A stretch of DNA of 64,000 nt from Pseudoalteromonas sp. Scap06. Lineage in GTDB: Bacteria > Pseudomonadota > Gammaproteobacteria > Enterobacterales > Alteromonadaceae. The stretch lies in contig NZ_CP041330.1 of the NCBI RefSeq assembly GCF_013394165.1, forward strand, positions 3,278,501 through 3,342,500, in the 5' to 3' direction. Below are positions 1 through 64,000 of this stretch, piece by piece. The position numbers and the translations under genes were made by a program. The notes under the pieces are model-generated. The model was given only the letters and a program-made list of their open reading frames with translations. It was not told the origin of the DNA and made no database searches. Numbering within the stretch: the stretch's first letter is position 1; each line of letters starts with the position of its first letter.

Positions 1-1244
1 ACCAAAAATAATGCTAATGAAATTAATATATTAAGTTGCATAAAGCTAACTAAAAACCCAGAAGCAACGCTCGGTAGCAAGGCATAAAACACCATATTTT
101 TATATAGCAACGCCCTTTCTACTGCTTTGAATGCCAACTTTTTACTGTTAAACCACGGATAAATCCACTGACACACATTATCAACTTGCTCCTGCGTGAG
201 CACAGGTAACACTAAGGTTTGTTTATTCTTTTTCGCCATATTTGCAGCACCGCCGCTGCTGGCTTGCAAACATTCCACTGTAAAGCGCTTTAATAGCCTG
301 GCAACTAGGTTTTGCTTAATAACTATAGATTGTACTTTATCTAAACTAATTGACAGTTGATGGCGCTCTAACAGCCCTGCAATACGTTTAAATTTATTAT
401 TTTTAAAGTAAAGCTGATAGTTATAAAAGCGAATGAGCGACATAGTCACCGATAAAAACACCGCAATAAATACCAACACAATAATTAAAGTAATAACCGC
501 AAATACCGCTGCATTAGCCATCATACCGAGCTCTTGCTGATAAAAACCCTCTATTTTTGTTATAAACTGCTGCTCTAAAAAATCGATAGCCACATTTATA
601 AAGGGAGCAATGGCCGCAAGCGCTAAAATTGCCATGTTCGACATTAAACCAAACTTAGCTATTTCTTTATTTGAAATGAATAAACTATTTTCATTCTGAT
701 TTTCAGCATGAAGCTGCGCTGTATTAGCCTCCTCGGTTGATGGTTGCTGCTGCGCTTTATAGTCAAATACCTGTTTGCGCATTTGCTTGGCATAATCACT
801 GGTTACTCCAGGCAATACAGCTTCTTGGGCAACACTGCCGGCAGCATCAAAAATGCAATTAACTAAGCCTACTGGAGTAAAATAAAAGGGTTCTGCTATG
901 TTTACATTTTGCACCCGAGAAAACTTTAAGGTGAGTCGCTCTTTTTTAAATACGCCTTTATTTAGTAAAATTTCATGCTCGTCAGTAATACAAAAACGAA
1001 AACTGCGGTAATACAAAAAACAATAGACGAGCAATGAAGTCAGAGCAATCGTGAGCCCAACTTGCCCCCAAAATAGTTTATTTTCTACTTGGGTAACAAA
1101 AACCACCAACACGGGCAGTAAATTAAATAAGCCATCTTTGATAAACCGCACACTAAAATGCATCACAAAATAAGCCAGTGCCCAGGGCGACACTTTTTGC
1201 CAATTAAGTGAAGATGACGTTATTTGTGTAGCATCAACACTCAC
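1..1244 (-). CDS. PH-domain membrane protein, YdbT-like (3' part, runs off left edge)
   Basis: Reading the minus strand from a GTG at 1244 gives an uninterrupted frame of about 414 codons that leaves the window at base 1. The product has repeated hydrophobic stretches and blocks such as RSFRFCITDEHEILLNKGVF and NKFKRIAGLLERHQLSISLD, which look like bacterial PH (bPH2) modules. This fits the multi-domain YdbT family, a membrane protein of unknown biochemical role that is normally encoded next to a smaller YdbS. The start overlaps the end of the upstream PH gene by 11 bases, so the pair is probably translationally coupled. The C-terminus is outside the window. Confidence 0.75.
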   Translation of the reverse strand, partial: MSVDATQITSSSLNWQKVSPWALAYFVMHFSVRFIKDGLFNLLPVLVVFVTQVENKLFWGQVGLTIALTSLLVYCFLYYRSFRFCITDEHEILLNKGVFKKERLTLKFSRVQNVNIAEPFYFTPVGLVNCIFDAAGSVAQEAVLPGVTSDYAKQMRKQVFDYKAQQQPSTEEANTAQLHAENQNENSLFISNKEIAKFGLMSNMAILALAAIAPFINVAIDFLEQQFITKIEGFYQQELGMMANAAVFAVITLIIVLVFIAVFLSVTMSLIRFYNYQLYFKNNKFKRIAGLLERHQLSISLDKVQSIVIKQNLVARLLKRFTVECLQASSGGAANMAKKNKQTLVLPVLTQEQVDNVCQWIYPWFNSKKLAFKAVERALLYKNMVFYALLPSVASGFLVSFMQLNILISLALFL

Positions 1245-1806
1245 TGGCAGTAGCCTCGCTTGTGGTTTCATCGTGGCGATAGCTTTGTACAAATTGACGA
1301 ATATTTTTGCACTTTTCGTGGGTCAGGCCGCTAATTTGTAAATCAGCACTCATACCACCTGCGCTGTAAAGCCGTAAACTGGCTAAACCTAGTTTTCGCT
1401 CTATTGGCCCACGATGTATTTCAATATGCTGCACTCGTGCTAACGGTAAAATTGTCACCTGCTGCCAAATAATGCCTTTTTTAAAAGCAATATCATGGGT
1501 ACGCAACGCGCTGCCCTGTAATTTTATGCTGAACACGCTATATAACATACACAGTAAAATTAATAGCGGAACAGCAACCAATAAGTAACCTTGCGCCATG
1601 GCTGCAAAATCTGTATTGAAATAACAAACTGCCGCTAGCACTAGGCAAAAAGGGATAAAAAATAACAACCAATTCAACTGTGCATGCAATAATGCTTTAT
1701 CGGCAAGCGGTTCAAACTCTATGCTTTGATGTTGCGGTAGGTCGGTTATTTGTTGATTCGTAAACACGCTTCGCTCCATTGGACGTATTGGCTTTAACCA
1801 AGCCAC
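1234..1806 (-). CDS. PH-domain membrane protein, YdbS-like
   Basis: This 190-residue protein has two adjacent membrane segments (about residues 45-90). They are followed by a single bPH2 domain with the family pattern IIWQQVTILPLARVQHIEIHRGP, then ERKLGLASLRLYSAGG. YdbS and YdbT proteins are membrane partners of unknown function. The start overlaps the end of the upstream mutarotase gene by 13 bases and its end overlaps the YdbT-like gene, so the three genes form a tight operon on the minus strand. The family assignment is firm; the function is not known. Confidence 0.8.
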   Translation of the reverse strand: MAWLKPIRPMERSVFTNQQITDLPQHQSIEFEPLADKALLHAQLNWLLFFIPFCLVLAAVCYFNTDFAAMAQGYLLVAVPLLILLCMLYSVFSIKLQGSALRTHDIAFKKGIIWQQVTILPLARVQHIEIHRGPIERKLGLASLRLYSAGGMSADLQISGLTHEKCKNIRQFVQSYRHDETTSEATASEC

Positions 1807-2648
1807 TTTATTGTTGTTACTAAAGTATGGCTTTGTTTTGGCTCAAGCGTAACCGCATCTTCAAGTACATTCGCAGCCTCTAGGCATAACATGCTTTTAT
1901 AATCATCATCGGCAAAATTTGATAGCCGCTTTGATTTTTCAATCCATGGGTTCCATAACACGCACGAGCGCGAGTTTTCTCTGCTAACACTGATCATCCC
2001 TTGAGGAGTATCAATTGTTTGAACTGCTGCGGCTTGGGTATAAACCATATCGGTTTCACGGGAAAAGTCGACCACATCATGTTGCTGATGAGGCCCTTGA
2101 CCAAACTCTATATATTGTGCCCCTTGCAGGCCTGTCACACGGGTATTCTTAATATCTTGTGTTGGAAAGTAAGTATGCAGCGCTTGTGAATAGCTAAATG
2201 GTACATTGCCTAAATTACAGGTGGTTAAACGCACCTCTAATTGCTCAGATAAAATAAACTCAACCCGTAAAGAAGATTGATGCGGCCAAAAGGTAGAGTC
2301 TACCTGCCTCATGGGTAATTTTAGGCTAACCGTAACTTCGTCCTCGGTTTCATGCACTTCATCAGCTTGCCATACGAGTGTGCGAGCAAAGCCATGAGCT
2401 GGGAAGTCTGTATTTTCATGTTGACCAAACCAAGGCCAGCAAATAGGAATGCCGCCGCGAATACTTTTCCCTTCGCTAAAGGTTTCATCCCCAGACACCC
2501 ACAATAATGGCAATTTACCTTTGGGTGTAAACTCAGTTATTTGCCCACCTTGTAAAAATATTTTCGCCTCACATTGGCGACTATTAATACTAATAAATTC
2601 TAAACCGCTATGTGTACGCTCAATACATACTGAGGGTGATAATTGCAT
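1794..2648 (-). CDS. D-hexose-6-phosphate mutarotase (YeaD-like)
   Basis: This 284-residue protein belongs to the galactose mutarotase fold. It matches the YeaD branch, which interconverts the anomers of glucose-6-phosphate and related sugar phosphates in the cytoplasm. Visible family blocks are GGQITEFTPKGKLPLLWVSG near the N-terminus, SIRGGIPICWPWFGQH (residues about 60-77) and HGFARTLVW carrying the conserved His. A second conserved region, ALHTYFPTQDI, follows at about residue 155. There is no signal peptide. It is the first gene of the operon with the two PH-domain genes, a pairing without obvious metabolic logic. Confidence 0.88.
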   Translation of the reverse strand: MQLSPSVCIERTHSGLEFISINSRQCEAKIFLQGGQITEFTPKGKLPLLWVSGDETFSEGKSIRGGIPICWPWFGQHENTDFPAHGFARTLVWQADEVHETEDEVTVSLKLPMRQVDSTFWPHQSSLRVEFILSEQLEVRLTTCNLGNVPFSYSQALHTYFPTQDIKNTRVTGLQGAQYIEFGQGPHQQHDVVDFSRETDMVYTQAAAVQTIDTPQGMISVSRENSRSCVLWNPWIEKSKRLSNFADDDYKSMLCLEAANVLEDAVTLEPKQSHTLVTTIKWLG

Positions 2649-3043
2649 TTTATTTCCTTTAACACTGAGACTAATTTTTAATACTTAACCTGAGTTCAGG
2701 TTACTTGTACACAAACAATAATGCATGCTTAAAGCATAAGCTACATAGAATAGTTATTTAAATTGAGTTAGTTACTATATTCTTATGCAAAATCAACGGT
2801 AAAATTACGACTAAAGCTTTACAACTCTGCCTTTCAACCTAGGGAAGGTTCACAAATAGAATGTTATAAGCATTTAATAAAATAAAGATAATAAATGCTA
2901 TTTTAATTACTGATCAAATTAATAAAAGTCAATAAAAACTAATAATAGCTGGCATAAATAACATATATCATTTGAATTCAATTTATTTGATGTGTAACAT
3001 TTCATGATTACGGCAAATCATTCGCCTTCCATGAGACAAACAA
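2649..3043. other. Intergenic region, divergent promoters
   Basis: This 395-base AT-rich stretch separates the minus-strand mutarotase operon from the plus-strand MarR gene, so it must hold both promoters. No coding frame or RNA gene is evident. The 10-base palindrome TTGAATTCAA at 2972-2981, about 65 bases before the MarR start, is a possible MarR autoregulatory operator; this is inference only. Confidence 0.4.
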
Positions 3044-3526
3044 ATGCAAAAATATGACGAGTTACTAGTTTCTTTACGCAAGGTGATCCGTGCGATTGAC
3101 TTACATTCAAAGCAACTTAATAAAACAGCGGGTTTAACAGGGCCACAACTGCTTATCATGCAGGAAGTGTCTCAAACAGATGGTATTACCGCCAGCCGTA
3201 TTGCGCAAAACGTCAACTTAAGCCCAGCAACGGTTACTAATATTCTTGACCGAATAGAGAGCAAAAACTTAGTAACACGTGTACGCAGTCAAATGGATAA
3301 GCGCCGAGTCAGCTTATACCTTACCGAACAAGGTAAGGAACTACTCGAAAAAGCACCTCAGCCATTACAAGAGCATTTTATCGAAAAATTTTCAGCACTT
3401 GCTGAATGGGAACAGAGTTTACTCCTTTCATCAATGCAACGTATTGCCGCAATGATGGATGCTGATAAGCTAGACGCTTCACCACTTTTAGAAGTCGGCG
3501 CACTGTTTCAAACTCCTAAAGAATAA
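3044..3526 (+). CDS. MarR-family transcriptional regulator
   Basis: This 160-residue protein has the MarR winged-helix layout. An N-terminal dimerisation helix is followed by a helix-turn-helix around residues 50-75 (ASRIAQNVNLSPATVTNILD). The wing carries the typical DKRR motif (RSQMDKRRVSLYLTEQGK, about residues 88-106), and a C-terminal dimer helix completes the fold. Such proteins usually repress nearby genes and are released by small aromatic ligands or oxidants. No efflux pump or enzyme gene is co-transcribed, and the next gene is separated by a hairpin, so the target cannot be inferred. Confidence 0.88.
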   Translation: MQKYDELLVSLRKVIRAIDLHSKQLNKTAGLTGPQLLIMQEVSQTDGITASRIAQNVNLSPATVTNILDRIESKNLVTRVRSQMDKRRVSLYLTEQGKELLEKAPQPLQEHFIEKFSALAEWEQSLLLSSMQRIAAMMDADKLDASPLLEVGALFQTPKE

Positions 3527-3562
3527 AACGCAGTATAAAAATAATAAAACCCCTTTTATCGC

Positions 3563-3604
3563 CTTAAATGACTTAGCTGATAACATGTAACTAAGCCATT
3601 TAAG
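3563..3604 (+). terminator. Candidate terminator after the MarR gene
   Basis: CTTAAATGACTTAG (3563-3576) pairs with CTAAGCCATTTAAG (3591-3604) across a 14-base loop with one mismatch. The following run is only moderately T-rich, so termination strength is uncertain. Confidence 0.45.
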
Positions 3605-3664
3605 CTTCATTTTATCCTGTAATTAACTTACCTTTTACCGTTTAATTTATTAAATAGAGCTGGC

Positions 3665-4060
3665 GTGAACATAAAAAACGTTTTTATTTATTATAAAAAT
3701 ATCGGCTTTAAATTGCTGGGGTTACTGTGTGTATTACTCGGCATTATTGGTGTTGCCCTACCCGTTATGCCAACCACGCCGTTTTTAATTTTAGCCTTAG
3801 CCTGTTTTGCTCGCTCATCTAGCGCGCTTGAATCTTGGCTATTAAACCACCCTCGCTTTGGCACAACATTACAACATTGGCGCGCTCATCAAGTAGTTCC
3901 TGTAAAGGCAAAATATGCTGCGGGTCTAGGTATGCTAATAGGCTTTATATTTTTATTATACAGCAGCCCTCCAGCTTGGGTTATTGCCCTAGTTGCTGTG
4001 GTTGAAGTGCTGGTTTTAACTTACTTAATTTCTAAGCCCTCAACTCCACCTAAAAACTAG
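3665..4060 (+). CDS. DUF454 (YbaN-like) inner-membrane protein
   Basis: This 131-residue protein starts at GTG. It shows the DUF454 signature: a first membrane helix followed by LGIIGVALPVMPTTPFLIL, then CFARSS and a segment SWLLNHPRFGTTLQHWRAH. Two further helices lie at about residues 85-120. Members are small inner-membrane proteins without a known biochemical role. It stands immediately before a Fur-box-controlled operon but lies upstream of the box, so it is probably a separate unit. Confidence 0.85.
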   Translation: MNIKNVFIYYKNIGFKLLGLLCVLLGIIGVALPVMPTTPFLILALACFARSSSALESWLLNHPRFGTTLQHWRAHQVVPVKAKYAAGLGMLIGFIFLLYSSPPAWVIALVAVVEVLVLTYLISKPSTPPKN

Positions 4061-4111
4061 GGTCTGTATAAGCAAAATAAAGTGTAAAGTTTGGTAAATA
4101 AATTTGTAACA

Positions 4112-4130
4112 GCTAATGCAAATCATTATC
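4112..4130 (+). promoter_or_regulatory. Fur box
   Basis: GCTAATGCAAATCATTATC matches the 19-base classical Fur box GATAATGATAATCATTATC at 16 positions. It lies 32 bases before the ATG at 4163, which suits an iron-responsive repressor site over the promoter of the PepSY-DUF2271-DUF4198 operon. Confidence 0.75.
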
Positions 4131-4162
4131 ATCCGTACAAATTAATTAAATTTGCACCTTTT

Positions 4163-4795
4163 ATGCCCTTTGTTAATAAACGCGCTTTATATAGTACGAG
4201 TCGTGCTTTACATATCTATATTTCTACCGCTTTGTTTTTTCTACTTATTTTATTTTGTGTAAGCGGCATAGTGCTAAACCACGTTGACTGGTTAAAAAAC
4301 GATAAAAACAACGGCCAAATTACCGCTGCAATTCCAGCTGAACTACTTACAAAAGCACAAACACAATTAAACACCCTACCTGCTATTTACCCCCAAATAG
4401 AAGCTTACCTAGCCAAGCAGTATGGGCTGAATAAAGTAAAAAGCATTGAGTGGGAAAAGCAAGATTCACTGGTCATGCTCGACTACCCATTACCTGCAGG
4501 CTACGCCTACGCAGAGTTTGATTTTATTAGTGGCGAATTGTTACTCGATTATCAAACTGGGGGGTTTTTAAGTGTAATTGGCGACCTACATAAAGGTCGT
4601 TACAGCGGTGAAGTATGGAGCTGGGTTATTGATATATCAGCAGTGCTGATGATCCTATTTGCCATCACCGGCATGATTATTTTATTTCAAAATAGAAAAA
4701 AACGCTTAGCAGGAATATGGATAACCGCATTAGGTGTAGCAACACCTATCGTTATTTACCTGTGTTGGGTGCCACAAATAAAAGGAGTGTCTTAA
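4163..4795 (+). CDS. PepSY-associated membrane protein
   Basis: This protein of about 210 residues has a first membrane helix (HIYISTALFFLLILFCVSG) and a periplasmic region of about 110 residues. Two C-terminal helices follow, giving the architecture of PepSY-associated TM proteins found in iron-uptake loci, some of which resemble ferric-reductase-like membrane proteins. An upstream TTG at 4091 is also in frame, but starting there would translate through the Fur box, so the ATG at 4163 is preferred. The stop codon overlaps the next ATG by one base, indicating coupling with the DUF2271 gene. Iron-regulated expression is inferred from the Fur box. Confidence 0.8.
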   Translation: MPFVNKRALYSTSRALHIYISTALFFLLILFCVSGIVLNHVDWLKNDKNNGQITAAIPAELLTKAQTQLNTLPAIYPQIEAYLAKQYGLNKVKSIEWEKQDSLVMLDYPLPAGYAYAEFDFISGELLLDYQTGGFLSVIGDLHKGRYSGEVWSWVIDISAVLMILFAITGMIILFQNRKKRLAGIWITALGVATPIVIYLCWVPQIKGVS

Positions 4796-5301
4796 TGTTT
4801 AAAGTTAAACCATGGCTAAGCATCACGCTGTTAGTCGCCGCGCTATTTCAAATTAATGCTCATGCACAATCGTCAAGGTTAGAAGTTGAATTAACCCTCG
4901 CCGATTTAAACGTGCAACCTTACCACCGACCTTATGTTGCTGTATGGCTGGAAACGCCAGAGCGTAAACACGTCACAACATTAGCGCTTTGGGTACAAAA
5001 AGCGGAATGGTTTAAAGACCTACGCCAATGGTGGCGCAAAGCCGGTAAAAGTAATGCTCAGTTTGATGGTGTCAGCGGCGCAACCAAGCGTGCCGGCACA
5101 TATACAATTAGTTGGGATGGCAACGATCTAAACGGTAACCCTGTAACGCCCGGTAAATACCTACTTAATATTGAAGTTGTGCGCGAAGAAGGTGGCCGTG
5201 ATTACAGCCGTATTGAGCTTGATTTAACTCAATCAGAGAAAATAACTATTGAAGGTAAAAACGAATTTACAACCAGCTTTATCACTGTAAGCGCTAGGTA
5301 G
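4795..5301 (+). CDS. DUF2271 periplasmic protein
   Basis: This protein of about 168 residues begins with a Sec signal peptide (MFKVKPWLSITLLVAALFQ, cleavage near AHA-Q). The mature part matches DUF2271, including YHRPYVAVWLETPERKHVTT, KDLRQWWRKAG and the block GATKRAGTYTISWDGNDLNG. The start at 4795 has a strong AGGAG at 4783-4787, which favours it over an earlier ATG inside the PepSY gene. Family members co-occur with PepSY and DUF4198 proteins near TonB receptors. The function is unknown but is probably tied to metal acquisition at the envelope. Confidence 0.85.
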   Translation: MFKVKPWLSITLLVAALFQINAHAQSSRLEVELTLADLNVQPYHRPYVAVWLETPERKHVTTLALWVQKAEWFKDLRQWWRKAGKSNAQFDGVSGATKRAGTYTISWDGNDLNGNPVTPGKYLLNIEVVREEGGRDYSRIELDLTQSEKITIEGKNEFTTSFITVSAR

Positions 5302-5335
5302 CCCCTACTTATCATTCAAATTTAAAGGAAAAATA

Positions 5336-6181
5336 ATGAACGTTAATTTATCAAAAATTGCATTAATAGGCGCACTGAGTTTATCGGCGCTAGTCTCAAC
5401 AGCGGCAAGCGCACATGCCCGTTGGTTACTACCTTCGCACACTTCGCTTTCTGGCGATAAAGCGCATTACGTTATGATTGATGCGAGTATTTCTAACGAA
5501 ATGTTTGCACCAGATAAAGCCTTTAAGCCAAAAGAAAAAGGCGCAGAGTACGACGACACATTATTAATGGCACTTGCACCAAACGGCGAGAAAGTATCTG
5601 AAACCATTCGTGCTTATTACTTAAAGCGCAAGAGCTCAGCAGCAGTAAGCCTCAAAGAAGAAGGCACTTACCACATTGCTATGACGCAAAAGCCAATGTA
5701 CATGACCTTCTATAAGGACGAAGAGGGTAAACGCAAACGTGTATTTGGTAAAAAAACAGATGCTAAATTACCTAGCAACGCTCAAGGCGTGCGCACCACT
5801 AAAGTTATTTCAACAGTAGATACCTTTGTAAGCCGCAACGGTACATCTAAGCCAGCCCTGTTAGGTTTAGGCTTAGAGCTAAGTGGCCCTACACACCCAA
5901 ATGACTTATTTGTTGGTGAGCAAGCACGTTTTCAATTACTACAAGACGGAAAACCAGCTGGCGAAGGCATTGAAGTTAATATTTTAAGAGGCGATACTCG
6001 CTACCGTAACGAACGTGGCGAAGTAAAAGTAACCACCGATAAAAACGGCTTTTTTACAACAACATGGAACGCACCGGGTATCTATTTAATAGAAACCGCA
6101 ACCGAAGTTGATGTGAAGGAAAAAGGCGTAGATTCGGGTCGTTATGCTTTATTTACAACGCTTGAAGTAGCCCCTGAGTAA
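5336..6181 (+). CDS. DUF4198 periplasmic protein
   Basis: This 281-residue protein has a signal peptide ending near ASAHA. The mature sequence starts with the family motif HARWLLPSHTSLSG and ends with an immunoglobulin-like C-terminal domain (TDKNGFFTTTWNAPGIYLIE). DUF4198 proteins, related to NikM-like and CbiK-type components, are secreted proteins recurrent in nickel, cobalt and iron uptake loci. It is the third gene of the Fur-box operon, with a good AAAGGA ribosome site and a strong terminator after it. Confidence 0.85.
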   Translation: MNVNLSKIALIGALSLSALVSTAASAHARWLLPSHTSLSGDKAHYVMIDASISNEMFAPDKAFKPKEKGAEYDDTLLMALAPNGEKVSETIRAYYLKRKSSAAVSLKEEGTYHIAMTQKPMYMTFYKDEEGKRKRVFGKKTDAKLPSNAQGVRTTKVISTVDTFVSRNGTSKPALLGLGLELSGPTHPNDLFVGEQARFQLLQDGKPAGEGIEVNILRGDTRYRNERGEVKVTTDKNGFFTTTWNAPGIYLIETATEVDVKEKGVDSGRYALFTTLEVAPE

Positions 6182-6211
6182 TTATTTAGGCACTTATTTA
6201 AACGTATTTTT

Positions 6212-6238
6212 AAGCCAAGTTTTTAACTTGGCTTTTTT
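6212..6238 (+). terminator. Terminator of the Fur-box operon
   Basis: AAGCCAAGT and ACTTGGCTT form a 9-bp stem with a five-base loop followed by a T run: a standard Rho-independent terminator just after the DUF4198 gene. Confidence 0.85.
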
Positions 6239-6471
6239 CTGCCTATCACTTTTTTGCAATCTATCTTTTACTTTTATTGATTTCGTCACCATTCGCTACA
6301 AGATTACAACAGTAACGATCTAATCGTCTATAACGTACGTAAACAGTGGCCTTACTTATTAAAAACGTGAATAACATAGATGGTTTTTATCTTTGCACGT
6401 AGTTGAGCGCTTCTATATGATTCGCTCCTTTTTCAAACTCACCAAAACAACGACGTTCTTAAGGAACATTC

Positions 6472-9003
6472 ATGACTTTTAAGCGTTTATCAGCTAATAA
6501 ATTAGCACTTAGCTTGGCCGTAGCCTCTGCACTTAGCAGCTCTTTCGTTACAGCTAATGCAGCAGAACAAGATACCCAAGCACAAGAGAACATCGAAGTA
6601 ATCTCAGTAACAGGGACTCGCCGTAGTTTGCGAAGTATTGCACAAAGCTCAGTGCCAGTAGATATTATTACTAGCAGTGACATGGTAAGCACAGGTCAAC
6701 TTGAAATCAGCCAGGTTCTTGCTAACCAGGTACCCAGCTTTAACTTTCCAAGCGCCACTTTAGGTGATGGAACAGATCACGCAAAACCTGCTGTACTGCG
6801 CGGCTTAGCGCCCGATCACACTTTAGTGCTTATAAATGGTAAACGTCGTCACTCTGGTGCGCTTTTAAACTTAGCAGGTGTTGTAGGCAGAGGCTCTACC
6901 GCGGTAGATTTAAACATGATCCCTACATCAGCCATTAAGCGCGTAGAAGTACTACGCGATGGTGCCGCAGCGCAATACGGCTCAGATGCCATTGCCGGGG
7001 TGATTAATATTGTTTTAAAAGACGCCTCTGAAGGCGGCAGTGTAAGCGTAACCTATGGTGAATACGACACACAAATGGCGGGCGCACCTAACTTAGAAAG
7101 CGCCTACGCAGATGCAAACGGCGATCTTGCATTTAACCTAGGTGATGACCGCGAAATTAGCGATGGCGCAACACGCACTATTAGCGCTAACTCTGGATTT
7201 GCATTATCAGACAGCGGCTTTGTAAATGTATCGATTGAATACCGCGATAACAGCCCAACACAACGCTCTGGTTTTGATCCGCGTGAGCAATACAGCCGCC
7301 TTGACGATGGCAGCCTAGACCCGCGCGAATTTACTATTGACCGTTACAACCATCGTTTTGGTAAAGCAGACCTTGAAGATTATGCTTTATTTTACAATAT
7401 GGGTTACGAGCTAGATAACAGCCTAAACCTGTATTCATTTGGTAGCTACTCAAAACGAGAAGGTAACTCAGGTGGTTTTTACCGCCGTGCACAAGACAGC
7501 CGTAACGTATTAGCACTCTACCCAGATGGTTTTTTACCGCAAATTGAAACCGATGTTGAAGACTACTCATTTGCCCTAGGCCTAGAAGGTGGAACAGGTG
7601 ACTGGACATGGGATGTAAGTACCAACTATGGCCGCAACGACTTTGCATTTGGTGTTGTGAATAGCTTAAATACGTCTTTAGGTGCTACCAGCCCCACCGA
7701 ATTTGATAACGGCGCACTAGTTTATGACCAATTTATAGTCAATGGTGATGCAAGCACAACCCTTGATTTAGGGTTACCTGACGACGTATTTTTTACTCTA
7801 GGTGCTGAATACCGCCACGAAAGTTATAAAATAGAACAAGGTGAAGAATCCTCTTACATTACTGCACTTGATAGCAATGGCAATCCAATTGCTGCCGGTG
7901 GCGCACAAGTACTTTCGGGTTTTGGTCCAGAAAGCGTAACCGATGAAAGCCGCCATAACGTTGCACTATTTGTTGAGTTTGACACCTACCTAACCGACAA
8001 CTGGAACATGGTTTTAGCTAGCCGCTACGAAGATTACAGCGACTTTGGTAACACCTTTACCTCAAAGCTTGCAACACGTTACAGCGTAAACGAAAACCTA
8101 TCGCTACGTGGGGCAATTAGCACAGGTTTCCGCGCCCCATCGCTTGCACAAAGCTCGTATCGCCAAATTTCCACCGTACTTGAAAACAACCAAGCGTTTG
8201 AAGTAGGCCTATTCCCAACAGATGCACCAGCAGCACAAGCCCTTGGCGCAAAACAGTTAGACGCTGAAGACTCAGTTAATTTAACAGCTGGCTTTGTATA
8301 CACCCAAGGTAACTTTAGCTTAACGGTTGACGCCTACCGTATTGATATTGATGACCGTATTGTGCTCTCTGAAAACTTAAGCGGTGCCGCAGTACAACAA
8401 ATTTTAACGGATGCTGGTGAGTTAAATACCGAAAGCGTACGCTACTTTACCAACGCAATCGACTCACGCACGCAAGGCGTAGACATTGTTGCAACTTACC
8501 TACTACAGTTAGATAACTTTGGCGACGTGCGATTAAACGCGGCAGCTAACTTTAACGACACCGAAGTGACACACGTTGACGATAATCCTGAACAACTAAA
8601 CTCTTTAGGTGACGACTACGTTGTATTTGCACGCCGTGAAGTAGGTCGTTTTGAAGAAGGCACACCAGACAACAAACTGAATCTGTCGGCAGTGTGGAAC
8701 TTTAACGAATGGCAAACAACGTTACGTGCAACACGTTATGGTGAAGTTGCCGATATTTCTACTACCGCCGATCGCGATGAATACCTAGACGCTAAATGGA
8801 TAACCGATTTAGAAGTTGCGTATCGCCCTAACGATGAGTGGAAATTTGCACTCGGTGCCAACAACTTATTTGACCAATACCCGCAAGCCACGGTCGATAA
8901 TATTGGTTACTCTACCTTTAGCCAAATATTTCCATACACACCGTATGCACCATACAGTTTAGATGGTCGCTTTTTATACGGTAACATTACCTACAGCTTT
9001 TAA
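6472..9003 (+). CDS. TonB-dependent outer-membrane receptor
   Basis: This 843-residue protein has a signal peptide (cleavage near ANA-A) and a TonB box-like segment (IEVISVTGTR, residues 41-50). The plug domain carries VLRGLAPDHTLVLINGKRRH and VEVLRDGAAAQYGSDAIAGV. A 22-strand-type barrel follows, ending in the terminal aromatic FLYGNITYSF. These receptors import metal chelates or other scarce ligands across the outer membrane. The plug (GLAPDHTLVLINGKRRH, GRGSTAVDLNMIP) is of the type common in marine Alteromonadales. The substrate cannot be told from sequence; the preceding Fur-box operon suggests iron. About 290 bases separate it from that operon, with no second clear Fur box. Confidence 0.9.
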   Translation: MTFKRLSANKLALSLAVASALSSSFVTANAAEQDTQAQENIEVISVTGTRRSLRSIAQSSVPVDIITSSDMVSTGQLEISQVLANQVPSFNFPSATLGDGTDHAKPAVLRGLAPDHTLVLINGKRRHSGALLNLAGVVGRGSTAVDLNMIPTSAIKRVEVLRDGAAAQYGSDAIAGVINIVLKDASEGGSVSVTYGEYDTQMAGAPNLESAYADANGDLAFNLGDDREISDGATRTISANSGFALSDSGFVNVSIEYRDNSPTQRSGFDPREQYSRLDDGSLDPREFTIDRYNHRFGKADLEDYALFYNMGYELDNSLNLYSFGSYSKREGNSGGFYRRAQDSRNVLALYPDGFLPQIETDVEDYSFALGLEGGTGDWTWDVSTNYGRNDFAFGVVNSLNTSLGATSPTEFDNGALVYDQFIVNGDASTTLDLGLPDDVFFTLGAEYRHESYKIEQGEESSYITALDSNGNPIAAGGAQVLSGFGPESVTDESRHNVALFVEFDTYLTDNWNMVLASRYEDYSDFGNTFTSKLATRYSVNENLSLRGAISTGFRAPSLAQSSYRQISTVLENNQAFEVGLFPTDAPAAQALGAKQLDAEDSVNLTAGFVYTQGNFSLTVDAYRIDIDDRIVLSENLSGAAVQQILTDAGELNTESVRYFTNAIDSRTQGVDIVATYLLQLDNFGDVRLNAAANFNDTEVTHVDDNPEQLNSLGDDYVVFARREVGRFEEGTPDNKLNLSAVWNFNEWQTTLRATRYGEVADISTTADRDEYLDAKWITDLEVAYRPNDEWKFALGANNLFDQYPQATVDNIGYSTFSQIFPYTPYAPYSLDGRFLYGNITYSF

Positions 9004-9033
9004 TTTGTATAATTAAAACTGGCGGTTAAAACG

Positions 9034-9059
9034 AAAAGGATGCTTTATGCATCCTTTTT
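9034..9059 (+). terminator. Terminator after the TonB receptor
   Basis: A 10-bp perfect stem AAAAGGATGC / GCATCCTTTT with a five-base loop runs straight into T residues. Confidence 0.85.
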
Positions 9060-9208
9060 ATTAATAATTAGTAATTTTAACCACTAATTAGTCTTTTAAT
9101 TTTCAACAAAAAACTAAATTCATTATAAAACAGACACTTAAATTTAGGCCCCATTTTTGCTCTAGTCTTGTTATATTAAATAATAACATCACACTAAAAG
9201 GACTAACC

Positions 9209-10099
9209 ATGAGCTCATCAACTGTATCTACCATTGCTAAACCACTTTCACTAATTAGCGGTATTTTATTATTAAGTGGCTGCGTGTTTCATATTTCACC
9301 AAGCGTTGCGTCGGTAAAACAAACACAACAACTAACACTACCTAGCAATAATCTTGAATACCTAGACGTACTAAGCGGCGCAGGTTCACTTAAAATAATG
9401 GGCTCATCAACAGCAACCAGTATTAATGTTGACGCCACTATTTACACAGCCGATATTGACGACGAATACGAACTCACACTCGATCAAAGTGGCACTAAAG
9501 CAAAGCTTGTTGCCCAAAATACAAGTAATAATGGTATTAGCTTTTACAGCGGCCAATCGCCAAGCATTAATTTAGTGGTCACCGTCCCTAACAATCTTGA
9601 GCTAGATATTGATGATGGCTCAGGCGACATAACTATTAACGCCATGAAAAATAATATTGATGTAAAAGATGGCTCTGGCAGCTTATCAATCAATGGCGCT
9701 AAAAACCTAAACATAGACGACGGCTCGGGCGATATTTCTCTTCAAAGCATTACTGGCAATCTAGATCTTAACGATGGTTCGGGCAGCATTACTATTAATA
9801 ACGTTAATGGCAATGCAAATATTGATGATGGCTCAGGCGATATGAATGTAAGCAATGTACGTGGTACATTAACTGTTGAAGACGGGTCGGGAAGCATATC
9901 AATACAACATATTAATGGCGCTGTCGACGTTGAAGATAACTCGGGCGACTTAACCATTGAACATGTTGATGCAAGCGTTACCATTGAAGATGGCTCTGGC
10001 GATATTCGCGTTAATCATGCTAAAGGGCTAACAATTACAGAAGCAGGCTCTGGCGATGTTAGCATCGATAATATCTCTGGTTCAGTAAAGCTAGACTAA
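9209..10099 (+). CDS. Beta-solenoid lipoprotein with DGSG repeats
   Basis: This 296-residue protein has a lipoprotein signal peptide (lipobox LSGC at about residue 25). The N-terminal half, about 100 residues, is non-repetitive beta-rich sequence. From about residue 130 to the end there are nine rungs of 17-18 residues, each built as hydrophobic-x-hydrophobic, then (D/E)DGSG(D/S), then alternating hydrophobics. This is typical of a right-handed parallel beta-helix, as in the DUF4097/DUF2807-like putative adhesin families. It is probably anchored to the outer membrane. The function is unknown. It is monocistronic, with a strong terminator downstream. Confidence 0.75.
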   Translation: MSSSTVSTIAKPLSLISGILLLSGCVFHISPSVASVKQTQQLTLPSNNLEYLDVLSGAGSLKIMGSSTATSINVDATIYTADIDDEYELTLDQSGTKAKLVAQNTSNNGISFYSGQSPSINLVVTVPNNLELDIDDGSGDITINAMKNNIDVKDGSGSLSINGAKNLNIDDGSGDISLQSITGNLDLNDGSGSITINNVNGNANIDDGSGDMNVSNVRGTLTVEDGSGSISIQHINGAVDVEDNSGDLTIEHVDASVTIEDGSGDIRVNHAKGLTITEAGSGDVSIDNISGSVKLD

Positions 10100-10118
10100 T
10101 ATACTGAGCCCTTAATAA

Positions 10119-10153
10119 AATGCACTTAACCTTGGCTTAAGTGCATTTTTTTT
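10119..10153 (+). terminator. Terminator after the solenoid lipoprotein
   Basis: AATGCACTTAA and TTAAGTGCATT form an 11-bp perfect stem with a seven-base loop, followed by a run of T. Confidence 0.88.
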
Positions 10154-10173
10154 GAAAGCCATTTTATAGCCCG

Positions 10174-11274
10174 CTAATAACCAACTAGTTCTGCATAACC
10201 TTTACCTTTAAAACCGCCTTGAGTTTTAATTCGCCCCTCCCAGTAGGGAATGCTCAATTGATTTCGTGAATCGGGGTTACGTGCTTCAATTACAATTGGC
10301 TCAAACCCTTTAACCTTGAGGTGCCACTTAACTGGGTAGGTTTTACTACTGGGCGTTGTTTGGGCTGTAAGCTCAGATGTTTTTAATACCTGTAAGGTCA
10401 CGTCGTCATTTGCAATGGCGCGCACAATTCCACTTTGCGTAATGTGCGATGCACAGCAGTAGTCATAACTTTGTTGACCATTACGAATACAAAATGCCAT
10501 TAAGCCCCCCTGTTTTTTATCATCAGCCTGAATGCTAAACCAGTCCCAACCATTTTGGGTAGGATCGATTAGCGCCGAAGACCACTCTCTGTCTAACCAA
10601 GCATCTCCAGTTACTTTAAAAGTTTTACCCGCAAATGTGATGTCGCCTTGGGCTTCTAAAAACGGATAGCTATAATAGTAAGAGGCATGCCCCTGGTGAG
10701 TCTTTTGGCTATAACCTTGCTCGCCATGTTTTACAAGTGGGCTATTAGCCAGCACCAGGTTAGCACTGTAATTTTCCTGCTGCGCCTTTAAACTGAGCGG
10801 TAAAAATGTTGCATCCTTACTTGCTAACTGCCAATCATCTAGGCGAGCTTCAAATGGCTGCGCTGTTATATTTACTTGTCCCGATCTGCCATATTTTTCG
10901 AACGCTTGATGCTGTGAATCGGTTTGTATTGCAAAGTGAGCAAAGTAAAGCTGTCCATTCCACCATGGCGACGCATCAGTTGCCGTGGCTTGCTCATCGA
11001 CCGAGAGCCTAAATAAAGTCCATTGCACACCAAAGGTATCGCCATTATCTGCTTTTAAATTAGCCGTTACATACCACCATTCAATTCCTTGTTGGTGATG
11101 CGCCCCATGATCACGTGGAAAGCTCAGCCCTTGGTTTTTGTTTACAGGTTCACCAAATTGTTGTGCAAACCCGCTATGCATTAGTTTATTTTGATTTACT
11201 TGCTCTGCTTCGGGCTGGCACGCGCTTAATGCGCCAATAAAAATAAAGGTAACGGCTACTTTTAGTCTATTCAT
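10174..11274 (-). CDS. AttH/CrtC-like lipocalin-fold lipoprotein
   Basis: This protein of about 366 residues starts at the ATG at 11274, which has AGGA eight bases upstream and gives a clean lipoprotein signal (FIFIGALSAC). The mature part matches the AttH family, related to hydroxyneurosporene-synthase-like lipocalins: FPRDHGAHHQQGIEWWYVTA, TGDAWLDREWSS and NGWDWFSIQ are typical. These secreted proteins are encoded with an ABC ATPase and an FtsX-type permease (AttE-AttF/G-AttH), as here. They are thought to handle a lipid-like or hydrophobic ligand at the envelope; the ligand is unknown. Confidence 0.82.
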   Translation of the reverse strand: MNRLKVAVTFIFIGALSACQPEAEQVNQNKLMHSGFAQQFGEPVNKNQGLSFPRDHGAHHQQGIEWWYVTANLKADNGDTFGVQWTLFRLSVDEQATATDASPWWNGQLYFAHFAIQTDSQHQAFEKYGRSGQVNITAQPFEARLDDWQLASKDATFLPLSLKAQQENYSANLVLANSPLVKHGEQGYSQKTHQGHASYYYSYPFLEAQGDITFAGKTFKVTGDAWLDREWSSALIDPTQNGWDWFSIQADDKKQGGLMAFCIRNGQQSYDYCCASHITQSGIVRAIANDDVTLQVLKTSELTAQTTPSSKTYPVKWHLKVKGFEPIVIEARNPDSRNQLSIPYWEGRIKTQGGFKGKGYAELVGY

Positions 11275-11281
11275 GTAAGTC

Positions 11282-13723
11282 CTATAGCTTGGCAACATTA
11301 TCGGCAACGGCGCTTCGCGTTAATTTTATCAGCGGTAACGCGCTCACAAATAAAGCTAACATAAACATAAGCACCGTAAAGCCACTTAACTGTAGCCAAT
11401 TAACGGTCATGGCCATGGTCCAACCAAAGGCAATTGGCATGACGTAAGTTAATAGTACCCATCCAAGGCTAAGCCCCAGTGGTATAGCTAATAACAAGGT
11501 GGTTAAAATAATAAGTGCAGCTTGCAGTACTTTTGCTCCCAATAATTGCTGTTGGGTGACACCCAGCGTTTGTAATACCGCCATGGGCTGTAATTGCCCG
11601 CGCCCTAAAGTTAAAAAGCTTACCCACATGCCAAATAATGCAATCAGCATAATAAATATATTAAGCGCCTGAGTAACATAAAAAGTTTTACCAAATAGCT
11701 GTTTTGCAAAGCGTTTAAACTGCTGATTAGCAATGACTTGTTGGCTATCTAATTGGTGCTGTTTTTGAATATATTCGGCTATGGCGTCAACGTCACTATG
11801 GGGCTTTAACCAAAGCGATAAACCATACTCGGTGTAATTTAAGCTGCTATTCAATAATGCATTAGTTGTTACAACAACATTTAACCCTTGCTCGCCGTAA
11901 TCAAAATAGGCAGCGCGTACTTGGCACGTTAGTGTATTAATATGCTGTTTTAGGGTTATTACATCACCTACTTTAAGCGAGTACTGCAGCAAGGCGGGTT
12001 CGTTCACTAGGCAACCCACAACCCCATTTTTGTTCTTTTCAAATACTGCAGATGTAGGTGCTTTATTGTTTAACAAAGTAAGGTGTTGGTTGTAGCTGGC
12101 CGTTGCACCAAATGCCATAACATCAACAGCTATCGTATTTTTAGGTGCTTTAAGCTCACTTTTAGCTGACCAATATACGCCTACTTTTTCGACCTCTGGG
12201 AGTTCACGCAACTTAGCCCCTAACGCTTGAATGTTTTGATCGGGCCTTACGTATAAATCAGCGCTTAGGCGTTTTTCAAGGTGTGTATCTAAGGTGTCGC
12301 TAAAACTGCCAACCATAATTTGCATACCTACGGCGGCTCCCATCGCCATTAAAATAGCGAGTACCGAGCTTAGTAATGCAGGTAACTGCACTAGGCTGTC
12401 GGCTTTTAACCACTGAAGAATGGGGTTTTGTGTTGGCCATGGCAGTTTAAAAACGGCTTTAACTACCGGTGGTGTAATTACAAAAAAGAGGAGTAGCACA
12501 CAAACACACAGCAATAAGGCACTTATTTTGGTATTTGCCGTTAACGCTAAGTAGCTGGCTGCAAAAATAGCTAACGCAAACATTAGCCATTTAATACGCG
12601 CACAAAAAGTACTTAATCGAGCCGATTGGCTGGCCAAAAACCCCAACAAAACAACAACATTAAGTGAAAAGCCGCTAGCAACCATGCTGCTATCAAGGCT
12701 TACTACAAAGCTTCTGTCTAGCTGGTAGAGCCCTCTCAGAGTCGCCGATACATCCATAACTAAGGTGTTTGCCAGTGCCGCGCCTAGTAACGCACCTAAT
12801 AACGCAGCAAAAAAACTAAGCACCGTTAATTCAATAACCAGCGCTTTAATTAACGCCGACCGTTGACAACCCAGCACCCACATTTGCTGCTGTAAGTGAG
12901 CGCGCGCATTGTACGCAAGTTTAATTGCATTAAAACTTAAAAACGCACCCACCACATAACCTAACAAAGCCAGCGCTTGTAAATTAAAGAAAAAAGCCTC
13001 AGAGAGCGCATCAAAAGCCTGCTCTTGCGCAGCTTCAAGGCGTGCTTGCTCGCCTAATAATACCTTTAACTGGGCTGCTTGTTTATTATTTAAGCCACTT
13101 ACTTCAAAGTAACTAATTACCCCATTTGCGCGCAGTAATTTATCAGCAAGGCTAATGTCCACCAGCATGGTCATGCCTAAACCTTGTAATTCGCTTACAG
13201 CTAAAGTGCGTGTGACATCACCCATGTTTATATTAATACGGCTGTTTTTTAAATTTAGCCGCTGTATTAATTTAGGATCGATATAAACAGTATTTAGTAA
13301 CTGTTCAAACCCAGAATAACGCTTGTTGGTTGTTGATGCTGAGCCGCCGGTATTTTCTGTAAGCCACTGCAATAAATTGACGCCCCTAAGCGCGAGCTTT
13401 TGCTGCTCATTGGTTTCAATTACGCCCTCTAAAACCGGTTGAACCTGCGTAAAGCCAGCCGCCCTAATACGCGACCACATACTGTTGGGCAACCTGTTTT
13501 CACCTAGCACAGGACGTACAAAATGCGTCACTGGGTTTGCAATTAGTGCTGTGGTTTGTTGATAGCGCTTACCGGCCTCTAAATTTAAGCCCTGTATTGC
13601 AGTAAGTAGCGCCGCGCCCAAACTAAAGCCAATAAAAAACAGTAATAACAGCCCTACATGGCGGCGATAAAACTGCATATACGTTATTAATATAAGTTTA
13701 AGCTCAGCCATTAATTTGGCCAT
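11282..13723 (-). CDS. FtsX-type ABC transporter permease (AttFG-like)
   Basis: This 813-residue membrane protein has a first helix (HVGLLLLFFIGFSLGAALLT), a periplasmic domain, and two FtsX-like three-helix bundles around residues 250-420 and 670-810. The layout is that of large LolC/MacB-type permeases that extrude lipids or peptides without forming a classical channel. It lies between the ATPase, with which it overlaps by 20 bases, and the AttH-like lipoprotein 8 bases downstream, so the three genes are one transport unit. An internal ATG (residue 5) is an alternative start. Confidence 0.85.
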   Translation of the reverse strand: MAKLMAELKLILITYMQFYRRHVGLLLLFFIGFSLGAALLTAIQGLNLEAGKRYQQTTALIANPVTHFVRPVLGENRLPNSMWSRIRAAGFTQVQPVLEGVIETNEQQKLALRGVNLLQWLTENTGGSASTTNKRYSGFEQLLNTVYIDPKLIQRLNLKNSRININMGDVTRTLAVSELQGLGMTMLVDISLADKLLRANGVISYFEVSGLNNKQAAQLKVLLGEQARLEAAQEQAFDALSEAFFFNLQALALLGYVVGAFLSFNAIKLAYNARAHLQQQMWVLGCQRSALIKALVIELTVLSFFAALLGALLGAALANTLVMDVSATLRGLYQLDRSFVVSLDSSMVASGFSLNVVVLLGFLASQSARLSTFCARIKWLMFALAIFAASYLALTANTKISALLLCVCVLLLFFVITPPVVKAVFKLPWPTQNPILQWLKADSLVQLPALLSSVLAILMAMGAAVGMQIMVGSFSDTLDTHLEKRLSADLYVRPDQNIQALGAKLRELPEVEKVGVYWSAKSELKAPKNTIAVDVMAFGATASYNQHLTLLNNKAPTSAVFEKNKNGVVGCLVNEPALLQYSLKVGDVITLKQHINTLTCQVRAAYFDYGEQGLNVVVTTNALLNSSLNYTEYGLSLWLKPHSDVDAIAEYIQKQHQLDSQQVIANQQFKRFAKQLFGKTFYVTQALNIFIMLIALFGMWVSFLTLGRGQLQPMAVLQTLGVTQQQLLGAKVLQAALIILTTLLLAIPLGLSLGWVLLTYVMPIAFGWTMAMTVNWLQLSGFTVLMFMLALFVSALPLIKLTRSAVADNVAKL

Positions 13724-14360
13724 CTTTTAAAAACAATTGCGTAGTAAACTGGTCGGCCAATCGCTGACTATGAGTGACCATAATAAGTATTATTTGCTGC
13801 TCTTCGCACAGGCTTTTTAATAGCCTAACTATATCGAGTGAACGAGCGGCATCAAGGTTACCCGTAGGTTCATCAGCCAATAATAACTTAGGCTTATTTA
13901 ATAGCGCACGGCCTATGCCCACTCGTTGTTGCTCCCCACCAGAGAGTTGCTCAGGCATTGCTGTAAGCTTGCCTTCTAAACCCAGTTTTTTAGCCATCGT
14001 ATTTACTTCATCGTCGCTAGGCGATAACCCATTAAGCCTTGCTTGAAAGCATATGTTGTCTTTTACATTTAACGGGCTGAGTAATTGGTAATGCTGAAAA
14101 ATAATACCTATTTTACGCCGATAAAGCGCAAGCTCATTAGCACTCAATTCACTAATTTTTTGCTCATTAACCGTAATAGTTCCAGCATCTGGAGACAGTA
14201 AACCGGCTAATAAATTTAATAATGTTGTTTTGCCCGAGCCACTATCACCTAGTAAGGCAATGTGTGCAGCGGGTAAAATAGTTAACGATAAATCATTAAT
14301 TATTTGTCGTTTCAAGCCACCATCTTGGCGAGTAAAAAATACATTATTTAGCGAAATCAT
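13704..14360 (-). CDS. ABC transporter ATPase, LolD/AttE-like
   Basis: This protein of about 218 residues has Walker A GDSGSGKTT, Q-loop FQHYQLL, signature LSGGEQQRVGIGRALL, Walker B LLLADEPTGNLD and the switch His in VTHSQRL. It belongs to the LolD/MacB-type group that pairs with FtsX-like permeases. The ATG at 14360 (MISLNNVFF) is preferred because the domain begins there and AGGAA lies upstream; an earlier in-frame start at 14432 would add 24 residues unlike the family. It is the first gene of the three-gene transport operon. Confidence 0.87.
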   Translation of the reverse strand: MISLNNVFFTRQDGGLKRQIINDLSLTILPAAHIALLGDSGSGKTTLLNLLAGLLSPDAGTITVNEQKISELSANELALYRRKIGIIFQHYQLLSPLNVKDNICFQARLNGLSPSDDEVNTMAKKLGLEGKLTAMPEQLSGGEQQRVGIGRALLNKPKLLLADEPTGNLDAARSLDIVRLLKSLCEEQQIILIMVTHSQRLADQFTTQLFLKDGQING

Positions 14361-14596
14361 AAAGAAAAGGTTATTCCTGTAATAAAAATATGGCTCGATA
14401 TATAAACGATACCATAACAGTAATGCGTTCACTTAAGTGGGTTTTCGGTTGATTTTTTACACGCAATAAGCGCGTTTACTTAACTAAACCAGTAACTAAA
14501 AACCAAATCACTAAAGAGCGACAAAAAACTTTGTTTTTTTTTGCTTTATTTCTTTTTTAGGTACATATTAATGTTTAATTTTATAAGGATATTAAT

Positions 14597-16996
14597 ATGA
14601 AACGGATACTTTTAATTATATTACCCACTTTACTCACACTTCTCGGGTGTGGTGGTTCAGGCAGCTCTGAAACTAAGCAAGTCACTCCCCCAGTTAGCAC
14701 AAATGCACAACCAGTGGCTGTTATTGGCACTGAACAATCAGAATATAAAACCAATACACCCATTACTTTTAGTGCTGCAAATAGTAGCGATCCTGACGGC
14801 GATACACTCACATACCAGTGGCAACTCCTTAGCGCAGACGAGCAACAAAACATACCGCTTAATACTAACAACCAACGCACTGTGACGTTTTCGGTAGCAC
14901 AAGCGCAAAATTACACCTTAAAGCTGATTGTGAACGACGGCAAAATTTCAAGCTCGGTAGTAAGCAAACAAATTACCGTTACCTCAAACGCACAGCTCAT
15001 TGCAAACGCAGGCAGCACACAAACCGTAAAACAAGGTGATGTAGTTAAATTAACAGCAGCACAAAGCACCGCTACTAATGCGGTAATAAATAGCTACCAA
15101 TGGCAATTTATCAAAACACCTACATCAAGCGCTGCACAACTTGAAAATAGCACCCGCGTTAACAGCCAATTTGTTGCTGATAAACTAGGCGAATACAGCG
15201 TTAAATTAACTATTACTAACTCAATTGGTGATACCGCTAATAGTAACGTACTTATAAAAAGTGAGCAGCTTGCTGTAAATTCTGCGCCAAACGCTGTTAT
15301 TTCAGTTCAAAACAGTACACTTTCACCCAACCAACTCGTAACATTAAATGGTGAACAAAGTACCGATCCAGATGCAAACGACACGCTAAGTTATCAATGG
15401 GCAATAACCTCTAAGCCTGAGAACAGCGACCCAAGCTTATCGAATGCAATTGCCAAAAATGCAGGCTTTGCATCGAATGAATTGGGTGAGTACACAATCT
15501 CCCTAAGCGTAACCGATGAAGGTAATCTAAGTGATACCGCGCAAGTAACCTTAAGCGTTACCACCGAAAACAAAGCGCCTATTGCCGTTCTTGCAGAGCA
15601 AACTGATATAACCTTAAATACATTAACTACCCTACAATGCCTACAATGTAGCGACCCCGATAGCGACCCTCTAATTTACAACTGGCAACTGCAAGCAAAA
15701 CCTGAAAGTAGCACTGCGCAATTACAGCAAAGCACATCGGCTACCCCTTCGCTTACTGCTGATGTTGAAGGCGATTACGTTGTTACCCTAGTTGTATCTG
15801 ACGGTGAACTCAGCTCACCACAAGTAACCTCGGTGCTGCATACAAAGGATAATAAAAAACCAGTTACTCTAGTAAGTTACAAGTCTTCAATTAGTGTTAA
15901 TGAGCAAGTTACTTTAGATGCCTCAGCCAGTTACGACCCCGAAGGCGCAGTTTTAAGTTACCATTGGGAAATAGTTTCGTCGTCAAATCAAGCTGTATTA
16001 AGCAGTACAAGTAGCTCAGCCCCCACGCTTAGCGCGCCAGCAGAAGGGCAAGTTGTTGTTTCACTTAAAACCAATGATGGTGAGCAGTTTTCAGACACAC
16101 AAACACTCACTATTAATGTTACACAAAACGCCAAGCCCGTTATTATTCATACCGGTGATAAAGCTCGCTACAGCACCGTTGGTAGCACCGTTAACTTTGA
16201 TGCAAGCCAAAGCTATGATCCAGAGGGCACCGCGCTTAGCTACGAATGGGAGCTCTCTACACCAACAGGTTCATCTGCTAGTTTAAGTAGCACCAACCAA
16301 AACATAACCGAATTAACACCCGATCTAACTGGTAACTATATCTTAACTTTCACGGTAACTGATGCTGACAACTACCAAGCCATTACTCAGTTTTCGGTTA
16401 CAGCTACTAATTCATCGCAAATAACGGGCAACATAAAAGGGCAAATTACCAACGTGCAACGAACCGCAATTAGTAATGCCAAACTCACAATTAACAATGT
16501 GCCGTACACCACAAATAGCGCAGGTCAGTTTAACGAAACACTTAACTTAGCTGAAGGTGAAAACATTACTATAACCAGCAACGATCCGCGCCTTGCTAAT
16601 GCCATCTATAACTCTCCCGCAATTACCCAAAATAACTTTACGATAGACTTAGAACAAAACAGTTTACCCGTATTTCAAAGCGTGGAGGTTACCGTATTTG
16701 TATGTCCTGAGTTTACCGGGCCAGATACCATTAACGTAAACTTTAACATGACCGAAACACTGCTAGCCTCTGCACGTTTTGAATATCAATTTAACCAAAC
16801 TCAGGCACTCGTTTTGCAAAAATCAGGAAGCACCTACCTAGATAGCGAACTGCTTATAGACCTACCAGCAACTGCTAAATTTGAGGTGACGGTAACCGAA
16901 AGCAACGTTGAGAACACTTATAATTGGCCTATTACTATTTTTTATTCAGCGTCTGACGATCCAAGATCAGCTATTATAAACATATGTAATATTTAG
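14597..16996 (+). CDS. Lipoprotein with tandem PKD-like domains
   Basis: This 799-residue protein has a lipobox (TLLGCGGSGS at about residue 15). At least five immunoglobulin-like PKD repeats follow, each with the core (S/C)(S/T/Y)DPDG-x-x-L-x-Y-x-W (for example SSDPDGDTLTYQWQL, CSDPDSDPLIYNWQL, SYDPEGTALSYEWEL). Near residue 615 a carboxypeptidase-regulatory-like segment begins (GNIKGQITNVQRTAISNAKL), followed by a unique C-terminal domain with two Cys. It is probably a surface-exposed binding or adhesion lipoprotein. No catalytic domain is visible. The ribosome site AAGGAT fits the ATG. Confidence 0.8.
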   Translation: MKRILLIILPTLLTLLGCGGSGSSETKQVTPPVSTNAQPVAVIGTEQSEYKTNTPITFSAANSSDPDGDTLTYQWQLLSADEQQNIPLNTNNQRTVTFSVAQAQNYTLKLIVNDGKISSSVVSKQITVTSNAQLIANAGSTQTVKQGDVVKLTAAQSTATNAVINSYQWQFIKTPTSSAAQLENSTRVNSQFVADKLGEYSVKLTITNSIGDTANSNVLIKSEQLAVNSAPNAVISVQNSTLSPNQLVTLNGEQSTDPDANDTLSYQWAITSKPENSDPSLSNAIAKNAGFASNELGEYTISLSVTDEGNLSDTAQVTLSVTTENKAPIAVLAEQTDITLNTLTTLQCLQCSDPDSDPLIYNWQLQAKPESSTAQLQQSTSATPSLTADVEGDYVVTLVVSDGELSSPQVTSVLHTKDNKKPVTLVSYKSSISVNEQVTLDASASYDPEGAVLSYHWEIVSSSNQAVLSSTSSSAPTLSAPAEGQVVVSLKTNDGEQFSDTQTLTINVTQNAKPVIIHTGDKARYSTVGSTVNFDASQSYDPEGTALSYEWELSTPTGSSASLSSTNQNITELTPDLTGNYILTFTVTDADNYQAITQFSVTATNSSQITGNIKGQITNVQRTAISNAKLTINNVPYTTNSAGQFNETLNLAEGENITITSNDPRLANAIYNSPAITQNNFTIDLEQNSLPVFQSVEVTVFVCPEFTGPDTINVNFNMTETLLASARFEYQFNQTQALVLQKSGSTYLDSELLIDLPATAKFEVTVTESNVENTYNWPITIFYSASDDPRSAIINICNI

Positions 16997-17000
16997 CCTT

Positions 17001-17029
17001 GTTGTGTGCGTTTTTAAAACGCACACAAC
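17001..17029 (+). terminator. Strong inverted repeat after the PKD lipoprotein
   Basis: GTTGTGTGCGTTTT and AAAACGCACACAAC form a 14-bp perfect palindrome around a single T, directly after the stop codon. There is no long T tail, so it may act as an mRNA 3' stabiliser as well as a terminator. Confidence 0.6.
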
Positions 17030-17115
17030 AAATAACAGCATATATCCACATAACTCATTGTATTTTATACGCACCTAAGCCATGCTATTTATCTCAACGT
17101 TAATAAGGTAAGCAC

Positions 17116-19011
17116 GTGTTAGAAATAGCTTTAATTTACTTAGCTGCTGCCATTGTTGCAGTTCCCATAGCAAAACGACTTGGACTTGGCTCTGTGCTAG
17201 GTTATTTAATTGCAGGCATTTTGATAGGCCCATATGCATTAGGTGTCGTAGGCGACCAAACTGATGTAATGCACTTTGCCGAATTTGGCGTTGTGATGAT
17301 GTTATTTTTAGTTGGCCTTGAACTGCAACCTTCGCGTTTGTGGACTCTGCGCCACTCAATATTAGGGCTTGGCGGATTACAGGTGGTACTAAGTGCAGCG
17401 GCTATTTTTGCCTTTTGTTATTGGTTTTTTGCCATGCATTGGCAAACGGCTTTAGCTATTGGTTTAATGCTCGCGCTGTCTTCAACTGCTATTGTGCTGC
17501 AAAGCCTTGAAGAAAAAGGCTGGCTAAAACAAGAAGCTGGGCAAAATGCATTTTCGGTTTTATTATTTCAAGATATTGCGATTATTCCTATTTTAGCGCT
17601 ACTTCCGCTACTCGCTTTTGCACCACAAGGTAACTCAAAAGACATTAACGACTCCATCATTGCTAGCTGGCCTATTTGGCAGCAAGTAGGGGTTTCTGTT
17701 GCTGTTATTGCCGCTATCATTGCTGGCGGTAAATATGTTTCGGCACCATTATTTAGATACATAGCACAAACCCACATGCGTGAAATATTCACTATTTTTG
17801 CATTGTTTTTAGTGGTGGCTATTTCGCTGGTGATGCAAAGTATTGGGTTATCGCCCGCACTCGGTACTTTTTTAGCCGGTGTTGTATTGGCCGAAAGTGA
17901 ATTTAGACACGAGCTAGAAGCCGATATAGAGCCCTTTAAAGGCTTATTACTGGGATTATTTTTTATCACGGTTGGCGCATCAATTAATTTTGAATTGCTA
18001 TTTAACCAATTCAGTACCGTGATTGCATTAGTGGTGTTATTAATTACCATTAAAGCCTGTATTTTATTTGCCTTGGCAATTGCTTTTAATATTAGCCGTA
18101 AACAACAACTTCTATTTACCTTAGCCCTTGCTCAGGGCGGCGAGTTTGCCTTTGTGCTGCTTAGTGTAACAACCACCTTGAGTATTTTAACCCCAGAGCA
18201 AACTAATTTAGTTACCCTTGTGGTTGCCGTTTCCATGCTAATAGCACCTTTACTGCTTATGCTGTATGAGCAAATTCAAAAGCGCAACTATAGCACCACG
18301 GCACCTGAGTTTGATAAACCAGAACAAATAAGCACAGCCAAACATGTGATCATTGCCGGATACGGTCGTTTTGGACAAATAATGGGGCGTTTATTACATG
18401 CACAAGGCTACGAAATTACCGTACTTGATCACAGCCCAAGCCAAATAGAACTGCTGCGCCGCTTTGGTAATACCGTATTTTATGGTGATGCGGCACGCCA
18501 AGAACTGCTTGAAGCCGCAGGCGCGCACACAGCACAAATGCTGGTTGTTGCAATTGATAACCCTGATAAAACCATTGAGATAATTAAGCTGGCGCATAAA
18601 AACTATCCACAATTAAAAATAGTAGCGCGCGCCATAGATCGCCGCCATGCATATCAATTACTTAATTTAAAAGTAGATGCGTTTAACCGCGAAACCGTCG
18701 ACTCAGCCATAAACTTAGCCATAGAATCATTGCAATTGCTTGGTAATAGTAAAGAAGATGCTGAGCGTGCTGGTAAGTTATTTAGAGATCACGACCGTGC
18801 TGCCGTATTGCAACTAGCCGAACTTTGGGGTGATGATGCCAGTTATGGTGTGGCTGTGCGCCAACGTATGGAAGATTTAAAGCAAGTATTACAACAAGAC
18901 AAACAAGCACGGCAAAACTTAAATACCTGTGATGCCAAAGACTATGAAAATGGCTTAACCGAAAACACGGTTAAGCCAAAAAACGCTAATGATGATGCCC
19001 ACCTTGAATAG
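17116..19011 (+). CDS. Kef-type K+/H+ antiporter with RCK domain
   Basis: This 631-residue protein begins at GTG with 12-13 membrane helices of the CPA2 exchanger family (VLGYLIAGILIGPYALGVV, FLVGLELQPS, LLFQDIAIIPILAL). A cytoplasmic RCK/TrkA-N Rossmann domain follows from about residue 410 (VIIAGYGRFGQIMGRLL, with the nucleotide-binding G-x-G-x-x-G). These systems exchange potassium for protons and are gated by glutathione adducts or nucleotides in KefB/KefC. No KefF/KefG quinone reductase subunit gene is adjacent. Its last 26 bases overlap convergently with the next gene. Confidence 0.88.
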   Translation: MLEIALIYLAAAIVAVPIAKRLGLGSVLGYLIAGILIGPYALGVVGDQTDVMHFAEFGVVMMLFLVGLELQPSRLWTLRHSILGLGGLQVVLSAAAIFAFCYWFFAMHWQTALAIGLMLALSSTAIVLQSLEEKGWLKQEAGQNAFSVLLFQDIAIIPILALLPLLAFAPQGNSKDINDSIIASWPIWQQVGVSVAVIAAIIAGGKYVSAPLFRYIAQTHMREIFTIFALFLVVAISLVMQSIGLSPALGTFLAGVVLAESEFRHELEADIEPFKGLLLGLFFITVGASINFELLFNQFSTVIALVVLLITIKACILFALAIAFNISRKQQLLFTLALAQGGEFAFVLLSVTTTLSILTPEQTNLVTLVVAVSMLIAPLLLMLYEQIQKRNYSTTAPEFDKPEQISTAKHVIIAGYGRFGQIMGRLLHAQGYEITVLDHSPSQIELLRRFGNTVFYGDAARQELLEAAGAHTAQMLVVAIDNPDKTIEIIKLAHKNYPQLKIVARAIDRRHAYQLLNLKVDAFNRETVDSAINLAIESLQLLGNSKEDAERAGKLFRDHDRAAVLQLAELWGDDASYGVAVRQRMEDLKQVLQQDKQARQNLNTCDAKDYENGLTENTVKPKNANDDAHLE

Positions 19012-19699
19012 CCTCGCCTTGCTGGTTATAAAAACCGGTGGCGCCGTGCTCTATAAAACCAAGGTTAATCATTTTAGCTAAAAATGGATCGCTTTCGTTA
19101 TCGCCAATATCCGCGTAATCGGTGGTTTGAAAGTTATCCCATTTTGCAAACTGAGCCTTAATTGCAGGTGTATCACTGTTTACATCATTTAAGCTAAGCA
19201 AAGTTTGAGTATCATCTTTTTTATTGGTCACACTAAAAGTTTTAACTAATTGTGCTTGCGGGAAAAAAGCTAGTTTAAATTGGTTATCGCCCTCATTAAG
19301 CACGTAATTTTTTACCTCATTACAACCCTCACCTTGTGAACTGACTAGGGTCATTTTTGCAATTAAATGGTTATCCACCAGCTGACTTTTAGCACTCCAA
19401 TTTTGCACTCCACGTACCTCCGATGGTTGGTACTCAATACCGCGTTGTTCGGCATTAAAGTAACGAATAGGACGAAGCTGGTTATTACTTAGCTGCTGCC
19501 AAAGCTCGGTTAGTGTTTCACTTTGATGCGCCACCTGCTGATTGTTTCGCCAAAGAGTAAGTGACTGGGTGCTGTGCTGCGATTTGTGCTGATTGGTAAT
19601 TTTATAGTCGGCTTTTAGTTGCGCAGCATCAATGTCGCACTGCTGGGCGAGCGCACTCGTGCTGGCCAGTGCTGAGAATATAAATAATAGCTTTTTCAT
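18986..19699 (-). CDS. Hypothetical periplasmic protein
   Basis: This 237-residue protein has a Sec signal peptide (MKKLLFIFSALASTSALAQQ). The mature part carries three Cys and a C-terminal GGHHH that may bind metal. It ends inside the 3' end of the convergent antiporter gene. I do not recognise the family. The His tail and secretion suggest an envelope role, but nothing in its sequence identifies an activity. Confidence 0.65.
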   Translation of the reverse strand: MKKLLFIFSALASTSALAQQCDIDAAQLKADYKITNQHKSQHSTQSLTLWRNNQQVAHQSETLTELWQQLSNNQLRPIRYFNAEQRGIEYQPSEVRGVQNWSAKSQLVDNHLIAKMTLVSSQGEGCNEVKNYVLNEGDNQFKLAFFPQAQLVKTFSVTNKKDDTQTLLSLNDVNSDTPAIKAQFAKWDNFQTTDYADIGDNESDPFLAKMINLGFIEHGATGFYNQQGEAIQGGHHH

Positions 19700-19771
19700 T
19701 GGGGTAATCTCTTAGATAAACATTACTTTATGACTCTAAAATAACGCTTAATAATGGCATTTGTATGACAC

Positions 19772-19798
19772 AAAAAAGCCCGCAACATAATGCGGGCT
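19772..19798 (-). terminator. Terminator of the alkaline phosphatase pair
   Basis: On the minus strand AGCCCGCA and TGCGGGCT form an 8-bp stem with a six-base loop, followed by a T run at 19777-19772. It lies 20 bases past the second phosphatase gene. Confidence 0.85.
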
Positions 19799-19817
19799 GT
19801 TTGTTTAGCTAGTTGAT

Positions 19818-21608
19818 TTATTGCGCTACTTTTTCATCCGCCGCTTTTACAAAATCTGCTGCAAAGTCCATTACATGGAATAAAAAGCTTTGCTCATTAG
19901 TGCCTGTTACTAAATGAGCGCCAGGACCCATTGCGTATACACCTACATCTTCACCCGCGTGGGTTTCTGAACTAAGAGGTACTAATGACTCTTGGTGAAA
20001 ACCTGGTGTTGTTGTATCAACATTTGTTAAATCAACACGTCCTGTAACAGGTCCAGCTAAGTAAGAGGCGTCAGCATTAGTTTCATTGCCTAAGTCTCTG
20101 TAACCTAAACCATTGGTATAACCTACGGTGGTATAAGGCATATCGTCGGCGGCAAGGCTTGGCTCGGTTTGGCCTACACCAACCACTTTACCCAATATTG
20201 GGTTACCACGCTTAGGATAACCTGCAATGGTAAACACATGACTATGATCGGCTGTGACCACAATTAATGTTTCTTCTGGGTTAGTACTGTCCATCGCCAC
20301 TTTAACGGCTTTAGCAAATTCAATAGTATCGTTAAGCGCGTTATATGCATTGCCTGCGTGGTGCGCGTGGTCTATTCGTCCCGCTTCTATCGATAAGAAA
20401 AAGCCCTTATCGTTGTTATCAAGCACGTTAATTGCTTTTTCGGTCATTTGCGAAAGCGAAGGCTCGCCCGCTACATCGTTTGCGCGGTCGGCTTCGTATT
20501 GCATGTGGGATTCGTTAAATAAGCCAAATACCTTTGTTGCATCGTCGCTAATGGCATCAAAACCAGTTTGATCCATTACATAGTTGCCGTTAGGATAAGT
20601 TGTTTGCCATTCGGTAACTAAGTTACGGCCATCTGTACGATCCCCTTCAACCGCGCTCATTGCATCACTTGAATTAGCCGCGGCATCTTTTGGTAAAAAG
20701 TGACGACGACCGCCCCCCATTACTACGTCTATGCCATCTACATCAATACCTGCAAAACGTGCTTCTAGGTTGGCTTCAAAGTTAACAAGCTGCGATGCAA
20801 TGTCTTCACAAGCATCTGAACCTGCTGGCATATCTGAGTTATCTTCCCAGTTACGATCAGCCGATTTAGCATACGTTGCCGCTGGCGTTGCATGGGTAAT
20901 GCGCGCCGTTGAAATAAGGCCGGTTGCTTTACCTGCAATTTCGGCAAGCTCAAGCGAAGACACCAGTTCGTTACCGGCAACGGTTGAACAGTTGCCGCGC
21001 TCAATATCTTCGTCTACACCAATGACGCCTACATCGGTTTTAACACCTGACACCATAGCCGTCATTGTGCCTGCAGAGTCGGGGGTTTGTGCATCTACAT
21101 TATAAGTTTTAACAAAGCCTGAGTAAGGCATGGTTTCAAAGCTAAGTTGATAATCTTCACCCATGCCGCCCTCAAGCTGGCCAGCTAAAATACGTGCAGC
21201 CGTAACGGTAGAAATACCCATGCCGTCGCCTACAAATAAAATCACGTTTTTAGCCTTACCCGACTCAGTAACCACCTCGGTATTAGCTTGCTGCGTTGCT
21301 GCTAACTTAGTTTGCGCGTCGCTATACCATGCGTTACCTGTAAGGTTAGCTAATTGATCTGTAGTTAACGACGTTGCCGGCGCATTACACACTAGGTTAG
21401 ATGAGTTAACTTCGTCGCTATCTAGCTGGCCATTTTCGTTAGTATCTACGCCCACTTGCGTTTCTACACCGCCATTAATACATTGCGCTGAGCCCACAGC
21501 TATTGCGTTATCTACTGCGATAATGTTGTTATTACTTTTATCGTCATCACTTGAACAACCCGCTAGCGCGACCATTACTGCTAAAGAAAGTACTGTTAAT
21601 TTTTTCAT
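19818..21608 (-). CDS. phoA: Alkaline phosphatase, lipoprotein form (second of tandem pair)
   Basis: This protein of about 596 residues belongs to the alkaline phosphatase superfamily. It has the metal site VGDGMGISTVTAAR, the nucleophile region TPDSAGTMTAM, the ligands DHAHHAGN and VTADHSHVF, and a late SETHAGEDV. It hydrolyses phosphomonoesters to free phosphate outside the cytoplasm. Unlike its upstream twin it has a lipobox (LAGCSSDDD). An inserted N-terminal stretch carries a calcium-loop-like DTNENGQLDSDE. The ATG at 21608 is preferred over one four codons earlier. Only 12 bases separate it from the first phosphatase, so both are expressed from the same Pho-box promoter. Confidence 0.88.
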   Translation of the reverse strand: MKKLTVLSLAVMVALAGCSSDDDKSNNNIIAVDNAIAVGSAQCINGGVETQVGVDTNENGQLDSDEVNSSNLVCNAPATSLTTDQLANLTGNAWYSDAQTKLAATQQANTEVVTESGKAKNVILFVGDGMGISTVTAARILAGQLEGGMGEDYQLSFETMPYSGFVKTYNVDAQTPDSAGTMTAMVSGVKTDVGVIGVDEDIERGNCSTVAGNELVSSLELAEIAGKATGLISTARITHATPAATYAKSADRNWEDNSDMPAGSDACEDIASQLVNFEANLEARFAGIDVDGIDVVMGGGRRHFLPKDAAANSSDAMSAVEGDRTDGRNLVTEWQTTYPNGNYVMDQTGFDAISDDATKVFGLFNESHMQYEADRANDVAGEPSLSQMTEKAINVLDNNDKGFFLSIEAGRIDHAHHAGNAYNALNDTIEFAKAVKVAMDSTNPEETLIVVTADHSHVFTIAGYPKRGNPILGKVVGVGQTEPSLAADDMPYTTVGYTNGLGYRDLGNETNADASYLAGPVTGRVDLTNVDTTTPGFHQESLVPLSSETHAGEDVGVYAMGPGAHLVTGTNEQSFLFHVMDFAADFVKAADEKVAQ

Positions 21609-21619
21609 ATTCGCCGCCA

Positions 21620-23203
21620 TTATTGCTGAGTTAATTCAAGTGCTTGGTTAATTAGATGAAATACAACGTTTTGCTCAATTACACCTTGAGCAAGTTGTGC
21701 ACCAGGGCCTTTAGCGTGCAATGAAATATCTTCACCAGCATGCGTTTCAGAGCCTAGTGGTACGGTTGTTTCTTGGTGAAAACCAGGGGTTGTTGTATCA
21801 ACGCCGTTTAGCTCAACACGCCCAGCGACTGGGCCGCTTAAGTACGCTGCATCGGCATCAGTTTCATCACCTAAGTCTCTAAAACCCAGTCCATTTGCAT
21901 AACCTACCGTGGTGTATGGCATATCGTCGGCGGCAAGGCTTGGCACTGTTTGGCCTACAGCAACTACTTGACCTAAAATTGGGTTACCGCGTTTAGGGTA
22001 ACCAGCAATAGTAAATACGTGACTGTGATCGGCAGTGACTAAAATAAGGGTTTCTTCTGGGTTGGTATTATCGATTGCCGCTTGCACTGCATTGGCAAAT
22101 TCAATGGTGTCGTTAAGTGCGTTGTAAGCGTTACCCGCATGATGTGCGTGGTCAATTCGGCCCGACTCAACCGTTAAGAAAAAGCCATTTTCGTTTTTAC
22201 CCAGTACATCAATCGCTTTAGTCGTCATGTCGGTAAGTGAAGGCTCACCTGCCACGTCATTACTGCGGTCGGCTTCGTATTGCATGTGCGATTCGTTAAA
22301 TAAACCAAATACTTGGGTTACATCGTCAGCAATAGCATCAAACCCAGCTTGGTCCATAACGTACGTTGCATTTGGATATTGTGTTTGCCACTCAGTTACA
22401 AGATTGCGCTCATCAGTACGATCACCTTCAACAGCGCTCACTGCGTCACTTGAATTAGCCGCAGCATCTTTTGGTAAAAAGTGACGACGACCGCCGCCCA
22501 TTACAAAATCAAGGCCGTCTACATCAATACCTACAAAGCGCGCTTCTAGATTTTTTTCAAAGTTAACTAGCTGTGAGGCAATATCTTCACAGCCTTCTGA
22601 GCCCTCGGGCATATCTGAGATATCTTCCCAGTTACGATCTGCCGATTTAGCATACGTTGCCGCTGGCGTTGCATGAGTAATACGTGCGGTAGAAATAACA
22701 CCTGTTGCTAGGCCTTTAATTTCAGCCAGTTCTGTTGCTGTTAAAAGCTCGTTTCCTGCAACTGTTGAGCACACACCGCGTTCAATGTCTTCGTCTACAC
22801 CAATCACGCCTACATCAGTTTTAACACCTGAGATCATCGCTGTCATTGTGCCTGCAGAATCGGGAGTTTGTGCATCTACGTTGTAGGTTTTAACTTGTGC
22901 AGAATATGGAAATTCTTCAAAACTTAAATAGCCTTCTTCACCTGGGTTGCCTGCTCGTTGGCCTTTTAAAATTCGCGCTGCCGTTAGGGTAGAAATACCC
23001 ATGCCGTCACCAACAAATAAAATCACGTTTTTTGCTTTTGTAACTTGTGCACTTTGTGCTTGGGTGTTTTTAGTAGCTAACGTAGTTTGTGCATTTGTAT
23101 ACCAGTTATTATTTATTTGGCTTTGTGGTAGTACATTTGCATGGCTAGCAGCGCTTAACATAAATGTTAGCCCAACCGCCGCAGCGACTTTTTTAATTTT
23201 CAT
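21620..23203 (-). CDS. phoA: Alkaline phosphatase (first of tandem pair)
   Basis: This 527-residue secreted enzyme has a Sec signal peptide (cleavage near SHA-N) and the same catalytic blocks as its neighbour: VGDGMGISTLTAAR, TPDSAGTMTAM, DHAHHAGN, VTADHSHVF and SETHAGED. The two proteins are clearly tandem duplicates, sharing long identical stretches through the catalytic core and differing mainly at the N-terminus. It releases phosphate from organic esters in the periplasm or outside the cell. A good AGGAATTAGG ribosome site precedes the ATG and a Pho box lies about 100 bases upstream, so phosphate-starvation control by PhoB is very likely. Confidence 0.9.
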   Translation of the reverse strand: MKIKKVAAAVGLTFMLSAASHANVLPQSQINNNWYTNAQTTLATKNTQAQSAQVTKAKNVILFVGDGMGISTLTAARILKGQRAGNPGEEGYLSFEEFPYSAQVKTYNVDAQTPDSAGTMTAMISGVKTDVGVIGVDEDIERGVCSTVAGNELLTATELAEIKGLATGVISTARITHATPAATYAKSADRNWEDISDMPEGSEGCEDIASQLVNFEKNLEARFVGIDVDGLDFVMGGGRRHFLPKDAAANSSDAVSAVEGDRTDERNLVTEWQTQYPNATYVMDQAGFDAIADDVTQVFGLFNESHMQYEADRSNDVAGEPSLTDMTTKAIDVLGKNENGFFLTVESGRIDHAHHAGNAYNALNDTIEFANAVQAAIDNTNPEETLILVTADHSHVFTIAGYPKRGNPILGQVVAVGQTVPSLAADDMPYTTVGYANGLGFRDLGDETDADAAYLSGPVAGRVELNGVDTTTPGFHQETTVPLGSETHAGEDISLHAKGPGAQLAQGVIEQNVVFHLINQALELTQQ

Positions 23204-23303
23204 CCTAATTCCTGTTATGTAGTGGTTATTTTAAAAAGTGTGAACTCAAAAACATCAACCGCTGCACTATAGGAAATAGATGTTACTAATAAAGGTAATT
23301 TTA

Positions 23304-23321
23304 ATGACAAGAAGGTGACAG
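23304..23321 (-). promoter_or_regulatory. Pho box
   Basis: The minus strand reads CTGTCAC-CTTC-TTGTCAT: two 7-base PhoB half-sites separated by four bases, as in the consensus CTGTCAT-n4-CTGTCAT. It lies about 100 bases upstream of the first phosphatase gene. Confidence 0.85.
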
Positions 23322-23517
23322 CCAAATTTTATATCAATAAAACCTCTTTTGTATTTCCATCGACTGTTTAACCCTTCTCATAATATATGTAACAGCCCTA
23401 TAAAAGCACATCACAATATAAATATAATAAAGCCGCTTAGTTTATTGATCTCTTGCTTGAGCATAAGCCTGCTATTGCCTACAATAGCGCATAATTAATT
23501 CAACGCAGATCACTATT

Positions 23518-23763
23518 ATGACTGATACAAACAAACCAGAATTACCTAATCAACTGTCTATTAACCCACGTAGCAAATTTTATGTAGAAGAAGTATTTGA
23601 ACATGAAATCGGTATTACTCTTAACGGTAAAGAGCGTTTTGACGTTGAAGAATACTGCATCAGCGAAGGTTGGATTAAAGTAGCAGCGCCTAAAGCGCTA
23701 GACCGTCGCGGTCAGCCATTACTTATGAAAGTAAAAGGCACTGTAGAAGCGTTTTATAAGTAA
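23518..23763 (+). CDS. DUF3297 small protein
   Basis: This 81-residue cytoplasmic protein matches the DUF3297 family over its whole length (PNQLSINPRSKFY, GITLNGKERFDVEEYC, GWIKVAAPKALDRRGQPL). The family is conserved in many proteobacteria and has no assigned function. It is a single-gene unit with a clear terminator downstream. It shares the intergenic region of about 310 bases with the divergent alkaline phosphatase promoter. Confidence 0.87.
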   Translation: MTDTNKPELPNQLSINPRSKFYVEEVFEHEIGITLNGKERFDVEEYCISEGWIKVAAPKALDRRGQPLLMKVKGTVEAFYK

Positions 23764-23784
23764 TAGCTTACTTATAAAAAGAAC

Positions 23785-23815
23785 AGCGACACCTCACTGG
23801 GTAGTCGCTTTTTTT
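23785..23815 (+). terminator. Terminator after the DUF3297 gene
   Basis: AGCGAC and GTCGCT form a stem around a 13-base loop, followed by seven T residues. Confidence 0.8.
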
Positions 23816-23931
23816 GTGCCTGTTTAAAGCATGTTGAACTTTTTTCATACTCAACCTGATGAAGTTTCATTATGAATTGTCAAAAAATATGTTTGAATAA
23901 CCTTAAATATTTAGACGTTTAGAAGTCCATT

Positions 23932-24834
23932 ATGAGCAGGTTAACAATATTAGATGGCGGCATGGGCCGTGAACTTAAACGCATGGGCGCGCCGTTTTCA
24001 CAGCCACTTTGGAGTGCGCAAGCTCTAATAGAAGCACCACAATGCGTAACTCAAGCACATGAAGCTTTTATAAATGCAGGGGCAGAAATTATTACGGTAA
24101 ATAGCTATGCGTGTGTCCCCTTTCATTTAGGTGAAGCATTATATCAAGCACAAGGCGCAGCACTTGCACAGCAAGCTGCTGTAATTGCAAAAGAAGCGGC
24201 TCAAAACGCTAAACAAAACGTGCTAGTAGCGGGTTCATTGCCACCCGCATTTGGATCGTACCGTGCTGATTTTTTTCAAAGTGATCGCGCATTTACTATT
24301 TTAGATACCCTATATAAAGCACAAGATGAATATGTAGATATTTGGATTGGCGAAACTATTTCCAGTATTGAAGAAGCTCATGTAATGGCAAGGGTGCTTA
24401 AAAATTCAAACAAACCATGTTATTTCGCATTTACCTTAAGTGATGAAGTAAGCGAACAAGCAACATTACGCTCTGGTGAATTAGTATCCGATGCTACCTT
24501 AGCATTGCTCGAACATAATATAGCGGGCATATTCTTCAACTGCTCTATTCCCGAGGTCATTGAACAAGCGCTACGCGACACAAGTACTGTGCTAAAACAG
24601 CAGAATAAAAATGTTGATTTAGGGGCCTTTGCGAATGGCTTTACACCAATAGCCAGCGACTATAAAGCCAATGAAGGCTCGCAAGGTTACCGCGATTTAT
24701 CACCCGCTGAGTATGTAGCGTTTGCCAAGCAATGGCACAACCTTGGCGCAACAATTATTGGTGGCTGCTGTGGTATTGGCCCCGAATTCATTGCAGCATT
24801 GGTAAAGTGGAAAAGGGATATTAAAGAGTTTTAA
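23932..24834 (+). CDS. Homocysteine S-methyltransferase family protein
   Basis: This 300-residue cytoplasmic enzyme has the Hcy-binding fold: LTILDGGMGRELKRMG at the N-terminus, ITVNSYACVP, and the zinc ligands in FFNCS (about residue 200) and GGCCGIGPEFI near the C-terminus. Members transfer a methyl group from S-methylmethionine or a related donor to homocysteine to make methionine. The methyl donor cannot be read from sequence. It stands alone on the plus strand, next to the zinc locus, and is itself a zinc enzyme. Confidence 0.85.
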   Translation: MSRLTILDGGMGRELKRMGAPFSQPLWSAQALIEAPQCVTQAHEAFINAGAEIITVNSYACVPFHLGEALYQAQGAALAQQAAVIAKEAAQNAKQNVLVAGSLPPAFGSYRADFFQSDRAFTILDTLYKAQDEYVDIWIGETISSIEEAHVMARVLKNSNKPCYFAFTLSDEVSEQATLRSGELVSDATLALLEHNIAGIFFNCSIPEVIEQALRDTSTVLKQQNKNVDLGAFANGFTPIASDYKANEGSQGYRDLSPAEYVAFAKQWHNLGATIIGGCCGIGPEFIAALVKWKRDIKEF

Positions 24835-24919
24835 TATCCCTTATTTAACTACAAAAATATAGAGAAACCTTAAAAGCTGAAATGATTAATTCCCAATACC
24901 TAATCGAGCCCTTGTATTG

Positions 24920-25336
24920 CTAGGCTACTTGGTCAGATCCACCTGCTGAACACGGACATTTTTCGTCATGCTTTTTAAAACACTGTTGGTAATTAAGCCA
25001 ATGAGCTAACGCGATAAAAGCAGAGCCAATTAAAGTGAAGGTTTTTTCGGCCACTTCATGGCCTAATAATACTGCAGTTATCAAAAAGACTAGACCAACA
25101 ACTCCACACGCCATATAACGTATACGTTTGTGCTTTTTACAGCCTAAGCTCAAAGCTAATAAGCTTGTTGGCAGTACGGCAGCAAGAATCCATAAATGAA
25201 ACTGTTCACCATTTATTTGCAGTACAGCAATGCTTGGCAACAGCGCTAAAATAATCGGTGTTGCAAAACAATGTACCGTGCACATTAACGAAAGCCCAAT
25301 GGCAAACTTATCTGCTGTCGTTTGAGTCAGCTTCAT
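24920..25336 (-). CDS. MerC-domain inner-membrane protein
   Basis: This 138-residue protein has four membrane helices and the MerC pattern: a Cys pair in the first helix region (SLMCTVHCFATPII), a Cys-Lys-Lys-His-Lys loop (LGCKKHKR), and a C-terminal CFKKHDEKCPCS. MerC proteins were first known as mercuric-ion importers. Chromosomal copies next to zur are more likely zinc or other soft-metal transporters. The start overlaps the zur stop codon, so the two are co-transcribed; zinc transport is inferred from that context. Confidence 0.8.
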   Translation of the reverse strand: MKLTQTTADKFAIGLSLMCTVHCFATPIILALLPSIAVLQINGEQFHLWILAAVLPTSLLALSLGCKKHKRIRYMACGVVGLVFLITAVLLGHEVAEKTFTLIGSAFIALAHWLNYQQCFKKHDEKCPCSAGGSDQVA

Positions 25337-25827
25337 TATTTATCCTTCTTTTTAATTGTGTTAGCGGTACTTTGCTGACACCCAAAGCAAACACCTGAGA
25401 TTTCTAGTTGCGAAGTTGTTGGCGCAAACCCTCTTATTTTAAGTTGTTTAAACAAATACTTAGCCGAATTATCAAGGTCTTTCACCTCACTTGCTTTATT
25501 ACAAGAGCTACAAATTAAAAACATCGATAGTTGATGCTCTCTATCATCATTAACGTGACTGCACGGTATAAACTTATTTTCTAACTTTAATCTATGTACC
25601 AGACCTACCGACTCTAAAAAGCCTAATATCCGATAAACGGACATTGCCAAAATCGGTGTATTTATTTGCTTATTATATTGATCTGTTAACTCATAAGCAG
25701 ACAAAGGTTTATTTGCTTGCAATAGAATTTCAAATACCTGCTGACGTTTTGGCGTTAATTTTTTTTCAGAGGCTTCACATCTTTTTATCGCAAAGCCAAC
25801 CATCTCTTTAAATTGCTGTTTATTCAT
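25336..25827 (-). CDS. zur: Zur-type Fur-family repressor
   Basis: This protein of about 163 residues has an N-terminal winged helix (LTPKRQQVFEILLQANKPLSAYELTDQY, recognition helix near ILAMSVYRILGFLE). The C-terminal dimer domain has two Cys pairs (CSSCNKA and CFGCQQ) forming the structural zinc site, and regulatory ligands in the CSHVNDDREHQ region. This resembles E. coli Zur more than Fur. Upstream codons from 25845 are open, but the ATG at 25827 gives the normal length. It is co-transcribed with the MerC-like gene and divergent from a receptor preceded by Zur-type boxes. Confidence 0.85.
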   Translation of the reverse strand: MNKQQFKEMVGFAIKRCEASEKKLTPKRQQVFEILLQANKPLSAYELTDQYNKQINTPILAMSVYRILGFLESVGLVHRLKLENKFIPCSHVNDDREHQLSMFLICSSCNKASEVKDLDNSAKYLFKQLKIRGFAPTTSQLEISGVCFGCQQSTANTIKKKDK

Positions 25828-26076
25828 ATTACCCACACTAACCAAGTGAGCTGGCGTTTTAACTTTGCCATCCTTGTTGCCAATGCCTCCGTTGTGGTTT
25901 TATCTAAAAATGTATTAACTAGAGATAAATAAATGTAACAACTAACTTTTGCTTCACAACAAACAACTCACCCACAAACAACACCTAAACAATGACAATA
26001 AATATTTAAAGCACTGAATTTATATAGGTTATGTAGCCAAATTGTATGCCCTGAATGATTTTTAGTTAATTAACTA

Positions 26077-26122
26077 TTGATACAATATAACATTTCAAGC
26101 ACAATTGATACAATATAACATT
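26077..26122 (+). promoter_or_regulatory. Tandem Zur-type operators
   Basis: TTGATACAATATAACATT occurs twice as a perfect direct repeat, at 26077-26094 and 26105-26122, 28 bases apart. The right half TATAACATTTC of the first copy matches the E. coli Zur box half-site GAAATGTTAT. The second copy ends 16 bases before the receptor ATG, so a bound repressor would block transcription or translation start. Confidence 0.75.
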
Positions 26123-26137
26123 CGCAAAGGAATTCAA

Positions 26138-28549
26138 ATGACACGAAAATCTCAATTAGCTGTTTTGATAGCTGCTTTATTACCTGCAAGTGTGCTTGCA
26201 AATACCATCGAAGGTGTTGTTTTAAACAACCAAGGTAAAGTGGTGACCAACGCAACTGTAGAAGTTGAAGGCTCAGATATAACAGCAGTAACAGATGCAA
26301 GCGGTAAGTTCGTAATAACTGATTTAAAAAGTGGTTTAAAAGAACTTCATATTACCGCCCCTGGTTATGCCCACCTGCATCGAGATATCACATTTAGTGA
26401 TGATAAAAGCCAGTCAATTACCTTTAAGTTAGAACGTTCACCCATTGAAGTAATTGATATTGAAGCGACGCCTATTCACATGTCGGCAATGGAATCCTCG
26501 TCTCCCGTTAGCGTGTTATCTGGCGAACAATTAAGACGGCAGCAAGCTGCAACCCTTGGCGATAGCCTTGAAAAACTCCCGGGGGTTAATACTAACTTTC
26601 ATGCAAAAGTAGCCAGTACACCTATCATTCGTGGCTTAAGCGGGCCGCGTGTTCTAATTACTCAAAACGGCCTTGATGTCAGTGATGTTTCTCGCGTTGG
26701 CCCTGATCACTCCGTTGCATCAGAGGCGTCAACTGCAAAACAAATCGAAGTACTACGTGGTCCTGCCACTTTATTTTATGGCAGCGGCGCCATTGGTGGT
26801 GTGGTTAATGTAGTTGATAATCGTGTGCCTACCGACAGCACAACTCGCGGCGAATGGAACCTTGAGCACAACTCTGTTGATAACCAAAAAGTAGCCTCGT
26901 TTAACGCTACTACAGGAACTGATTCTCTTGCATTTTATGCCGATGCGTTCTGGCGTGAAGCCGATGACTATGAAATACCCGTGGCCGCTGAATTTGCCCA
27001 TAATGACCATAACCATGAAGAACATAGTGGCGATTACACCGTTGCAAATAGTAATGAAGAGTCTGACGGCTTTACCTTAGGTACTAGCTATCTATTTGAC
27101 CAAGGTTTTGTAGGTATAGCTGTTGAGCAATTTAATCGTCAATACGGCATTCCAGGCCACACCCATGGTGGCGAAGATGTTAATAGCGCTGAGGAAAGCG
27201 TATATGCCGACTTAGAGCAAACTAAAGTGCAATTATTAGGCGAGTATAACCTCGATAATAAATGGCTTAATAAAATAAACCTGCGCGCAGGTTTTACAGA
27301 TTACGAACATGCTGAAATTGAACATGGCGCAGTGGGTACCACGTTTGAAAATGAAACCAATGAGTTACGCGTAGACTTAATGCATAACCCGTTTGCGCAG
27401 TGGAATGGTGGTTTGAGCTTTCATTACAAACACAGTGATGTTGAAGCGCAAGGCTCTGAGGCATTCACACCACCGTCACAAACACAAAGCTTTGCTATAG
27501 CACTGATGGAAGAAAGACACTTTGGTGACTTTTTAGTGCAATTAGGTGGCCGAGTTGAACGGGTAACCATCGATGCTGATAACGTGTTACTACCTAACAT
27601 AGATGCACACGCACACAATGACACCGGTGTTCATGACGATCATGCTCATGAAGAACATGCCGGCAATACTCGCGTATTTGACGTAGAACAAGAATTCACA
27701 CCAGTTAGTTTATCAACAGGTGTCGTGTGGGATTTTGCACCTAGCTACAACTTAGGCTTGTCGGTATCTCGTTCTGAGCGTGCTCCTTCGGTGTCGGAGC
27801 TATTATCATTCGGCCCTCACATTGGAACTGGTACTTATGAAGTAGGCGCACTATTTGATATTCATGAAGACGGCCATTTTGGTTTATCTGAGCAAGCGCT
27901 TGACCTAGAAACAGCAAACAATATTGATTTAACGTTTCGTAAAACCCAAGGTGATATCGGTTTCATTCTTAATGCTTTCTACAACCAAGTCGACAATTAT
28001 TATTACCAAATCGACACAGGCCTATACGCCGAAAGCGGCCACGACCATGGTGATGAGCATAATCATGACCACGGTGACGAGCATGATCACTCATCTGAAC
28101 TCCCAGTTTATTTATTTAAAACAGATGACGTAATTTTACATGGCTTTGAAGCCCAATTTGCATGGCAGTTAACCGATGAGTTTAAAGTTGATTTATTCTC
28201 AGATTACGTTCGTGCAAGCCTTAAAGACGGTGGCGATTTACCACGCACACCACCGCTACGTTTTGGTACTGAGTTTAGCTACCAAACAAATAAGCTGAGT
28301 GCGCACCTCCACGTAACTCGCTATCAAGAGCAAGACCGCACAGCACCAGAAGAAACAGCTACAAACGGCTATACCATGCTTGATGCCAGCGTTTCATATG
28401 ACTTATCAGTGCTAAATCAAGATGTGTCTGTGTATCTACGAGGCACTAACTTAACAGACACAGAAGCGCGCGTGCATAGTTCATTTTTAAAGAGTATAGC
28501 GCCACGTCCAGGTCGTAGCTTTGCACTAGGTATTCGCGGTTACTTTTAA
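26138..28549 (+). CDS. ZnuD-like TonB-dependent receptor with His-rich loops
   Basis: This protein of about 803 residues starts at the ATG at 26138 (AAAGG upstream); an in-frame ATG at 26105 would lie inside the second operator. It has a signal peptide, a carboxypeptidase-regulatory-like domain (about residues 20-100) and a plug with LRRQQAATLGDSLEKLPGV, PIIRGLSGPRVLI and VLRGPATLFYGSGAIGGVV. The barrel contains three His/Asp/Glu-rich loops (HNDHNHEEH, HDDHAHEEH, HDHGDEHNHDHGDEHDH). These loops are the mark of ZnuD-type zinc receptors. It forms an operon with the AztD-like gene 32 bases downstream. Confidence 0.9.
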   Translation: MTRKSQLAVLIAALLPASVLANTIEGVVLNNQGKVVTNATVEVEGSDITAVTDASGKFVITDLKSGLKELHITAPGYAHLHRDITFSDDKSQSITFKLERSPIEVIDIEATPIHMSAMESSSPVSVLSGEQLRRQQAATLGDSLEKLPGVNTNFHAKVASTPIIRGLSGPRVLITQNGLDVSDVSRVGPDHSVASEASTAKQIEVLRGPATLFYGSGAIGGVVNVVDNRVPTDSTTRGEWNLEHNSVDNQKVASFNATTGTDSLAFYADAFWREADDYEIPVAAEFAHNDHNHEEHSGDYTVANSNEESDGFTLGTSYLFDQGFVGIAVEQFNRQYGIPGHTHGGEDVNSAEESVYADLEQTKVQLLGEYNLDNKWLNKINLRAGFTDYEHAEIEHGAVGTTFENETNELRVDLMHNPFAQWNGGLSFHYKHSDVEAQGSEAFTPPSQTQSFAIALMEERHFGDFLVQLGGRVERVTIDADNVLLPNIDAHAHNDTGVHDDHAHEEHAGNTRVFDVEQEFTPVSLSTGVVWDFAPSYNLGLSVSRSERAPSVSELLSFGPHIGTGTYEVGALFDIHEDGHFGLSEQALDLETANNIDLTFRKTQGDIGFILNAFYNQVDNYYYQIDTGLYAESGHDHGDEHNHDHGDEHDHSSELPVYLFKTDDVILHGFEAQFAWQLTDEFKVDLFSDYVRASLKDGGDLPRTPPLRFGTEFSYQTNKLSAHLHVTRYQEQDRTAPEETATNGYTMLDASVSYDLSVLNQDVSVYLRGTNLTDTEARVHSSFLKSIAPRPGRSFALGIRGYF

Positions 28550-28581
28550 GCGCTAAAAAATTATAAATAAAGGAAATTAAC

Positions 28582-29979
28582 ATGACTAAACTATTCAAAT
28601 TAAAATTAATTGCACTGGCAATAAGCAGCACATTAATCACCGCTTGTGGTGATGCAGAAACAAACATTGTCGAAAAAGACCCAATAGAAGTACCTGATGA
28701 CGGCCACGATCATGGCGATGGTGGCGACCACGGTGATGAATACACTATTGATTCATTAGGTAGGCTTGCGATACTTGCTGGCGATAGCAACGAAGCGAAC
28801 TTTTTCGACTTAGACGACAATGAGCTTCTTGATACATTCACTCTTACTAATGATTCAAACACGCTATCGTCGTCGCCTGACTTTCGTTATGCCGTGATTG
28901 CTAGTCGCGCTCAAGATTACCTCGGCTTTATAGACGGTGGCTTATGGCGTGAAGATCACGGCGCACATCTTCATGATTACGAACAAAGCCCTGAGTTTAG
29001 CAGTTATGAGCTAACTAGCGGCAGTCGCCCTACTCACTTGGTAAAGCACGATGGTCAGTTAGCGGTATTTTATGATGGTGATGCAGCATCAGGCACAACT
29101 GCGTCTGTTGAAGTATTAACAGATAACGACATAACAAACGCAACAGCGACCTTACCTGGTATTAGTTACGACATTAATATGCATGGTGTAGCAGAGCCTC
29201 GTGGAGAGCATTTATTAGCGACCCTTCGCCGCGATGATGCACAGAGTACATCAAACGCTAAAATTTTGCCGGATCAGGTAGGTGTTTATCACTTTCATGA
29301 TGGCGAATACGAACTTGAACAAACGTTAGAGTTAACATGCCCTGATTTGCACGGCGCAGCACAAAACCATGATTACGTAGCCTTCGGCTGTAGTGACGGT
29401 GTGCTATTAGCCCACCAGCATGATGACGAATACCACGCTGAAAAAGTAGCAAATATTGCTGCAGTAGGTGACTTGCGCATTGGTACGATATACGGCCATG
29501 AAGACAGTGACAACTTTATTGGTATTGCGTCTGGTCACGGCGGCGGCCCTGCAGTGCTCTTAAGCATTAACCCTGCGGAAGCTGAAATGGAAGAACTAGA
29601 ATGGCAACTAGCCGATGGCGCAAGCGCTGTTTCTTACTCTTTCTCAGCGAATGGCGAGCACTTTTTAGTTTTAGACAGCCTAGGCTTTTTAAATGTGCTT
29701 GAGGCGCATGCGCACGACGATCACATACACTGGGAGCTAGCAGGTCAAGTTGATATTACACAAGAAGATGTAACAACAATGCCTGAAGGCATGAAGTTTA
29801 GTATGACAGTAGCGCAAAATGGTCAGTTTGCTTACGTAGCCGACCCAATAGCCCAACACGTTGTGCAAGTACACCTAGAAGACTTAGAAATTGAAGGTGA
29901 ACTAGAACTTACATTCCCACCAGCCGCGATCACTTGGTTAGGTATTGCACAAGAGGAAGAGCACGACCACGTACATTAA
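28582..29979 (+). CDS. AztD-like zinc-chaperone beta-propeller lipoprotein
   Basis: This 465-residue protein has a lipobox (LITACGDAE), an N-terminal His/Asp cluster (DDGHDHGDGGDHGDE), and a repetitive seven-bladed-propeller-like body with many His residues (DHGAHLHDYE, HQHDDEYHAEK, HAHDDHIHWE). It ends in EEEHDHVH. The pattern fits the AztD family of periplasmic zinc chaperones. Those normally hand zinc to an AztC substrate-binding protein, but no AztABC transporter is in the window. It shares the Zur-type promoter with the receptor. Here it may be anchored to a membrane rather than soluble, which would be a variation on characterised AztD. Confidence 0.78.
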   Translation: MTKLFKLKLIALAISSTLITACGDAETNIVEKDPIEVPDDGHDHGDGGDHGDEYTIDSLGRLAILAGDSNEANFFDLDDNELLDTFTLTNDSNTLSSSPDFRYAVIASRAQDYLGFIDGGLWREDHGAHLHDYEQSPEFSSYELTSGSRPTHLVKHDGQLAVFYDGDAASGTTASVEVLTDNDITNATATLPGISYDINMHGVAEPRGEHLLATLRRDDAQSTSNAKILPDQVGVYHFHDGEYELEQTLELTCPDLHGAAQNHDYVAFGCSDGVLLAHQHDDEYHAEKVANIAAVGDLRIGTIYGHEDSDNFIGIASGHGGGPAVLLSINPAEAEMEELEWQLADGASAVSYSFSANGEHFLVLDSLGFLNVLEAHAHDDHIHWELAGQVDITQEDVTTMPEGMKFSMTVAQNGQFAYVADPIAQHVVQVHLEDLEIEGELELTFPPAAITWLGIAQEEEHDHVH

Positions 29980-30010
29980 TTTTACGCTTTAAAAAGAGTA
30001 CTCCCTTGAA

Positions 30011-30038
30011 GGTTGGCATTTTAATGCCAACCTTTTTT
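30011..30038 (+). terminator. Terminator of the zinc-receptor operon
   Basis: GGTTGGCATT and AATGCCAACC form a perfect stem with a minimal TT loop, followed by six T residues. Confidence 0.88.
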
Positions 30039-30133
30039 ATTCACATTTTGTAACAGACCTTTTATCGTAAGTGCATCGCTATTTTGCACCTTATTGTTAT
30101 GATGGGATAGCTATTAATATAGGATGTAATTCC

Positions 30134-33100
30134 ATGAAAAAACTAACAACATTGGCTCTTGCCTTGGCTGCAGCAATCGCGCCGGGTGTATCGGCCTATG
30201 AGACTAAAGACACTCGTTTACTCCGCTTTCCAGATATCCATAACCAAACCGTTACCTTTGTCTACAGTGGCGATATTTATATTGCGAATACGCAAACAGG
30301 CGAAAGCAAACGCTTAACCGACCATATTGGCTTTGAAACATTTCCTAAGTTTTCCCCTGACGGTAAGCGCATTGCATTTTCAGCCGAGTATAACGGTAGC
30401 CGACAAATTTATGTGATCAACAGTGACGGTTCAAACCTAAAGCAACTTACTTATTATAATGACGTTGGCCCAATGCCACCGCGTGGAGGTTTTGATTACC
30501 GCGTTTTAGATTGGACCGCCGATGGTAAAAATGTGGTATTTAGAGCTAACCGCACACCATGGGGGAAACGTATGGGCCGCCCTTACATGGTTCCTGCAGA
30601 TGGCGGACTTGAACAGCCATTAGCGATTCCAGAAACTGGTGGCGGCATGCTATCTCCAGATGGCAGCAAATATGTTTACACGCCAATTGATCGAGAATTT
30701 CGCACGTGGAAACGTACTCGTGGTGGTCGTGCGCAAGATGTATGGATTTATGATTTAGAAAAAAACACCTCAGAACAACTAACTACAAACCGTGCAACCG
30801 ACCAGCAACCAACTTGGGTTGGTGACGATATTTACTTTGTGTCTGACCGTGATTACACGCTAAACCTTTACCAATACCGCAAAGGCAGCGAACCAAAAAA
30901 ACTTACCAACTATAAAAACTTTGACGTACTTTGGCCTTCAGCTGGCCCAAATGCGATTGTTTATGAAAACGGCGGTTATTTATATCGCTTTGACGCAAAA
31001 ACACAAAAAAGCGCTAAGCTAAGCATTAACATTGCAGGCGTGCGCCAATACGCAATGCCGTATAGCAAAAATGTTAGCGATTTTATTGATTCTATGTCGC
31101 TCTCTCACGATGGTAAACGTGCTGTATTTACTGCCCGTGGTGAGCTGTTTAGCGTACCAATCAAACAAGGGCCTACACGCAACTTATCTTACACAGAGAA
31201 AAGCCGCGAAATAGATGCAAGCTGGTCACCAAATGGGCGTTACATTGCTTACATGAGCGATGAAAGCGGCGAGTACGAAATTTACTTAAAAGATCGCAGT
31301 AAAAACAATGCCATTAAGCAACTTACTAGCAATGGTAACATTTGGCGCTTTACGCCTATTTGGTCACCCGATAGCGCTAAGCTATTGTTTGCAGATAAAA
31401 ACAACACACTTTGGTGGTTAGATGCAAAATCGGGCAAGCAACACAAAATTGATACCGGCATTTACGACGAAGACGGCATTACTCAGTATACGTGGTCGCC
31501 TAATAGCCAAGACATTGTGTATGTTAAAAATAACGAAAACCGTTATGCCTCACTGTGGCACTACAACCTTAAAAAAGAAAAGGTGACGCGCCTAACAGAC
31601 GAAATGAGTAACGAGCAAAACCCAACCTTTTCGCCAGATGGCCAATACCTTTACTTTAGCTCTGAGCGCGACTTTAACCTGGCATTTAGCAGTTACGAGT
31701 TTGACTACATGTTTAACCGCGCCACCCGTATTTATGCGGCCGCAGTAAACGACAGTGTTAAACCGCTTATTGCCTTACAAAGTGATGAAACCACGATTGT
31801 AAAAGACGATGACGACGAAAAAGAAGACGACAAAAAAGTTAAAAACGCACTGCAAAGCAGCGACTTTATGCAGCGTGTTACCGCTCTTAACGCGCCAGCG
31901 GGCGATTACCGTGGCTTAACCGCAGTAAAAGACGGCGTACTGACGCTTGCTAATGGCGCATTACAACTTATAGGTACCGAGCACGACAGTGAGCTAGAAA
32001 CAGTCGCTAAAGGTGTTAGCAATTACACTATATCGAGCAACAGCGAACACCTACTTGTACACACAAGTGGCGGTTACAGCTTAATAGAGCCTAAACCAAA
32101 GCAAGACCTAGACGCCAACAAGCTAGATTTAAGCAAAATGACGCTTAAAATCAACCCGCAAGCTGAGTGGCAACAAATGTACGTAGAAGGCTGGCGCACA
32201 CTGCGTGACTGGTTCTACGACGAAAATCACCACGGTCAAGATTGGGATGCTATTTTAGCTAAATACCAACCTATGGCTGATGCTATTAGCCACCGTAGCG
32301 ACCTTGATTACGTACTTAGCGAAATTGCCGGCGAAATTAACTCAGGTCATATTTACGTGCAATCGGGCGATATGCCAAAAGCCGAACGTAAAAATCACGG
32401 TTTATTAGGCGCTAAGCTTGCAAGCGACCCATCTGGTTACGTAAAAATAGAGCAAATCTTTAAAGGTGAAAACTGGCATAACGATTTCCGCTCACCGCTG
32501 GGGACTACTGGTGTAAAAGCACATAACGGCGATTACATTATTGCGGTAAATGGCCGCTCGGTTAAAGACGTTGCTAACTTTTACGAACTCCTTGAAAACA
32601 CCCAAGGCGAGCAAGTAGAGCTAGTGCTAAACAGCAAACCGCGTAGCAAAGGTGCGTGGCAAGTAACAGTAAAACCGGTAGCCAGTGAGCAAGGTCTACG
32701 TTATTTAGATTGGGTTAACTCGCGTGCAGCCTACGTTAATAAGCTATCAAATGGGCGTATTGGCTATGTGCACCTGCCAAATACAGCCTATGAGGGTAAC
32801 CGCGCCATGTTTAAAAACTACATGCCGCAAACAACCAAAGATGCCATGATTATTGATGACCGTTACAATGGCGGTGGTTTTATTCCTGAGCATATGATCA
32901 CTTGGCTTGCGCGTAAACCGCTTAACTATTGGAAACGCCGTGGTGTAGAGCCAACTAAAACACCGCAGTTTGCGCACAATGGTCCTAAAGCCATGCTAAT
33001 AAATGGCTATTCAAGTTCTGGTGGTGACGCAATCCCTTACTACTTCCGCCAGGCTGGTCTAGGTAAGCTAATTGGTACCCGTACATGGGGTGGCTTAATT

Positions 33101-33355
33101 GGTATTTCTGGTAACCCAAGCCTTGTAGACGGCGGACAAGTAATTGCTGCTACATTCCGTATTTTAGACACAAAAGGTAACTGGATCATAGAAAACGAAG
33201 GTGTTGCACCAGATATTAAAGTAATTGATCGTCCAGAGCTTATTTATAAAGGCCAAGATCCATCAATAGAGCGTGCTGTACAAGAGTTATTAAAGGAGCT
33301 TAAAGAAAATCCTAAACAACCCTTAGTGATACCACCAGCACCTTCTAAGTTTTAA
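30134..33355 (+). CDS. Tricorn-type S41 protease
   Basis: This protein of about 1073 residues starts at the ATG at 30134, which has AGGA upstream and gives a proper signal peptide (LALAAAIAPGVSA-Y). It has two beta-propeller regions: residues about 25-330 with TolB-like repeats such as FPKFSPDGKRIAFSAEYNG, and about 340-650 with SPNGRYIAYMSDESGEYEIY. A core region, a PDZ domain (about 770-860) and an S41 domain follow, with the Ser in NGYSSSGGDAIPYY. This is the tricorn layout, which degrades peptides after proteolysis; bacterial relatives like this are secreted. It is a monocistronic gene. Confidence 0.88.
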   Translation: MKKLTTLALALAAAIAPGVSAYETKDTRLLRFPDIHNQTVTFVYSGDIYIANTQTGESKRLTDHIGFETFPKFSPDGKRIAFSAEYNGSRQIYVINSDGSNLKQLTYYNDVGPMPPRGGFDYRVLDWTADGKNVVFRANRTPWGKRMGRPYMVPADGGLEQPLAIPETGGGMLSPDGSKYVYTPIDREFRTWKRTRGGRAQDVWIYDLEKNTSEQLTTNRATDQQPTWVGDDIYFVSDRDYTLNLYQYRKGSEPKKLTNYKNFDVLWPSAGPNAIVYENGGYLYRFDAKTQKSAKLSINIAGVRQYAMPYSKNVSDFIDSMSLSHDGKRAVFTARGELFSVPIKQGPTRNLSYTEKSREIDASWSPNGRYIAYMSDESGEYEIYLKDRSKNNAIKQLTSNGNIWRFTPIWSPDSAKLLFADKNNTLWWLDAKSGKQHKIDTGIYDEDGITQYTWSPNSQDIVYVKNNENRYASLWHYNLKKEKVTRLTDEMSNEQNPTFSPDGQYLYFSSERDFNLAFSSYEFDYMFNRATRIYAAAVNDSVKPLIALQSDETTIVKDDDDEKEDDKKVKNALQSSDFMQRVTALNAPAGDYRGLTAVKDGVLTLANGALQLIGTEHDSELETVAKGVSNYTISSNSEHLLVHTSGGYSLIEPKPKQDLDANKLDLSKMTLKINPQAEWQQMYVEGWRTLRDWFYDENHHGQDWDAILAKYQPMADAISHRSDLDYVLSEIAGEINSGHIYVQSGDMPKAERKNHGLLGAKLASDPSGYVKIEQIFKGENWHNDFRSPLGTTGVKAHNGDYIIAVNGRSVKDVANFYELLENTQGEQVELVLNSKPRSKGAWQVTVKPVASEQGLRYLDWVNSRAAYVNKLSNGRIGYVHLPNTAYEGNRAMFKNYMPQTTKDAMIIDDRYNGGGFIPEHMITWLARKPLNYWKRRGVEPTKTPQFAHNGPKAMLINGYSSSGGDAIPYYFRQAGLGKLIGTRTWGGLIGISGNPSLVDGGQVIAATFRILDTKGNWIIENEGVAPDIKVIDRPELIYKGQDPSIERAVQELLKELKENPKQPLVIPPAPSKF

Positions 33356-33388
33356 TTTGCTGCATAGCTAAACAAGCTAATACCAATA

Positions 33389-33417
33389 AAAAACCCTGCA
33401 AATTTGCAGGGTTTTTT
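33389..33417. terminator. Bidirectional terminator
   Basis: AAACCCTGCAAATTTGCAGGGTTT is a 24-base perfect palindrome flanked by A and T runs, serving the convergent protease and helicase genes. Confidence 0.88.
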
Positions 33418-33452
33418 ATGACTTGGATTTAATGACTTATATGTATTAAGGC

Positions 33453-34751
33453 TTACCTTTTTCTCCAGCCGCTCCATACATCATCTTCTTGGTTGGCTTT
33501 TTTCTTCTTTTTCTTACCTGTACCTTCTGGCTTGGCCATTGGCTTGTCGTTTTTTAGCGCCTCAGCCGCATCAAGGTTGGCTTGGTTTACAGCAAAACCT
33601 GCTACCTCTTCGCGCTCTAAGCGAAGTTTGTTTTTCTTTTCGATAATTCTAAAGTGATGGAAGTCTTCATAATCAATTAACGATAACGCTAAACCGACTT
33701 CACCAGCACGGCCGCTTCGGCCAATACGGTGCATATAATCAGCAGGGCTGCGCGGTAAGTTAAAGTTAATAACAACAGGCAGTTTGGCAATATCTAAACC
33801 ACGGGCTGCTATATCGGTGGCAATAAGTACTTCTATTTCGCCAGCTTTAAACTTTTCGATTACCCAAGTACGCTCGCTTTGGCCTTTATCGCCATGGAAT
33901 ACTTGTGCGTTCACGCCGCGTTTTTCAAGTTTGCTGGCTAAGTGCTCACAATCTTTTTTAGCGTTTACAAAAATCAGCGCTTGGCGCCATTTATGCTGCT
34001 TAATTAAATGCGCCAAAACCGTGGTTTTTTCACCTTTATTAACCGTAAATACACGCTGTACTAAAGTGCTTTCGTCTTTGCTTTGAACTTGTATTTCAAC
34101 AGGATTGGTTAACAGCTTTTGTGTTAATTGTGTGACTTGCTCTGGGAACGTCGCTGAAAACAACATGGTTTGCTTTTTAGCTGGCATTAACGCCAACAGC
34201 TCTGCAAGCTCTTCGGTAAAGCCAAGGCTTAACATGCGATCAGCTTCATCAAGCACTAAGGTTGAAACTTTATCAAGCTTAATAGCATTGCTTGATATTA
34301 AGTCAAGTAAACGCCCTGGCGTTGCAACAATGATATCAGCACCGCCGCGAAGTGCTTGCATCTGGGTATTAACCGACACACCACCAAATACCGCCACCGT
34401 TTTAATGGCGCCATTAAAATTAGCAGAATACGATTTAACACTATCGGCTACCTGCACTGCCAGCTCGCGAGTAGGTACCAAAATAAGCCCTGTTACAAAG
34501 TTGCCTTTGCTCGCTGCTTTTTTAGCACCTTGCGCTAAAAATAGCGTTTGTAGCATAGGCAAAGCAAAGGTTGCTGTTTTACCTGAGCCGGTATTTGCCC
34601 CCGCAATTAAGTCACTCCCCGCCAAGATACTTGGAATTGCTTTTGCCTGAATCGGCGTAGGTTGCGTGTATTCAAGGTCAGACAAACGAGCAATTAGCTC
34701 TGGAATAAGGCCAAGTTCGTTGAAATTACTAGGATTTGCGGCTGAGGTCAT
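33453..34751 (-). CDS. DEAD-box RNA helicase, RhlE-like
   Basis: This 432-residue protein has all superfamily II motifs: Q-motif YTQPTPIQAKAIP, motif I ANTGSGKT, PTRELAVQ, TPGRLLD, motif II LDEADRML, motif III FSATF, IVFVNAKKDCEHL-type motif IV, ARGLDIAKLP and HRIGRSGRAG. The C-terminal tail is basic (GKKKKKKANQ), as in RhlE relatives that act on rRNA during ribosome assembly or on mRNA in decay. It stands alone on the minus strand. The exact subfamily (RhlE or SrmB) cannot be fixed by eye. Confidence 0.9.
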   Translation of the reverse strand: MTSAANPSNFNELGLIPELIARLSDLEYTQPTPIQAKAIPSILAGSDLIAGANTGSGKTATFALPMLQTLFLAQGAKKAASKGNFVTGLILVPTRELAVQVADSVKSYSANFNGAIKTVAVFGGVSVNTQMQALRGGADIIVATPGRLLDLISSNAIKLDKVSTLVLDEADRMLSLGFTEELAELLALMPAKKQTMLFSATFPEQVTQLTQKLLTNPVEIQVQSKDESTLVQRVFTVNKGEKTTVLAHLIKQHKWRQALIFVNAKKDCEHLASKLEKRGVNAQVFHGDKGQSERTWVIEKFKAGEIEVLIATDIAARGLDIAKLPVVINFNLPRSPADYMHRIGRSGRAGEVGLALSLIDYEDFHHFRIIEKKNKLRLEREEVAGFAVNQANLDAAEALKNDKPMAKPEGTGKKKKKKANQEDDVWSGWRKR

Positions 34752-35011
34752 AAAAGGTGCGGGCTCATTGCTAAAAATAGCCTGTAATTTTAGCGTATTT
34801 AGCAGCTATTAAGTAGAGGTTAGTGATTTAAATAAAATGCATCTTGCTTTATTAAACGATGATTCTCTGAATATCGCTTTGCATTAATACTATTTTTCAC
34901 ATACATCAATCATTACAAATAATAGCTGAACACGCTGTATTATTGATTTCAGCATTTCAAGTGTGTTATTTTTGCAGCCTGATGGATTAATTTTAGATGC
35001 AAGGAAATGTC

Positions 35012-36100
35012 ATGTCTCAATTTGATTTATGTTTCAATACGAAAAGTCGAGCAAGCTTACCTTTTAACAGTAATAACTTAGAGCAATTAAAGCGATTTAG
35101 AGAGGATAACCCTCATATTATAGGTAACTTTATACCTCAAGGAACCCCGTTCATTTTAAGAACTCCACAATCTGGGGATATGAGTGATTTCAGGCGATCT
35201 CGTCCTGACATAGCTTGTGCACTTGATAATACGGTGTCTTGGCCTGAGCATACAAAGAGAAATGTCAGTACTATAGTAAACAACTTCGGTGATGAAGATG
35301 CTTTGGCTATTGCCGCGCTATACGATGCGGAAATATCTCCATATGTTGATAAAGTAAGAGGTTTAACGAGTCAACAAGTTCTTGGAAGAAATCTTGATAC
35401 CTTGACTGCCACTGGCGCAGCACTTACCTCATTAGAGTCAAGCCAAGTGAGATTAAGTACATTTGGAAAAGCGATTCTAAAATACCAAACTAGCTTAATT
35501 GAAATTAGAAAAGCATCGCAGAACAAGCAGCCTAAATTAGAATTAATCAAACTAGGTAACAAAGCAAAGCAAGCCCATCTAGAGTTAAACACTGTATTTA
35601 AAAGAGAAATGGTTAAATTCAAAGGCAAAGTGAAAGCATCTGCACGGGGTAATATCTGGTCTAATGCGCAGCGAGGCATAGATACAGCAAGAAGCGCAAG
35701 AAGTTCAGCTCCCTTGCAATTAACTTCTTTAGCTAACATACAGCACTTACGTAAATTAGAGCAAGGATCCAATATTGCAGGAAAGTTTGTCATTGCGATT
35801 GATGCAGGTCTTCGAGCTGATAGCGTTTATGACGATTACAAAGCAGGTAAAGACTGGCAGCGCAGTGCAGTAAGGGAAGCTACAGGTTTTGGTTTAGGGA
35901 CAGCTGCAGGAGCATATGTTGGCGGTACGACTATAACCGCAGGGGTAGGAATAGCAATTGCAATGGGTCCAGTTGGCTGGGTAATTCTTATAGGTGTAGG
36001 CTTGGGGGCTGGTTATGCTGCAGCTAAAGTTGGTGATGCTGTTGGAAAGGGTTTCTCAGGTCTAGTTTATGACCTTAGCTCTAATATAAGCTGGTTTTAA
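35012..36100 (+). CDS. Putative membrane-active toxin with glycine-rich C-terminus
   Basis: This 362-residue protein is not from a family I recognise. The start at 35012 has AAGGAA upstream; an earlier ATG at 34997 overlaps that ribosome site. Residues 1 to about 280 are soluble and helical, with many Lys/Arg and no signal peptide. Residues about 285-350 form a Gly/Ala-rich hydrophobic segment (GLGTAAGAYVGG, GVGIAIAMGPVGW), able to form two membrane hairpins. That architecture is seen in contact-dependent or type VI pore-forming effectors. Two candidate immunity genes follow 4 bases later. The toxin role is inferred from architecture and context; no secretion gene is adjacent. Confidence 0.5.
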   Translation: MSQFDLCFNTKSRASLPFNSNNLEQLKRFREDNPHIIGNFIPQGTPFILRTPQSGDMSDFRRSRPDIACALDNTVSWPEHTKRNVSTIVNNFGDEDALAIAALYDAEISPYVDKVRGLTSQQVLGRNLDTLTATGAALTSLESSQVRLSTFGKAILKYQTSLIEIRKASQNKQPKLELIKLGNKAKQAHLELNTVFKREMVKFKGKVKASARGNIWSNAQRGIDTARSARSSAPLQLTSLANIQHLRKLEQGSNIAGKFVIAIDAGLRADSVYDDYKAGKDWQRSAVREATGFGLGTAAGAYVGGTTITAGVGIAIAMGPVGWVILIGVGLGAGYAAAKVGDAVGKGFSGLVYDLSSNISWF

Positions 36101-36103
36101 GCT

Positions 36104-36466
36104 ATGTATCTTATGCCTGAAACTTTTTACTGGATAATAACTGGGCCATTTATAATTGCTTTTCTTATTTCAGCTTTGTGCTTCACTCGTATTTCAATGA
36201 AACACATAGAGAAGAAAATGCGTGAGGAAGGGATACATGAGCCACTTTGGGATAAAGGACTGGGCATAAGAGTGAGCATGTATGGCAAAGTAATAAGGCG
36301 GCAAAAACCCGCAAAGGCGACGGTTGTTAATGACGAAGCAATTTTACGACACGCCAGACCTATCGATTTAATTTTAGCTCGCACAATGCATTACTCTTTC
36401 GTAATTATGATGACCCTAGCTGTATATGGTTATTTTGCATATGACTTAGGTGAGCGCGCTTATTAA
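36104..36466 (+). CDS. Two-helix membrane protein, candidate immunity protein (copy 1)
   Basis: This 120-residue protein has one membrane helix at each end (residues about 7-27 and 96-116). A central cytoplasmic segment between them is rich in charged residues (HIEKKMREEGIHEPLWDKG, YGKVIRRQKPAKATVV). It starts 4 bases after the putative toxin stop, so it is co-translated with it. Small multi-helix membrane proteins directly downstream of pore-forming toxins are typical immunity proteins; here the role is inferred. The family is not recognised. Confidence 0.6.
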   Translation: MYLMPETFYWIITGPFIIAFLISALCFTRISMKHIEKKMREEGIHEPLWDKGLGIRVSMYGKVIRRQKPAKATVVNDEAILRHARPIDLILARTMHYSFVIMMTLAVYGYFAYDLGERAY

Positions 36467-36535
36467 TTTCATGACGAAATTATAGGCAGAAGGTTTTATG
36501 CTACAGAAAATCACTTGTACCTTAATATATGCTTA

Positions 36536-36560
36536 CTTCTCTGATATAAATTGGTTTTAA
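36536..36560 (+). repeat. Duplicated 3' tail of the toxin gene
   Basis: These bases resemble the last codons of the toxin gene (about 36076-36100). Both read through a CT-rich stretch into ATATAA-x-TGGTTTTAA, coding NISWF-stop in the toxin and INWF-stop here. The duplicated tail lies directly before the second candidate immunity gene, in the same arrangement as in the first copy. It indicates that toxin tail plus immunity gene were duplicated as a unit. Confidence 0.7.
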
Positions 36561-36563
36561 ATC

Positions 36564-36926
36564 ATGTATGTGATGCCTGAAAAGATTTTTTTATTTATAT
36601 CTTTACCAATAATAATTAGCTATCTAATTTCAACTTTATGCTTTACTCGTATTTCAATGAAACATATTGAGAAAAAAATGCGTGAGGAAGGGATACATGA
36701 ACCACTTTGGGATAAAGGGCTGGGCATAAGAGTGAGCATGTATGGCAAAGTAATAAGGCGGCAAAAACCCGCAAAAGCGACGGTTGTTAATGACGAAGCT
36801 ATTTTGCGACACGCCAGACCTATCGATCTAATTTTAGCTCGCGTAATGCATATATCATTTATAGGTTTGATGTTCGTAATTGCCTATGGCTACTTTGCCT
36901 ATGATTTAGGTAATCGCGCAGACTAA
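36564..36926 (+). CDS. Two-helix membrane protein, candidate immunity protein (copy 2)
   Basis: This 120-residue protein is identical to copy 1 across the central block of about 75 residues (from CFTRISMKHIEKKMREEG through ILRHARPIDLILAR). It differs mostly in the two membrane helices. The pattern of a conserved middle and changed helices is what would be expected if the helices decide which toxin is recognised, but this is inference. It follows a vestigial toxin tail and ends at a compact hairpin. Confidence 0.6.
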   Translation: MYVMPEKIFLFISLPIIISYLISTLCFTRISMKHIEKKMREEGIHEPLWDKGLGIRVSMYGKVIRRQKPAKATVVNDEAILRHARPIDLILARVMHISFIGLMFVIAYGYFAYDLGNRAD

Positions 36927-36948
36927 AAAGGAGCACAAAGCGCCTTTT
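36926..36948 (+). terminator. Candidate terminator after the immunity array
   Basis: AAAAGG-A-GC and GC-G-CCTTTT pair around a five-base loop with one mismatch. The stem starts within the stop codon of the second copy. Confidence 0.6.
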
Positions 36949-36982
36949 ACATCAAACCTGTCGCCTATTGATTTTAAAATTT

Positions 36983-37186
36983 TTAGGCCGACTTTGCCAA
37001 ATTGCGTGGTTCGTCAACATCTGTGCTTTAATTACCGCTTTATAGTGCGACAGTGATTACACGCATAGTCATCTGACTCACAGTATGAGTATTTACCAGT
37101 AAACTCTTCTTAGTCTGCAATACCATCAGCAAGTAATATTGCTTCTTCTAATTTGTTTGGTAAAGCTTTAATCACGTTAAAGATCA
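36983..37186 (-). pseudogene. glmS: Decayed 3' fragment of glmS
   Basis: The minus strand from about 37186 to 36983 aligns with three separate parts of the 3' third of the intact glmS at 58.7-60.5 kb. The lowest part restores, after one missing base, the ending KGTDVDEPRNLAKSA-stop against [18 protein letters not shown] in the intact gene. A second block (about 37053-37100) matches the region coding MRVINV and neighbours, after a deletion of about 60 bases. A third (37100-37186) matches a more distant internal stretch. It is on the same strand as glmS, diverged in sequence, and not translatable. It retains the C-terminal codons that TnsD/TniQ proteins recognise as attTn7. Confidence 0.8.
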
Positions 37187-37263
37187 CTCTTTGAATCTAA
37201 ACCCTACTCTTGTAATTAATTTGACTGTCACCGAGAGCACTCCAAACTTAAAGAGGCTTTCAT

Positions 37264-37286
37264 AAAAAGCCAACAACTAAGTTGGC
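37264..37286 (-). terminator. Terminator of the esterase gene
   Basis: On the minus strand GCCAAC and GTTGGC pair around a six-base loop, followed by five T residues; 8 bases past the esterase stop. Confidence 0.75.
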
Positions 37287-37293
37287 AATATTA

Positions 37294-38481
37294 TTAGTTC
37301 TTACTCAGTTCTGCTTGTAACCTGACTTTTGTTTCTTTTAAGTAATTTAAATAAGGATATGAGTCATCTGCAATGGCTAAAGCCGACTCCATCTGTTCAA
37401 ACGCTTGGCGAGTATCACCCTGCATTTCATAGCCATATGATAAGGCTGAAAGCGCATCGACTGATTTTGGGTGGTTTTTTAAATTGTACTTAAACACCTC
37501 AATAGCACGGGTAAACTGCTTGCTGCCCGTTAGGTTATAACCGAGTGATCTAACAGCACGGTCTGGTGGAGATATCTGCTCGCCCCATTGTTGAGATAAT
37601 GTTTTGTAATAACCATCAATAGAGGCTACATCGTCAGTTAAAGCACTTATAGGCATTTGTTTAGGTAAAAATAAGTTGTAGTAGGCATTAAATACGCCAG
37701 CAGCAGTGGTTAAGCCATGCGAGATGCCATCAAACGCATCATTAAAAAAGCGTAACCCTCGCGCTTTATGCGATTGCAGTGATTGCTGTAATTCATCATA
37801 CCTTTCTCGCATTATGCCAGCTTCTTCGCCGATATTGATATAAACGTAACTGTTAAGCTCTTTGTTTTTAGTTATAAACGATTTTGTACTTTTTACCATT
37901 GCGCCATAATTCCACCAAACTGCAGGGCTATACGCAATATGCGCTTGAAATAGTTCGGGATTTGCCTGCAACGCGTATAGCGCAAATACACCACCAGCAG
38001 ATGCGCCAGCAATCACTTTATAGTCATGCGTGCGATAGTTCTTATTTACTAAAGGAATGAGCTCTTGTTCAAAGAACGCTAAAAACTTTGCCGCGCCGCC
38101 CCCTTCACCGACAGGCCCTTGTGGCTCTTTATTCACTGTAGGATACATATCTCTAAGTCGATTAGTGTTTTCAATAGCGACAATAATAACCTCAGGCGCA
38201 CGATTATCATTTTGTAAGCGCTCAATAACAGCACTTGCAAGCGGTATATTACCCGCTCCATCTAAGCGATAAACAACTGGGTATACCTTATTTGGCTGAG
38301 CTTGGTAGCTCTTTGGTAACTTTACAACAACTGTGCGTTCTTCGTTTAAAACAGCCGATTTAATAGTGTGCATGAACTGAGAGTCATCAGCACTTTGCTG
38401 TTTAATGCCAGCTTGTGCAAAGGCACTTTGTGAACTAAAAGCAAAAAAGCTAAAAAAACAAATAACGGTTAATAAACGCAT
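37294..38481 (-). CDS. Secreted Fes-like esterase with C-terminal TPR
   Basis: This 395-residue protein has a signal peptide ending near AFA-Q and an alpha/beta-hydrolase domain of the putative esterase (Fes/YbbA-like) family. Visible features are KVYPVVYRLDGAGN, EVIIVAIENTNRLRDMYPT, the nucleophile elbow IAGASAGGVFAL and a late His (DGISHGLTTA). From about residue 310 there are tetratricopeptide-like helices (AIEVFKYNLKNHPKSVDALSAL). Relatives hydrolyse siderophore or acyl esters in the periplasm; the substrate here is unknown. It is monocistronic. Confidence 0.8.
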   Translation of the reverse strand: MRLLTVICFFSFFAFSSQSAFAQAGIKQQSADDSQFMHTIKSAVLNEERTVVVKLPKSYQAQPNKVYPVVYRLDGAGNIPLASAVIERLQNDNRAPEVIIVAIENTNRLRDMYPTVNKEPQGPVGEGGGAAKFLAFFEQELIPLVNKNYRTHDYKVIAGASAGGVFALYALQANPELFQAHIAYSPAVWWNYGAMVKSTKSFITKNKELNSYVYINIGEEAGIMRERYDELQQSLQSHKARGLRFFNDAFDGISHGLTTAAGVFNAYYNLFLPKQMPISALTDDVASIDGYYKTLSQQWGEQISPPDRAVRSLGYNLTGSKQFTRAIEVFKYNLKNHPKSVDALSALSYGYEMQGDTRQAFEQMESALAIADDSYPYLNYLKETKVRLQAELSKN

Positions 38482-38533
38482 AACTAATCCCTTAGAGAAT
38501 AATAAGTTACTTAAGCTAACAGAGTTTCAGGCA

Positions 38534-38561
38534 CAAAAAAAGCGCATTGAGCGCTTTTTTT
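38534..38561. terminator. Hairpin next to the transposon left end, probable original glmS terminator
   Basis: AGCGC-ATTGA-GCGCT flanked by A6 and T7 is a compact bidirectional Rho-independent terminator, 15 bases outside the left end of the Tn7-like element. With the element removed it would lie about 35 bases after the glmS stop codon, reading the right way. Confidence 0.7.
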
Positions 38562-38576
38562 AACATTAATAAAAAC

Positions 38577-38594
38577 TGTGCACGTTAAATAATG
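38577..38594 (+). repeat. Left terminal inverted repeat of the Tn7-like element
   Basis: TGTGCACGTTAAATAATG; the exact reverse complement ends the element at 58653-58670. It begins with the TGT typical of Tn7-family ends. Confidence 0.92.
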
Positions 38595-38701
38595 TTCGAA
38601 ACTGAGATGCTCTATAAATGTATGATCTTAAATAGAAAGTACGATCCCAGCCAATTTAAAGTGTACGCTCCCAGTTTCTACTTCTTAAAGTTCGCTACTA
38701 G
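38585..38701 (+). promoter_or_regulatory. TnsB-like binding-site array, left end
   Basis: Four related sites of 20-22 bases: 38585-38606, 38631-38650, 38653-38674 and 38682-38701. They share a core close to TAAAGTnCG followed by CnCCCAG or CTACTAG. Site 1 overlaps the terminal repeat and ends AAACTGAG, like the Tn7 TnsB site. Confidence 0.75.
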
Positions 38702-38745
38702 ATAACTTCGCAACTAAACAAAATAGGTATTAATTACTTTTTAGC

Positions 38746-40254
38746 TTAACTATCCGGGTAAAAGCAACTCAAAAACCTCGATGCAACCTCAGTTATGCGC
38801 ACATCATTCAGCCCAGATTTTCGAAGAACTAACCACCTTGGTAGTGACATGTCGCCGCTATTTTTTAATGTATAAGTTAATCTCCTAATTTGATAGTCAG
38901 ATACATCTTCTGAATATCTTCGAAGAAACTCAGCGGTTAAAGGAAGTTTATTGAATTGCTTTTCAATTGATGTGCCTTTATCCAAATGGCTCAGGTACCA
39001 TTTTTGAGATCTTCTTGGGCCTTCAAGGTCATACAAATACAAATCCCTAATTTCTACTAATTGGCGAATCAGCTGAACATCTCTTTTGTGCCAGTCAACT
39101 CGTGTATTAATGTATGGTATAGGCTGTTTATATCGAAGGTTAACTTTAAGTAGCCAACCTTTATCGTGCCTGTATAGCCAAGCATATATAGCAGCTCCAT
39201 TACCTGTACGAGCAATTTTAGTTCCTCTGGTTTTAACCAAATTGTACCAATCTTTTTTATAGCCTTTTAACTCCCTATCAGTGTGAGTACAACCCTTATA
39301 TGTTAGTTCTTTTCCTAATTGAATTAACTTTACGCACCTTAAAATTTCAATAATATTCGCAGATTCCCCTTTAAGTGCATAAATAAAAACTAAGTGCTCA
39401 AGATAGCTGAATGACCTCCGGTGTTTTCTGGTAATGCAGTGTAGCCAACTAGATTCAGATTCACTCGGAACTAGATTCATGGCGCTAAGCCAAAACAAAG
39501 GCCAAGCTTTTAATATCGCTGATTTTATCTTTAAATAGTCGACATAATTACCCTTGCTCATACCAGCTTCGTTCACTAGTTGATGGTAGAAAGCCGTCCA
39601 TTGGCTATAGCTTGCTGAAGTTTCAGATCCTTTCTCAAGCAAACCCATTACTTGATTAGCAAGCCAATAAAAACAATGAAACTCAGATATGGTGTTCATT
39701 TTAATATCGTCGAGCGAGATAATTGATAAGGGTATATATTCATGTCGCTTAGATACTGAGTGATATGGCTGCACTGAAACTAACTTTGCTTTATGAACAA
39801 GGCAGTATTCAACTCCACTAATCTGGTGTACTCGCATCCAGTATGGCTCACCCAAAGTGTTTAATTGCTCGGAATAACATTTAGGACAACACCGAAGGTG
39901 ATGTAACTTTGGAATTCTTGAGCAGGCATACCCAGAGCGTAAATGCACCGCTCCATATGATTTACCTTTCAAAAGTTCTAAACATTGTACTCGACGGTCT
40001 TCCGGCATGAATGGCGCATATAATGGAAATAGCGTGTTGTTATAAGTCAATTGTTCGCTTGAACGCAGGGTTAAAGAGTTTGTTACACTCAGAGCATTAA
40101 GTCTGGAAGGGAAGTTAATTGTCGATATTGCTGTTCGAGTATCCATTGCAAGGTCAATCAATCGCTTGGGACTGACCTCACAAAATTGCACTCTCGCTCT
40201 CGCTAAAATGCTGTATAACAGCTCATCTGGATAAGGTTTGGGGAAATTTATCAT
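38746..40254 (-). CDS. tniQ: TniQ/TnsD target-selection protein
   Basis: This protein of about 502 residues is close to the length of Tn7 TnsD. The N-terminal TniQ motif is MINFPKPYPDELLYSILARA. The zinc site is visible as RCCPKC, then CLVHK about 27 residues later, with HLRSGYACSRIPKLHHL before it. The ATG at 40254 matches the family start and has GGAGA upstream; an earlier in-frame ATG would add 12 residues. TnsD-type proteins bind the end of glmS and direct insertion just past it, which fits the position of this element. The gene overlaps the end of the upstream tnsC frame and is the last gene before the left end. Confidence 0.88.
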   Translation of the reverse strand: MINFPKPYPDELLYSILARARVQFCEVSPKRLIDLAMDTRTAISTINFPSRLNALSVTNSLTLRSSEQLTYNNTLFPLYAPFMPEDRRVQCLELLKGKSYGAVHLRSGYACSRIPKLHHLRCCPKCYSEQLNTLGEPYWMRVHQISGVEYCLVHKAKLVSVQPYHSVSKRHEYIPLSIISLDDIKMNTISEFHCFYWLANQVMGLLEKGSETSASYSQWTAFYHQLVNEAGMSKGNYVDYLKIKSAILKAWPLFWLSAMNLVPSESESSWLHCITRKHRRSFSYLEHLVFIYALKGESANIIEILRCVKLIQLGKELTYKGCTHTDRELKGYKKDWYNLVKTRGTKIARTGNGAAIYAWLYRHDKGWLLKVNLRYKQPIPYINTRVDWHKRDVQLIRQLVEIRDLYLYDLEGPRRSQKWYLSHLDKGTSIEKQFNKLPLTAEFLRRYSEDVSDYQIRRLTYTLKNSGDMSLPRWLVLRKSGLNDVRITEVASRFLSCFYPDS

Positions 40255-41035
40255 GAAGAGTGAAATCTCCAATTGGCAATACGAGTCCAACTTCCTTGAG
40301 CATTAAGTAATAATTGTCCTCTTTTTGTTGAGATGCTATGTAACGCAAATCATCTTCAGGCAGAGTCTTCCATTGTGATTTTGATATGCGGCTAAAGTCT
40401 TTTCGCTGCATGGATTCCAATTTAGGCATTTTACGACGCTTTGGCTTTGAAGCTGGCGGCGGCAGAGGTTTAGCTGATTTATCGTATCGCTTTTCACGAG
40501 CAATGTCAGAGAAAAACGAACGGTGCTGGCTAAAGTACTTTTTCTGTACTCTCAACATTAACTCTTTAGAAATGCTTTCCATTCCCGTATTTATAGCCTC
40601 ATGCAGGCATCGTGCATAAAAGCGCACTGCTATTCCAACAACACCTTTACATGCGTTAAACCATATTTCTTTAAGTTCTTTATTTAGCTCAATATCCTGC
40701 GCTTTCAAGCAGTTAAACTTCCAAAGCCTAGCTGTAAATCGAGACCAGCGATCAGATAGTTCTTCGTTTTCACTTGCGAAAGCACAAAGAGGATCCCAGG
40801 TAAGCTTTTCCGAACTTATTTCATTAATGTCATAACAATCAACATCACTCGAAAGCATAACAACAGGAATTATGTCAGCAAGACCAGCTAAGTGTTCAAA
40901 TAACAATTCTCGTTTATCGGTAGGCCAATTCTGAGTCGATTCTAATGAGTCAATGATCAAAGTTCCCACATTATAGGTTGTTAGAAGACTCCTCATTTTC
41001 ATAAATGCAGCGCATACACTAGGGGCCACCTTCAC
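40223..41035 (-). CDS. tnsC: TnsC, C-terminal part in a second frame
   Basis: This 270-codon frame continues TnsC after a +1 shift. It contains the Walker B region YNVGTLIIDSLEST, a following block IIPVVMLSSD, and RFTARLWKFN, in the order of TnsC AAA+ proteins. The usual Glu after the Walker B Asp is Ser here, and the familiar GTP(K) of the sensor region is SSD. The listed start is a GTG inside the end of the first frame. An in-frame stop lies two codons before it, so any frameshift must occur between 41041 and 41019. The C-terminal basic segment (KPKRRKMPK) resembles TnsC tails that contact partners. Confidence 0.7.
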   Translation of the reverse strand: MKVAPSVCAAFMKMRSLLTTYNVGTLIIDSLESTQNWPTDKRELLFEHLAGLADIIPVVMLSSDVDCYDINEISSEKLTWDPLCAFASENEELSDRWSRFTARLWKFNCLKAQDIELNKELKEIWFNACKGVVGIAVRFYARCLHEAINTGMESISKELMLRVQKKYFSQHRSFFSDIAREKRYDKSAKPLPPPASKPKRRKMPKLESMQRKDFSRISKSQWKTLPEDDLRYIASQQKEDNYYLMLKEVGLVLPIGDFTLHDKFPQTLSR

Positions 41036-41651
41036 TTCCTAAAGCAAGCTCTAAGGCTTCTAGGAACCGGGCGCAATACTCCAATAGATTGGAAACCCCT
41101 TTCAACTCAACTTTTAAATACACGACTTGAACTTGAGAAAGCTTCCCATGCCAAACTACTTGCGGATAGAGTGACAAACAACGCTCAATTGCTGCCGTTT
41201 TACCACAGCTCTTCGGCCCTACAATGGCGGTAATATCTCGGCGCTTTTGCACTGCTGTGTCGTCATGCCAAACATGGGGATTACCGCCCATAGCTAACAT
41301 TAGGTTATTAGATAAGACTCGACCTTTATTCCTAATAGGAGCCTTATTTTGATACCCGCTTTTTATCGTCAAGTCTAAGCGATCGTACAAATCAACAATC
41401 TCAGGCACTGAAACATAAAAACTATCAATTAACGACTGAACACTACTTTTCCGCCGGCTATCTTTGTCTTCAGCTGTTGCCTTAATAACTTGATCATTTT
41501 TAAAATGAGCCTTTAATAAGCCCATATCTAATGTATCCCTGAGCACATCAACAAATTGATTACCGGTTGTGTCATCAGTTGAAATCAAATCTTCAGCTCG
41601 CCAAGCTTTTGGTGGTATCGTTTCAATAGGTAATGTCTGCTGTTTTTTCAT
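41019..41651 (-). CDS. tnsC: TnsC, N-terminal part (Walker A), frame broken
   Basis: This 210-residue frame matches the TnsC N-terminus and nucleotide site. It has a Walker A motif (VGPKSCGKTAAIERC, about residues 143-157), then VVYLKVELKGVSNLLEYCARFLEALELALG, and stops at TAG after GGC-CCC. A +1 slip on CCC-TAG would join it to the second frame and give about 475 residues, near normal TnsC size. TnsC is the ATP-dependent regulator that links target proteins to the TnsAB transposase. The start follows tnsB by two bases with GAGGA upstream. Confidence 0.75.
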   Translation of the reverse strand: MKKQQTLPIETIPPKAWRAEDLISTDDTTGNQFVDVLRDTLDMGLLKAHFKNDQVIKATAEDKDSRRKSSVQSLIDSFYVSVPEIVDLYDRLDLTIKSGYQNKAPIRNKGRVLSNNLMLAMGGNPHVWHDDTAVQKRRDITAIVGPKSCGKTAAIERCLSLYPQVVWHGKLSQVQVVYLKVELKGVSNLLEYCARFLEALELALGSEGGP

Positions 41652-41653
41652 AA

Positions 41654-43762
41654 TTAGTCCTCATCATCCATGAAAATTTCGTTCAGTCGTGTATTTGCCA
41701 TCACGACAGAAGTTTGCGAATCGTTGTTGGAAGGATTGCGTTCGTTTCTCGCTGACTCAGGCTTTACAGCACCGTAAATCGCTTTACTTTCATCCCTTTG
41801 AGCAGCTTTATCACCAAGTTTAGAAAGCTCTTCATTCATTGTTCGATTAGCTGACTTTGACTTCTTATCTTCTATAGCTGCACGCACTTCTTCCTTGTTT
41901 TTTAACTGTTGTTCAAGCGCATACAGCGTGTGATGGTGCATTGCGTCATTATTTGTGTCTTGAATTTCTTTGTACCTCAACTCTGCGTCACGCCAAGTTA
42001 GTCCTTCAAATCGTCTATAATGAACGTACAGAAGACATTTAATATACTTAGTCTCTCCATTCTTTGGCACTAGGTAGATAGCAGAGGCGTCTGATTGATC
42101 GATGGCAACCTCCATTTTTTGCCTGTTGTTGTAAACCCTTTCTCGTAGACCTGGCGTATCAGGGATCTCAAATTGAAGATGTTTGTAAGTGAGAATATAA
42201 CCTCTAGACACGCTCGCTTTATCTCTTTCAAGCAATGAATACCAGAAATACTCTGGATCAACAGAATGAAGCGGACCTGTCCTATGAGCTATGCCCCATT
42301 TCCATTTCGAGTTTGGAGAGGTATCAAGATTGGTTGGATAGTCTGCGTCGACTTTTCCCACTCCCATCGTTTTAGAGTTGAGAACCATGACAGTTCGCGC
42401 AATAATGCGGTTCAACTCACTTAGCAGCATTGTATATTCATCGGGCTTGTACTTACCGCCATGTTTTTTTGGTAAGTATTCCGAAATCAGACCAGGAAGT
42501 AGGTGGCTTATTTCCGCATAAACTCGACCAAAACTTCTTTCACCTTTACCTCTTTTTTCTGGCTGGGAGGCTCCGCTATTAATCATAGCTGTTCCATGCT
42601 CGACAGAAACAGAAGTGATTTTTTTACTTCGAAGGTCAGAACCTAAGTCCCCAAAAAAAGCTTTTGGCAAGCCCTGCATCGACCAGTCACTTGGCTCGAT
42701 TTCCAAACCAAATTCTCGACATAATTCAACTTTATCCCTGACCGCAACAGTCATAGCGTTCATTGCATTGAAATACGATGGGGGCGTTAGTGTCAGCAAG
42801 AAGCCTACACAGCTAGAAGTATCGCTATCAATAACTTCATAGAGAGTTGGCCTACCCAGAGGGAATCGCTCTTCATCGGCCAATCCTGCATCGAAAGGCG
42901 TCGCATCTATTTCATAAGAGTATCCAGGGCCAACTAAATTGGCACTGACTGCTGAAGTAAGCTTTCTAACGTTAGCATTGAAATGTTTTTCACCAAATTT
43001 AGCTTTTGCTCGGGCTTCAGAGCTGAATTTGTGATAATAGAAAGCTTTAAATAAATCAAAGCTAGGTTTTTCATTTTCCAATTTACGAACATCCCCATTG
43101 CACCAGCGCGCTAGAAAGTCATAATAAGCATCTTGTATTCTGTTTGTATTCTTGGGTTTACCCTTTTTATCAACAGTGTATTTACCGCTGAAAATTGTGT
43201 ACTTGATAGCAGTTTCCATCACTGATTCCATTTCAGGAGTAGACTGAGTTGAATCATAACTTCCGTGTTCTTTAGGTCGACCTAAGCGTTTTTCCCGTCT
43301 TGTTTTTTTCTTACCTTTACCACCACAGTTAGCATAATCAGGCAGAAGTGCATTGGGGGTTTGTCCACGCTGCCAATATCGTCTGAGATAACGATAAATC
43401 GTACTTTTTGCACCGACACCCATTGCAACAAGTACTTTAATTAATTCAGCCCGCTGTTTTTTAATCCAATATTTAGAGCCACCAATGACACCTTGGATTC
43501 GAGCAAGGTTACTATCACGTATTGCATGATAATCATGACCTACTTCATAGCTACGATTTACACTTTCTCGCCATGGATCCTCAACATTGATAATCTGGTG
43601 TTGATCATCAATATTTTCGACTTGTTGTACAGTTAGCTGAAAAGGGAGAGCGTCATCTTTTTCAATATTAATGAAAATGGCAAAGTCACCAAAATCATCC
43701 AATAAACGGTACTTATGGCCGTCCCAGCTGTAAACATGATTGCGCGTCATAAAATCAAGCAT
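41654..43762 (-). CDS. tnsB: TnsB transposase
   Basis: This protein of about 702 residues matches Tn7 TnsB in length. N-terminal DNA-binding helices (residues about 90-190, with YRYLRRYWQRGQTPNALLPD) precede the retroviral-integrase-like core. The catalytic acids are visible as YEIDATPFDA, FFGDLGSDL and GKGERSFGRVYAE. It binds the element ends and joins their 3' ends to target DNA. The ATG at 43762 has GAGGTG upstream and overlaps the tnsA stop by 8 bases; another ATG four codons earlier is possible. The gene looks intact. Confidence 0.9.
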   Translation of the reverse strand: MLDFMTRNHVYSWDGHKYRLLDDFGDFAIFINIEKDDALPFQLTVQQVENIDDQHQIINVEDPWRESVNRSYEVGHDYHAIRDSNLARIQGVIGGSKYWIKKQRAELIKVLVAMGVGAKSTIYRYLRRYWQRGQTPNALLPDYANCGGKGKKKTRREKRLGRPKEHGSYDSTQSTPEMESVMETAIKYTIFSGKYTVDKKGKPKNTNRIQDAYYDFLARWCNGDVRKLENEKPSFDLFKAFYYHKFSSEARAKAKFGEKHFNANVRKLTSAVSANLVGPGYSYEIDATPFDAGLADEERFPLGRPTLYEVIDSDTSSCVGFLLTLTPPSYFNAMNAMTVAVRDKVELCREFGLEIEPSDWSMQGLPKAFFGDLGSDLRSKKITSVSVEHGTAMINSGASQPEKRGKGERSFGRVYAEISHLLPGLISEYLPKKHGGKYKPDEYTMLLSELNRIIARTVMVLNSKTMGVGKVDADYPTNLDTSPNSKWKWGIAHRTGPLHSVDPEYFWYSLLERDKASVSRGYILTYKHLQFEIPDTPGLRERVYNNRQKMEVAIDQSDASAIYLVPKNGETKYIKCLLYVHYRRFEGLTWRDAELRYKEIQDTNNDAMHHHTLYALEQQLKNKEEVRAAIEDKKSKSANRTMNEELSKLGDKAAQRDESKAIYGAVKPESARNERNPSNNDSQTSVVMANTRLNEIFMDDED

Positions 43763-44567
43763 GAAGCACCTCATTTACAACTTGAATGTCAGCTCCCCTT
43801 AGGTCAAAGAAGTCTCTGTCAAATTTCAAAAAGAAAGCACCAAGCTGCACGAGTTGCTTAAACCTGTAAAGGTAGGTGCCATCCTGAACCCCTATTTCTT
43901 CATCAAGAGCAACAAGTAAATTATGAATTCGTTCGTCTGGGTTGCTGAGAAAAACGTTCTCAATTGTGGCAACATGAGAGTAAAGCTCATCAACATCACA
44001 ATCATCTAGGTTCGCGCCAATTATCCACTCCAGAGTACGGTGGGTTTTCCTACAAATTTGTTCTTCCGTAACCACATACAACGGAATGCCAAGTCGAGCC
44101 AACGAAGCTCGTTCTAATTGAAGCTTTTCAATCGTCCGCCATCCTTTTAAATCTTGTACGTATTTTACATAAACACCAAACTTTTCATGTTCAGGACCGT
44201 CAAGCGTAACAACAAAATCGGTTGTTAGAGGCTTTTTCTCTGGCTCGTACTGTGGCGAGTGGTTAATCCCTAAATCATGGGCTAGCTTCAACGTGGTTTT
44301 TAGGTCATGTGGGTACTGAGATTGAATGTCGACCACTTGAGGATCCATATCCAAAATGATGAACACCATATATTCAAGTAAAGACAGTGTATGTTCAATG
44401 CGCCCAGTTGTGCGACTTTTAACTCGTCGCATTTGACCCTTTGAAGAAACCGTGTGCACAGTAGCACCAGGCTGATAATCTTTGTCTGGAACATAAGCTT
44501 CTTCGACAATTTCATTTAACTTAAGACTCATTTGAGCCTCGCCACTCACATCAGTGGTACTTAACAT
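43755..44567 (-). CDS. tnsA: TnsA endonuclease
   Basis: This protein of about 270 residues has the TnsA N-terminal nuclease domain with E65 (LSLLEYMVF), D117 (LTTDFVVTL) and K135 (VYVKYV). These are spaced almost as in Tn7 TnsA E63, D114 and K132. It makes the 5'-strand cuts that release the transposon, so cut-and-paste transposition is expected. A winged-helix-like C-terminal domain follows. The ATG at 44567 has AAGGAT upstream and is preferred over one seven codons earlier. It is the first gene of the transposition operon, divergent from the AlpA-like gene. Confidence 0.9.
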   Translation of the reverse strand: MLSTTDVSGEAQMSLKLNEIVEEAYVPDKDYQPGATVHTVSSKGQMRRVKSRTTGRIEHTLSLLEYMVFIILDMDPQVVDIQSQYPHDLKTTLKLAHDLGINHSPQYEPEKKPLTTDFVVTLDGPEHEKFGVYVKYVQDLKGWRTIEKLQLERASLARLGIPLYVVTEEQICRKTHRTLEWIIGANLDDCDVDELYSHVATIENVFLSNPDERIHNLLVALDEEIGVQDGTYLYRFKQLVQLGAFFLKFDRDFFDLRGADIQVVNEVLHA

Positions 44568-44865
44568 CGTTAATATCCTTATCAACATAAGACTCTTTGA
44601 GGCATCATCCTGATGCCCTTAATTACAAATTAATTTTAACACATTTTGAAAGATACGATCGTAACCCAATGTTTTTGTTAGCTTTAAAACAATATAACCA
44701 AGCTAAAGATAAATATATATAAAGCGTTTCCCTTAAAAAATAAGTACTTAATTAAATTTAAGAAAAAATAATTTTTTTGTAAAAAATTTATTTTTAAGTG
44801 CTAAAATTTTGAAAAATCTTTCTCGCCTCTTCTTTTGGTGAGCTATTCAAAATCACTCTTAAAAC
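44568..44865. other. Divergent control region between tnsA and the AlpA-like gene
   Basis: About 300 very AT-rich bases hold the promoters of the tns operon and of the regulator. Symmetric elements include TACGATCGTA (44656-44665) and the TTAAGT/ACTTAA-type repeats around 44730-44800. No coding frame or hairpin terminator is obvious. Operator identity is not resolved. Confidence 0.45.
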
Positions 44866-45252
44866 ATGCTTAAGACTCAGATGAAACAACATAAACAAGT
44901 AGAGCAATATCTAGAAGTTTTAGAGCTACAACTAAAAAACAATATTGCAGAAATGCAACTGGCATTAAAAACGATTACTGAAATATCAAATAACCTTTTA
45001 AACCAACAAAATGACAAAAGTATAAAGTCCTCCCAGATTTTAGACGCACCACCTACCTGTAAATTATCAGAAAAACCGCCGGAATCACTTTTACGAATTC
45101 AGGAGGTTTGTTTAATACTCGGGATAAGTAGATCGACACTATATCGAATGGTTAATGATGGCCAGTTCCCTAAAGCACTAGATTTAGGGCCTCGCTACAA
45201 AGCTTGGCAAAAGAGTACTGTTACAGAGTGGATTCGTGCATCTGATAATTGA
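44866..45252 (+). CDS. AlpA-like DNA-binding protein with coiled-coil N-terminus
   Basis: This 128-residue protein has an N-terminal amphipathic coiled coil (residues about 8-50). A C-terminal AlpA/MerR-type winged helix follows (LLRIQEVCLILGISRSTLYRMVNDGQFPKAL, then WQKSTVTEWI). AlpA proteins are small regulators of mobile-element genes. It is transcribed away from tnsA across a shared control region, so regulation of the tns genes is the likeliest role. Most AlpA proteins lack the coiled coil, which here may drive oligomerisation. Confidence 0.78.
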   Translation: MLKTQMKQHKQVEQYLEVLELQLKNNIAEMQLALKTITEISNNLLNQQNDKSIKSSQILDAPPTCKLSEKPPESLLRIQEVCLILGISRSTLYRMVNDGQFPKALDLGPRYKAWQKSTVTEWIRASDN

Positions 45253-45348
45253 ATTTACAACACAAAATAGCCTTTTTAATCGAACGAAGCTTTATGCTGT
45301 AAAGTAACAGGTAGAATCATACCTACCCATTACTATTGAAAACGAAGT

Positions 45349-46551
45349 TTATTTTTTAAAATGGCTTTTTACTTTATCTCTAAATGCTTTGCCAAATTTA
45401 GAATGATCATTGAGCTCATGGCGAACTCTGCCGGCAACAATACAAGGGGAGATGCTAAGGCTACTCGCAAATTTACGGACTGAACTAGTATCTTGCATTT
45501 CTAAATGGTTCAAATCACCTGATGGAATTAAGCTTTCTTGAGCCAATGCATCTGCTTCTTGTTCAACTTTATCGCCACCTTCTGCATCTAAATTATCCAA
45601 GTACCAAGTCTCGGTTCCATCTAAATGCAACGCGATATGCGCTAATTCATGCATTAAAGAAAACCAAAAGTTATCTAACTTATCGTGGCGTAATGTAAGT
45701 GCAACAACAGGGTTCCCGCTTGCACAAATACATACAGCACCGTCCAAATACGTTTTTGGTAAATGACCCTCAATAACTAAATGAATACCATGGCGGTTTA
45801 AAAACTCTTTAGCTAATTTAGGCCCCTGATCAGACCATGACAATTGCGCTAATTTTTTCATCCAATTAGCATCAACAGTTCCTTTTACATATTTGACTGG
45901 GAGCTGCTCTAATTGCGCTTTTTGTAAAACCCTAACTTGCCAAGCCCATAAAGCATAGCTATCAATCTCTTTGTCATTTGAGCGTAAATGAGCTGTGGTT
46001 CTTAATAATGCTGGTTTTAAAGAAAATCCATTGGGTACAGACGTTAAAAACTGATTAAGCTTCTCAATTGAATACTCTTTCAATTCATTTATTGAGCCTT
46101 TAAACCCTTCAAAATATCCACGAGATCGCATTTCAGTTATAGGAAAGGCATCCCAATTAATATCTTTTGAGATAGCGCTTTTAGCGCAAGGTTCTTTAAT
46201 CAACACATCAGCAGATATTCCTAAGCCCGCGCTTAGCTTACGAATCATATTCAAGCTTAAACTTCGCGTGCCATTTAGTACCTCAGTTACTTTTGAAGCA
46301 GATCCAAAATAAGGCACTAAATCTTTTTTAATCAAGCCCTGTTGCTCCATACGAAATTTTATTGCTTCAATTGGATCAGGGAAGTCAATAGGAAATGCTT
46401 CTTCCTCGTACTTTTCAATTAAAAATGCCAGTAAATCCAGCTCATCACTTTCTGCTGAATCTGGAGCGGGGTCAAAATCCATTAATGTCATGACACGCGC
46501 TAAAGCTTGCTCATGATCTTGAGACGATTTAATTAACTTAATGTGGCCCAT
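45349..46551 (-). CDS. HigA-like antitoxin fused to ImmA/IrrE metallopeptidase
   Basis: This 400-residue protein has an Xre helix-turn-helix at about residues 65-115 (KFRMEQQGLIKKDLVPYFGSASKVTEVLNGTRSL). After a linker there is an ImmA/IrrE-type zinc-peptidase domain with HELAHIALH (about residue 303) and a downstream Glu-rich EQEADALAQESLIP. It lies 9 bases after the HigB-like toxin gene. In such pairs the HTH protein neutralises the toxin and represses the operon. The peptidase domain could make antitoxin activity responsive to a signal; this is inference. Confidence 0.8.
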   Translation of the reverse strand: MGHIKLIKSSQDHEQALARVMTLMDFDPAPDSAESDELDLLAFLIEKYEEEAFPIDFPDPIEAIKFRMEQQGLIKKDLVPYFGSASKVTEVLNGTRSLSLNMIRKLSAGLGISADVLIKEPCAKSAISKDINWDAFPITEMRSRGYFEGFKGSINELKEYSIEKLNQFLTSVPNGFSLKPALLRTTAHLRSNDKEIDSYALWAWQVRVLQKAQLEQLPVKYVKGTVDANWMKKLAQLSWSDQGPKLAKEFLNRHGIHLVIEGHLPKTYLDGAVCICASGNPVVALTLRHDKLDNFWFSLMHELAHIALHLDGTETWYLDNLDAEGGDKVEQEADALAQESLIPSGDLNHLEMQDTSSVRKFASSLSISPCIVAGRVRHELNDHSKFGKAFRDKVKSHFKK

Positions 46552-46560
46552 AATACCTCC

Positions 46561-46845
46561 TTAAAAGCGTTGCTTGTCATACTCCGAATGGGTTCCAACC
46601 CATTCAATCACAGCAATACCATTTTGATATCTCACTTTCACAACTAACCTATAATGGTTACCTTTTACATTAAAGATCACCCTATTATCAGCTAAAAAAT
46701 CTGCGCTTCGATATCGGTTCTTTATATCTTGGGGTGTTTTCCAGTCAGCTTCATTAGCCTCTGAAAACCAAGCTTCAAGTGCTTTTTTTGCATTAGCATG
46801 CTTTTGACTAAACTCTGTAAGTTTGTCTCTTCCTAAGACCTTCAT
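46561..46845 (-). CDS. HigB-like mRNA interferase toxin
   Basis: This 94-residue protein matches the HigB branch of the RelE/ParE superfamily: FSQKHANAKKALEAWFSEA, DIKNRYRSADFL, VIFNVKGNHYRLVVKVRY and the terminal GTHSEYDK. HigB toxins cut mRNA on the ribosome. The toxin gene precedes the antitoxin, the usual order for higBA. It is the last pair before the transposition module and may stabilise the element. Confidence 0.87.
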   Translation of the reverse strand: MKVLGRDKLTEFSQKHANAKKALEAWFSEANEADWKTPQDIKNRYRSADFLADNRVIFNVKGNHYRLVVKVRYQNGIAVIEWVGTHSEYDKQRF

Positions 46846-46919
46846 TTCGCCTCAAAGTTCCCACGAAGGGAATTATAGTTGTTATTACCAAAAAGGGAAG
46901 TTAATTGTCATAATGGATT

Positions 46920-47963
46920 CTAATCTGCTGACGCTACGGTCCAAATCCGTTTAAGTGGTAGCTCAGCTTTAATGTCCTCTTCTAGCTTGTCGTAGAACAT
47001 AAATAATTGTTCTAATAAATCATGCTGAGTCCATAATCGAACTCGAAAAAAGCTTGATGCTAACTCTTTTTGAACGTTACCTTTAAACCCGCCCCAAGCC
47101 ACAAATAACCCTTGGGTAGCATTAAACTTTGTCATCGCCCCCATTAGTTTATCAACGGTTGGGCGATCAACTAAACCGTCTCCAGATTTAACTTCAACAC
47201 AAATTCGCTGAACTCCAAACCCCATAGGCCCGTCACCAGCTAAAATATCAGCACCACCATCCGCACCTTCAGGGCTCTGCCAACAGGTGTAGCCTTGAGC
47301 TGTTAAAATAGCAGAAACCAAACGTGTTAAGTTATGACCTCTAAATTTAGCCTCAATCAATTTAATAATTTGGCTATGACCCAGCTCCTCTAAATCTATT
47401 TCAACCTCTTCATCATTAGCATCTTGGTTAGACGAATAATTAACAGTTTGATTTATAATTTGCCTTTGAGTTTCAGCCTTCCAACCATTCGCTTCCATAG
47501 CGTTAATGCGTTCTTCAGCATTATTACGCTGAATCCGACATATAGTCATAAACGCACCAAAACTGTAAAGTAAATCTTGAGAAAAGTGTCCTCTGGGGAT
47601 TGGATCCGGTAACCACTCAACGCTACGCCAGTGAAAGAAAGGGTCGGCACCATTTTTATCAAAATTATAGTTTGATGTTATTTTTCCAATATAAATAACA
47701 GGCTGAATTTTTGAGGGCAAAATAACCCTGTCACCCATATTTATCGCATGGGCAAATGGCCAAACTTGGCTAGCATGATTCATTAACTTTTTAGGCTTAG
47801 CATCAGGAGCATTAATAGACAGCGCATCGATTAGCTCTTGGCGTTCTCTCATTTTAGTAAGATCGCTGTTTAATCCATCCCACGTCACATAAACTCGGTT
47901 TTCATTAATAAACTTTTGTTCAAACTGTCCTTGAGAGCCAGCTCTTATTAACCAAATTGACAT
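46920..47963 (-). CDS. Mrr-like restriction endonuclease with N-terminal EVE-like domain
   Basis: This 347-residue protein has an N-terminal region resembling EVE/PUA-like base-recognition domains (MSIWLIRAGSQGQF, VYVTWDGL, GDRVILPSK, FFHWRSVEWL; residues 1-150). A C-terminal Mrr_cat nuclease domain follows, with the PD-(D/E)xK signature GADGGADI then CVEVKSG (residues about 225-255). This architecture suggests type IV restriction of modified DNA. The ATG has TAAGGA upstream, lies 8 bases after the HNH gene, and ends the defence operon. Confidence 0.78.
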   Translation of the reverse strand: MSIWLIRAGSQGQFEQKFINENRVYVTWDGLNSDLTKMRERQELIDALSINAPDAKPKKLMNHASQVWPFAHAINMGDRVILPSKIQPVIYIGKITSNYNFDKNGADPFFHWRSVEWLPDPIPRGHFSQDLLYSFGAFMTICRIQRNNAEERINAMEANGWKAETQRQIINQTVNYSSNQDANDEEVEIDLEELGHSQIIKLIEAKFRGHNLTRLVSAILTAQGYTCWQSPEGADGGADILAGDGPMGFGVQRICVEVKSGDGLVDRPTVDKLMGAMTKFNATQGLFVAWGGFKGNVQKELASSFFRVRLWTQHDLLEQLFMFYDKLEEDIKAELPLKRIWTVASAD

Positions 47964-47971
47964 AATTTTCC

Positions 47972-48832
47972 TTAAGGCATTAAATCTAATTGAGGCAGTA
48001 TACAGGCCAAATACGGTCTCTTTGTATGGGGTAAAACAGTGTGTACTATAGCTGCGCTAAAACCTGACTTTCGATTACAGCCTTCAATTATCAACTGCTT
48101 TGCGTCTTCTATCCCTTTCAAGTCCTCATCGTCTAAATCATCTAAGCTTAATCGACTAGTATGTCTCAAAAAGTTTAAAGCCGTCCTAGCATTTTTAATT
48201 GCCTTCCTTCGAGCTGAAACAATAGATTTTTCATCGAGGTTCAATATTTGTTTTGAAAGTTTCACACGCTGATAAGCTGTAGAGTCCTGCTGCTCGGAAT
48301 AAATTGATGCCGTTTTACCTGTTTCAACTTCAAATGTAATAAGTTGAACATCATCCAGCGAACACGGATCTAAAATAGTTCGATAATTATAATCACAAGC
48401 AGTATCACCCCATGCTCTTTGTGATTCATCAATTAAAGGAAAGTAGTCAACTTTTCCTCCATCTTCGCGGCTTCTATTAGCATAGATACAAGAATAACGA
48501 TAATTATCAATATCAAATGCCTTCCACCAATACCCTGGGTGTTGACCTGTAGCCGAGCATAGAATAGTCCCATCCTCGAGCTTAACTCTTCCCTTTGGCC
48601 AATAATGATCCACATCAAAATCGGTTCCTATTTGCGGAGTTTCGGTGTACCAACATTTAGCACCAAACTCTTGTACAAATGTTCTTTTTAAAGATGACCA
48701 TTTATTGCCGATCTCCTCAATTGTTACTTTAGGATCCGCTGAAGCTGCTATTTTTCGTGACCATTGAATAGCTTTTTTATCCCAAGTTTTTGTTTTACAA
48801 TTGGAAAAATGGCGTTTATCAATGTGTCTCAT
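47972..48832 (-). CDS. PtuB-like HNH nuclease
   Basis: This 286-residue protein resembles the HNH effector of Septu and retron-Ec78-type systems. It has a CWYTE-type Cys near residue 62, the core FDVDHYWPKGRV, GYWWKAFDIDNYRYSC about 30 residues later, and KVDYFPLIDE. The His of DHYWPK is the catalytic candidate. Where PtuB has paired Cys for structural zinc, some positions differ here. It overlaps the AAA ATPase gene by 14 bases, so the two are translated together. The pair is expected to cut DNA or tRNA on phage infection; the target is not known. Confidence 0.78.
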   Translation of the reverse strand: MRHIDKRHFSNCKTKTWDKKAIQWSRKIAASADPKVTIEEIGNKWSSLKRTFVQEFGAKCWYTETPQIGTDFDVDHYWPKGRVKLEDGTILCSATGQHPGYWWKAFDIDNYRYSCIYANRSREDGGKVDYFPLIDESQRAWGDTACDYNYRTILDPCSLDDVQLITFEVETGKTASIYSEQQDSTAYQRVKLSKQILNLDEKSIVSARRKAIKNARTALNFLRHTSRLSLDDLDDEDLKGIEDAKQLIIEGCNRKSGFSAAIVHTVLPHTKRPYLACILPQLDLMP

Positions 48833-50405
48833 TGTCTGACACCTTTAAATCTTTTAATAAACTTTTGATAAGTTTTTTTCTAGCCTCAACACTGGCGACT
48901 TCTTCTCCAAATTTTAAGTACTTACTTCTAGCGATTAAAAATTGCCGATAGTCTTCATCAGGATGAATGTAACCATAACCGAGTTCTTCTAACTCTTGGT
49001 TTAATTCTTCTAACCTATCAGAGTCCTTATCCTCAACTAATAACTCACGGCGCTCACGAATCAATTGCTGAGTACCGTGGTCTAAGGTCGTTAAAAGGCC
49101 AAACATATCACTCGTTAATATCCCATTCACGGTCATTCCTTTAGGTGATAACTTAGGCTGACTAACCGATATCTCTTGGGAATGCTCTGAGCGAGTAACA
49201 ACCTGAATTTGCTCTTGGTCAAGCTCATAGATTGATAGGGGGTGATGTGTTGTCATTACAATGTGGCTGACAAATCCATCGGGTACAAACATCTCTAATA
49301 TTTGATGATATTTTGCTGCCCAATATGGATTTAAGTGAGTATCAGGCTCATCTAAAAGAAACAAAGCATCTCGTTTAGCAGTAAACTGAAGTAACCCAAA
49401 TACAGTTAAAAGTTGCTGCTCACCTTCACTAAGTTCTGTAAAACTAATATCTTCAGCACGGCCTTCCAATGTTACTCTAATTTCTAACCTATCTAACATG
49501 CCTGACAAGTAGGTGGCCTCTAGTACTTTGAAAAAATCTTCTGGCCGCATATTTCGTGCTAATGACTCCAAAGATTTTAAATCTGGCAGATGATAGGCCA
49601 CCACATCATGGTACTTTTTCTTTTGAGCATGTAAATCCAGCGTTTCTTCCTGCTGAGTAACAGGGCCAATGCCATTAGTTCTTAATAATTCAACAAAATC
49701 ACGAATGCCGCCTTGAATCCCCCAAAAATCATTCGCATCATTTGACTCTGCATCCGTTGGCTTTTTCAAAAAGAAAGTGGCCGACTCAAATTTGGAAATT
49801 GATAGTTCACGGCTTAAAAATTTCTTAGCTTTCGGAAAGCCACGGGCTGAGAAAAAGGCTAACAATGAAAATTGGCTATGAAATCCCTTAGCATAAAAAA
49901 AGGGACGAATGTTAGAACGAATACTTTCATCTTTATGACGCACACTTTGGTAGAACTCTTTGCGTTTGTTAAAGAGCAACTTTTCTAAACGATCACTGGG
50001 CCCTGAATAATAAGCAAAAATATTCCGTGGTAAATATTTCGAAATACCTTCTTTATTGCGCTTTACTTTAGCAATATCGATACTTTGCTTTTTATCTAAC
50101 TCTTTACCACTTGACGTAGTGCAATATTCAATCTGGTAAATAGACTGTCTGTCTGGGTTGGCATCCACTGACATCCAAGTTTCAAGACTTTCATCGCCTA
50201 ATTTATAATCCAACTCATAGGAAAAAGGCGGCTTAGAGCCATCATCTAAATGCAAAAAAATTTTTACTAAAGCCTCAAGAATATTAGATTTCCCCGTGCC
50301 ATTTTGCCCGATAATAACAGTGCGGCTAGTACCGGATGAAAATCTTATTTCAACGCCTTTTAGATTTTTAAAGTCCGAACGAATATTAAGGCGAAGTAAC
50401 TTCAT
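48819..50405 (-). CDS. AAA ATPase, PtuA/restriction-associated type
   Basis: This 528-residue SMC/ABC-like ATPase has Walker A IGQNGTGKSNILEAL at residue about 33, a signature-like ELSEGEQQLL, Walker B ALFLLDEPDTHLNP and a switch His in MTTHHPLS. It lacks a TOPRIM nuclease domain, which separates it from OLD proteins and matches PtuA-type sensors. Such ATPases also recur next to type I hsd genes. Its ATG overlaps the hsdS stop (ATGA) and its end overlaps the HNH gene, binding the Septu-like pair to the restriction operon. Confidence 0.82.
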   Translation of the reverse strand: MKLLRLNIRSDFKNLKGVEIRFSSGTSRTVIIGQNGTGKSNILEALVKIFLHLDDGSKPPFSYELDYKLGDESLETWMSVDANPDRQSIYQIEYCTTSSGKELDKKQSIDIAKVKRNKEGISKYLPRNIFAYYSGPSDRLEKLLFNKRKEFYQSVRHKDESIRSNIRPFFYAKGFHSQFSLLAFFSARGFPKAKKFLSRELSISKFESATFFLKKPTDAESNDANDFWGIQGGIRDFVELLRTNGIGPVTQQEETLDLHAQKKKYHDVVAYHLPDLKSLESLARNMRPEDFFKVLEATYLSGMLDRLEIRVTLEGRAEDISFTELSEGEQQLLTVFGLLQFTAKRDALFLLDEPDTHLNPYWAAKYHQILEMFVPDGFVSHIVMTTHHPLSIYELDQEQIQVVTRSEHSQEISVSQPKLSPKGMTVNGILTSDMFGLLTTLDHGTQQLIRERRELLVEDKDSDRLEELNQELEELGYGYIHPDEDYRQFLIARSKYLKFGEEVASVEARKKLIKSLLKDLKVSDNETH

Positions 50406-52018
50406 CGATTGATCTCCAAATACTGCTGACCATCTTTATCTATTTCTTTAATAACCTGCTGCTCTAGTAGCTGACTGATCTCTTTTAGCACCTCGCGTAA
50501 ATCCATCAACTCTTTAAGTTCATCAAAGATTGCTTGTGGTTTTGCAATCCCTTTTTTATTGAGCACACCTACCACTGGATTTTCTAACAATATTTTCGGC
50601 TGGATCTCTTTTTTGGCTTTCGCTTTACGGGTACCTTTTTTCTTTTCTTTGTTCGCGTTTTTATTTGCCTCACGCTCAGCCTTGATCTTCTCTAATAACG
50701 CCTCGGCACTGTTGTCGCCGCTAATTAAATCAGGGTTGGCGGCGCGCCAATCGGCAGAGAGTTCACCGCGAAAGGCTTTGGCTAAGATAGATTGGGTGAG
50801 GTTATTAACGCGCTCTAATGCAGCATTGGTTTTTTGTTCGATGCTATCGGCAAAGGCAAACAGCTCTTCGACACGTCGAACAATTTCGGTTTGCTCTTCG
50901 AGGCTTGGCAGCTCGAATTCTAAATTCATTAAGAGGCTTGTTTCAACACTAGATACGGTCGTTCCAGCTTTAGAGCATTCTTCTAATATTCTTCGCTCTA
51001 ACCCTTTTAACAGGTAAAACAAAAACTCAGGACTGATAAACCCCAAGTTTGGAACAAGTGCTTTGATATCTTGATTGATCGTTACTGGAGCTAGTGTTCT
51101 TGCAACCGGAAATGAATGCGCAAGTATCCCGCTTCGAGTTACGACTAAGATAGAGTTTGATGGGACTAATTTCATACCGCCAGTGTCGATTGCTTCCTTT
51201 GTAATTTTATCTTGAGAACTGGCAATTAAGTCCGTCTTCATATCTTTTGGTGACACCCAGGGTATATCACCACCTTCCCAATAATTGGAATTGCTTTTGC
51301 TGGGGGTTTTACCTCCAGATATAGCTGTAATTGCTTTTAACCGAGCTGGATTAGAAGATACTTTTTTCGCGCTCCGCCACTCTTCCGTCAGCTTCCCACT
51401 AACCGCAGCAGCGAGGACGGATTGGCGGAAGGTTTTTAGGATTTTTGGAATACGGTCGAGGCGGGCTTTAGTGGTTTCCACCTGTGCCAACAGGGTGTCG
51501 AGTTTATCGGCAATGACTTTTTGTTCGGCTAGGGGGGGAAGTGGTAGCTTAATCAGTTTAAGCTCTTTAACCGCTGCCAGATTTTGAATAGCCCCACCAC
51601 CTGAATTTGTTAAAACACTTTCTTGCACTGATGGCGAGCGAAAAAGTTTAAGGAAAAAATCAGGCCAAATCTCTTCTGCCAGTCTAATTCTAAGCAAGGC
51701 TTGATTGATGACACCTTCGGGTGCATCTTGAGGCACTTGGGTAATTCTCCCCATCGTTCCTGAACAACTGACTAAGAAGTCACCACCCTGAACCCAAAAG
51801 CTTGCTAAATCATTGTATTTATCTTCATCAACAAAATACCTAAATCGAGTGCAGTCATCATTAATAGGAGCATACTGCTCATACACAGCATAACCACTCT
51901 CTTTAAAGAATGCTTTTTTTAAGTTACCTCCGAATGGCCCTCTTCTAAAGCCATTTACTGATGTAAGGTCTTCCCAGTTAACTTCTAACCATTGTTCAGG
52001 CAAATTAACCTCGCTCAT
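50402..52018 (-). CDS. hsdS: Type I restriction specificity subunit HsdS
   Basis: This protein of about 538 residues has two target-recognition domains (residues about 1-150 and 230-380). Each is followed by the conserved helical spacer (LPLPPLAEQKVIADKLDTLL and ELPSLEEQTEIVRRVEELF). After the second spacer come KAFRGELSADWR and a Lys-rich tail of about 100 residues. This tail is longer than usual and ends with a helical segment (VLNKKGIAKPQAIFDELK). The two recognition domains set a bipartite DNA target that cannot be deduced here. The start ATG overlaps the hsdM stop (TGATG). Confidence 0.9.
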   Translation of the reverse strand: MSEVNLPEQWLEVNWEDLTSVNGFRRGPFGGNLKKAFFKESGYAVYEQYAPINDDCTRFRYFVDEDKYNDLASFWVQGGDFLVSCSGTMGRITQVPQDAPEGVINQALLRIRLAEEIWPDFFLKLFRSPSVQESVLTNSGGGAIQNLAAVKELKLIKLPLPPLAEQKVIADKLDTLLAQVETTKARLDRIPKILKTFRQSVLAAAVSGKLTEEWRSAKKVSSNPARLKAITAISGGKTPSKSNSNYWEGGDIPWVSPKDMKTDLIASSQDKITKEAIDTGGMKLVPSNSILVVTRSGILAHSFPVARTLAPVTINQDIKALVPNLGFISPEFLFYLLKGLERRILEECSKAGTTVSSVETSLLMNLEFELPSLEEQTEIVRRVEELFAFADSIEQKTNAALERVNNLTQSILAKAFRGELSADWRAANPDLISGDNSAEALLEKIKAEREANKNANKEKKKGTRKAKAKKEIQPKILLENPVVGVLNKKGIAKPQAIFDELKELMDLREVLKEISQLLEQQVIKEIDKDGQQYLEINR

Positions 52019-53649
52019 CAATTCGCCCCTTCCAACGCCGCCAGCAATTCATCCAACTCACCCAAAGCCGCTGCCAATTCGTCTTTGGCTTCCCTTGCCA
52101 ATACAGCAGGCTCAGGCAAATCAGCCGCATCGACGCTGTCTTTGTCTTTTAGCCAGCTAATATCCAATGAGTCGCCTTTAGTATTGGCTATCCACTCGCG
52201 GCTAAAGCAGCGCCAGCGGCTATGTAAAAGCTTGTCGTCGACGTTTTCATTTTCCACGGCTGCTTGTTTGTCTACTGCGATTTGTTCAGCACCAAAGCTG
52301 TATTCACCTTGGGTGCGGGCTGCGAGTGTTGAGGCAATATCTTGTTGTCGCGATAAATCACGACCTACAGGATCATATACGGCTTCAAACGGCGCTAAAT
52401 GGCTATCACTAAACGGAGTGCGTTTGCCAAAGCTCGGCATGTTGGTACGCAAGTCGTACACCCATACATTTTCAGTGCAATTTTCTTGCTGATGCTTGTC
52501 GGTTGCGCTGCCTTTGGTAAAGAACAAGACATTGGTTTTTACCCCTTGGGCATAAAAAATACCGGTCGGTAAGCGTAAAATAGTGTGTAAATTACACTTG
52601 TTCATTAAATCGCGGCGTACGTCTGTGCCCACGCCTGCTTCAAACAATACGTTGTCGGGCAATACTACAGCGGCGCGGCCACCGGGTTTTAAATTGCGGT
52701 AAATATGCTGTAAAAACGCCAGTTGCTTGTTGCCTGTTTTATAGGTTAAATCGTCACGGGTATTGCTGGCCTCGCCGCCTTTGCTGGTACCAAACGGCGG
52801 ATTAGCCAAAATTATATCGGCGCTTGGTAAGGCTTTACCGGCATCGCCCAGTGCGTTGCCTAAATGTATTACGCCCTCGTCGTCGCCTTCCATACCGTGT
52901 AATAAGCAATTCATTAACGCTAAACGGCGCGTGTTAGGTACAAGCTCTACCCCCACAAAAGCGTCGTTTTTTTGAAATTCAGATTGCTTGCTATTTAAGT
53001 CAAAATAATCATCGGTTTGCTCACGCATGTATTGGTCGGCAGCGACCAAAAAGCCTGCTGTGCCCGCAGCAGGATCTTGTATTACTTCGCCAACTTGCGG
53101 CTTCATGCAACGTACCATGCTATTAATTAACGCGCGCGGGGTAAAGTACTGGCCCGCGCCCGATTTAGTCTCACTGGCGTTTTTCTCTAATAAGCCTTCA
53201 TATAAATCGCCAAGGCCATCTTTAGCGGCACTAAACCAATCAATTTGATCCAGCGTTTTAATCATTTGCTCTAAATGGCGCGGCTCACGTAAGCGCGTTT
53301 GCGCATCGGCATAAATGGCGCTGATTAATGGATCTTCGTGTACTTGCACTTCTTTGGTTTGGCCTGGGTTTTCTGGGTCAGCCTCAAGGCGTTTACCGGT
53401 TGAGAGGGCAAATAAAATGGCCTTGTAATCATTTAATAAATTGATGCCTGATTTGTCGCTGATATCCTGCCAGCGGCAGCCGATTGGCAGCGGATGTTTT
53501 TTTAAGGTGCCGGCTTCGGTGTTTTCGTGCACCATTTTAATAAACAACAGCAGTACCAGCTCGGTAACGTAGTCGCTGTAGTTAATACCGTCGTCACGCA
53601 GTACGTCACACAGGTTCCAAAGTTTTTGTACAATGTCGTTATTGGTCAT
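52018..53649 (-). CDS. hsdM: Type I restriction methyltransferase HsdM
   Basis: This 543-residue N6-adenine methyltransferase has the SAM motif DPAAGTAGFLVAA (about residue 190), the catalytic motif IILANPPFGT (about residue 280), and an N-terminal HsdM helical domain (LWNLCDVLRDDGINYSDYVTEL). It methylates the host target and forms the core M2S complex with HsdS. Its stop overlaps the hsdS start. It is separated from the fic gene by 27 bases. Confidence 0.93.
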   Translation of the reverse strand: MTNNDIVQKLWNLCDVLRDDGINYSDYVTELVLLLFIKMVHENTEAGTLKKHPLPIGCRWQDISDKSGINLLNDYKAILFALSTGKRLEADPENPGQTKEVQVHEDPLISAIYADAQTRLREPRHLEQMIKTLDQIDWFSAAKDGLGDLYEGLLEKNASETKSGAGQYFTPRALINSMVRCMKPQVGEVIQDPAAGTAGFLVAADQYMREQTDDYFDLNSKQSEFQKNDAFVGVELVPNTRRLALMNCLLHGMEGDDEGVIHLGNALGDAGKALPSADIILANPPFGTSKGGEASNTRDDLTYKTGNKQLAFLQHIYRNLKPGGRAAVVLPDNVLFEAGVGTDVRRDLMNKCNLHTILRLPTGIFYAQGVKTNVLFFTKGSATDKHQQENCTENVWVYDLRTNMPSFGKRTPFSDSHLAPFEAVYDPVGRDLSRQQDIASTLAARTQGEYSFGAEQIAVDKQAAVENENVDDKLLHSRWRCFSREWIANTKGDSLDISWLKDKDSVDAADLPEPAVLAREAKDELAAALGELDELLAALEGAN

Positions 53650-53676
53650 GATGTTCTCAAAATTAGTAATAGGGGA

Positions 53677-54756
53677 TTAGCCGTGTGCAACGAGTAAGGA
53701 GCACAAGGGTTGATTTATGTAGTAATTAACACGGCCTACTTTTTGTTTGGTCAAAAAGCCGTGCTCCACCAGTTGTTCTAAATACTTGGTGGCAGTAATC
53801 CGAGTTATACCGAGGTCTTCCACAATGAAGTCTATTTTGGTGTAGGGGTGGTTAAATAAGTTGTTAAGTAAATCTTGGCTGTAAATTTTAGGGAGCTGCT
53901 CTCGTATACCGTGTTTTACTTCTGCCATAAGGGTTTTCATGGCGGTGATAAGTGAAATGGTGTCTCGGGCGGTATCAATAACACCATCAAGCATAAACTC
54001 TAACCAAGGTACCCAATTACCTGTATCACGCACTGCTTGTAAATTAGCGTAGTAATTAGCTTTGTTCTTAATAACAAATCGGCTTAAGTACAGCACAGGT
54101 AGGTTTAGTAAGTCTTTAGTCACCAAGTACAAAATATTTAAAATACGCCCGGTACGGCCGTTACCATCGTAAAATGGGTGAATGCTCTCAAACTGATGGT
54201 GAATAATGGCCATTTTTACCAATGGGTCAGCATCACATAACTCATCGTTATTGATAAACTGAACAAGGTTATCCATAAGTTTTGTAATTTCATCGCCGTG
54301 TTGTGGTGGGGTATAAACCACTTCACCTGTTCGTGCATTTTTAAGATCAGTGCCGGGGAGCTTTCGTAAACCGGCATCATTATGTTCTAGGTTTTTTTGT
54401 ATTGCTAGAATATCATTAAGGCGGATAAGTTTGCTTTTACGTGCGGTTTCGAACCCTTGCTTTAAAGCGACTGCATAATCTTGTACTTCTTTGGTGGCAG
54501 GGTTGGTTACAGCTTCTTCAAACAGGTTAGCTTTATAAAGTTCATCGTGTGTTGTTACGATGTTTTCTACTTCTGAGCTGTCTTTTGCTTCTTGTAGAGC
54601 GAGTGTATTAATCAGTATGGCTTCGTTAGGTATGCTTGCGGCAACGCCTTTTAGCTCTGCTAAATGACGATGTGCTGTGGCGGTTTTTTTTAAAACGGCA
54701 CGGGTTTCCCATTGTTCAATGTTAGGGAGAGGTAAAGGCTCAATATAGGTCGACAT
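53677..54756 (-). CDS. Fic-domain AMP-transferase with winged-helix C-terminus
   Basis: This 359-residue protein has an inhibitory helix motif SSEVENI (about residue 60) and the Fic core HPFYDGNGRTGR (about residue 193). A winged helix follows from about residue 290 (YTKIDFIVEDLGITRITATKYLEQL). Fic enzymes add AMP to hydroxyl groups of target proteins; an N-terminal inhibitory helix of this class II type keeps them off until displaced. It is inserted between hsdR and hsdM, a recurrent position in type I loci. A four-part inverted-repeat operator lies just upstream, so autoregulation by the winged helix is plausible. Confidence 0.88.
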   Translation of the reverse strand: MSTYIEPLPLPNIEQWETRAVLKKTATAHRHLAELKGVAASIPNEAILINTLALQEAKDSSEVENIVTTHDELYKANLFEEAVTNPATKEVQDYAVALKQGFETARKSKLIRLNDILAIQKNLEHNDAGLRKLPGTDLKNARTGEVVYTPPQHGDEITKLMDNLVQFINNDELCDADPLVKMAIIHHQFESIHPFYDGNGRTGRILNILYLVTKDLLNLPVLYLSRFVIKNKANYYANLQAVRDTGNWVPWLEFMLDGVIDTARDTISLITAMKTLMAEVKHGIREQLPKIYSQDLLNNLFNHPYTKIDFIVEDLGITRITATKYLEQLVEHGFLTKQKVGRVNYYINQPLCSLLVAHG

Positions 54757-54776
54757 AAATAACTTTTATCCTTTTT

Positions 54777-54843
54777 TATACATGTCTGTTTGGTTATGTA
54801 TAAATTGTTTAGAAAATTATACATAAGCTATATAACATGTATA
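54777..54843 (-). promoter_or_regulatory. Nested inverted-repeat operator before fic
   Basis: TATACATGT (54777-54785) is the reverse complement of ACATGTATA (54835-54843), and TTATGTATAA (54794-54803) of TTATACATAA (54817-54826). The result is four TATACAT-type half-sites in 67 bases, nested symmetrically, in the 116-base gap between hsdR and fic. Confidence 0.7.
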
Positions 54844-54872
54844 GCAATTCCATTTATTTATATACTTTATTG

Positions 54873-57800
54873 TTAAGCTGTTTTAGCTGGCCATATAGCT
54901 TCACTAAGCTCCTCTAGCACTATATCAAGTTGATTATTCAATACTTTATCAAATTGCTTTGCGCCGCCATGCTCACCAAAGCGGTTATTAACAAAATCAC
55001 GGTCAATAATGACTTCATGCACAAGTTGCTTAGCTAATCGGTCTAACCACTTACGCTGGTTAGGGTTCCACTGGTGGCTTTGGTAAATGCGCGCCATAGC
55101 CTGCGCAACTCTTTGTTCAAACGGAACCAGTGCCTCACCTAATGCCGCGCGACGAATATGACCAATAATGCTCGCTGCAATATCTTGATTAGTTTGGTTA
55201 CGCACTGCACTTTGCAGCTTGGGCTCGGTGTAACCTGCGCTATCAAGTAGTAACTTAATATCTTTGAGCTGGGTGCGATTTAAATCACGAGGCTTGTTAA
55301 CAACCGCTGCAAGCGCTGCATTTTGATTTAATTGTTCTTTAATAAACTGGTTAAAGCTATCGAGGTAATCTTCTGGTTTTTGATGCGCACCATAGCTTTG
55401 GCTACGATCGCGGATTTCATCGTGATGCTCTGAAATAACAGGTTGTCGTTCGCTGCCTAGTAAGCTATTGACCTCTGCTAATTGATTTAATAAACCACTG
55501 TGCTGGTTTATAAACGTTGCCGCTTGTTTTGGCCCTAGCTGGTTTAAATGGGTGTGTAAGCTTTTTGGTTCAACACCCCATGACTCTTGCAACTCATCTA
55601 ACTTTTGCTTAAGAGCTGGTTTATTTTCTGATTTTTTCTGTGCTTTACGTAATACCCGCATCACCTTTTGGCTTAGTTGACTCAGCACGACATCAGCATG
55701 GCTTTGTTCGGGTGTATCGCCAGGAGCACTAAGCGCTCGTTCAAGTAGATCTGGATTGGTAATTTCATCCACTAATTGGTCGAGCGTAACGTTCGGATCT
55801 CTTACCAGAGGCTTCATGGTATTAACATCTTGCAATGCTGCGTAGATATCAACTGGGTCATAAATGCGAAATACGGTTTTACCTATGTCGTCACAGCGGC
55901 GAGTTGCACGCCCAACCATTTGCTCGTATAAAATGCGCGATTTTACTCGGCGCATAAACACTAAGTTACAAATTTTAGGCACATCAATACCGGTCGTTAA
56001 TAAATCAACGGTAATGGCAATATTGGGGTATCGCTCGTTTTTATATTGGCGGATAAGCTGTTCTACCTTATCGCTTTGGCCAGTTACTTTAGCCACGGCA
56101 GCCTGATTATATTCGCCGTTATAAAGATCTTTAAAAGCCTCATCGAGTAAGCGTTTTACCATGTCGGCGTGCAAATCGGTGGCACAAAAAATCATGGTTT
56201 TCTCGTCACCAAAGGGATCTAGCTCTTGCACAAGTTGCTCACAAATAACACGGTTGAAGTTTTCGTTAATAACTCGGCGATTAAACGCGTCAACTTCGAA
56301 ACTTAGTTCGTCGTCGAGCTCAGCACTTTGTACTTCACCGGTTTGCGTATTAATAGCGCTAACTTCCTCACCTTTGGTAAAAGTAATGCCATTTTGTGTC
56401 AATAAGGTTTCATAACGAATCGGTGGCTCGTGATCTATTAGCCAGTCGTCAGCTACTGCTTCTCTGTATGAATAGGTATAAACAGGTTTGCCAAAAATAT
56501 CACTCGTGTGTTTTGCCGGTGTAGCCGTAAGTGCGATTTTTACTGCATCGAAATAATCTAAGACTCGGCGATAGCTCGACAAGTATTGGCTGGTGTCGCG
56601 AGTAGCCAGTTCACCCTCTGTCATTTCTTGATCGAGTGTATAACCTCGGTGGGCTTCATCAATTATAATGCAATCAAACTGGTCTAGCGGTGGCGGGTTA
56701 TCACTCATAAAAATACGCTTAACCATAGCTTGCACAGTTGCAACTTGTACGCGGGTTTCTGCCTCGGCCGCCATATCACCTAGTTCTGCCACATTGTATA
56801 TTTTTGATAATGTGTGATTTTGTTCAAGTGGAGCTTCGTTAAAAGCGTCTATTGCTTGTTGCCCTAGAGCTGTTCGGTCGACTAAAAATAAAATTCGCTT
56901 GAAACGTTCAGCTTTTAAAAAGCGATACATTAAACCAATAATTGTACGGGTTTTTCCGGTGCCTGTGGCCATTGCTAGCAAAGCATGGCGAATATTTTGC
57001 GCTAAGGTATTTTCAACAGCGATAATCGCTTTTTGCTGGTAATCACGCACTTTTAAGTAGCCAAAAGGCTCATCTTTGAGTTTTTGTTGGGCGGCGTCTT
57101 TGCTGCGCTTAAGTAGATCAAGCAACCCCTCAGGGGTATGAAACTTTGGCAAAGCGCGTTTAATATTCGCAGGTTCGCGTACATCACGAAACCACGTACC
57201 TGATTGTTCAGCAAGTTGAGGTACATACGGGCGACCGTTACAGGAATAAACAAACGGTACTTTATAGTGGCCATCATCTTCATCTGGCCATGCTATGGTC
57301 AACCCTTGTAGCTCCCAAGCAGGTATTAAAGAGGATTGAACATTCAAGCCTTTACTGTATCGCTCTGCTTGTGAAATTTTACCTGCAACATTGGTGTTTT
57401 CTTTTTTAGCTTCAACCACCGCAATAGGTGAAAGGCCTGCAAAAAGTACGTAATCAGCACGCCCTTTTTTTCCTTGATATTCAGTAGGCCACTCAGCAAT
57501 GGCGATGTTTTTTCCTTTCTCTGGGCGAGTGCCATTTTTATGGGTGAGCACTTCAGTATCAACATCCCAGCCAGATTCTTGTAACTGTTGGTCGATTAGA
57601 ATACGTGTTAACGCTTCATCCAGGACAATATTCTTAGTTGCAGCTTTTGAACTTGTACTTAGCTTTTGCTTATATGAGGTGTTTGATTCGTCATCTAGGT
57701 TTGAAAGCTTAGTTTGTAACTCTGCTATCTTCTTTTCGTAGTTGTGTTTTTGGTCGGCAAGCGCTCTTTCATGTTCTTTCGCTTGCTCAGCTAGCTCTTT

Positions 57801-58376
57801 GGACTCTTGGTCCATTTCAAAAGCTAGCGATTCATATTCTGTTTTTTCTTTATTTATTAGTTCGTTGAGTTGTTGGCTGGAGTCAAGATCGAGGTTTGCT
57901 TTTTGCAGGTCGACTTTTAAGTTATCTATTTCACTTTGTAAACTACGTAATTGCTCACTGGGGTCATGAGGAGGGGTAAAAGCACCCGGTTTAAATGAGG
58001 TACCCTGCTTACCAAATGACTGATGAAACCATATCGCTAACTTACGTGCGACAACTAAGCCATTAATAGCTTCTTTATGTTTTGTTCTAAATTTGTGAGT
58101 TGCTTTATTCCCTTCAACCCTCAGCGTATGAAAAAGGTCTTTAACAACCTGATCTAATTGAAGCTCTCTACTGATTCTGTGTATTAATTCAAGCTGCGAA
58201 GTATTGTCTTCAAAGTTAACTCTTACTAATACAGCAATGTGTTGCGCAATCGCCTCGCCTAGCTGTCTCAATTTAATTAACGTGGTATTAGGGTCACTAG
58301 CAAACGCTTTTTCAGCCGCACCCGCTAGCTCGACAAAAAGATCGTCGTGTTCAGAAAGAAAGTAAAAATTTCCCAT
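54873..58376 (-). CDS. hsdR: Type I restriction subunit HsdR
   Basis: This protein of about 1167 residues matches EcoKI-type HsdR from its first residues (NFYFLSEHDDLF, DPNTTLIKLRQLGEA). It has an N-terminal DUF4145-like domain, a coiled coil (residues about 160-240) and a nuclease domain with ADYVLF then PIAVVEAKK. The motor has MATGTGKTRT, IIIDEAHRG, ALTATPAKHT and MVGRATR. It translocates and cuts unmethylated DNA. The ATG at 58376 matches the EcoKI start and has GTGGA upstream, so it is preferred over one eight codons earlier. It is the first cargo gene inside the glmS-proximal end. Confidence 0.92.
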   Translation of the reverse strand: MGNFYFLSEHDDLFVELAGAAEKAFASDPNTTLIKLRQLGEAIAQHIAVLVRVNFEDNTSQLELIHRISRELQLDQVVKDLFHTLRVEGNKATHKFRTKHKEAINGLVVARKLAIWFHQSFGKQGTSFKPGAFTPPHDPSEQLRSLQSEIDNLKVDLQKANLDLDSSQQLNELINKEKTEYESLAFEMDQESKELAEQAKEHERALADQKHNYEKKIAELQTKLSNLDDESNTSYKQKLSTSSKAATKNIVLDEALTRILIDQQLQESGWDVDTEVLTHKNGTRPEKGKNIAIAEWPTEYQGKKGRADYVLFAGLSPIAVVEAKKENTNVAGKISQAERYSKGLNVQSSLIPAWELQGLTIAWPDEDDGHYKVPFVYSCNGRPYVPQLAEQSGTWFRDVREPANIKRALPKFHTPEGLLDLLKRSKDAAQQKLKDEPFGYLKVRDYQQKAIIAVENTLAQNIRHALLAMATGTGKTRTIIGLMYRFLKAERFKRILFLVDRTALGQQAIDAFNEAPLEQNHTLSKIYNVAELGDMAAEAETRVQVATVQAMVKRIFMSDNPPPLDQFDCIIIDEAHRGYTLDQEMTEGELATRDTSQYLSSYRRVLDYFDAVKIALTATPAKHTSDIFGKPVYTYSYREAVADDWLIDHEPPIRYETLLTQNGITFTKGEEVSAINTQTGEVQSAELDDELSFEVDAFNRRVINENFNRVICEQLVQELDPFGDEKTMIFCATDLHADMVKRLLDEAFKDLYNGEYNQAAVAKVTGQSDKVEQLIRQYKNERYPNIAITVDLLTTGIDVPKICNLVFMRRVKSRILYEQMVGRATRRCDDIGKTVFRIYDPVDIYAALQDVNTMKPLVRDPNVTLDQLVDEITNPDLLERALSAPGDTPEQSHADVVLSQLSQKVMRVLRKAQKKSENKPALKQKLDELQESWGVEPKSLHTHLNQLGPKQAATFINQHSGLLNQLAEVNSLLGSERQPVISEHHDEIRDRSQSYGAHQKPEDYLDSFNQFIKEQLNQNAALAAVVNKPRDLNRTQLKDIKLLLDSAGYTEPKLQSAVRNQTNQDIAASIIGHIRRAALGEALVPFEQRVAQAMARIYQSHQWNPNQRKWLDRLAKQLVHEVIIDRDFVNNRFGEHGGAKQFDKVLNNQLDIVLEELSEAIWPAKTA

Positions 58377-58542
58377 TTTATTATCCACAGCTAACTCCAT
58401 TTAAGCACTTGCTCTAACTTATTGGGCATCTACTTATTCAACTTATATTTTTATTGTTGAATACCATTAAGCTTATTACTTTCAGCCATAATACCAATAT
58501 AAGTTAAAAATTATACATTCTTAATCAAAAAGATATACATAC

Positions 58543-58570
58543 AAAAAACGGCCACTTATTGTGACCGTTT
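58543..58570 (-). terminator. Terminator inside the glmS-proximal end of the transposon
   Basis: On the minus strand AAACGGTCAC and GTGGCCGTTT pair (one mismatch) around a five-base loop, followed by six T residues. It would stop glmS transcripts that read into the element. Confidence 0.8.
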
Positions 58571-58662
58571 TAGTTGCATACTTTATTTTTAGAATCGAAC
58601 TCGTTTGTTTCGTTCTTTATTTCTAGTAGCGCACATTAAACTCAGTTTTGATCATTATTTAA
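58571..58662 (-). promoter_or_regulatory. TnsB-like binding-site array, right end
   Basis: Reading inward on the minus strand: sites at 58662-58641, 58640-58623, 58622-58600 and 58588-58571. They share the AATAAAGTnnG or TTAATGTGCG core; the second also has the GCTACTAG ending found at the left end. The sites are packed more closely than at the left end, as in the right end of Tn7. Confidence 0.72.
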
Positions 58663-58670
58663 CGTGCACA
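58653..58670 (-). repeat. Right terminal inverted repeat of the Tn7-like element
   Basis: Exact reverse complement of the 18 bases at the left end; followed by 20 bases and then the glmS stop codon. Confidence 0.92.
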
Positions 58671-58690
58671 AAACCTATAACCTGTTGATC

Positions 58691-60511
58691 TTACTCAACA
58701 GTAACCGATTTTGCTAGGTTACGTGGCTGGTCGACGTCAGTGCCTTTAATTACTGCTACGTAGTACGACAGCAACTGCAGAGGAATTGTATATACAACAG
58801 GGGCAATCACGTCATCTACATGGTTTACGTTGATTACACGCATTGTATCGTCTGACTCAAAGTGTGAGTCTTTATCAGCGAATACATAGATGATGCCGCC
58901 GCGAGCACGTACTTCTTCTACGTTTGATTTAAGCTTTTCAAGCAATTCATTGTTTGGTGCTACAACAATAATTGGCATGTCGGCATCAATAAGCGCTAAT
59001 GGGCCGTGTTTAAGCTCACCTGCTGCGTAGGCTTCAGCGTGAATGTATGAAATCTCTTTAAGCTTAAGTGCGCCTTCCATCGCGATTGGGTATTGTGAGC
59101 CGCGCCCTAAAAACAGTGAATGGTGTTTATCAGCAAATTCTTCAGCAAGGTCTGCAATGCCATCAGCCAATAGTAGCGTTTCTTCTAATTTAGCTGGTAG
59201 CAGTTTAATAGCGTTAACGATCGCGCTTTGATCTAAGCCTTTCTCTTGCGCAATAGACGCAGTAAGCATTAACAAACCAACAAGCTGTGTAGTAAATGCT
59301 TTAGTAGAGGCTACACCAATTTCAGCGCCTGCTTTGGTCATAAAGGCAAGGTCTGATTCTCGCACAAGCGATGAGCCAGGTACGTTACAAATAGTCATTG
59401 ACCCCATATAGCCTTGCTCTTTAGCTAAACGCAGTGCAGCTAAAGTATCAGCCGTTTCGCCTGATTGTGAAATAGTTACTAGTAGGCTATTTTCGTGTAC
59501 AAATGACTGACGATAACGGAACTCAGAGGCAATTTCTACGTTACAGCTAACACCTGCATATTGCTCAAGCCAGTAACGAGCAACCATACCTGAGTGGTAT
59601 GACGTACCACAGGCAATAATTTGTACGTGTTTTACGTCTTTAAATATTTGCTGTGCGCTATCGCCAAAAGCATCAATAGCTACGCGGTCATCGTTTAAAC
59701 GTCCTTCAAGGGTGTTACGTACTGCAAGTGGCTGCTCATAAATTTCTTTTAGCATGTAGTGACGGTAATCACCTTTGCCTGATGCATCTTGTGTGATGTT
59801 TGATTCAACAACTTCACGCTCAACCGCGTTGCCATCTGCATCAAAAATTTCTACTGTGTCGCGAGTAATACGCGCTACATCACCTTCTTCTAAGAAGATA
59901 AAGCTGCGAGTTACTGGTAATAATGCCAGTTGATCAGAAGCAATAAAGTTTTCACCAAGGCCTAAACCAATAACTAACGGGCTACCTGAGCGTGCTACAA
60001 TAATTTCGTTATCATTCGCTTTATCGAACACAACGGTACCAAATGCACCTTCAAACTGCTTAACAGCAGCTTGAACTGACGCTAATAAAGTGGTGTGCTG
60101 CTGACGTAACTGATGAATTAAATGCACCATGACCTCAGTGTCGGTGTCTGATAAAAACTCGTAACCGTCGCCTTTAAGTGCTGCACGCAAGCTTGCGTGG
60201 TTTTCAATAATACCGTTATGCACAAGCGCTAATTGATTGCTTGAAACATGTGGGTGAGCATTGGCTTCAGTTACACCGCCATGAGTCGCCCAACGAGTGT
60301 GTGCAATACCTGTGTGGCCGCTAACACCAGCTTGTTCAAGTGCTGACTCTAAGTTTACAACCTTACCAACCGCTTTAACTGTATTAAGTGTATTGCCTTC
60401 AAGTAAAGCTACACCTGCTGAGTCATAACCGCGGTACTCAAGACGCTTAAGGCCTTCAACTAAGATTTTATTTACTGGACGTTCTGCAACAGCCCCAACG
60501 ATTCCACACAT
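58691..60511 (-). CDS. glmS: Glucosamine-6-phosphate synthase
   Basis: This 606-residue enzyme makes glucosamine-6-phosphate from fructose-6-phosphate and glutamine, the first step to peptidoglycan and lipopolysaccharide amino sugars. It has the N-terminal nucleophile Cys ([12 protein letters not shown]), the glutaminase block HTRWATHG, two SIS domains ([12 protein letters not shown] and [21 protein letters not shown]), and the conserved C-terminus [16 protein letters not shown]. The last codons are the attachment site for TnsD-guided Tn7 elements, one of which lies 20 bases downstream. Expression probably follows the upstream DeoR-type gene on the same strand, 46 bases away. The gene looks fully intact. 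Confidence 0.97.
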
Positions 60512-60557
60512 AGTGTCTCCATTAATTTTTTAATTCTAGCAACTTACGTTTTAGTTG

Positions 60558-61322
60558 CTATTCCATAATTTCTGCGCAAATTAGTTTTACACCACACGCC
60601 TCTATGGCTGCACGTTTATCACTTGCTAAGCCACTGTCGGTTATTAATGTGGTTACTGTTTGCCACGGTAATTCTAAATTTGGTATTTTTCGGCCAATCT
60701 TATCTGATTCAACCATAACGATTACTTCGCGCGCCGCTTTAGCCATCACTTGGCTTAATCCAACAAGTTCATTAAACGTGGTTGTTCCACGCGCTACATC
60801 AATGCCATCAGCACCAATAAATAGTTGATCAAAATCATATGAGCATAGAACATTTTCAGCTACTTGCCCTTGAAACGATTCAGAATGCGGATCCCACGTT
60901 CCACCTGTCATCAAAAGGGTTGGTTCGTTTTCAAGTGAGAGTAAACGACTCGCCACTTTAATCGCATTAGTCATTACAACTAATCCGCGTTTATTTGCAA
61001 GTTCTGGGATCATGGCGGCCGTAGTACGCCCGCTATCAATAATAATGCGGTTATGATCTTTTATAAGCGATGCTGCCGCTTTGGCAATGGCCACTTTGCG
61101 CTTAGAATCAATCTCATCGCTAACAATCTCTTTAGGCAGAGCAATAGCACCGCCGTAACGGCGCAGCAATAAGCCACTTTTTTCAAGCGCGGTTAAGTCT
61201 TTTCGAATAGTTACTTCTGATGTTTGAAACTGTTCAGCTAAACTATCTACGGCTACCTCACCTAATTCATTAACTTGAGTAAGGATCAAATGGCGGCGTT
61301 GCTGGGTGTTTCGTTTGGTCAT
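60558..61322 (-). CDS. DeoR-family regulator, GlmR-like
   Basis: This 254-residue protein has an N-terminal DeoR winged helix (VDSLAEQFQTSEVTIRKDLTALEKSGLLLRRYGGA). The C-terminal sugar-phosphate-binding fold has RIIIDSGRTTAAMIPEL, LLMTGGTWDPHSESF, LFIGADGID and the terminal LICAEIM. DeoR proteins sense phosphorylated sugars. A DeoR-type gene directly before glmS is recurrent in gammaproteobacteria (GlmR in Pseudomonas), and control of amino-sugar genes is the likely role. Confidence 0.87.
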   Translation of the reverse strand: MTKRNTQQRRHLILTQVNELGEVAVDSLAEQFQTSEVTIRKDLTALEKSGLLLRRYGGAIALPKEIVSDEIDSKRKVAIAKAAASLIKDHNRIIIDSGRTTAAMIPELANKRGLVVMTNAIKVASRLLSLENEPTLLMTGGTWDPHSESFQGQVAENVLCSYDFDQLFIGADGIDVARGTTTFNELVGLSQVMAKAAREVIVMVESDKIGRKIPNLELPWQTVTTLITDSGLASDKRAAIEACGVKLICAEIME

Positions 61323-61483
61323 AAGTGGTTACAATTAAGTTTCGTTTCGAAAGTTAGTAGATTTTAAACGAAACTAATAAAATGGCAAGTGAATGCGTAA
61401 AAAAAGCACAGTTTTATTCAAATTATCATCATGCTTAAAGTAGGTTAAGCTAGACACCATTATTTAAGTTAAACAAAATTGAT

Positions 61484-62011
61484 ATGCAGTCATTTAATAG
61501 TATTAGTAAAGAGAATCTAGCGCAGCGTAAAGCTGTGCACGAAATTTGCCGCTTATTTAATAAAAGCCCAAGTAAAGGTAACTTAAAACGCATAACAGGA
61601 CTGTTTGCTAACTCCGGTTCGGGCGTCATTATTGAAGCAGGCTTTCATTGTGATTATGGCTCACAAATACAAATTGGTGATCGTACTTTTATAAACATTA
61701 ACTGCACTGTGTTAGATGCGCCAATTAATGAAGGAGCTATAAGCATTGGCGACGATTGTTTAATCGGCCCGAATGTTCAGCTACTGGCAGTCTCGCATGC
61801 GATTAACCCTACAGAGCGGCTCAAGAAGGAGAACTTTACTGCACCGATTACTATCGGTAATAATGTGTGGATTGGCGCGGGAGTTATTGTGTTAGCTGGC
61901 GTTACAATTGGCGATAACGCTGTTGTGGGCGCAGGGTCAGTAGTAACCAAAAGTGTGGCTGCGAACACTGTTGTTGTCGGTAACCCCGCGATAAAAATTA
62001 AAGATATTTAA
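61484..62011 (+). CDS. Hexapeptide-repeat O-acetyltransferase
   Basis: This 175-residue protein has the maltose/galactoside acetyltransferase layout: an N-terminal helical Mac domain (AQRKAVHEICRLFNKSPS) and a left-handed beta-helix of hexapeptide repeats. Motifs include GDDCLIGPNVQLLAVSHAI with the catalytic His, then IGNNVWIGAGVIVLAGVTIG and NAVVGAGSVV. It transfers acetyl from acetyl-CoA to a sugar-like acceptor that cannot be determined by eye. It is monocistronic. Confidence 0.87.
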   Translation: MQSFNSISKENLAQRKAVHEICRLFNKSPSKGNLKRITGLFANSGSGVIIEAGFHCDYGSQIQIGDRTFININCTVLDAPINEGAISIGDDCLIGPNVQLLAVSHAINPTERLKKENFTAPITIGNNVWIGAGVIVLAGVTIGDNAVVGAGSVVTKSVAANTVVVGNPAIKIKDI

Positions 62012-62026
62012 AGAGTTATATCATAG

Positions 62027-62044
62027 GTCGTCGTTTACGGCGAC
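62027..62044 (+). repeat. REP-like hairpin, downstream of the RAYT gene
   Basis: GTCGTCGTTTACGGCGAC folds with a seven-pair stem (one G-T pair) and a TTTA loop. A similar copy lies on the other side of the RAYT gene. Confidence 0.7.
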
Positions 62045-62064
62045 AACCCCCTGCGATATTAAAT

Positions 62065-62511
62065 TTACAAATATACTGAATCCCAATACGGATAGTCACC
62101 AATTCTAGTGACCAACTTGCGCCTCAAAGGATTTGCAGCAATGTACCTTGCTATTTCAATCCTATTTTCTTCTTCTCGCAGCGCATGATCATAATACGCT
62201 CTTTGCCATACAGGCTGATTTAAATCCCGTACTTTATTAACTTCTCGAACTGATGCGCCTTTTAAGTGACCCACTACAACCCCTAATTCACTGTTTTTAA
62301 GCTGCAACAAACCATGGAAATGATCAGGCATTAAAACCCAAGTTAACCAACGGCATTGATACTTGAGCTCATTACTCGCAATGCATCTACAAAAGATATT
62401 AGCATGATCGAAATTACTAAATATCCCTTCTCTGCGGTGGCATGTAAATGTAATGAAGTATTCGCCTGATTGAATTGATACACGCCCTTTCTTTAAGTTA
62501 CTCCAGCTCAT
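62065..62511 (-). CDS. RAYT-family (REP-associated) Y1 transposase
   Basis: This 148-residue HUH-type protein has the two His in VLMPDHFHGLL (about residue 62), the catalytic Tyr candidate in RAYYDHALREEENRIEIARY (about residue 112), and ARYIAANPLRRKLV near the C-terminus. RAYTs act on REP hairpins and are usually domesticated single-copy genes. Here REP-like hairpins flank the gene on both sides. Confidence 0.88.
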   Translation of the reverse strand: MSWSNLKKGRVSIQSGEYFITFTCHRREGIFSNFDHANIFCRCIASNELKYQCRWLTWVLMPDHFHGLLQLKNSELGVVVGHLKGASVREVNKVRDLNQPVWQRAYYDHALREEENRIEIARYIAANPLRRKLVTRIGDYPYWDSVYL

Positions 62512-62601
62512 TTAGTAAATTCCTTTTTCTAAAGCAGAAATAAAATATAGCCTATTTACGCGCTAAAGCACGCCCTACATCACCTCAATACACACCTGTA
62601 G

Positions 62602-62619
62602 GTCATCATTTATGGCGAC
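62602..62619 (+). repeat. REP-like hairpin, upstream of the RAYT gene
   Basis: GTCATCATTTATGGCGAC matches the hairpin at 62027-62044 at 15 of 18 positions and in the same orientation, with the same TTTA loop but one unpaired position in the stem. Both are preceded by TAG. Confidence 0.65.
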
Positions 62620-62632
62620 ATCGTTTGCTTAT

Positions 62633-64000
62633 CTAATCATCGCGTAAAACAAGCGATGGCCGTGTACTGGCGGCTTTAAAGGCAAGACTGGCAACGGTTA
62701 GCCAAGTAAACGCACCCACAATGAGGCCTGCCAAGCAATATACCCAAATGGTTTGCTCAATACGGTCGTTAAAACCTTGCAACCAGTTATCCATTAGCCA
62801 ATAAGCTAGAGGTAAAGCAATTGCTGCCGCTGCGAACACTATGATTAAAAACTCACGGGCAAGTAGATTAACTAAATTTAAACGGGTTGCGCCCAATACT
62901 TTTCGCATGGCTAATTGCTTTTGCTGACGTTTCGCTGCAAATGCCGCTAGTCCAAATAAACCTAAGCAACTTAAAAACATGGCCAGCACAGAGAAATTTC
63001 GAATAAGCACAAACAAGTCATGCTCGACGCGATAAACCTTGGCTAAGTCTTGCAGCATTAGGCTAAATTGCGGGTTGGCAGTTAAATTAAACTGTTTTAA
63101 AAGCTGGCGTAGCTGACTCAATAATTGAGGAAAGTTTGCTTGCTCGGTGCTTACCACCAATCTAACGGTTGATTGTGAGCTATACCCTGCTGAAAATGAC
63201 ACAGGCAGCCAATCGTCTTTTGCCGAGCCCACTTTAATGTCTTTTATCACACCAACGATGATAGCATTGATGTTGCGGTAAAGCCCCTGAACTTGCAGCC
63301 CCACTACCTCACTCACACTCTCATAGCCAGCGCGTTTTGCCATTTGTTCGGTCACCAAAATGGCCATTGCTTGAGGCGTATCCTCGCCCTGCTGCGTATT
63401 TGACTCCTCATTGACATAATGCAACCAATCGCTTTGAAATTGTGGTGAAAAATCTCGGCCAGCAAGTAGTGTCAGACCCAAGGTTTCCACGGCATGAAAA
63501 CCTGTGCCAATAGTCGGTGGCAGTTCGCTTTCTTCATAGCCGTTTGGCCAACGGAAGTAAAAACTTTCTAGGATGCTATCGGTTAAATCTGTGTCTGTAG
63601 TGGTCACTTGCACGACACCGGGCAGTGCACGGATCTCATTGAGTATCGCATGCTCTTTTGCCATCAATTGCTTGCTACTTAAATCGTGTATCACAATGCG
63701 ATCCGTCACATCATAACCAACCGCTAAGCTTTGCAAGAACGTTAACTGTTGCAAGCTCACTAACGTACAAACAATTAAAGCCATTGCCATGGCTGCTTGA
63801 AATACTAACAAGCCTTTACGCAGAATCTGACCTGTTTGCAATTGCCCTGCAAGTAAACTTTTAAGCGGAGCGCGTTCTACACATAAAGCTGGGTAAACAC
63901 CTGATACAAAAGCCAATAAAAGTATCAACCCCAATACAGCTAGCAATTGTGACCAATCCCAAACTAGCTGTAATGGGCGGTTTGCAAAGTCACTAAAGCT
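62633..64000 (-). CDS. FtsX/MacB-type ABC permease (N-terminus outside window)
   Basis: The frame is open from the right edge to the stop at 62633, giving at least 455 residues, so the start lies beyond 64000. It has membrane helices at about 63900 and 63780 and a periplasmic MacB_PCD-like domain (TGFHAVETLGLTLLAGRDFS, VGLQVQGLYRNINAIIVGVI). A C-terminal FtsX bundle contains the family signature LAMRKVLGATRLNLVNLLARE. This is the C-terminal half of the large permeases that pair with a LolD-like ATPase for peptide or antimicrobial export. Confidence 0.85.
   Translation of the reverse strand, partial: SFSDFANRPLQLVWDWSQLLAVLGLILLLAFVSGVYPALCVERAPLKSLLAGQLQTGQILRKGLLVFQAAMAMALIVCTLVSLQQLTFLQSLAVGYDVTDRIVIHDLSSKQLMAKEHAILNEIRALPGVVQVTTTDTDLTDSILESFYFRWPNGYEESELPPTIGTGFHAVETLGLTLLAGRDFSPQFQSDWLHYVNEESNTQQGEDTPQAMAILVTEQMAKRAGYESVSEVVGLQVQGLYRNINAIIVGVIKDIKVGSAKDDWLPVSFSAGYSSQSTVRLVVSTEQANFPQLLSQLRQLLKQFNLTANPQFSLMLQDLAKVYRVEHDLFVLIRNFSVLAMFLSCLGLFGLAAFAAKRQQKQLAMRKVLGATRLNLVNLLAREFLIIVFAAAAIALPLAYWLMDNWLQGFNDRIEQTIWVYCLAGLIVGAFTWLTVASLAFKAASTRPSLVLRDD

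Follow-up and report, generated by a model that had tools for sequence, protein, structure and literature searches.

A Septu-type nuclease pair encoded behind hsdS as a possible built-in part of a type I restriction-modification system

Our analysis of a defence cluster in Pseudoalteromonas sp. Scap06 suggests that it encodes a type I restriction-modification (R-M) system with a built-in Septu-type nuclease, in which PtuAB is docked on the specificity subunit HsdS and serves as an alternative effector of methylation-guided recognition, a reading to which we give a probability of about 0.55. Two features can be read from the sequences: in almost every close relative ptuA and ptuB immediately follow hsdS, and the HsdS of these loci mostly has an extra small C-terminal domain. 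Because the pair is kept beside hsdS in several phyla, even where the usual cutting subunit was not found, the two systems probably work as one machine. In the mechanism we propose, the C-terminal domain of HsdS would dock a PtuA or PtuAB oligomer on the HsdM-HsdS recognition complex, and when this complex meets unmethylated target sites the PtuA ATPase would release or activate PtuB, which could then cleave host or phage nucleic acid and so stop the infection (in published accounts of the Septu and retron systems studied, PtuAB targets tRNA-Tyr or DNA). HsdM would mark self DNA and thereby hold PtuAB silent, and HsdR, where present as it is here, would be a second effector acting in parallel; many related loci have PtuAB as the only effector found. 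If this is true, type I enzymes can use their self/non-self discrimination to drive effectors besides HsdR, and restriction-modification is joined with a family otherwise studied alone or with retrons. The Septu sensor would here be a defined DNA-recognition complex with methylation as its off-signal, opening infection sensing to direct test, and the small HsdS domain would be the likely joint between the two. The separate names 'type I RM' and 'Septu' may thus split one system in two.

The cluster and the Tn7-like element that carries it

Coordinates refer to the window, the whole 64,000-nt stretch analysed (NZ_CP041330.1 positions 3,278,501 to 3,342,500, forward strand). As a preliminary description of this DNA had stated, the ORF list of the window places seven genes on the minus strand in the order hsdR, fic, hsdM, hsdS, AAA ATPase (ptuA), HNH (ptuB) and an mrr-like gene. 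HsdR (54873..58400; 1175 aa, with an equally possible alternative start at 58376) is a restriction/translocation subunit matching NF008521 with 1608 bits and carrying ResIII, EcoEI_R_C and HSDR_N; HsdM (52018..53649; 543 aa) is an N6-adenine methylase with Pfam N6_Mtase at 248 bits and an intact NPPF motif; and HsdS (50402..52021; Pfam Methylase_S) has 539 residues from a TTG start or 538 from ATG, so that the type I set of catalytic and recognition domains is complete by sequence. The PtuA-like AAA/ABC ATPase (48819..50405; 528 aa) matches PADLOC PDLC00293 PtuA over residues 1-522 and has its Walker A, signature and Walker B motifs in the alignment, and the PtuB-like HNH nuclease (47972..48832; 286 aa) matches PADLOC PtuB PDLC00343 with 205.1 bits and has the invariant His76 in VDH within a VDHYWP core. 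Adjacent, overlapping by 14 nt and with motifs intact, the two have the Septu type I architecture. The AlphaFold2 model of PtuB (mean pLDDT 76.8) agrees with this assignment, since its nine best Foldseek matches are all chains of retron PtuAB complexes, six of them at E<=0.001 and the best at E 6.0e-06 (TM 0.46/0.60).

The junctions are +116 for hsdR/fic, +27 for fic/hsdM, -4 for hsdM/hsdS (-1 with hsdS starting at ATG), -4 for hsdS/ptuA, -14 for ptuA/ptuB and +8 for ptuB/mrr. The ATGA overlap reported earlier between hsdS and ptuA is thus real, although the four overlaps claimed from hsdM to the HNH gene come to only three. Beyond mrr the same-strand run goes on into genes for a HigB-like protein (46561..46845; PF09907, PADLOC PD-Lambda-2_A) and an XRE-M78 peptidase-like protein (45349..46551; PF06114, PADLOC PD-Lambda-2_B). 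A promoter scan gave 25 sites against 32.3 expected, and terminators numbered 17 against 13.8.

Judging from its homologues, ends and position, all seven genes are cargo of a Tn7-like element of 20,094 bp (20.1 kb; 38577..58670) at attTn7, lying 20 nt past the stop codon of glmS (58691-60511; TIGR01135, 852.5 bits). Its terminal inverted repeats share TGTGCACGTTAAATAATG and have TGT/ACA ends; a script found no exact 5-bp duplication, the flanks AAAAC/AAACC being alike at 4/5 positions. An AlpA-type regulator (44866..45252, plus strand; PF05930) lies at the inner border of the cargo. On the minus strand lie TnsA (43755..44588; Tn7_TnsA-like_N, 46.8 bits), a probable TnsB (41654..43774) assigned by position and size and matching no Pfam, PADLOC or NCBIfam family at 0.001, a TnsC region (40223..41651) and TnsD/TniQ (38746..40290; PF15978, PF06527). 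The TnsC region looks interrupted, with two ORFs in different frames (41019-41651, with weak TniB/AAA_22 matches below cut-off, and 40223-41035, with Tn7_TnsC_Int).

Within this cargo the Fic and Mrr proteins and the PD-Lambda-2 pair are accessories. The SoFic-type protein (53677..54756, minus strand; 359 aa; Fic_N, Fic and SoFic-like_C, PADLOC SoFic) has its slot between hsdR and hsdM filled by an AbiD-type gene in the closely related plasmid copy pPsKG3_1. The window's Mrr-catalytic-domain protein lies at 46920..47963 (minus strand; 347 aa; Mrr_cat 75.9 bits, PADLOC candidate PDC-S02 512.9 bits), and Mrr matches occur in 8/72 annotated loci, at differing positions. By their distribution both are exchangeable accessories, and the seven-gene compound first proposed is only partly borne out; a single seven-gene system is ruled out by the exchange of Fic and by the sporadic occurrence of Mrr. 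PD-Lambda-2 A and B are present, and among the window proteins scanned (ORFs of 90 aa or more) there is no PD-Lambda-2_C, which the original paper describes as needed for defence.

Conservation of the hsdS-ptuA junction

Among 44 loci of the PtuA lineage (430 bits or more, upstream DNA visible), hsdS lies within 150 nt upstream of ptuA on the same strand in 43, spread over seven phylum-level groups, and the sole exception ends 265 bp upstream. The order of hsdM and hsdR varies among these relatives while the hsdS-ptuA junction stays. All six plasmid matches fall within hsd loci, of which one is broken, and both other matches in the phylum sample are likewise in line with hsd linkage; the phage collection held no PtuA relatives at 1e-10. 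HsdS and an ATPase are also joined in single proteins, with at least 64 such HsdS-ATPase fusions among the 120 matches listed for one fusion. The earlier suggestion that the Septu-like pair and hsdS are more than chance neighbours is therefore borne out, the order recurring in nearly every close relative and not in this genome alone; chance or a one-off arrangement is ruled out by the 43/44 adjacency. The link between the pair and hsdS is strongly supported by the conserved order, the HsdS extension and the fusions. Over the same 27 loci PtuA distances correlate with those of hsdM at r=0.72, against r=0.97 for hsdR with hsdM, and since PtuA tracks hsdM less closely than hsdR does the cassettes reassort, a point against the docked reading.

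Canonical Septu served as a control. PADLOC PDLC00304 found matches in 10/274 class genomes at 13 places, 12 of them besides the window's own, and hsdS was directly upstream in one of the 12 (L126), with type I genes near three (L126, L127, L134). These counts include a place where only about 230 bp upstream is visible (L127), a fragment (L136) and three places whose upstream neighbours match no Pfam family and could be very divergent HsdS (L125, L129, L131). That canonical Septu is equally fixed to hsdS is thus not supported. Two further canonical pairs beside hsdS (L137, L138), with weak PtuB matches, were found by way of HsdS and stand outside the 12-place count; canonical pairs do at times lie behind hsdS, but HsdS there has no extension. 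In the PtuA tree one branch (99/99) parts the hsdS-linked lineage from 12 canonical Septu ATPases.

The HsdS extension and loci where hsdR was not found

Residues 1-461 of the window HsdS correspond to an EcoKI-type subunit, NF007278 spanning residues 2-461 below its cut-off (330 vs 662 bits) and the match to EcoKI HsdS in the PDB stopping at 461; about 77 more residues form the C-terminal extension. In the AlphaFold2 model a low-confidence linker (464-476) precedes a predicted tail of three helices (481-489, 494-501, 507-519) and two strands (523-528, 531-536) with block pLDDT of 84-90. The extension is found in 38/43 PtuA-linked HsdS by leave-one-out and in 9/9 later cases, and in none of 23 HsdS without this PtuA, five of which sit beside canonical Septu or other ATPases. 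The window tail itself fails the leave-one-out test with only 4.0 bits, which counts against the docked reading; profile comparison places it at 47% against the whole set of other tails, 65-66% against two subgroups, and 2% and 0.3% against two others. Three PtuA-linked HsdS lack the extension (L049, L051, L054). Across 14 HsdS the extension is 68-97% identical while their recognition domains are, with one exception, 17-27% identical.

Within the fetched flanks, where part of the large ORFs was scanned, hsdR was not found nearby in 17 of the 45 loci that allowed a verdict, and parsimony on one PtuA tree gives eight changes between its presence and absence. The HsdM NPPF motif is kept in 16 of these 17 loci and the PtuB core His in all 17. 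A locus of this kind, with four genes and no hsdR found, occupies L147 9163-14839 in the environmental strain E. coli OW1E2. We tentatively propose, at somewhat less than even odds, that such loci (hsdM-hsdS-ptuA-ptuB, in E. coli too) are methylation-guided Septu systems, in which HsdR was swapped for PtuAB on a dedicated winged-helix adaptor of HsdS and unmethylated DNA is the trigger; the window would keep both effectors, and the HsdS-ATPase fusions (L076, TIGR04435) would follow the same design with another partner.

Alternative readings and related systems

The preliminary description had given back-up killing when restriction is blocked as an example of a linked activity. In a guard model of this kind, much as for PrrC, the intact type I complex would silence PtuAB and a phage anti-restriction protein would free it to cause abortive infection. 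There is precedent in published accounts, where a type IC locus both encodes PrrC and keeps it silent and T4 Stp activates it, the genes of the PrrC170 locus are given in the order HsdR, HsdS, PrrC, HsdM, and the PtuAB of retron-Eco7 and Septu EcB88 deplete or cleave tRNA-Tyr. Because hsdR was not found nearby in 17/45 loci, however, those loci may lack any type I restriction to guard or back up, and although a variant sensing DNA-mimic inhibitors on HsdMS alone could still apply, we consider this guarding role possible but, at about one chance in four, not favoured as the whole story. Less probable again is that Septu and type I R-M are independent and held together by overlapping genes and joint transfer: several modules of this cargo are freely swapped or added and type I genes lie near 3/12 control Septu places, yet shared mobility leaves unexplained the HsdS extension, the fusions and a junction that stays put in different phyla where hsdM and hsdR change place. 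DNA binding is common among winged helices, and the modelled tail is predicted to form its own domain behind a flexible linker, so that it might instead be an extra DNA-binding or regulatory element making no contact with PtuA; considering that no HsdS without this PtuA carries it, those beside canonical Septu or other ATPases included, we regard this as very improbable.

The docked PtuAB that we prefer has the two-gene ATPase and HNH architecture of Septu type I and retron I-A effectors, and PADLOC Septu models already cover the hsdS-linked lineage (524.9 bits for the window PtuA, 714.9 for an hsdR-less E. coli copy). It differs from Septu type I in its separate ATPase branch, its place behind hsdS, the HsdS extension in most loci and the frequent lack of a detected hsdR. 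EcoprrI/PrrC, as described in the literature, similarly places among its hsd genes the gene of a toxin nuclease that includes an ABC-ATPase domain, whereas here the nuclease is an HNH pair, hsdR is often not found and nothing points to an anti-restriction trigger; PrrC was not among the PADLOC matches listed (best 25 for three proteins), each protein having another best family. PARIS (AriAB), whose two genes belong to a P4 satellite hotspot and which is reported to sense an anti-restriction protein and cleave tRNA (PMC12707154), also combines an ATPase and a nuclease, but in that account its nuclease differs and it is placed outside hsd loci. Window proteins also score against families of MADS (methylation-associated defence system), among them a methylase, an S-like subunit and an AAA ATPase, with NCBIfam scores far below the cut-offs (MAD2 94.6 vs 720, MAD5 46.9 vs 400). 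A related HsdS-associated ATPase is TIGR04435 (NCBIfam restriction system-associated AAA family ATPase), whose cut-off of 300 is passed by L064 (799.9 bits) and the fusion L076 (307.5) and missed by the window PtuA (149.9), E. coli L147 (164.9), L139 (186.0) and L140 (173.4); the L064-type ATPase is followed by a 336-399 aa protein with no Pfam match and no recognised PtuB. A literature search taking in few subscription journals and no preprints yielded, in the texts available, no published account of the hsdS-ptuAB linkage. Natural E. coli strains carry the hsdS-ptuAB system.

Gene order and mobile setting

On the minus strand, the seven genes follow one another as hsdR, fic, hsdM, hsdS, ptuA, ptuB and the Mrr-like gene, just as the preliminary description had it, and domain and family profile scans returned the domains expected for HsdR, SoFic, HsdM and HsdS, for an ATPase of PtuA type and an HNH protein of PtuB type, and for a protein with an Mrr domain. 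The four overlaps it counted from hsdM to the HNH gene reduce to three, namely hsdM/hsdS, hsdS/ptuA (ATGA) and ptuA/ptuB (14 nt), and the Mrr gene begins 8 nt past ptuB. In PADLOC the window PtuA and PtuB already fall under Septu type I. PtuB had no Pfam match; when its structural model (mean pLDDT 76.8) was searched with Foldseek, the nine best matches were all chains of retron PtuAB complexes, six of them at E<=0.001, with modest TM-scores (best 0.46/0.60). Next on the same strand as the Mrr gene is a HigB-like/XRE-M78 pair (PD-Lambda-2 A and B, 45349-46845), for which a third component was not recognised and which is kept with the Mrr gene on the Pseudoalteromonas plasmid pPsKG3_1.

All seven genes belong to a 20,094-bp Tn7-like element (38577-58670), which has inverted ends with TGTGCACGTTAAATAATG in common and lies 20 nt past the stop codon of glmS (TIGR01135, 852.5 bits). 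Its 5-bp flanks, AAAAC and AAACC, agree at 4/5 positions, and no exact 5-bp target duplication was found there. Pfam recognised tnsA, tnsC (split across two frames) and tnsD, and tnsB was named from position only. Here the cargo is placed between tnsA and the glmS-side end, the end that the tns genes adjoin in Tn7 itself. Defence genes as cargo of Tn7-like elements have been described, as the part of PMC8649781 available to us reports.

The plasmid of Pseudoalteromonas sp. KG3 has the same gene order, and no tns gene is among the annotated features of ~44 kb around that cluster, in a gene table that is incomplete. The match to the plasmid is 97.1% over window positions 45216-50893, 90% for hsdR and 88% for hsdM. 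The two copies have different recognition domains in HsdS, and on the plasmid Fic is replaced by an AbiD-type gene. The toxin slot between hsdR and hsdM is exchangeable, with Fic in the window (53677-54756) and an AbiD-type gene in the plasmid copy (L087, 15735-16730); Fic also directly precedes hsdM at loci L014, L091, L137, L139 and L141.

Linkage of hsdS, ptuA and ptuB

Relatives were sought with PtuA alone as query, which matched at E<=1e-30 in 12 of 394 order-level genomes, its own included, and the 11 others were annotated. A scan of genome contigs with a PtuA alignment, with at least 587 pattern matches, supplied 60 loci, which were annotated with profiles grown from the window proteins; as the alignment was made of PtuA from hsd loci, this sample is biased to the present PtuA lineage. 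Of the 45 loci whose PtuA scored >=430 bits (window counted), 44 showed DNA upstream of ptuA, and 43 of these had a same-strand hsdS no more than 150 nt upstream, the one exception being L021, whose contig ends 265 bp before its ptuA. The most frequent hsdS/ptuA junction was a 4-nt overlap (10/43), and ptuB came directly after ptuA in 44/45. We confine the linkage claim to this lineage, since hsdS was upstream in 14/17 loci at 200-430 bits and in 1/8 below 200 bits. All six plasmid PtuA matches fell within hsd loci, one of them degraded, as did both other matches in a phylum-level sample of 398 genomes. By organism title the linked loci, many of them metagenome-assembled, belong to Pseudomonadota, Bacteroidota, Chloroflexota, Verrucomicrobiota, Planctomycetota, Spirochaetota and Melainabacteria, and across 41 loci the positions of hsdM and hsdR change while hsdS-ptuA-ptuB is constant.

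As control, canonical Septu PtuA (PADLOC PDLC00304) had hsdS directly upstream at 1 of 12 places in 9 genomes, the window's own place excluded. In a midpoint-rooted tree of 76 ATPases, with some long branches, one branch (99/99) parts 64 HsdS-associated ATPases (45 at >=430 bits, 16 at 200-430 bits, for three of which no directly upstream hsdS was found, plus 3 of lower score beside hsdS) from 12 canonical PtuA, of which at least three (L108, L122, L126) also lie behind hsdS. Canonical-type pairs behind hsdS were seen in further type I loci (L137, 3398-6837; L138; L145), there without an HsdS extension. Distances over 41 loci correlated at r=0.73 for ptuA-ptuB, 0.64 for ptuA-hsdM, 0.63 for ptuA-hsdS, 0.49 for ptuB-hsdM and 0.71 for hsdS-hsdM, and over the 27 loci with hsdR at 0.72 for both ptuA-hsdM and ptuA-hsdR and 0.97 for hsdM-hsdR, each value being reached in 0/2000 permutations; the lower ptuA values indicate that cassettes are at times exchanged.

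The HsdS extension and HsdS-ATPase fusions

An EcoKI-type HsdS would end at residue 461 of the window protein, which is ~77 residues longer. A profile of the final 80 residues of 43 PtuA-linked HsdS scored >10 bits in 38/43 under leave-one-out, with close relatives remaining in the training set; L044 (9.4 bits), the window HsdS (4.0), L049, L051 and L054 failed. Nine linked HsdS that had not gone into the profile, though close relatives of several had, scored 18-71 bits without exception, and the plasmid copy, whose near relative in training is the window, 42.7 bits. Negatives were 23 of 30 HsdS loci fetched from an order-level search (46 genomes with matches), leaving aside six in which HsdS goes with this PtuA, as well as L121 with its confusingly overlapping ORFs; none of these 23, five of which adjoin other ATPases or canonical Septu, exceeded 3.4 bits (22 listed, one without a score), and two more HsdS that adjoin canonical Septu, of which one is short, gave <=3.8 bits. 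Profile comparison related the window-type tail moderately to the general tail (47% with the full set, 65-66% with two subgroups), against 2% and 0.3% for two other subgroups and 0.08% for unlinked tails. In 14 database HsdS the window-type tail is 68-97% identical and the recognition domains 17-27%, save one identical first domain. An AlphaFold model of the window HsdS (22 sequences, mean pLDDT 75.0) has a low-confidence linker and then a tail of three helices and a two-strand hairpin, whose predicted secondary structure we read as a winged-helix layout.

At L076 the hsdS ORF (1019 aa) includes an ATPase domain, and a search of this fusion against 5.8 billion proteins gave 702 matches, with Methylase_S plus an AAA/SMC Pfam domain in 64 of the 120 listed. 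Both the fusion (307.5 bits) and the unfused L064 ATPase (799.9) pass the cut-off of 300 for TIGR04435, 'restriction system-associated AAA family ATPase', so curators already knew part of the HsdS-ATPase association. Where no PtuB was recognised, such ATPases are followed by a protein of 336-399 aa (L139, 1827-2984; L140, 7772-8932; L141, 6372-7571; L064, 11782-12840; L065, L067, L070, L073 and L076), without a Pfam family at 0.01 in 9/9 tested. A tenth downstream protein (L071, 276 aa) has a match to DUF4357 and a weak one to GIY-YIG. An NCBIfam scan of four of these downstream proteins gave one sub-threshold HNH match (19.7 vs 52.15), and the 336-399 aa protein is possibly a divergent HNH nuclease.

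Loci without hsdR and a possible role of PtuAB

In another set of 45 loci with adequate flanks (short-flank loci excluded from it include L019, L021, L023, L029, L036, L041, L043, L048, L052, L053, L088 and L091), 28 had hsdR and 17 gave no match to the hsdR profile within flanks of at least ~4.7 kb each side. Of ten large unassigned ORFs scanned, drawn from nine of the 17, eight belong to other families and two (L028, L142) had none at 1e-6. Presence and absence of hsdR requires 8 changes by parsimony on one FastTree PtuA tree, against a shuffled mean of 13.9 and minimum of 9. The hsdR-less loci retain NPPF in HsdM (16/17) and the core His in PtuB (17/17); against PADLOC PtuB models, the PtuB of hsdR-less L028, L142 and L147 (E. 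coli) scored 288-345 bits and the PtuB of L031 scored 305 bits. Providencia hsdS-ptuAB DNA found matches in 9/5426 complete E. coli genomes, and the three examined encode, one after another, a methylase, an S subunit, an ATPase and a PtuB-type protein, with no hsdR in the stretch seen.

Retron-Eco7 PtuAB depletes tRNA-Tyr, Septu EcB88 cleaves the tRNA-Tyr variable loop and another Septu reportedly attacks nicked DNA (available portions of PMC11555353 and PMC13096335). The main rival reading draws on PrrC, a toxin nuclease which, according to the portions available of PMC12707154, PMC3506569 and PMC3874165, a type I complex can restrain and set off; by analogy PtuAB might be held and triggered in the same way. 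Since PtuAB persists where HsdR was not found, we favour instead a PtuAB effector that would dock on HsdS and be gated by methylation-sensitive recognition, each step past gene linkage and the HsdS extension being one that we infer. Already known are the Septu naming of PtuA and PtuB and the general idea of coupling toxins to restriction-modification (Makarova et al. 2012, PMC3506569, in the part available); the literature covered, outside which lie preprints and most subscription journals, held no account of the fixed hsdS-ptuAB unit, the HsdS extension or the hsdR-less form.

Elsewhere in the window, 34997-36926 encodes a protein of 367 aa, rich in glycine in its C-terminal part, and then two very similar 120-aa paralogues, the first two proteins having no Pfam family; the arrangement resembles an effector accompanied by duplicated partners. 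At 19818-23203 a tandem pair of closely similar genes was named alkaline-phosphatase-like by eye.
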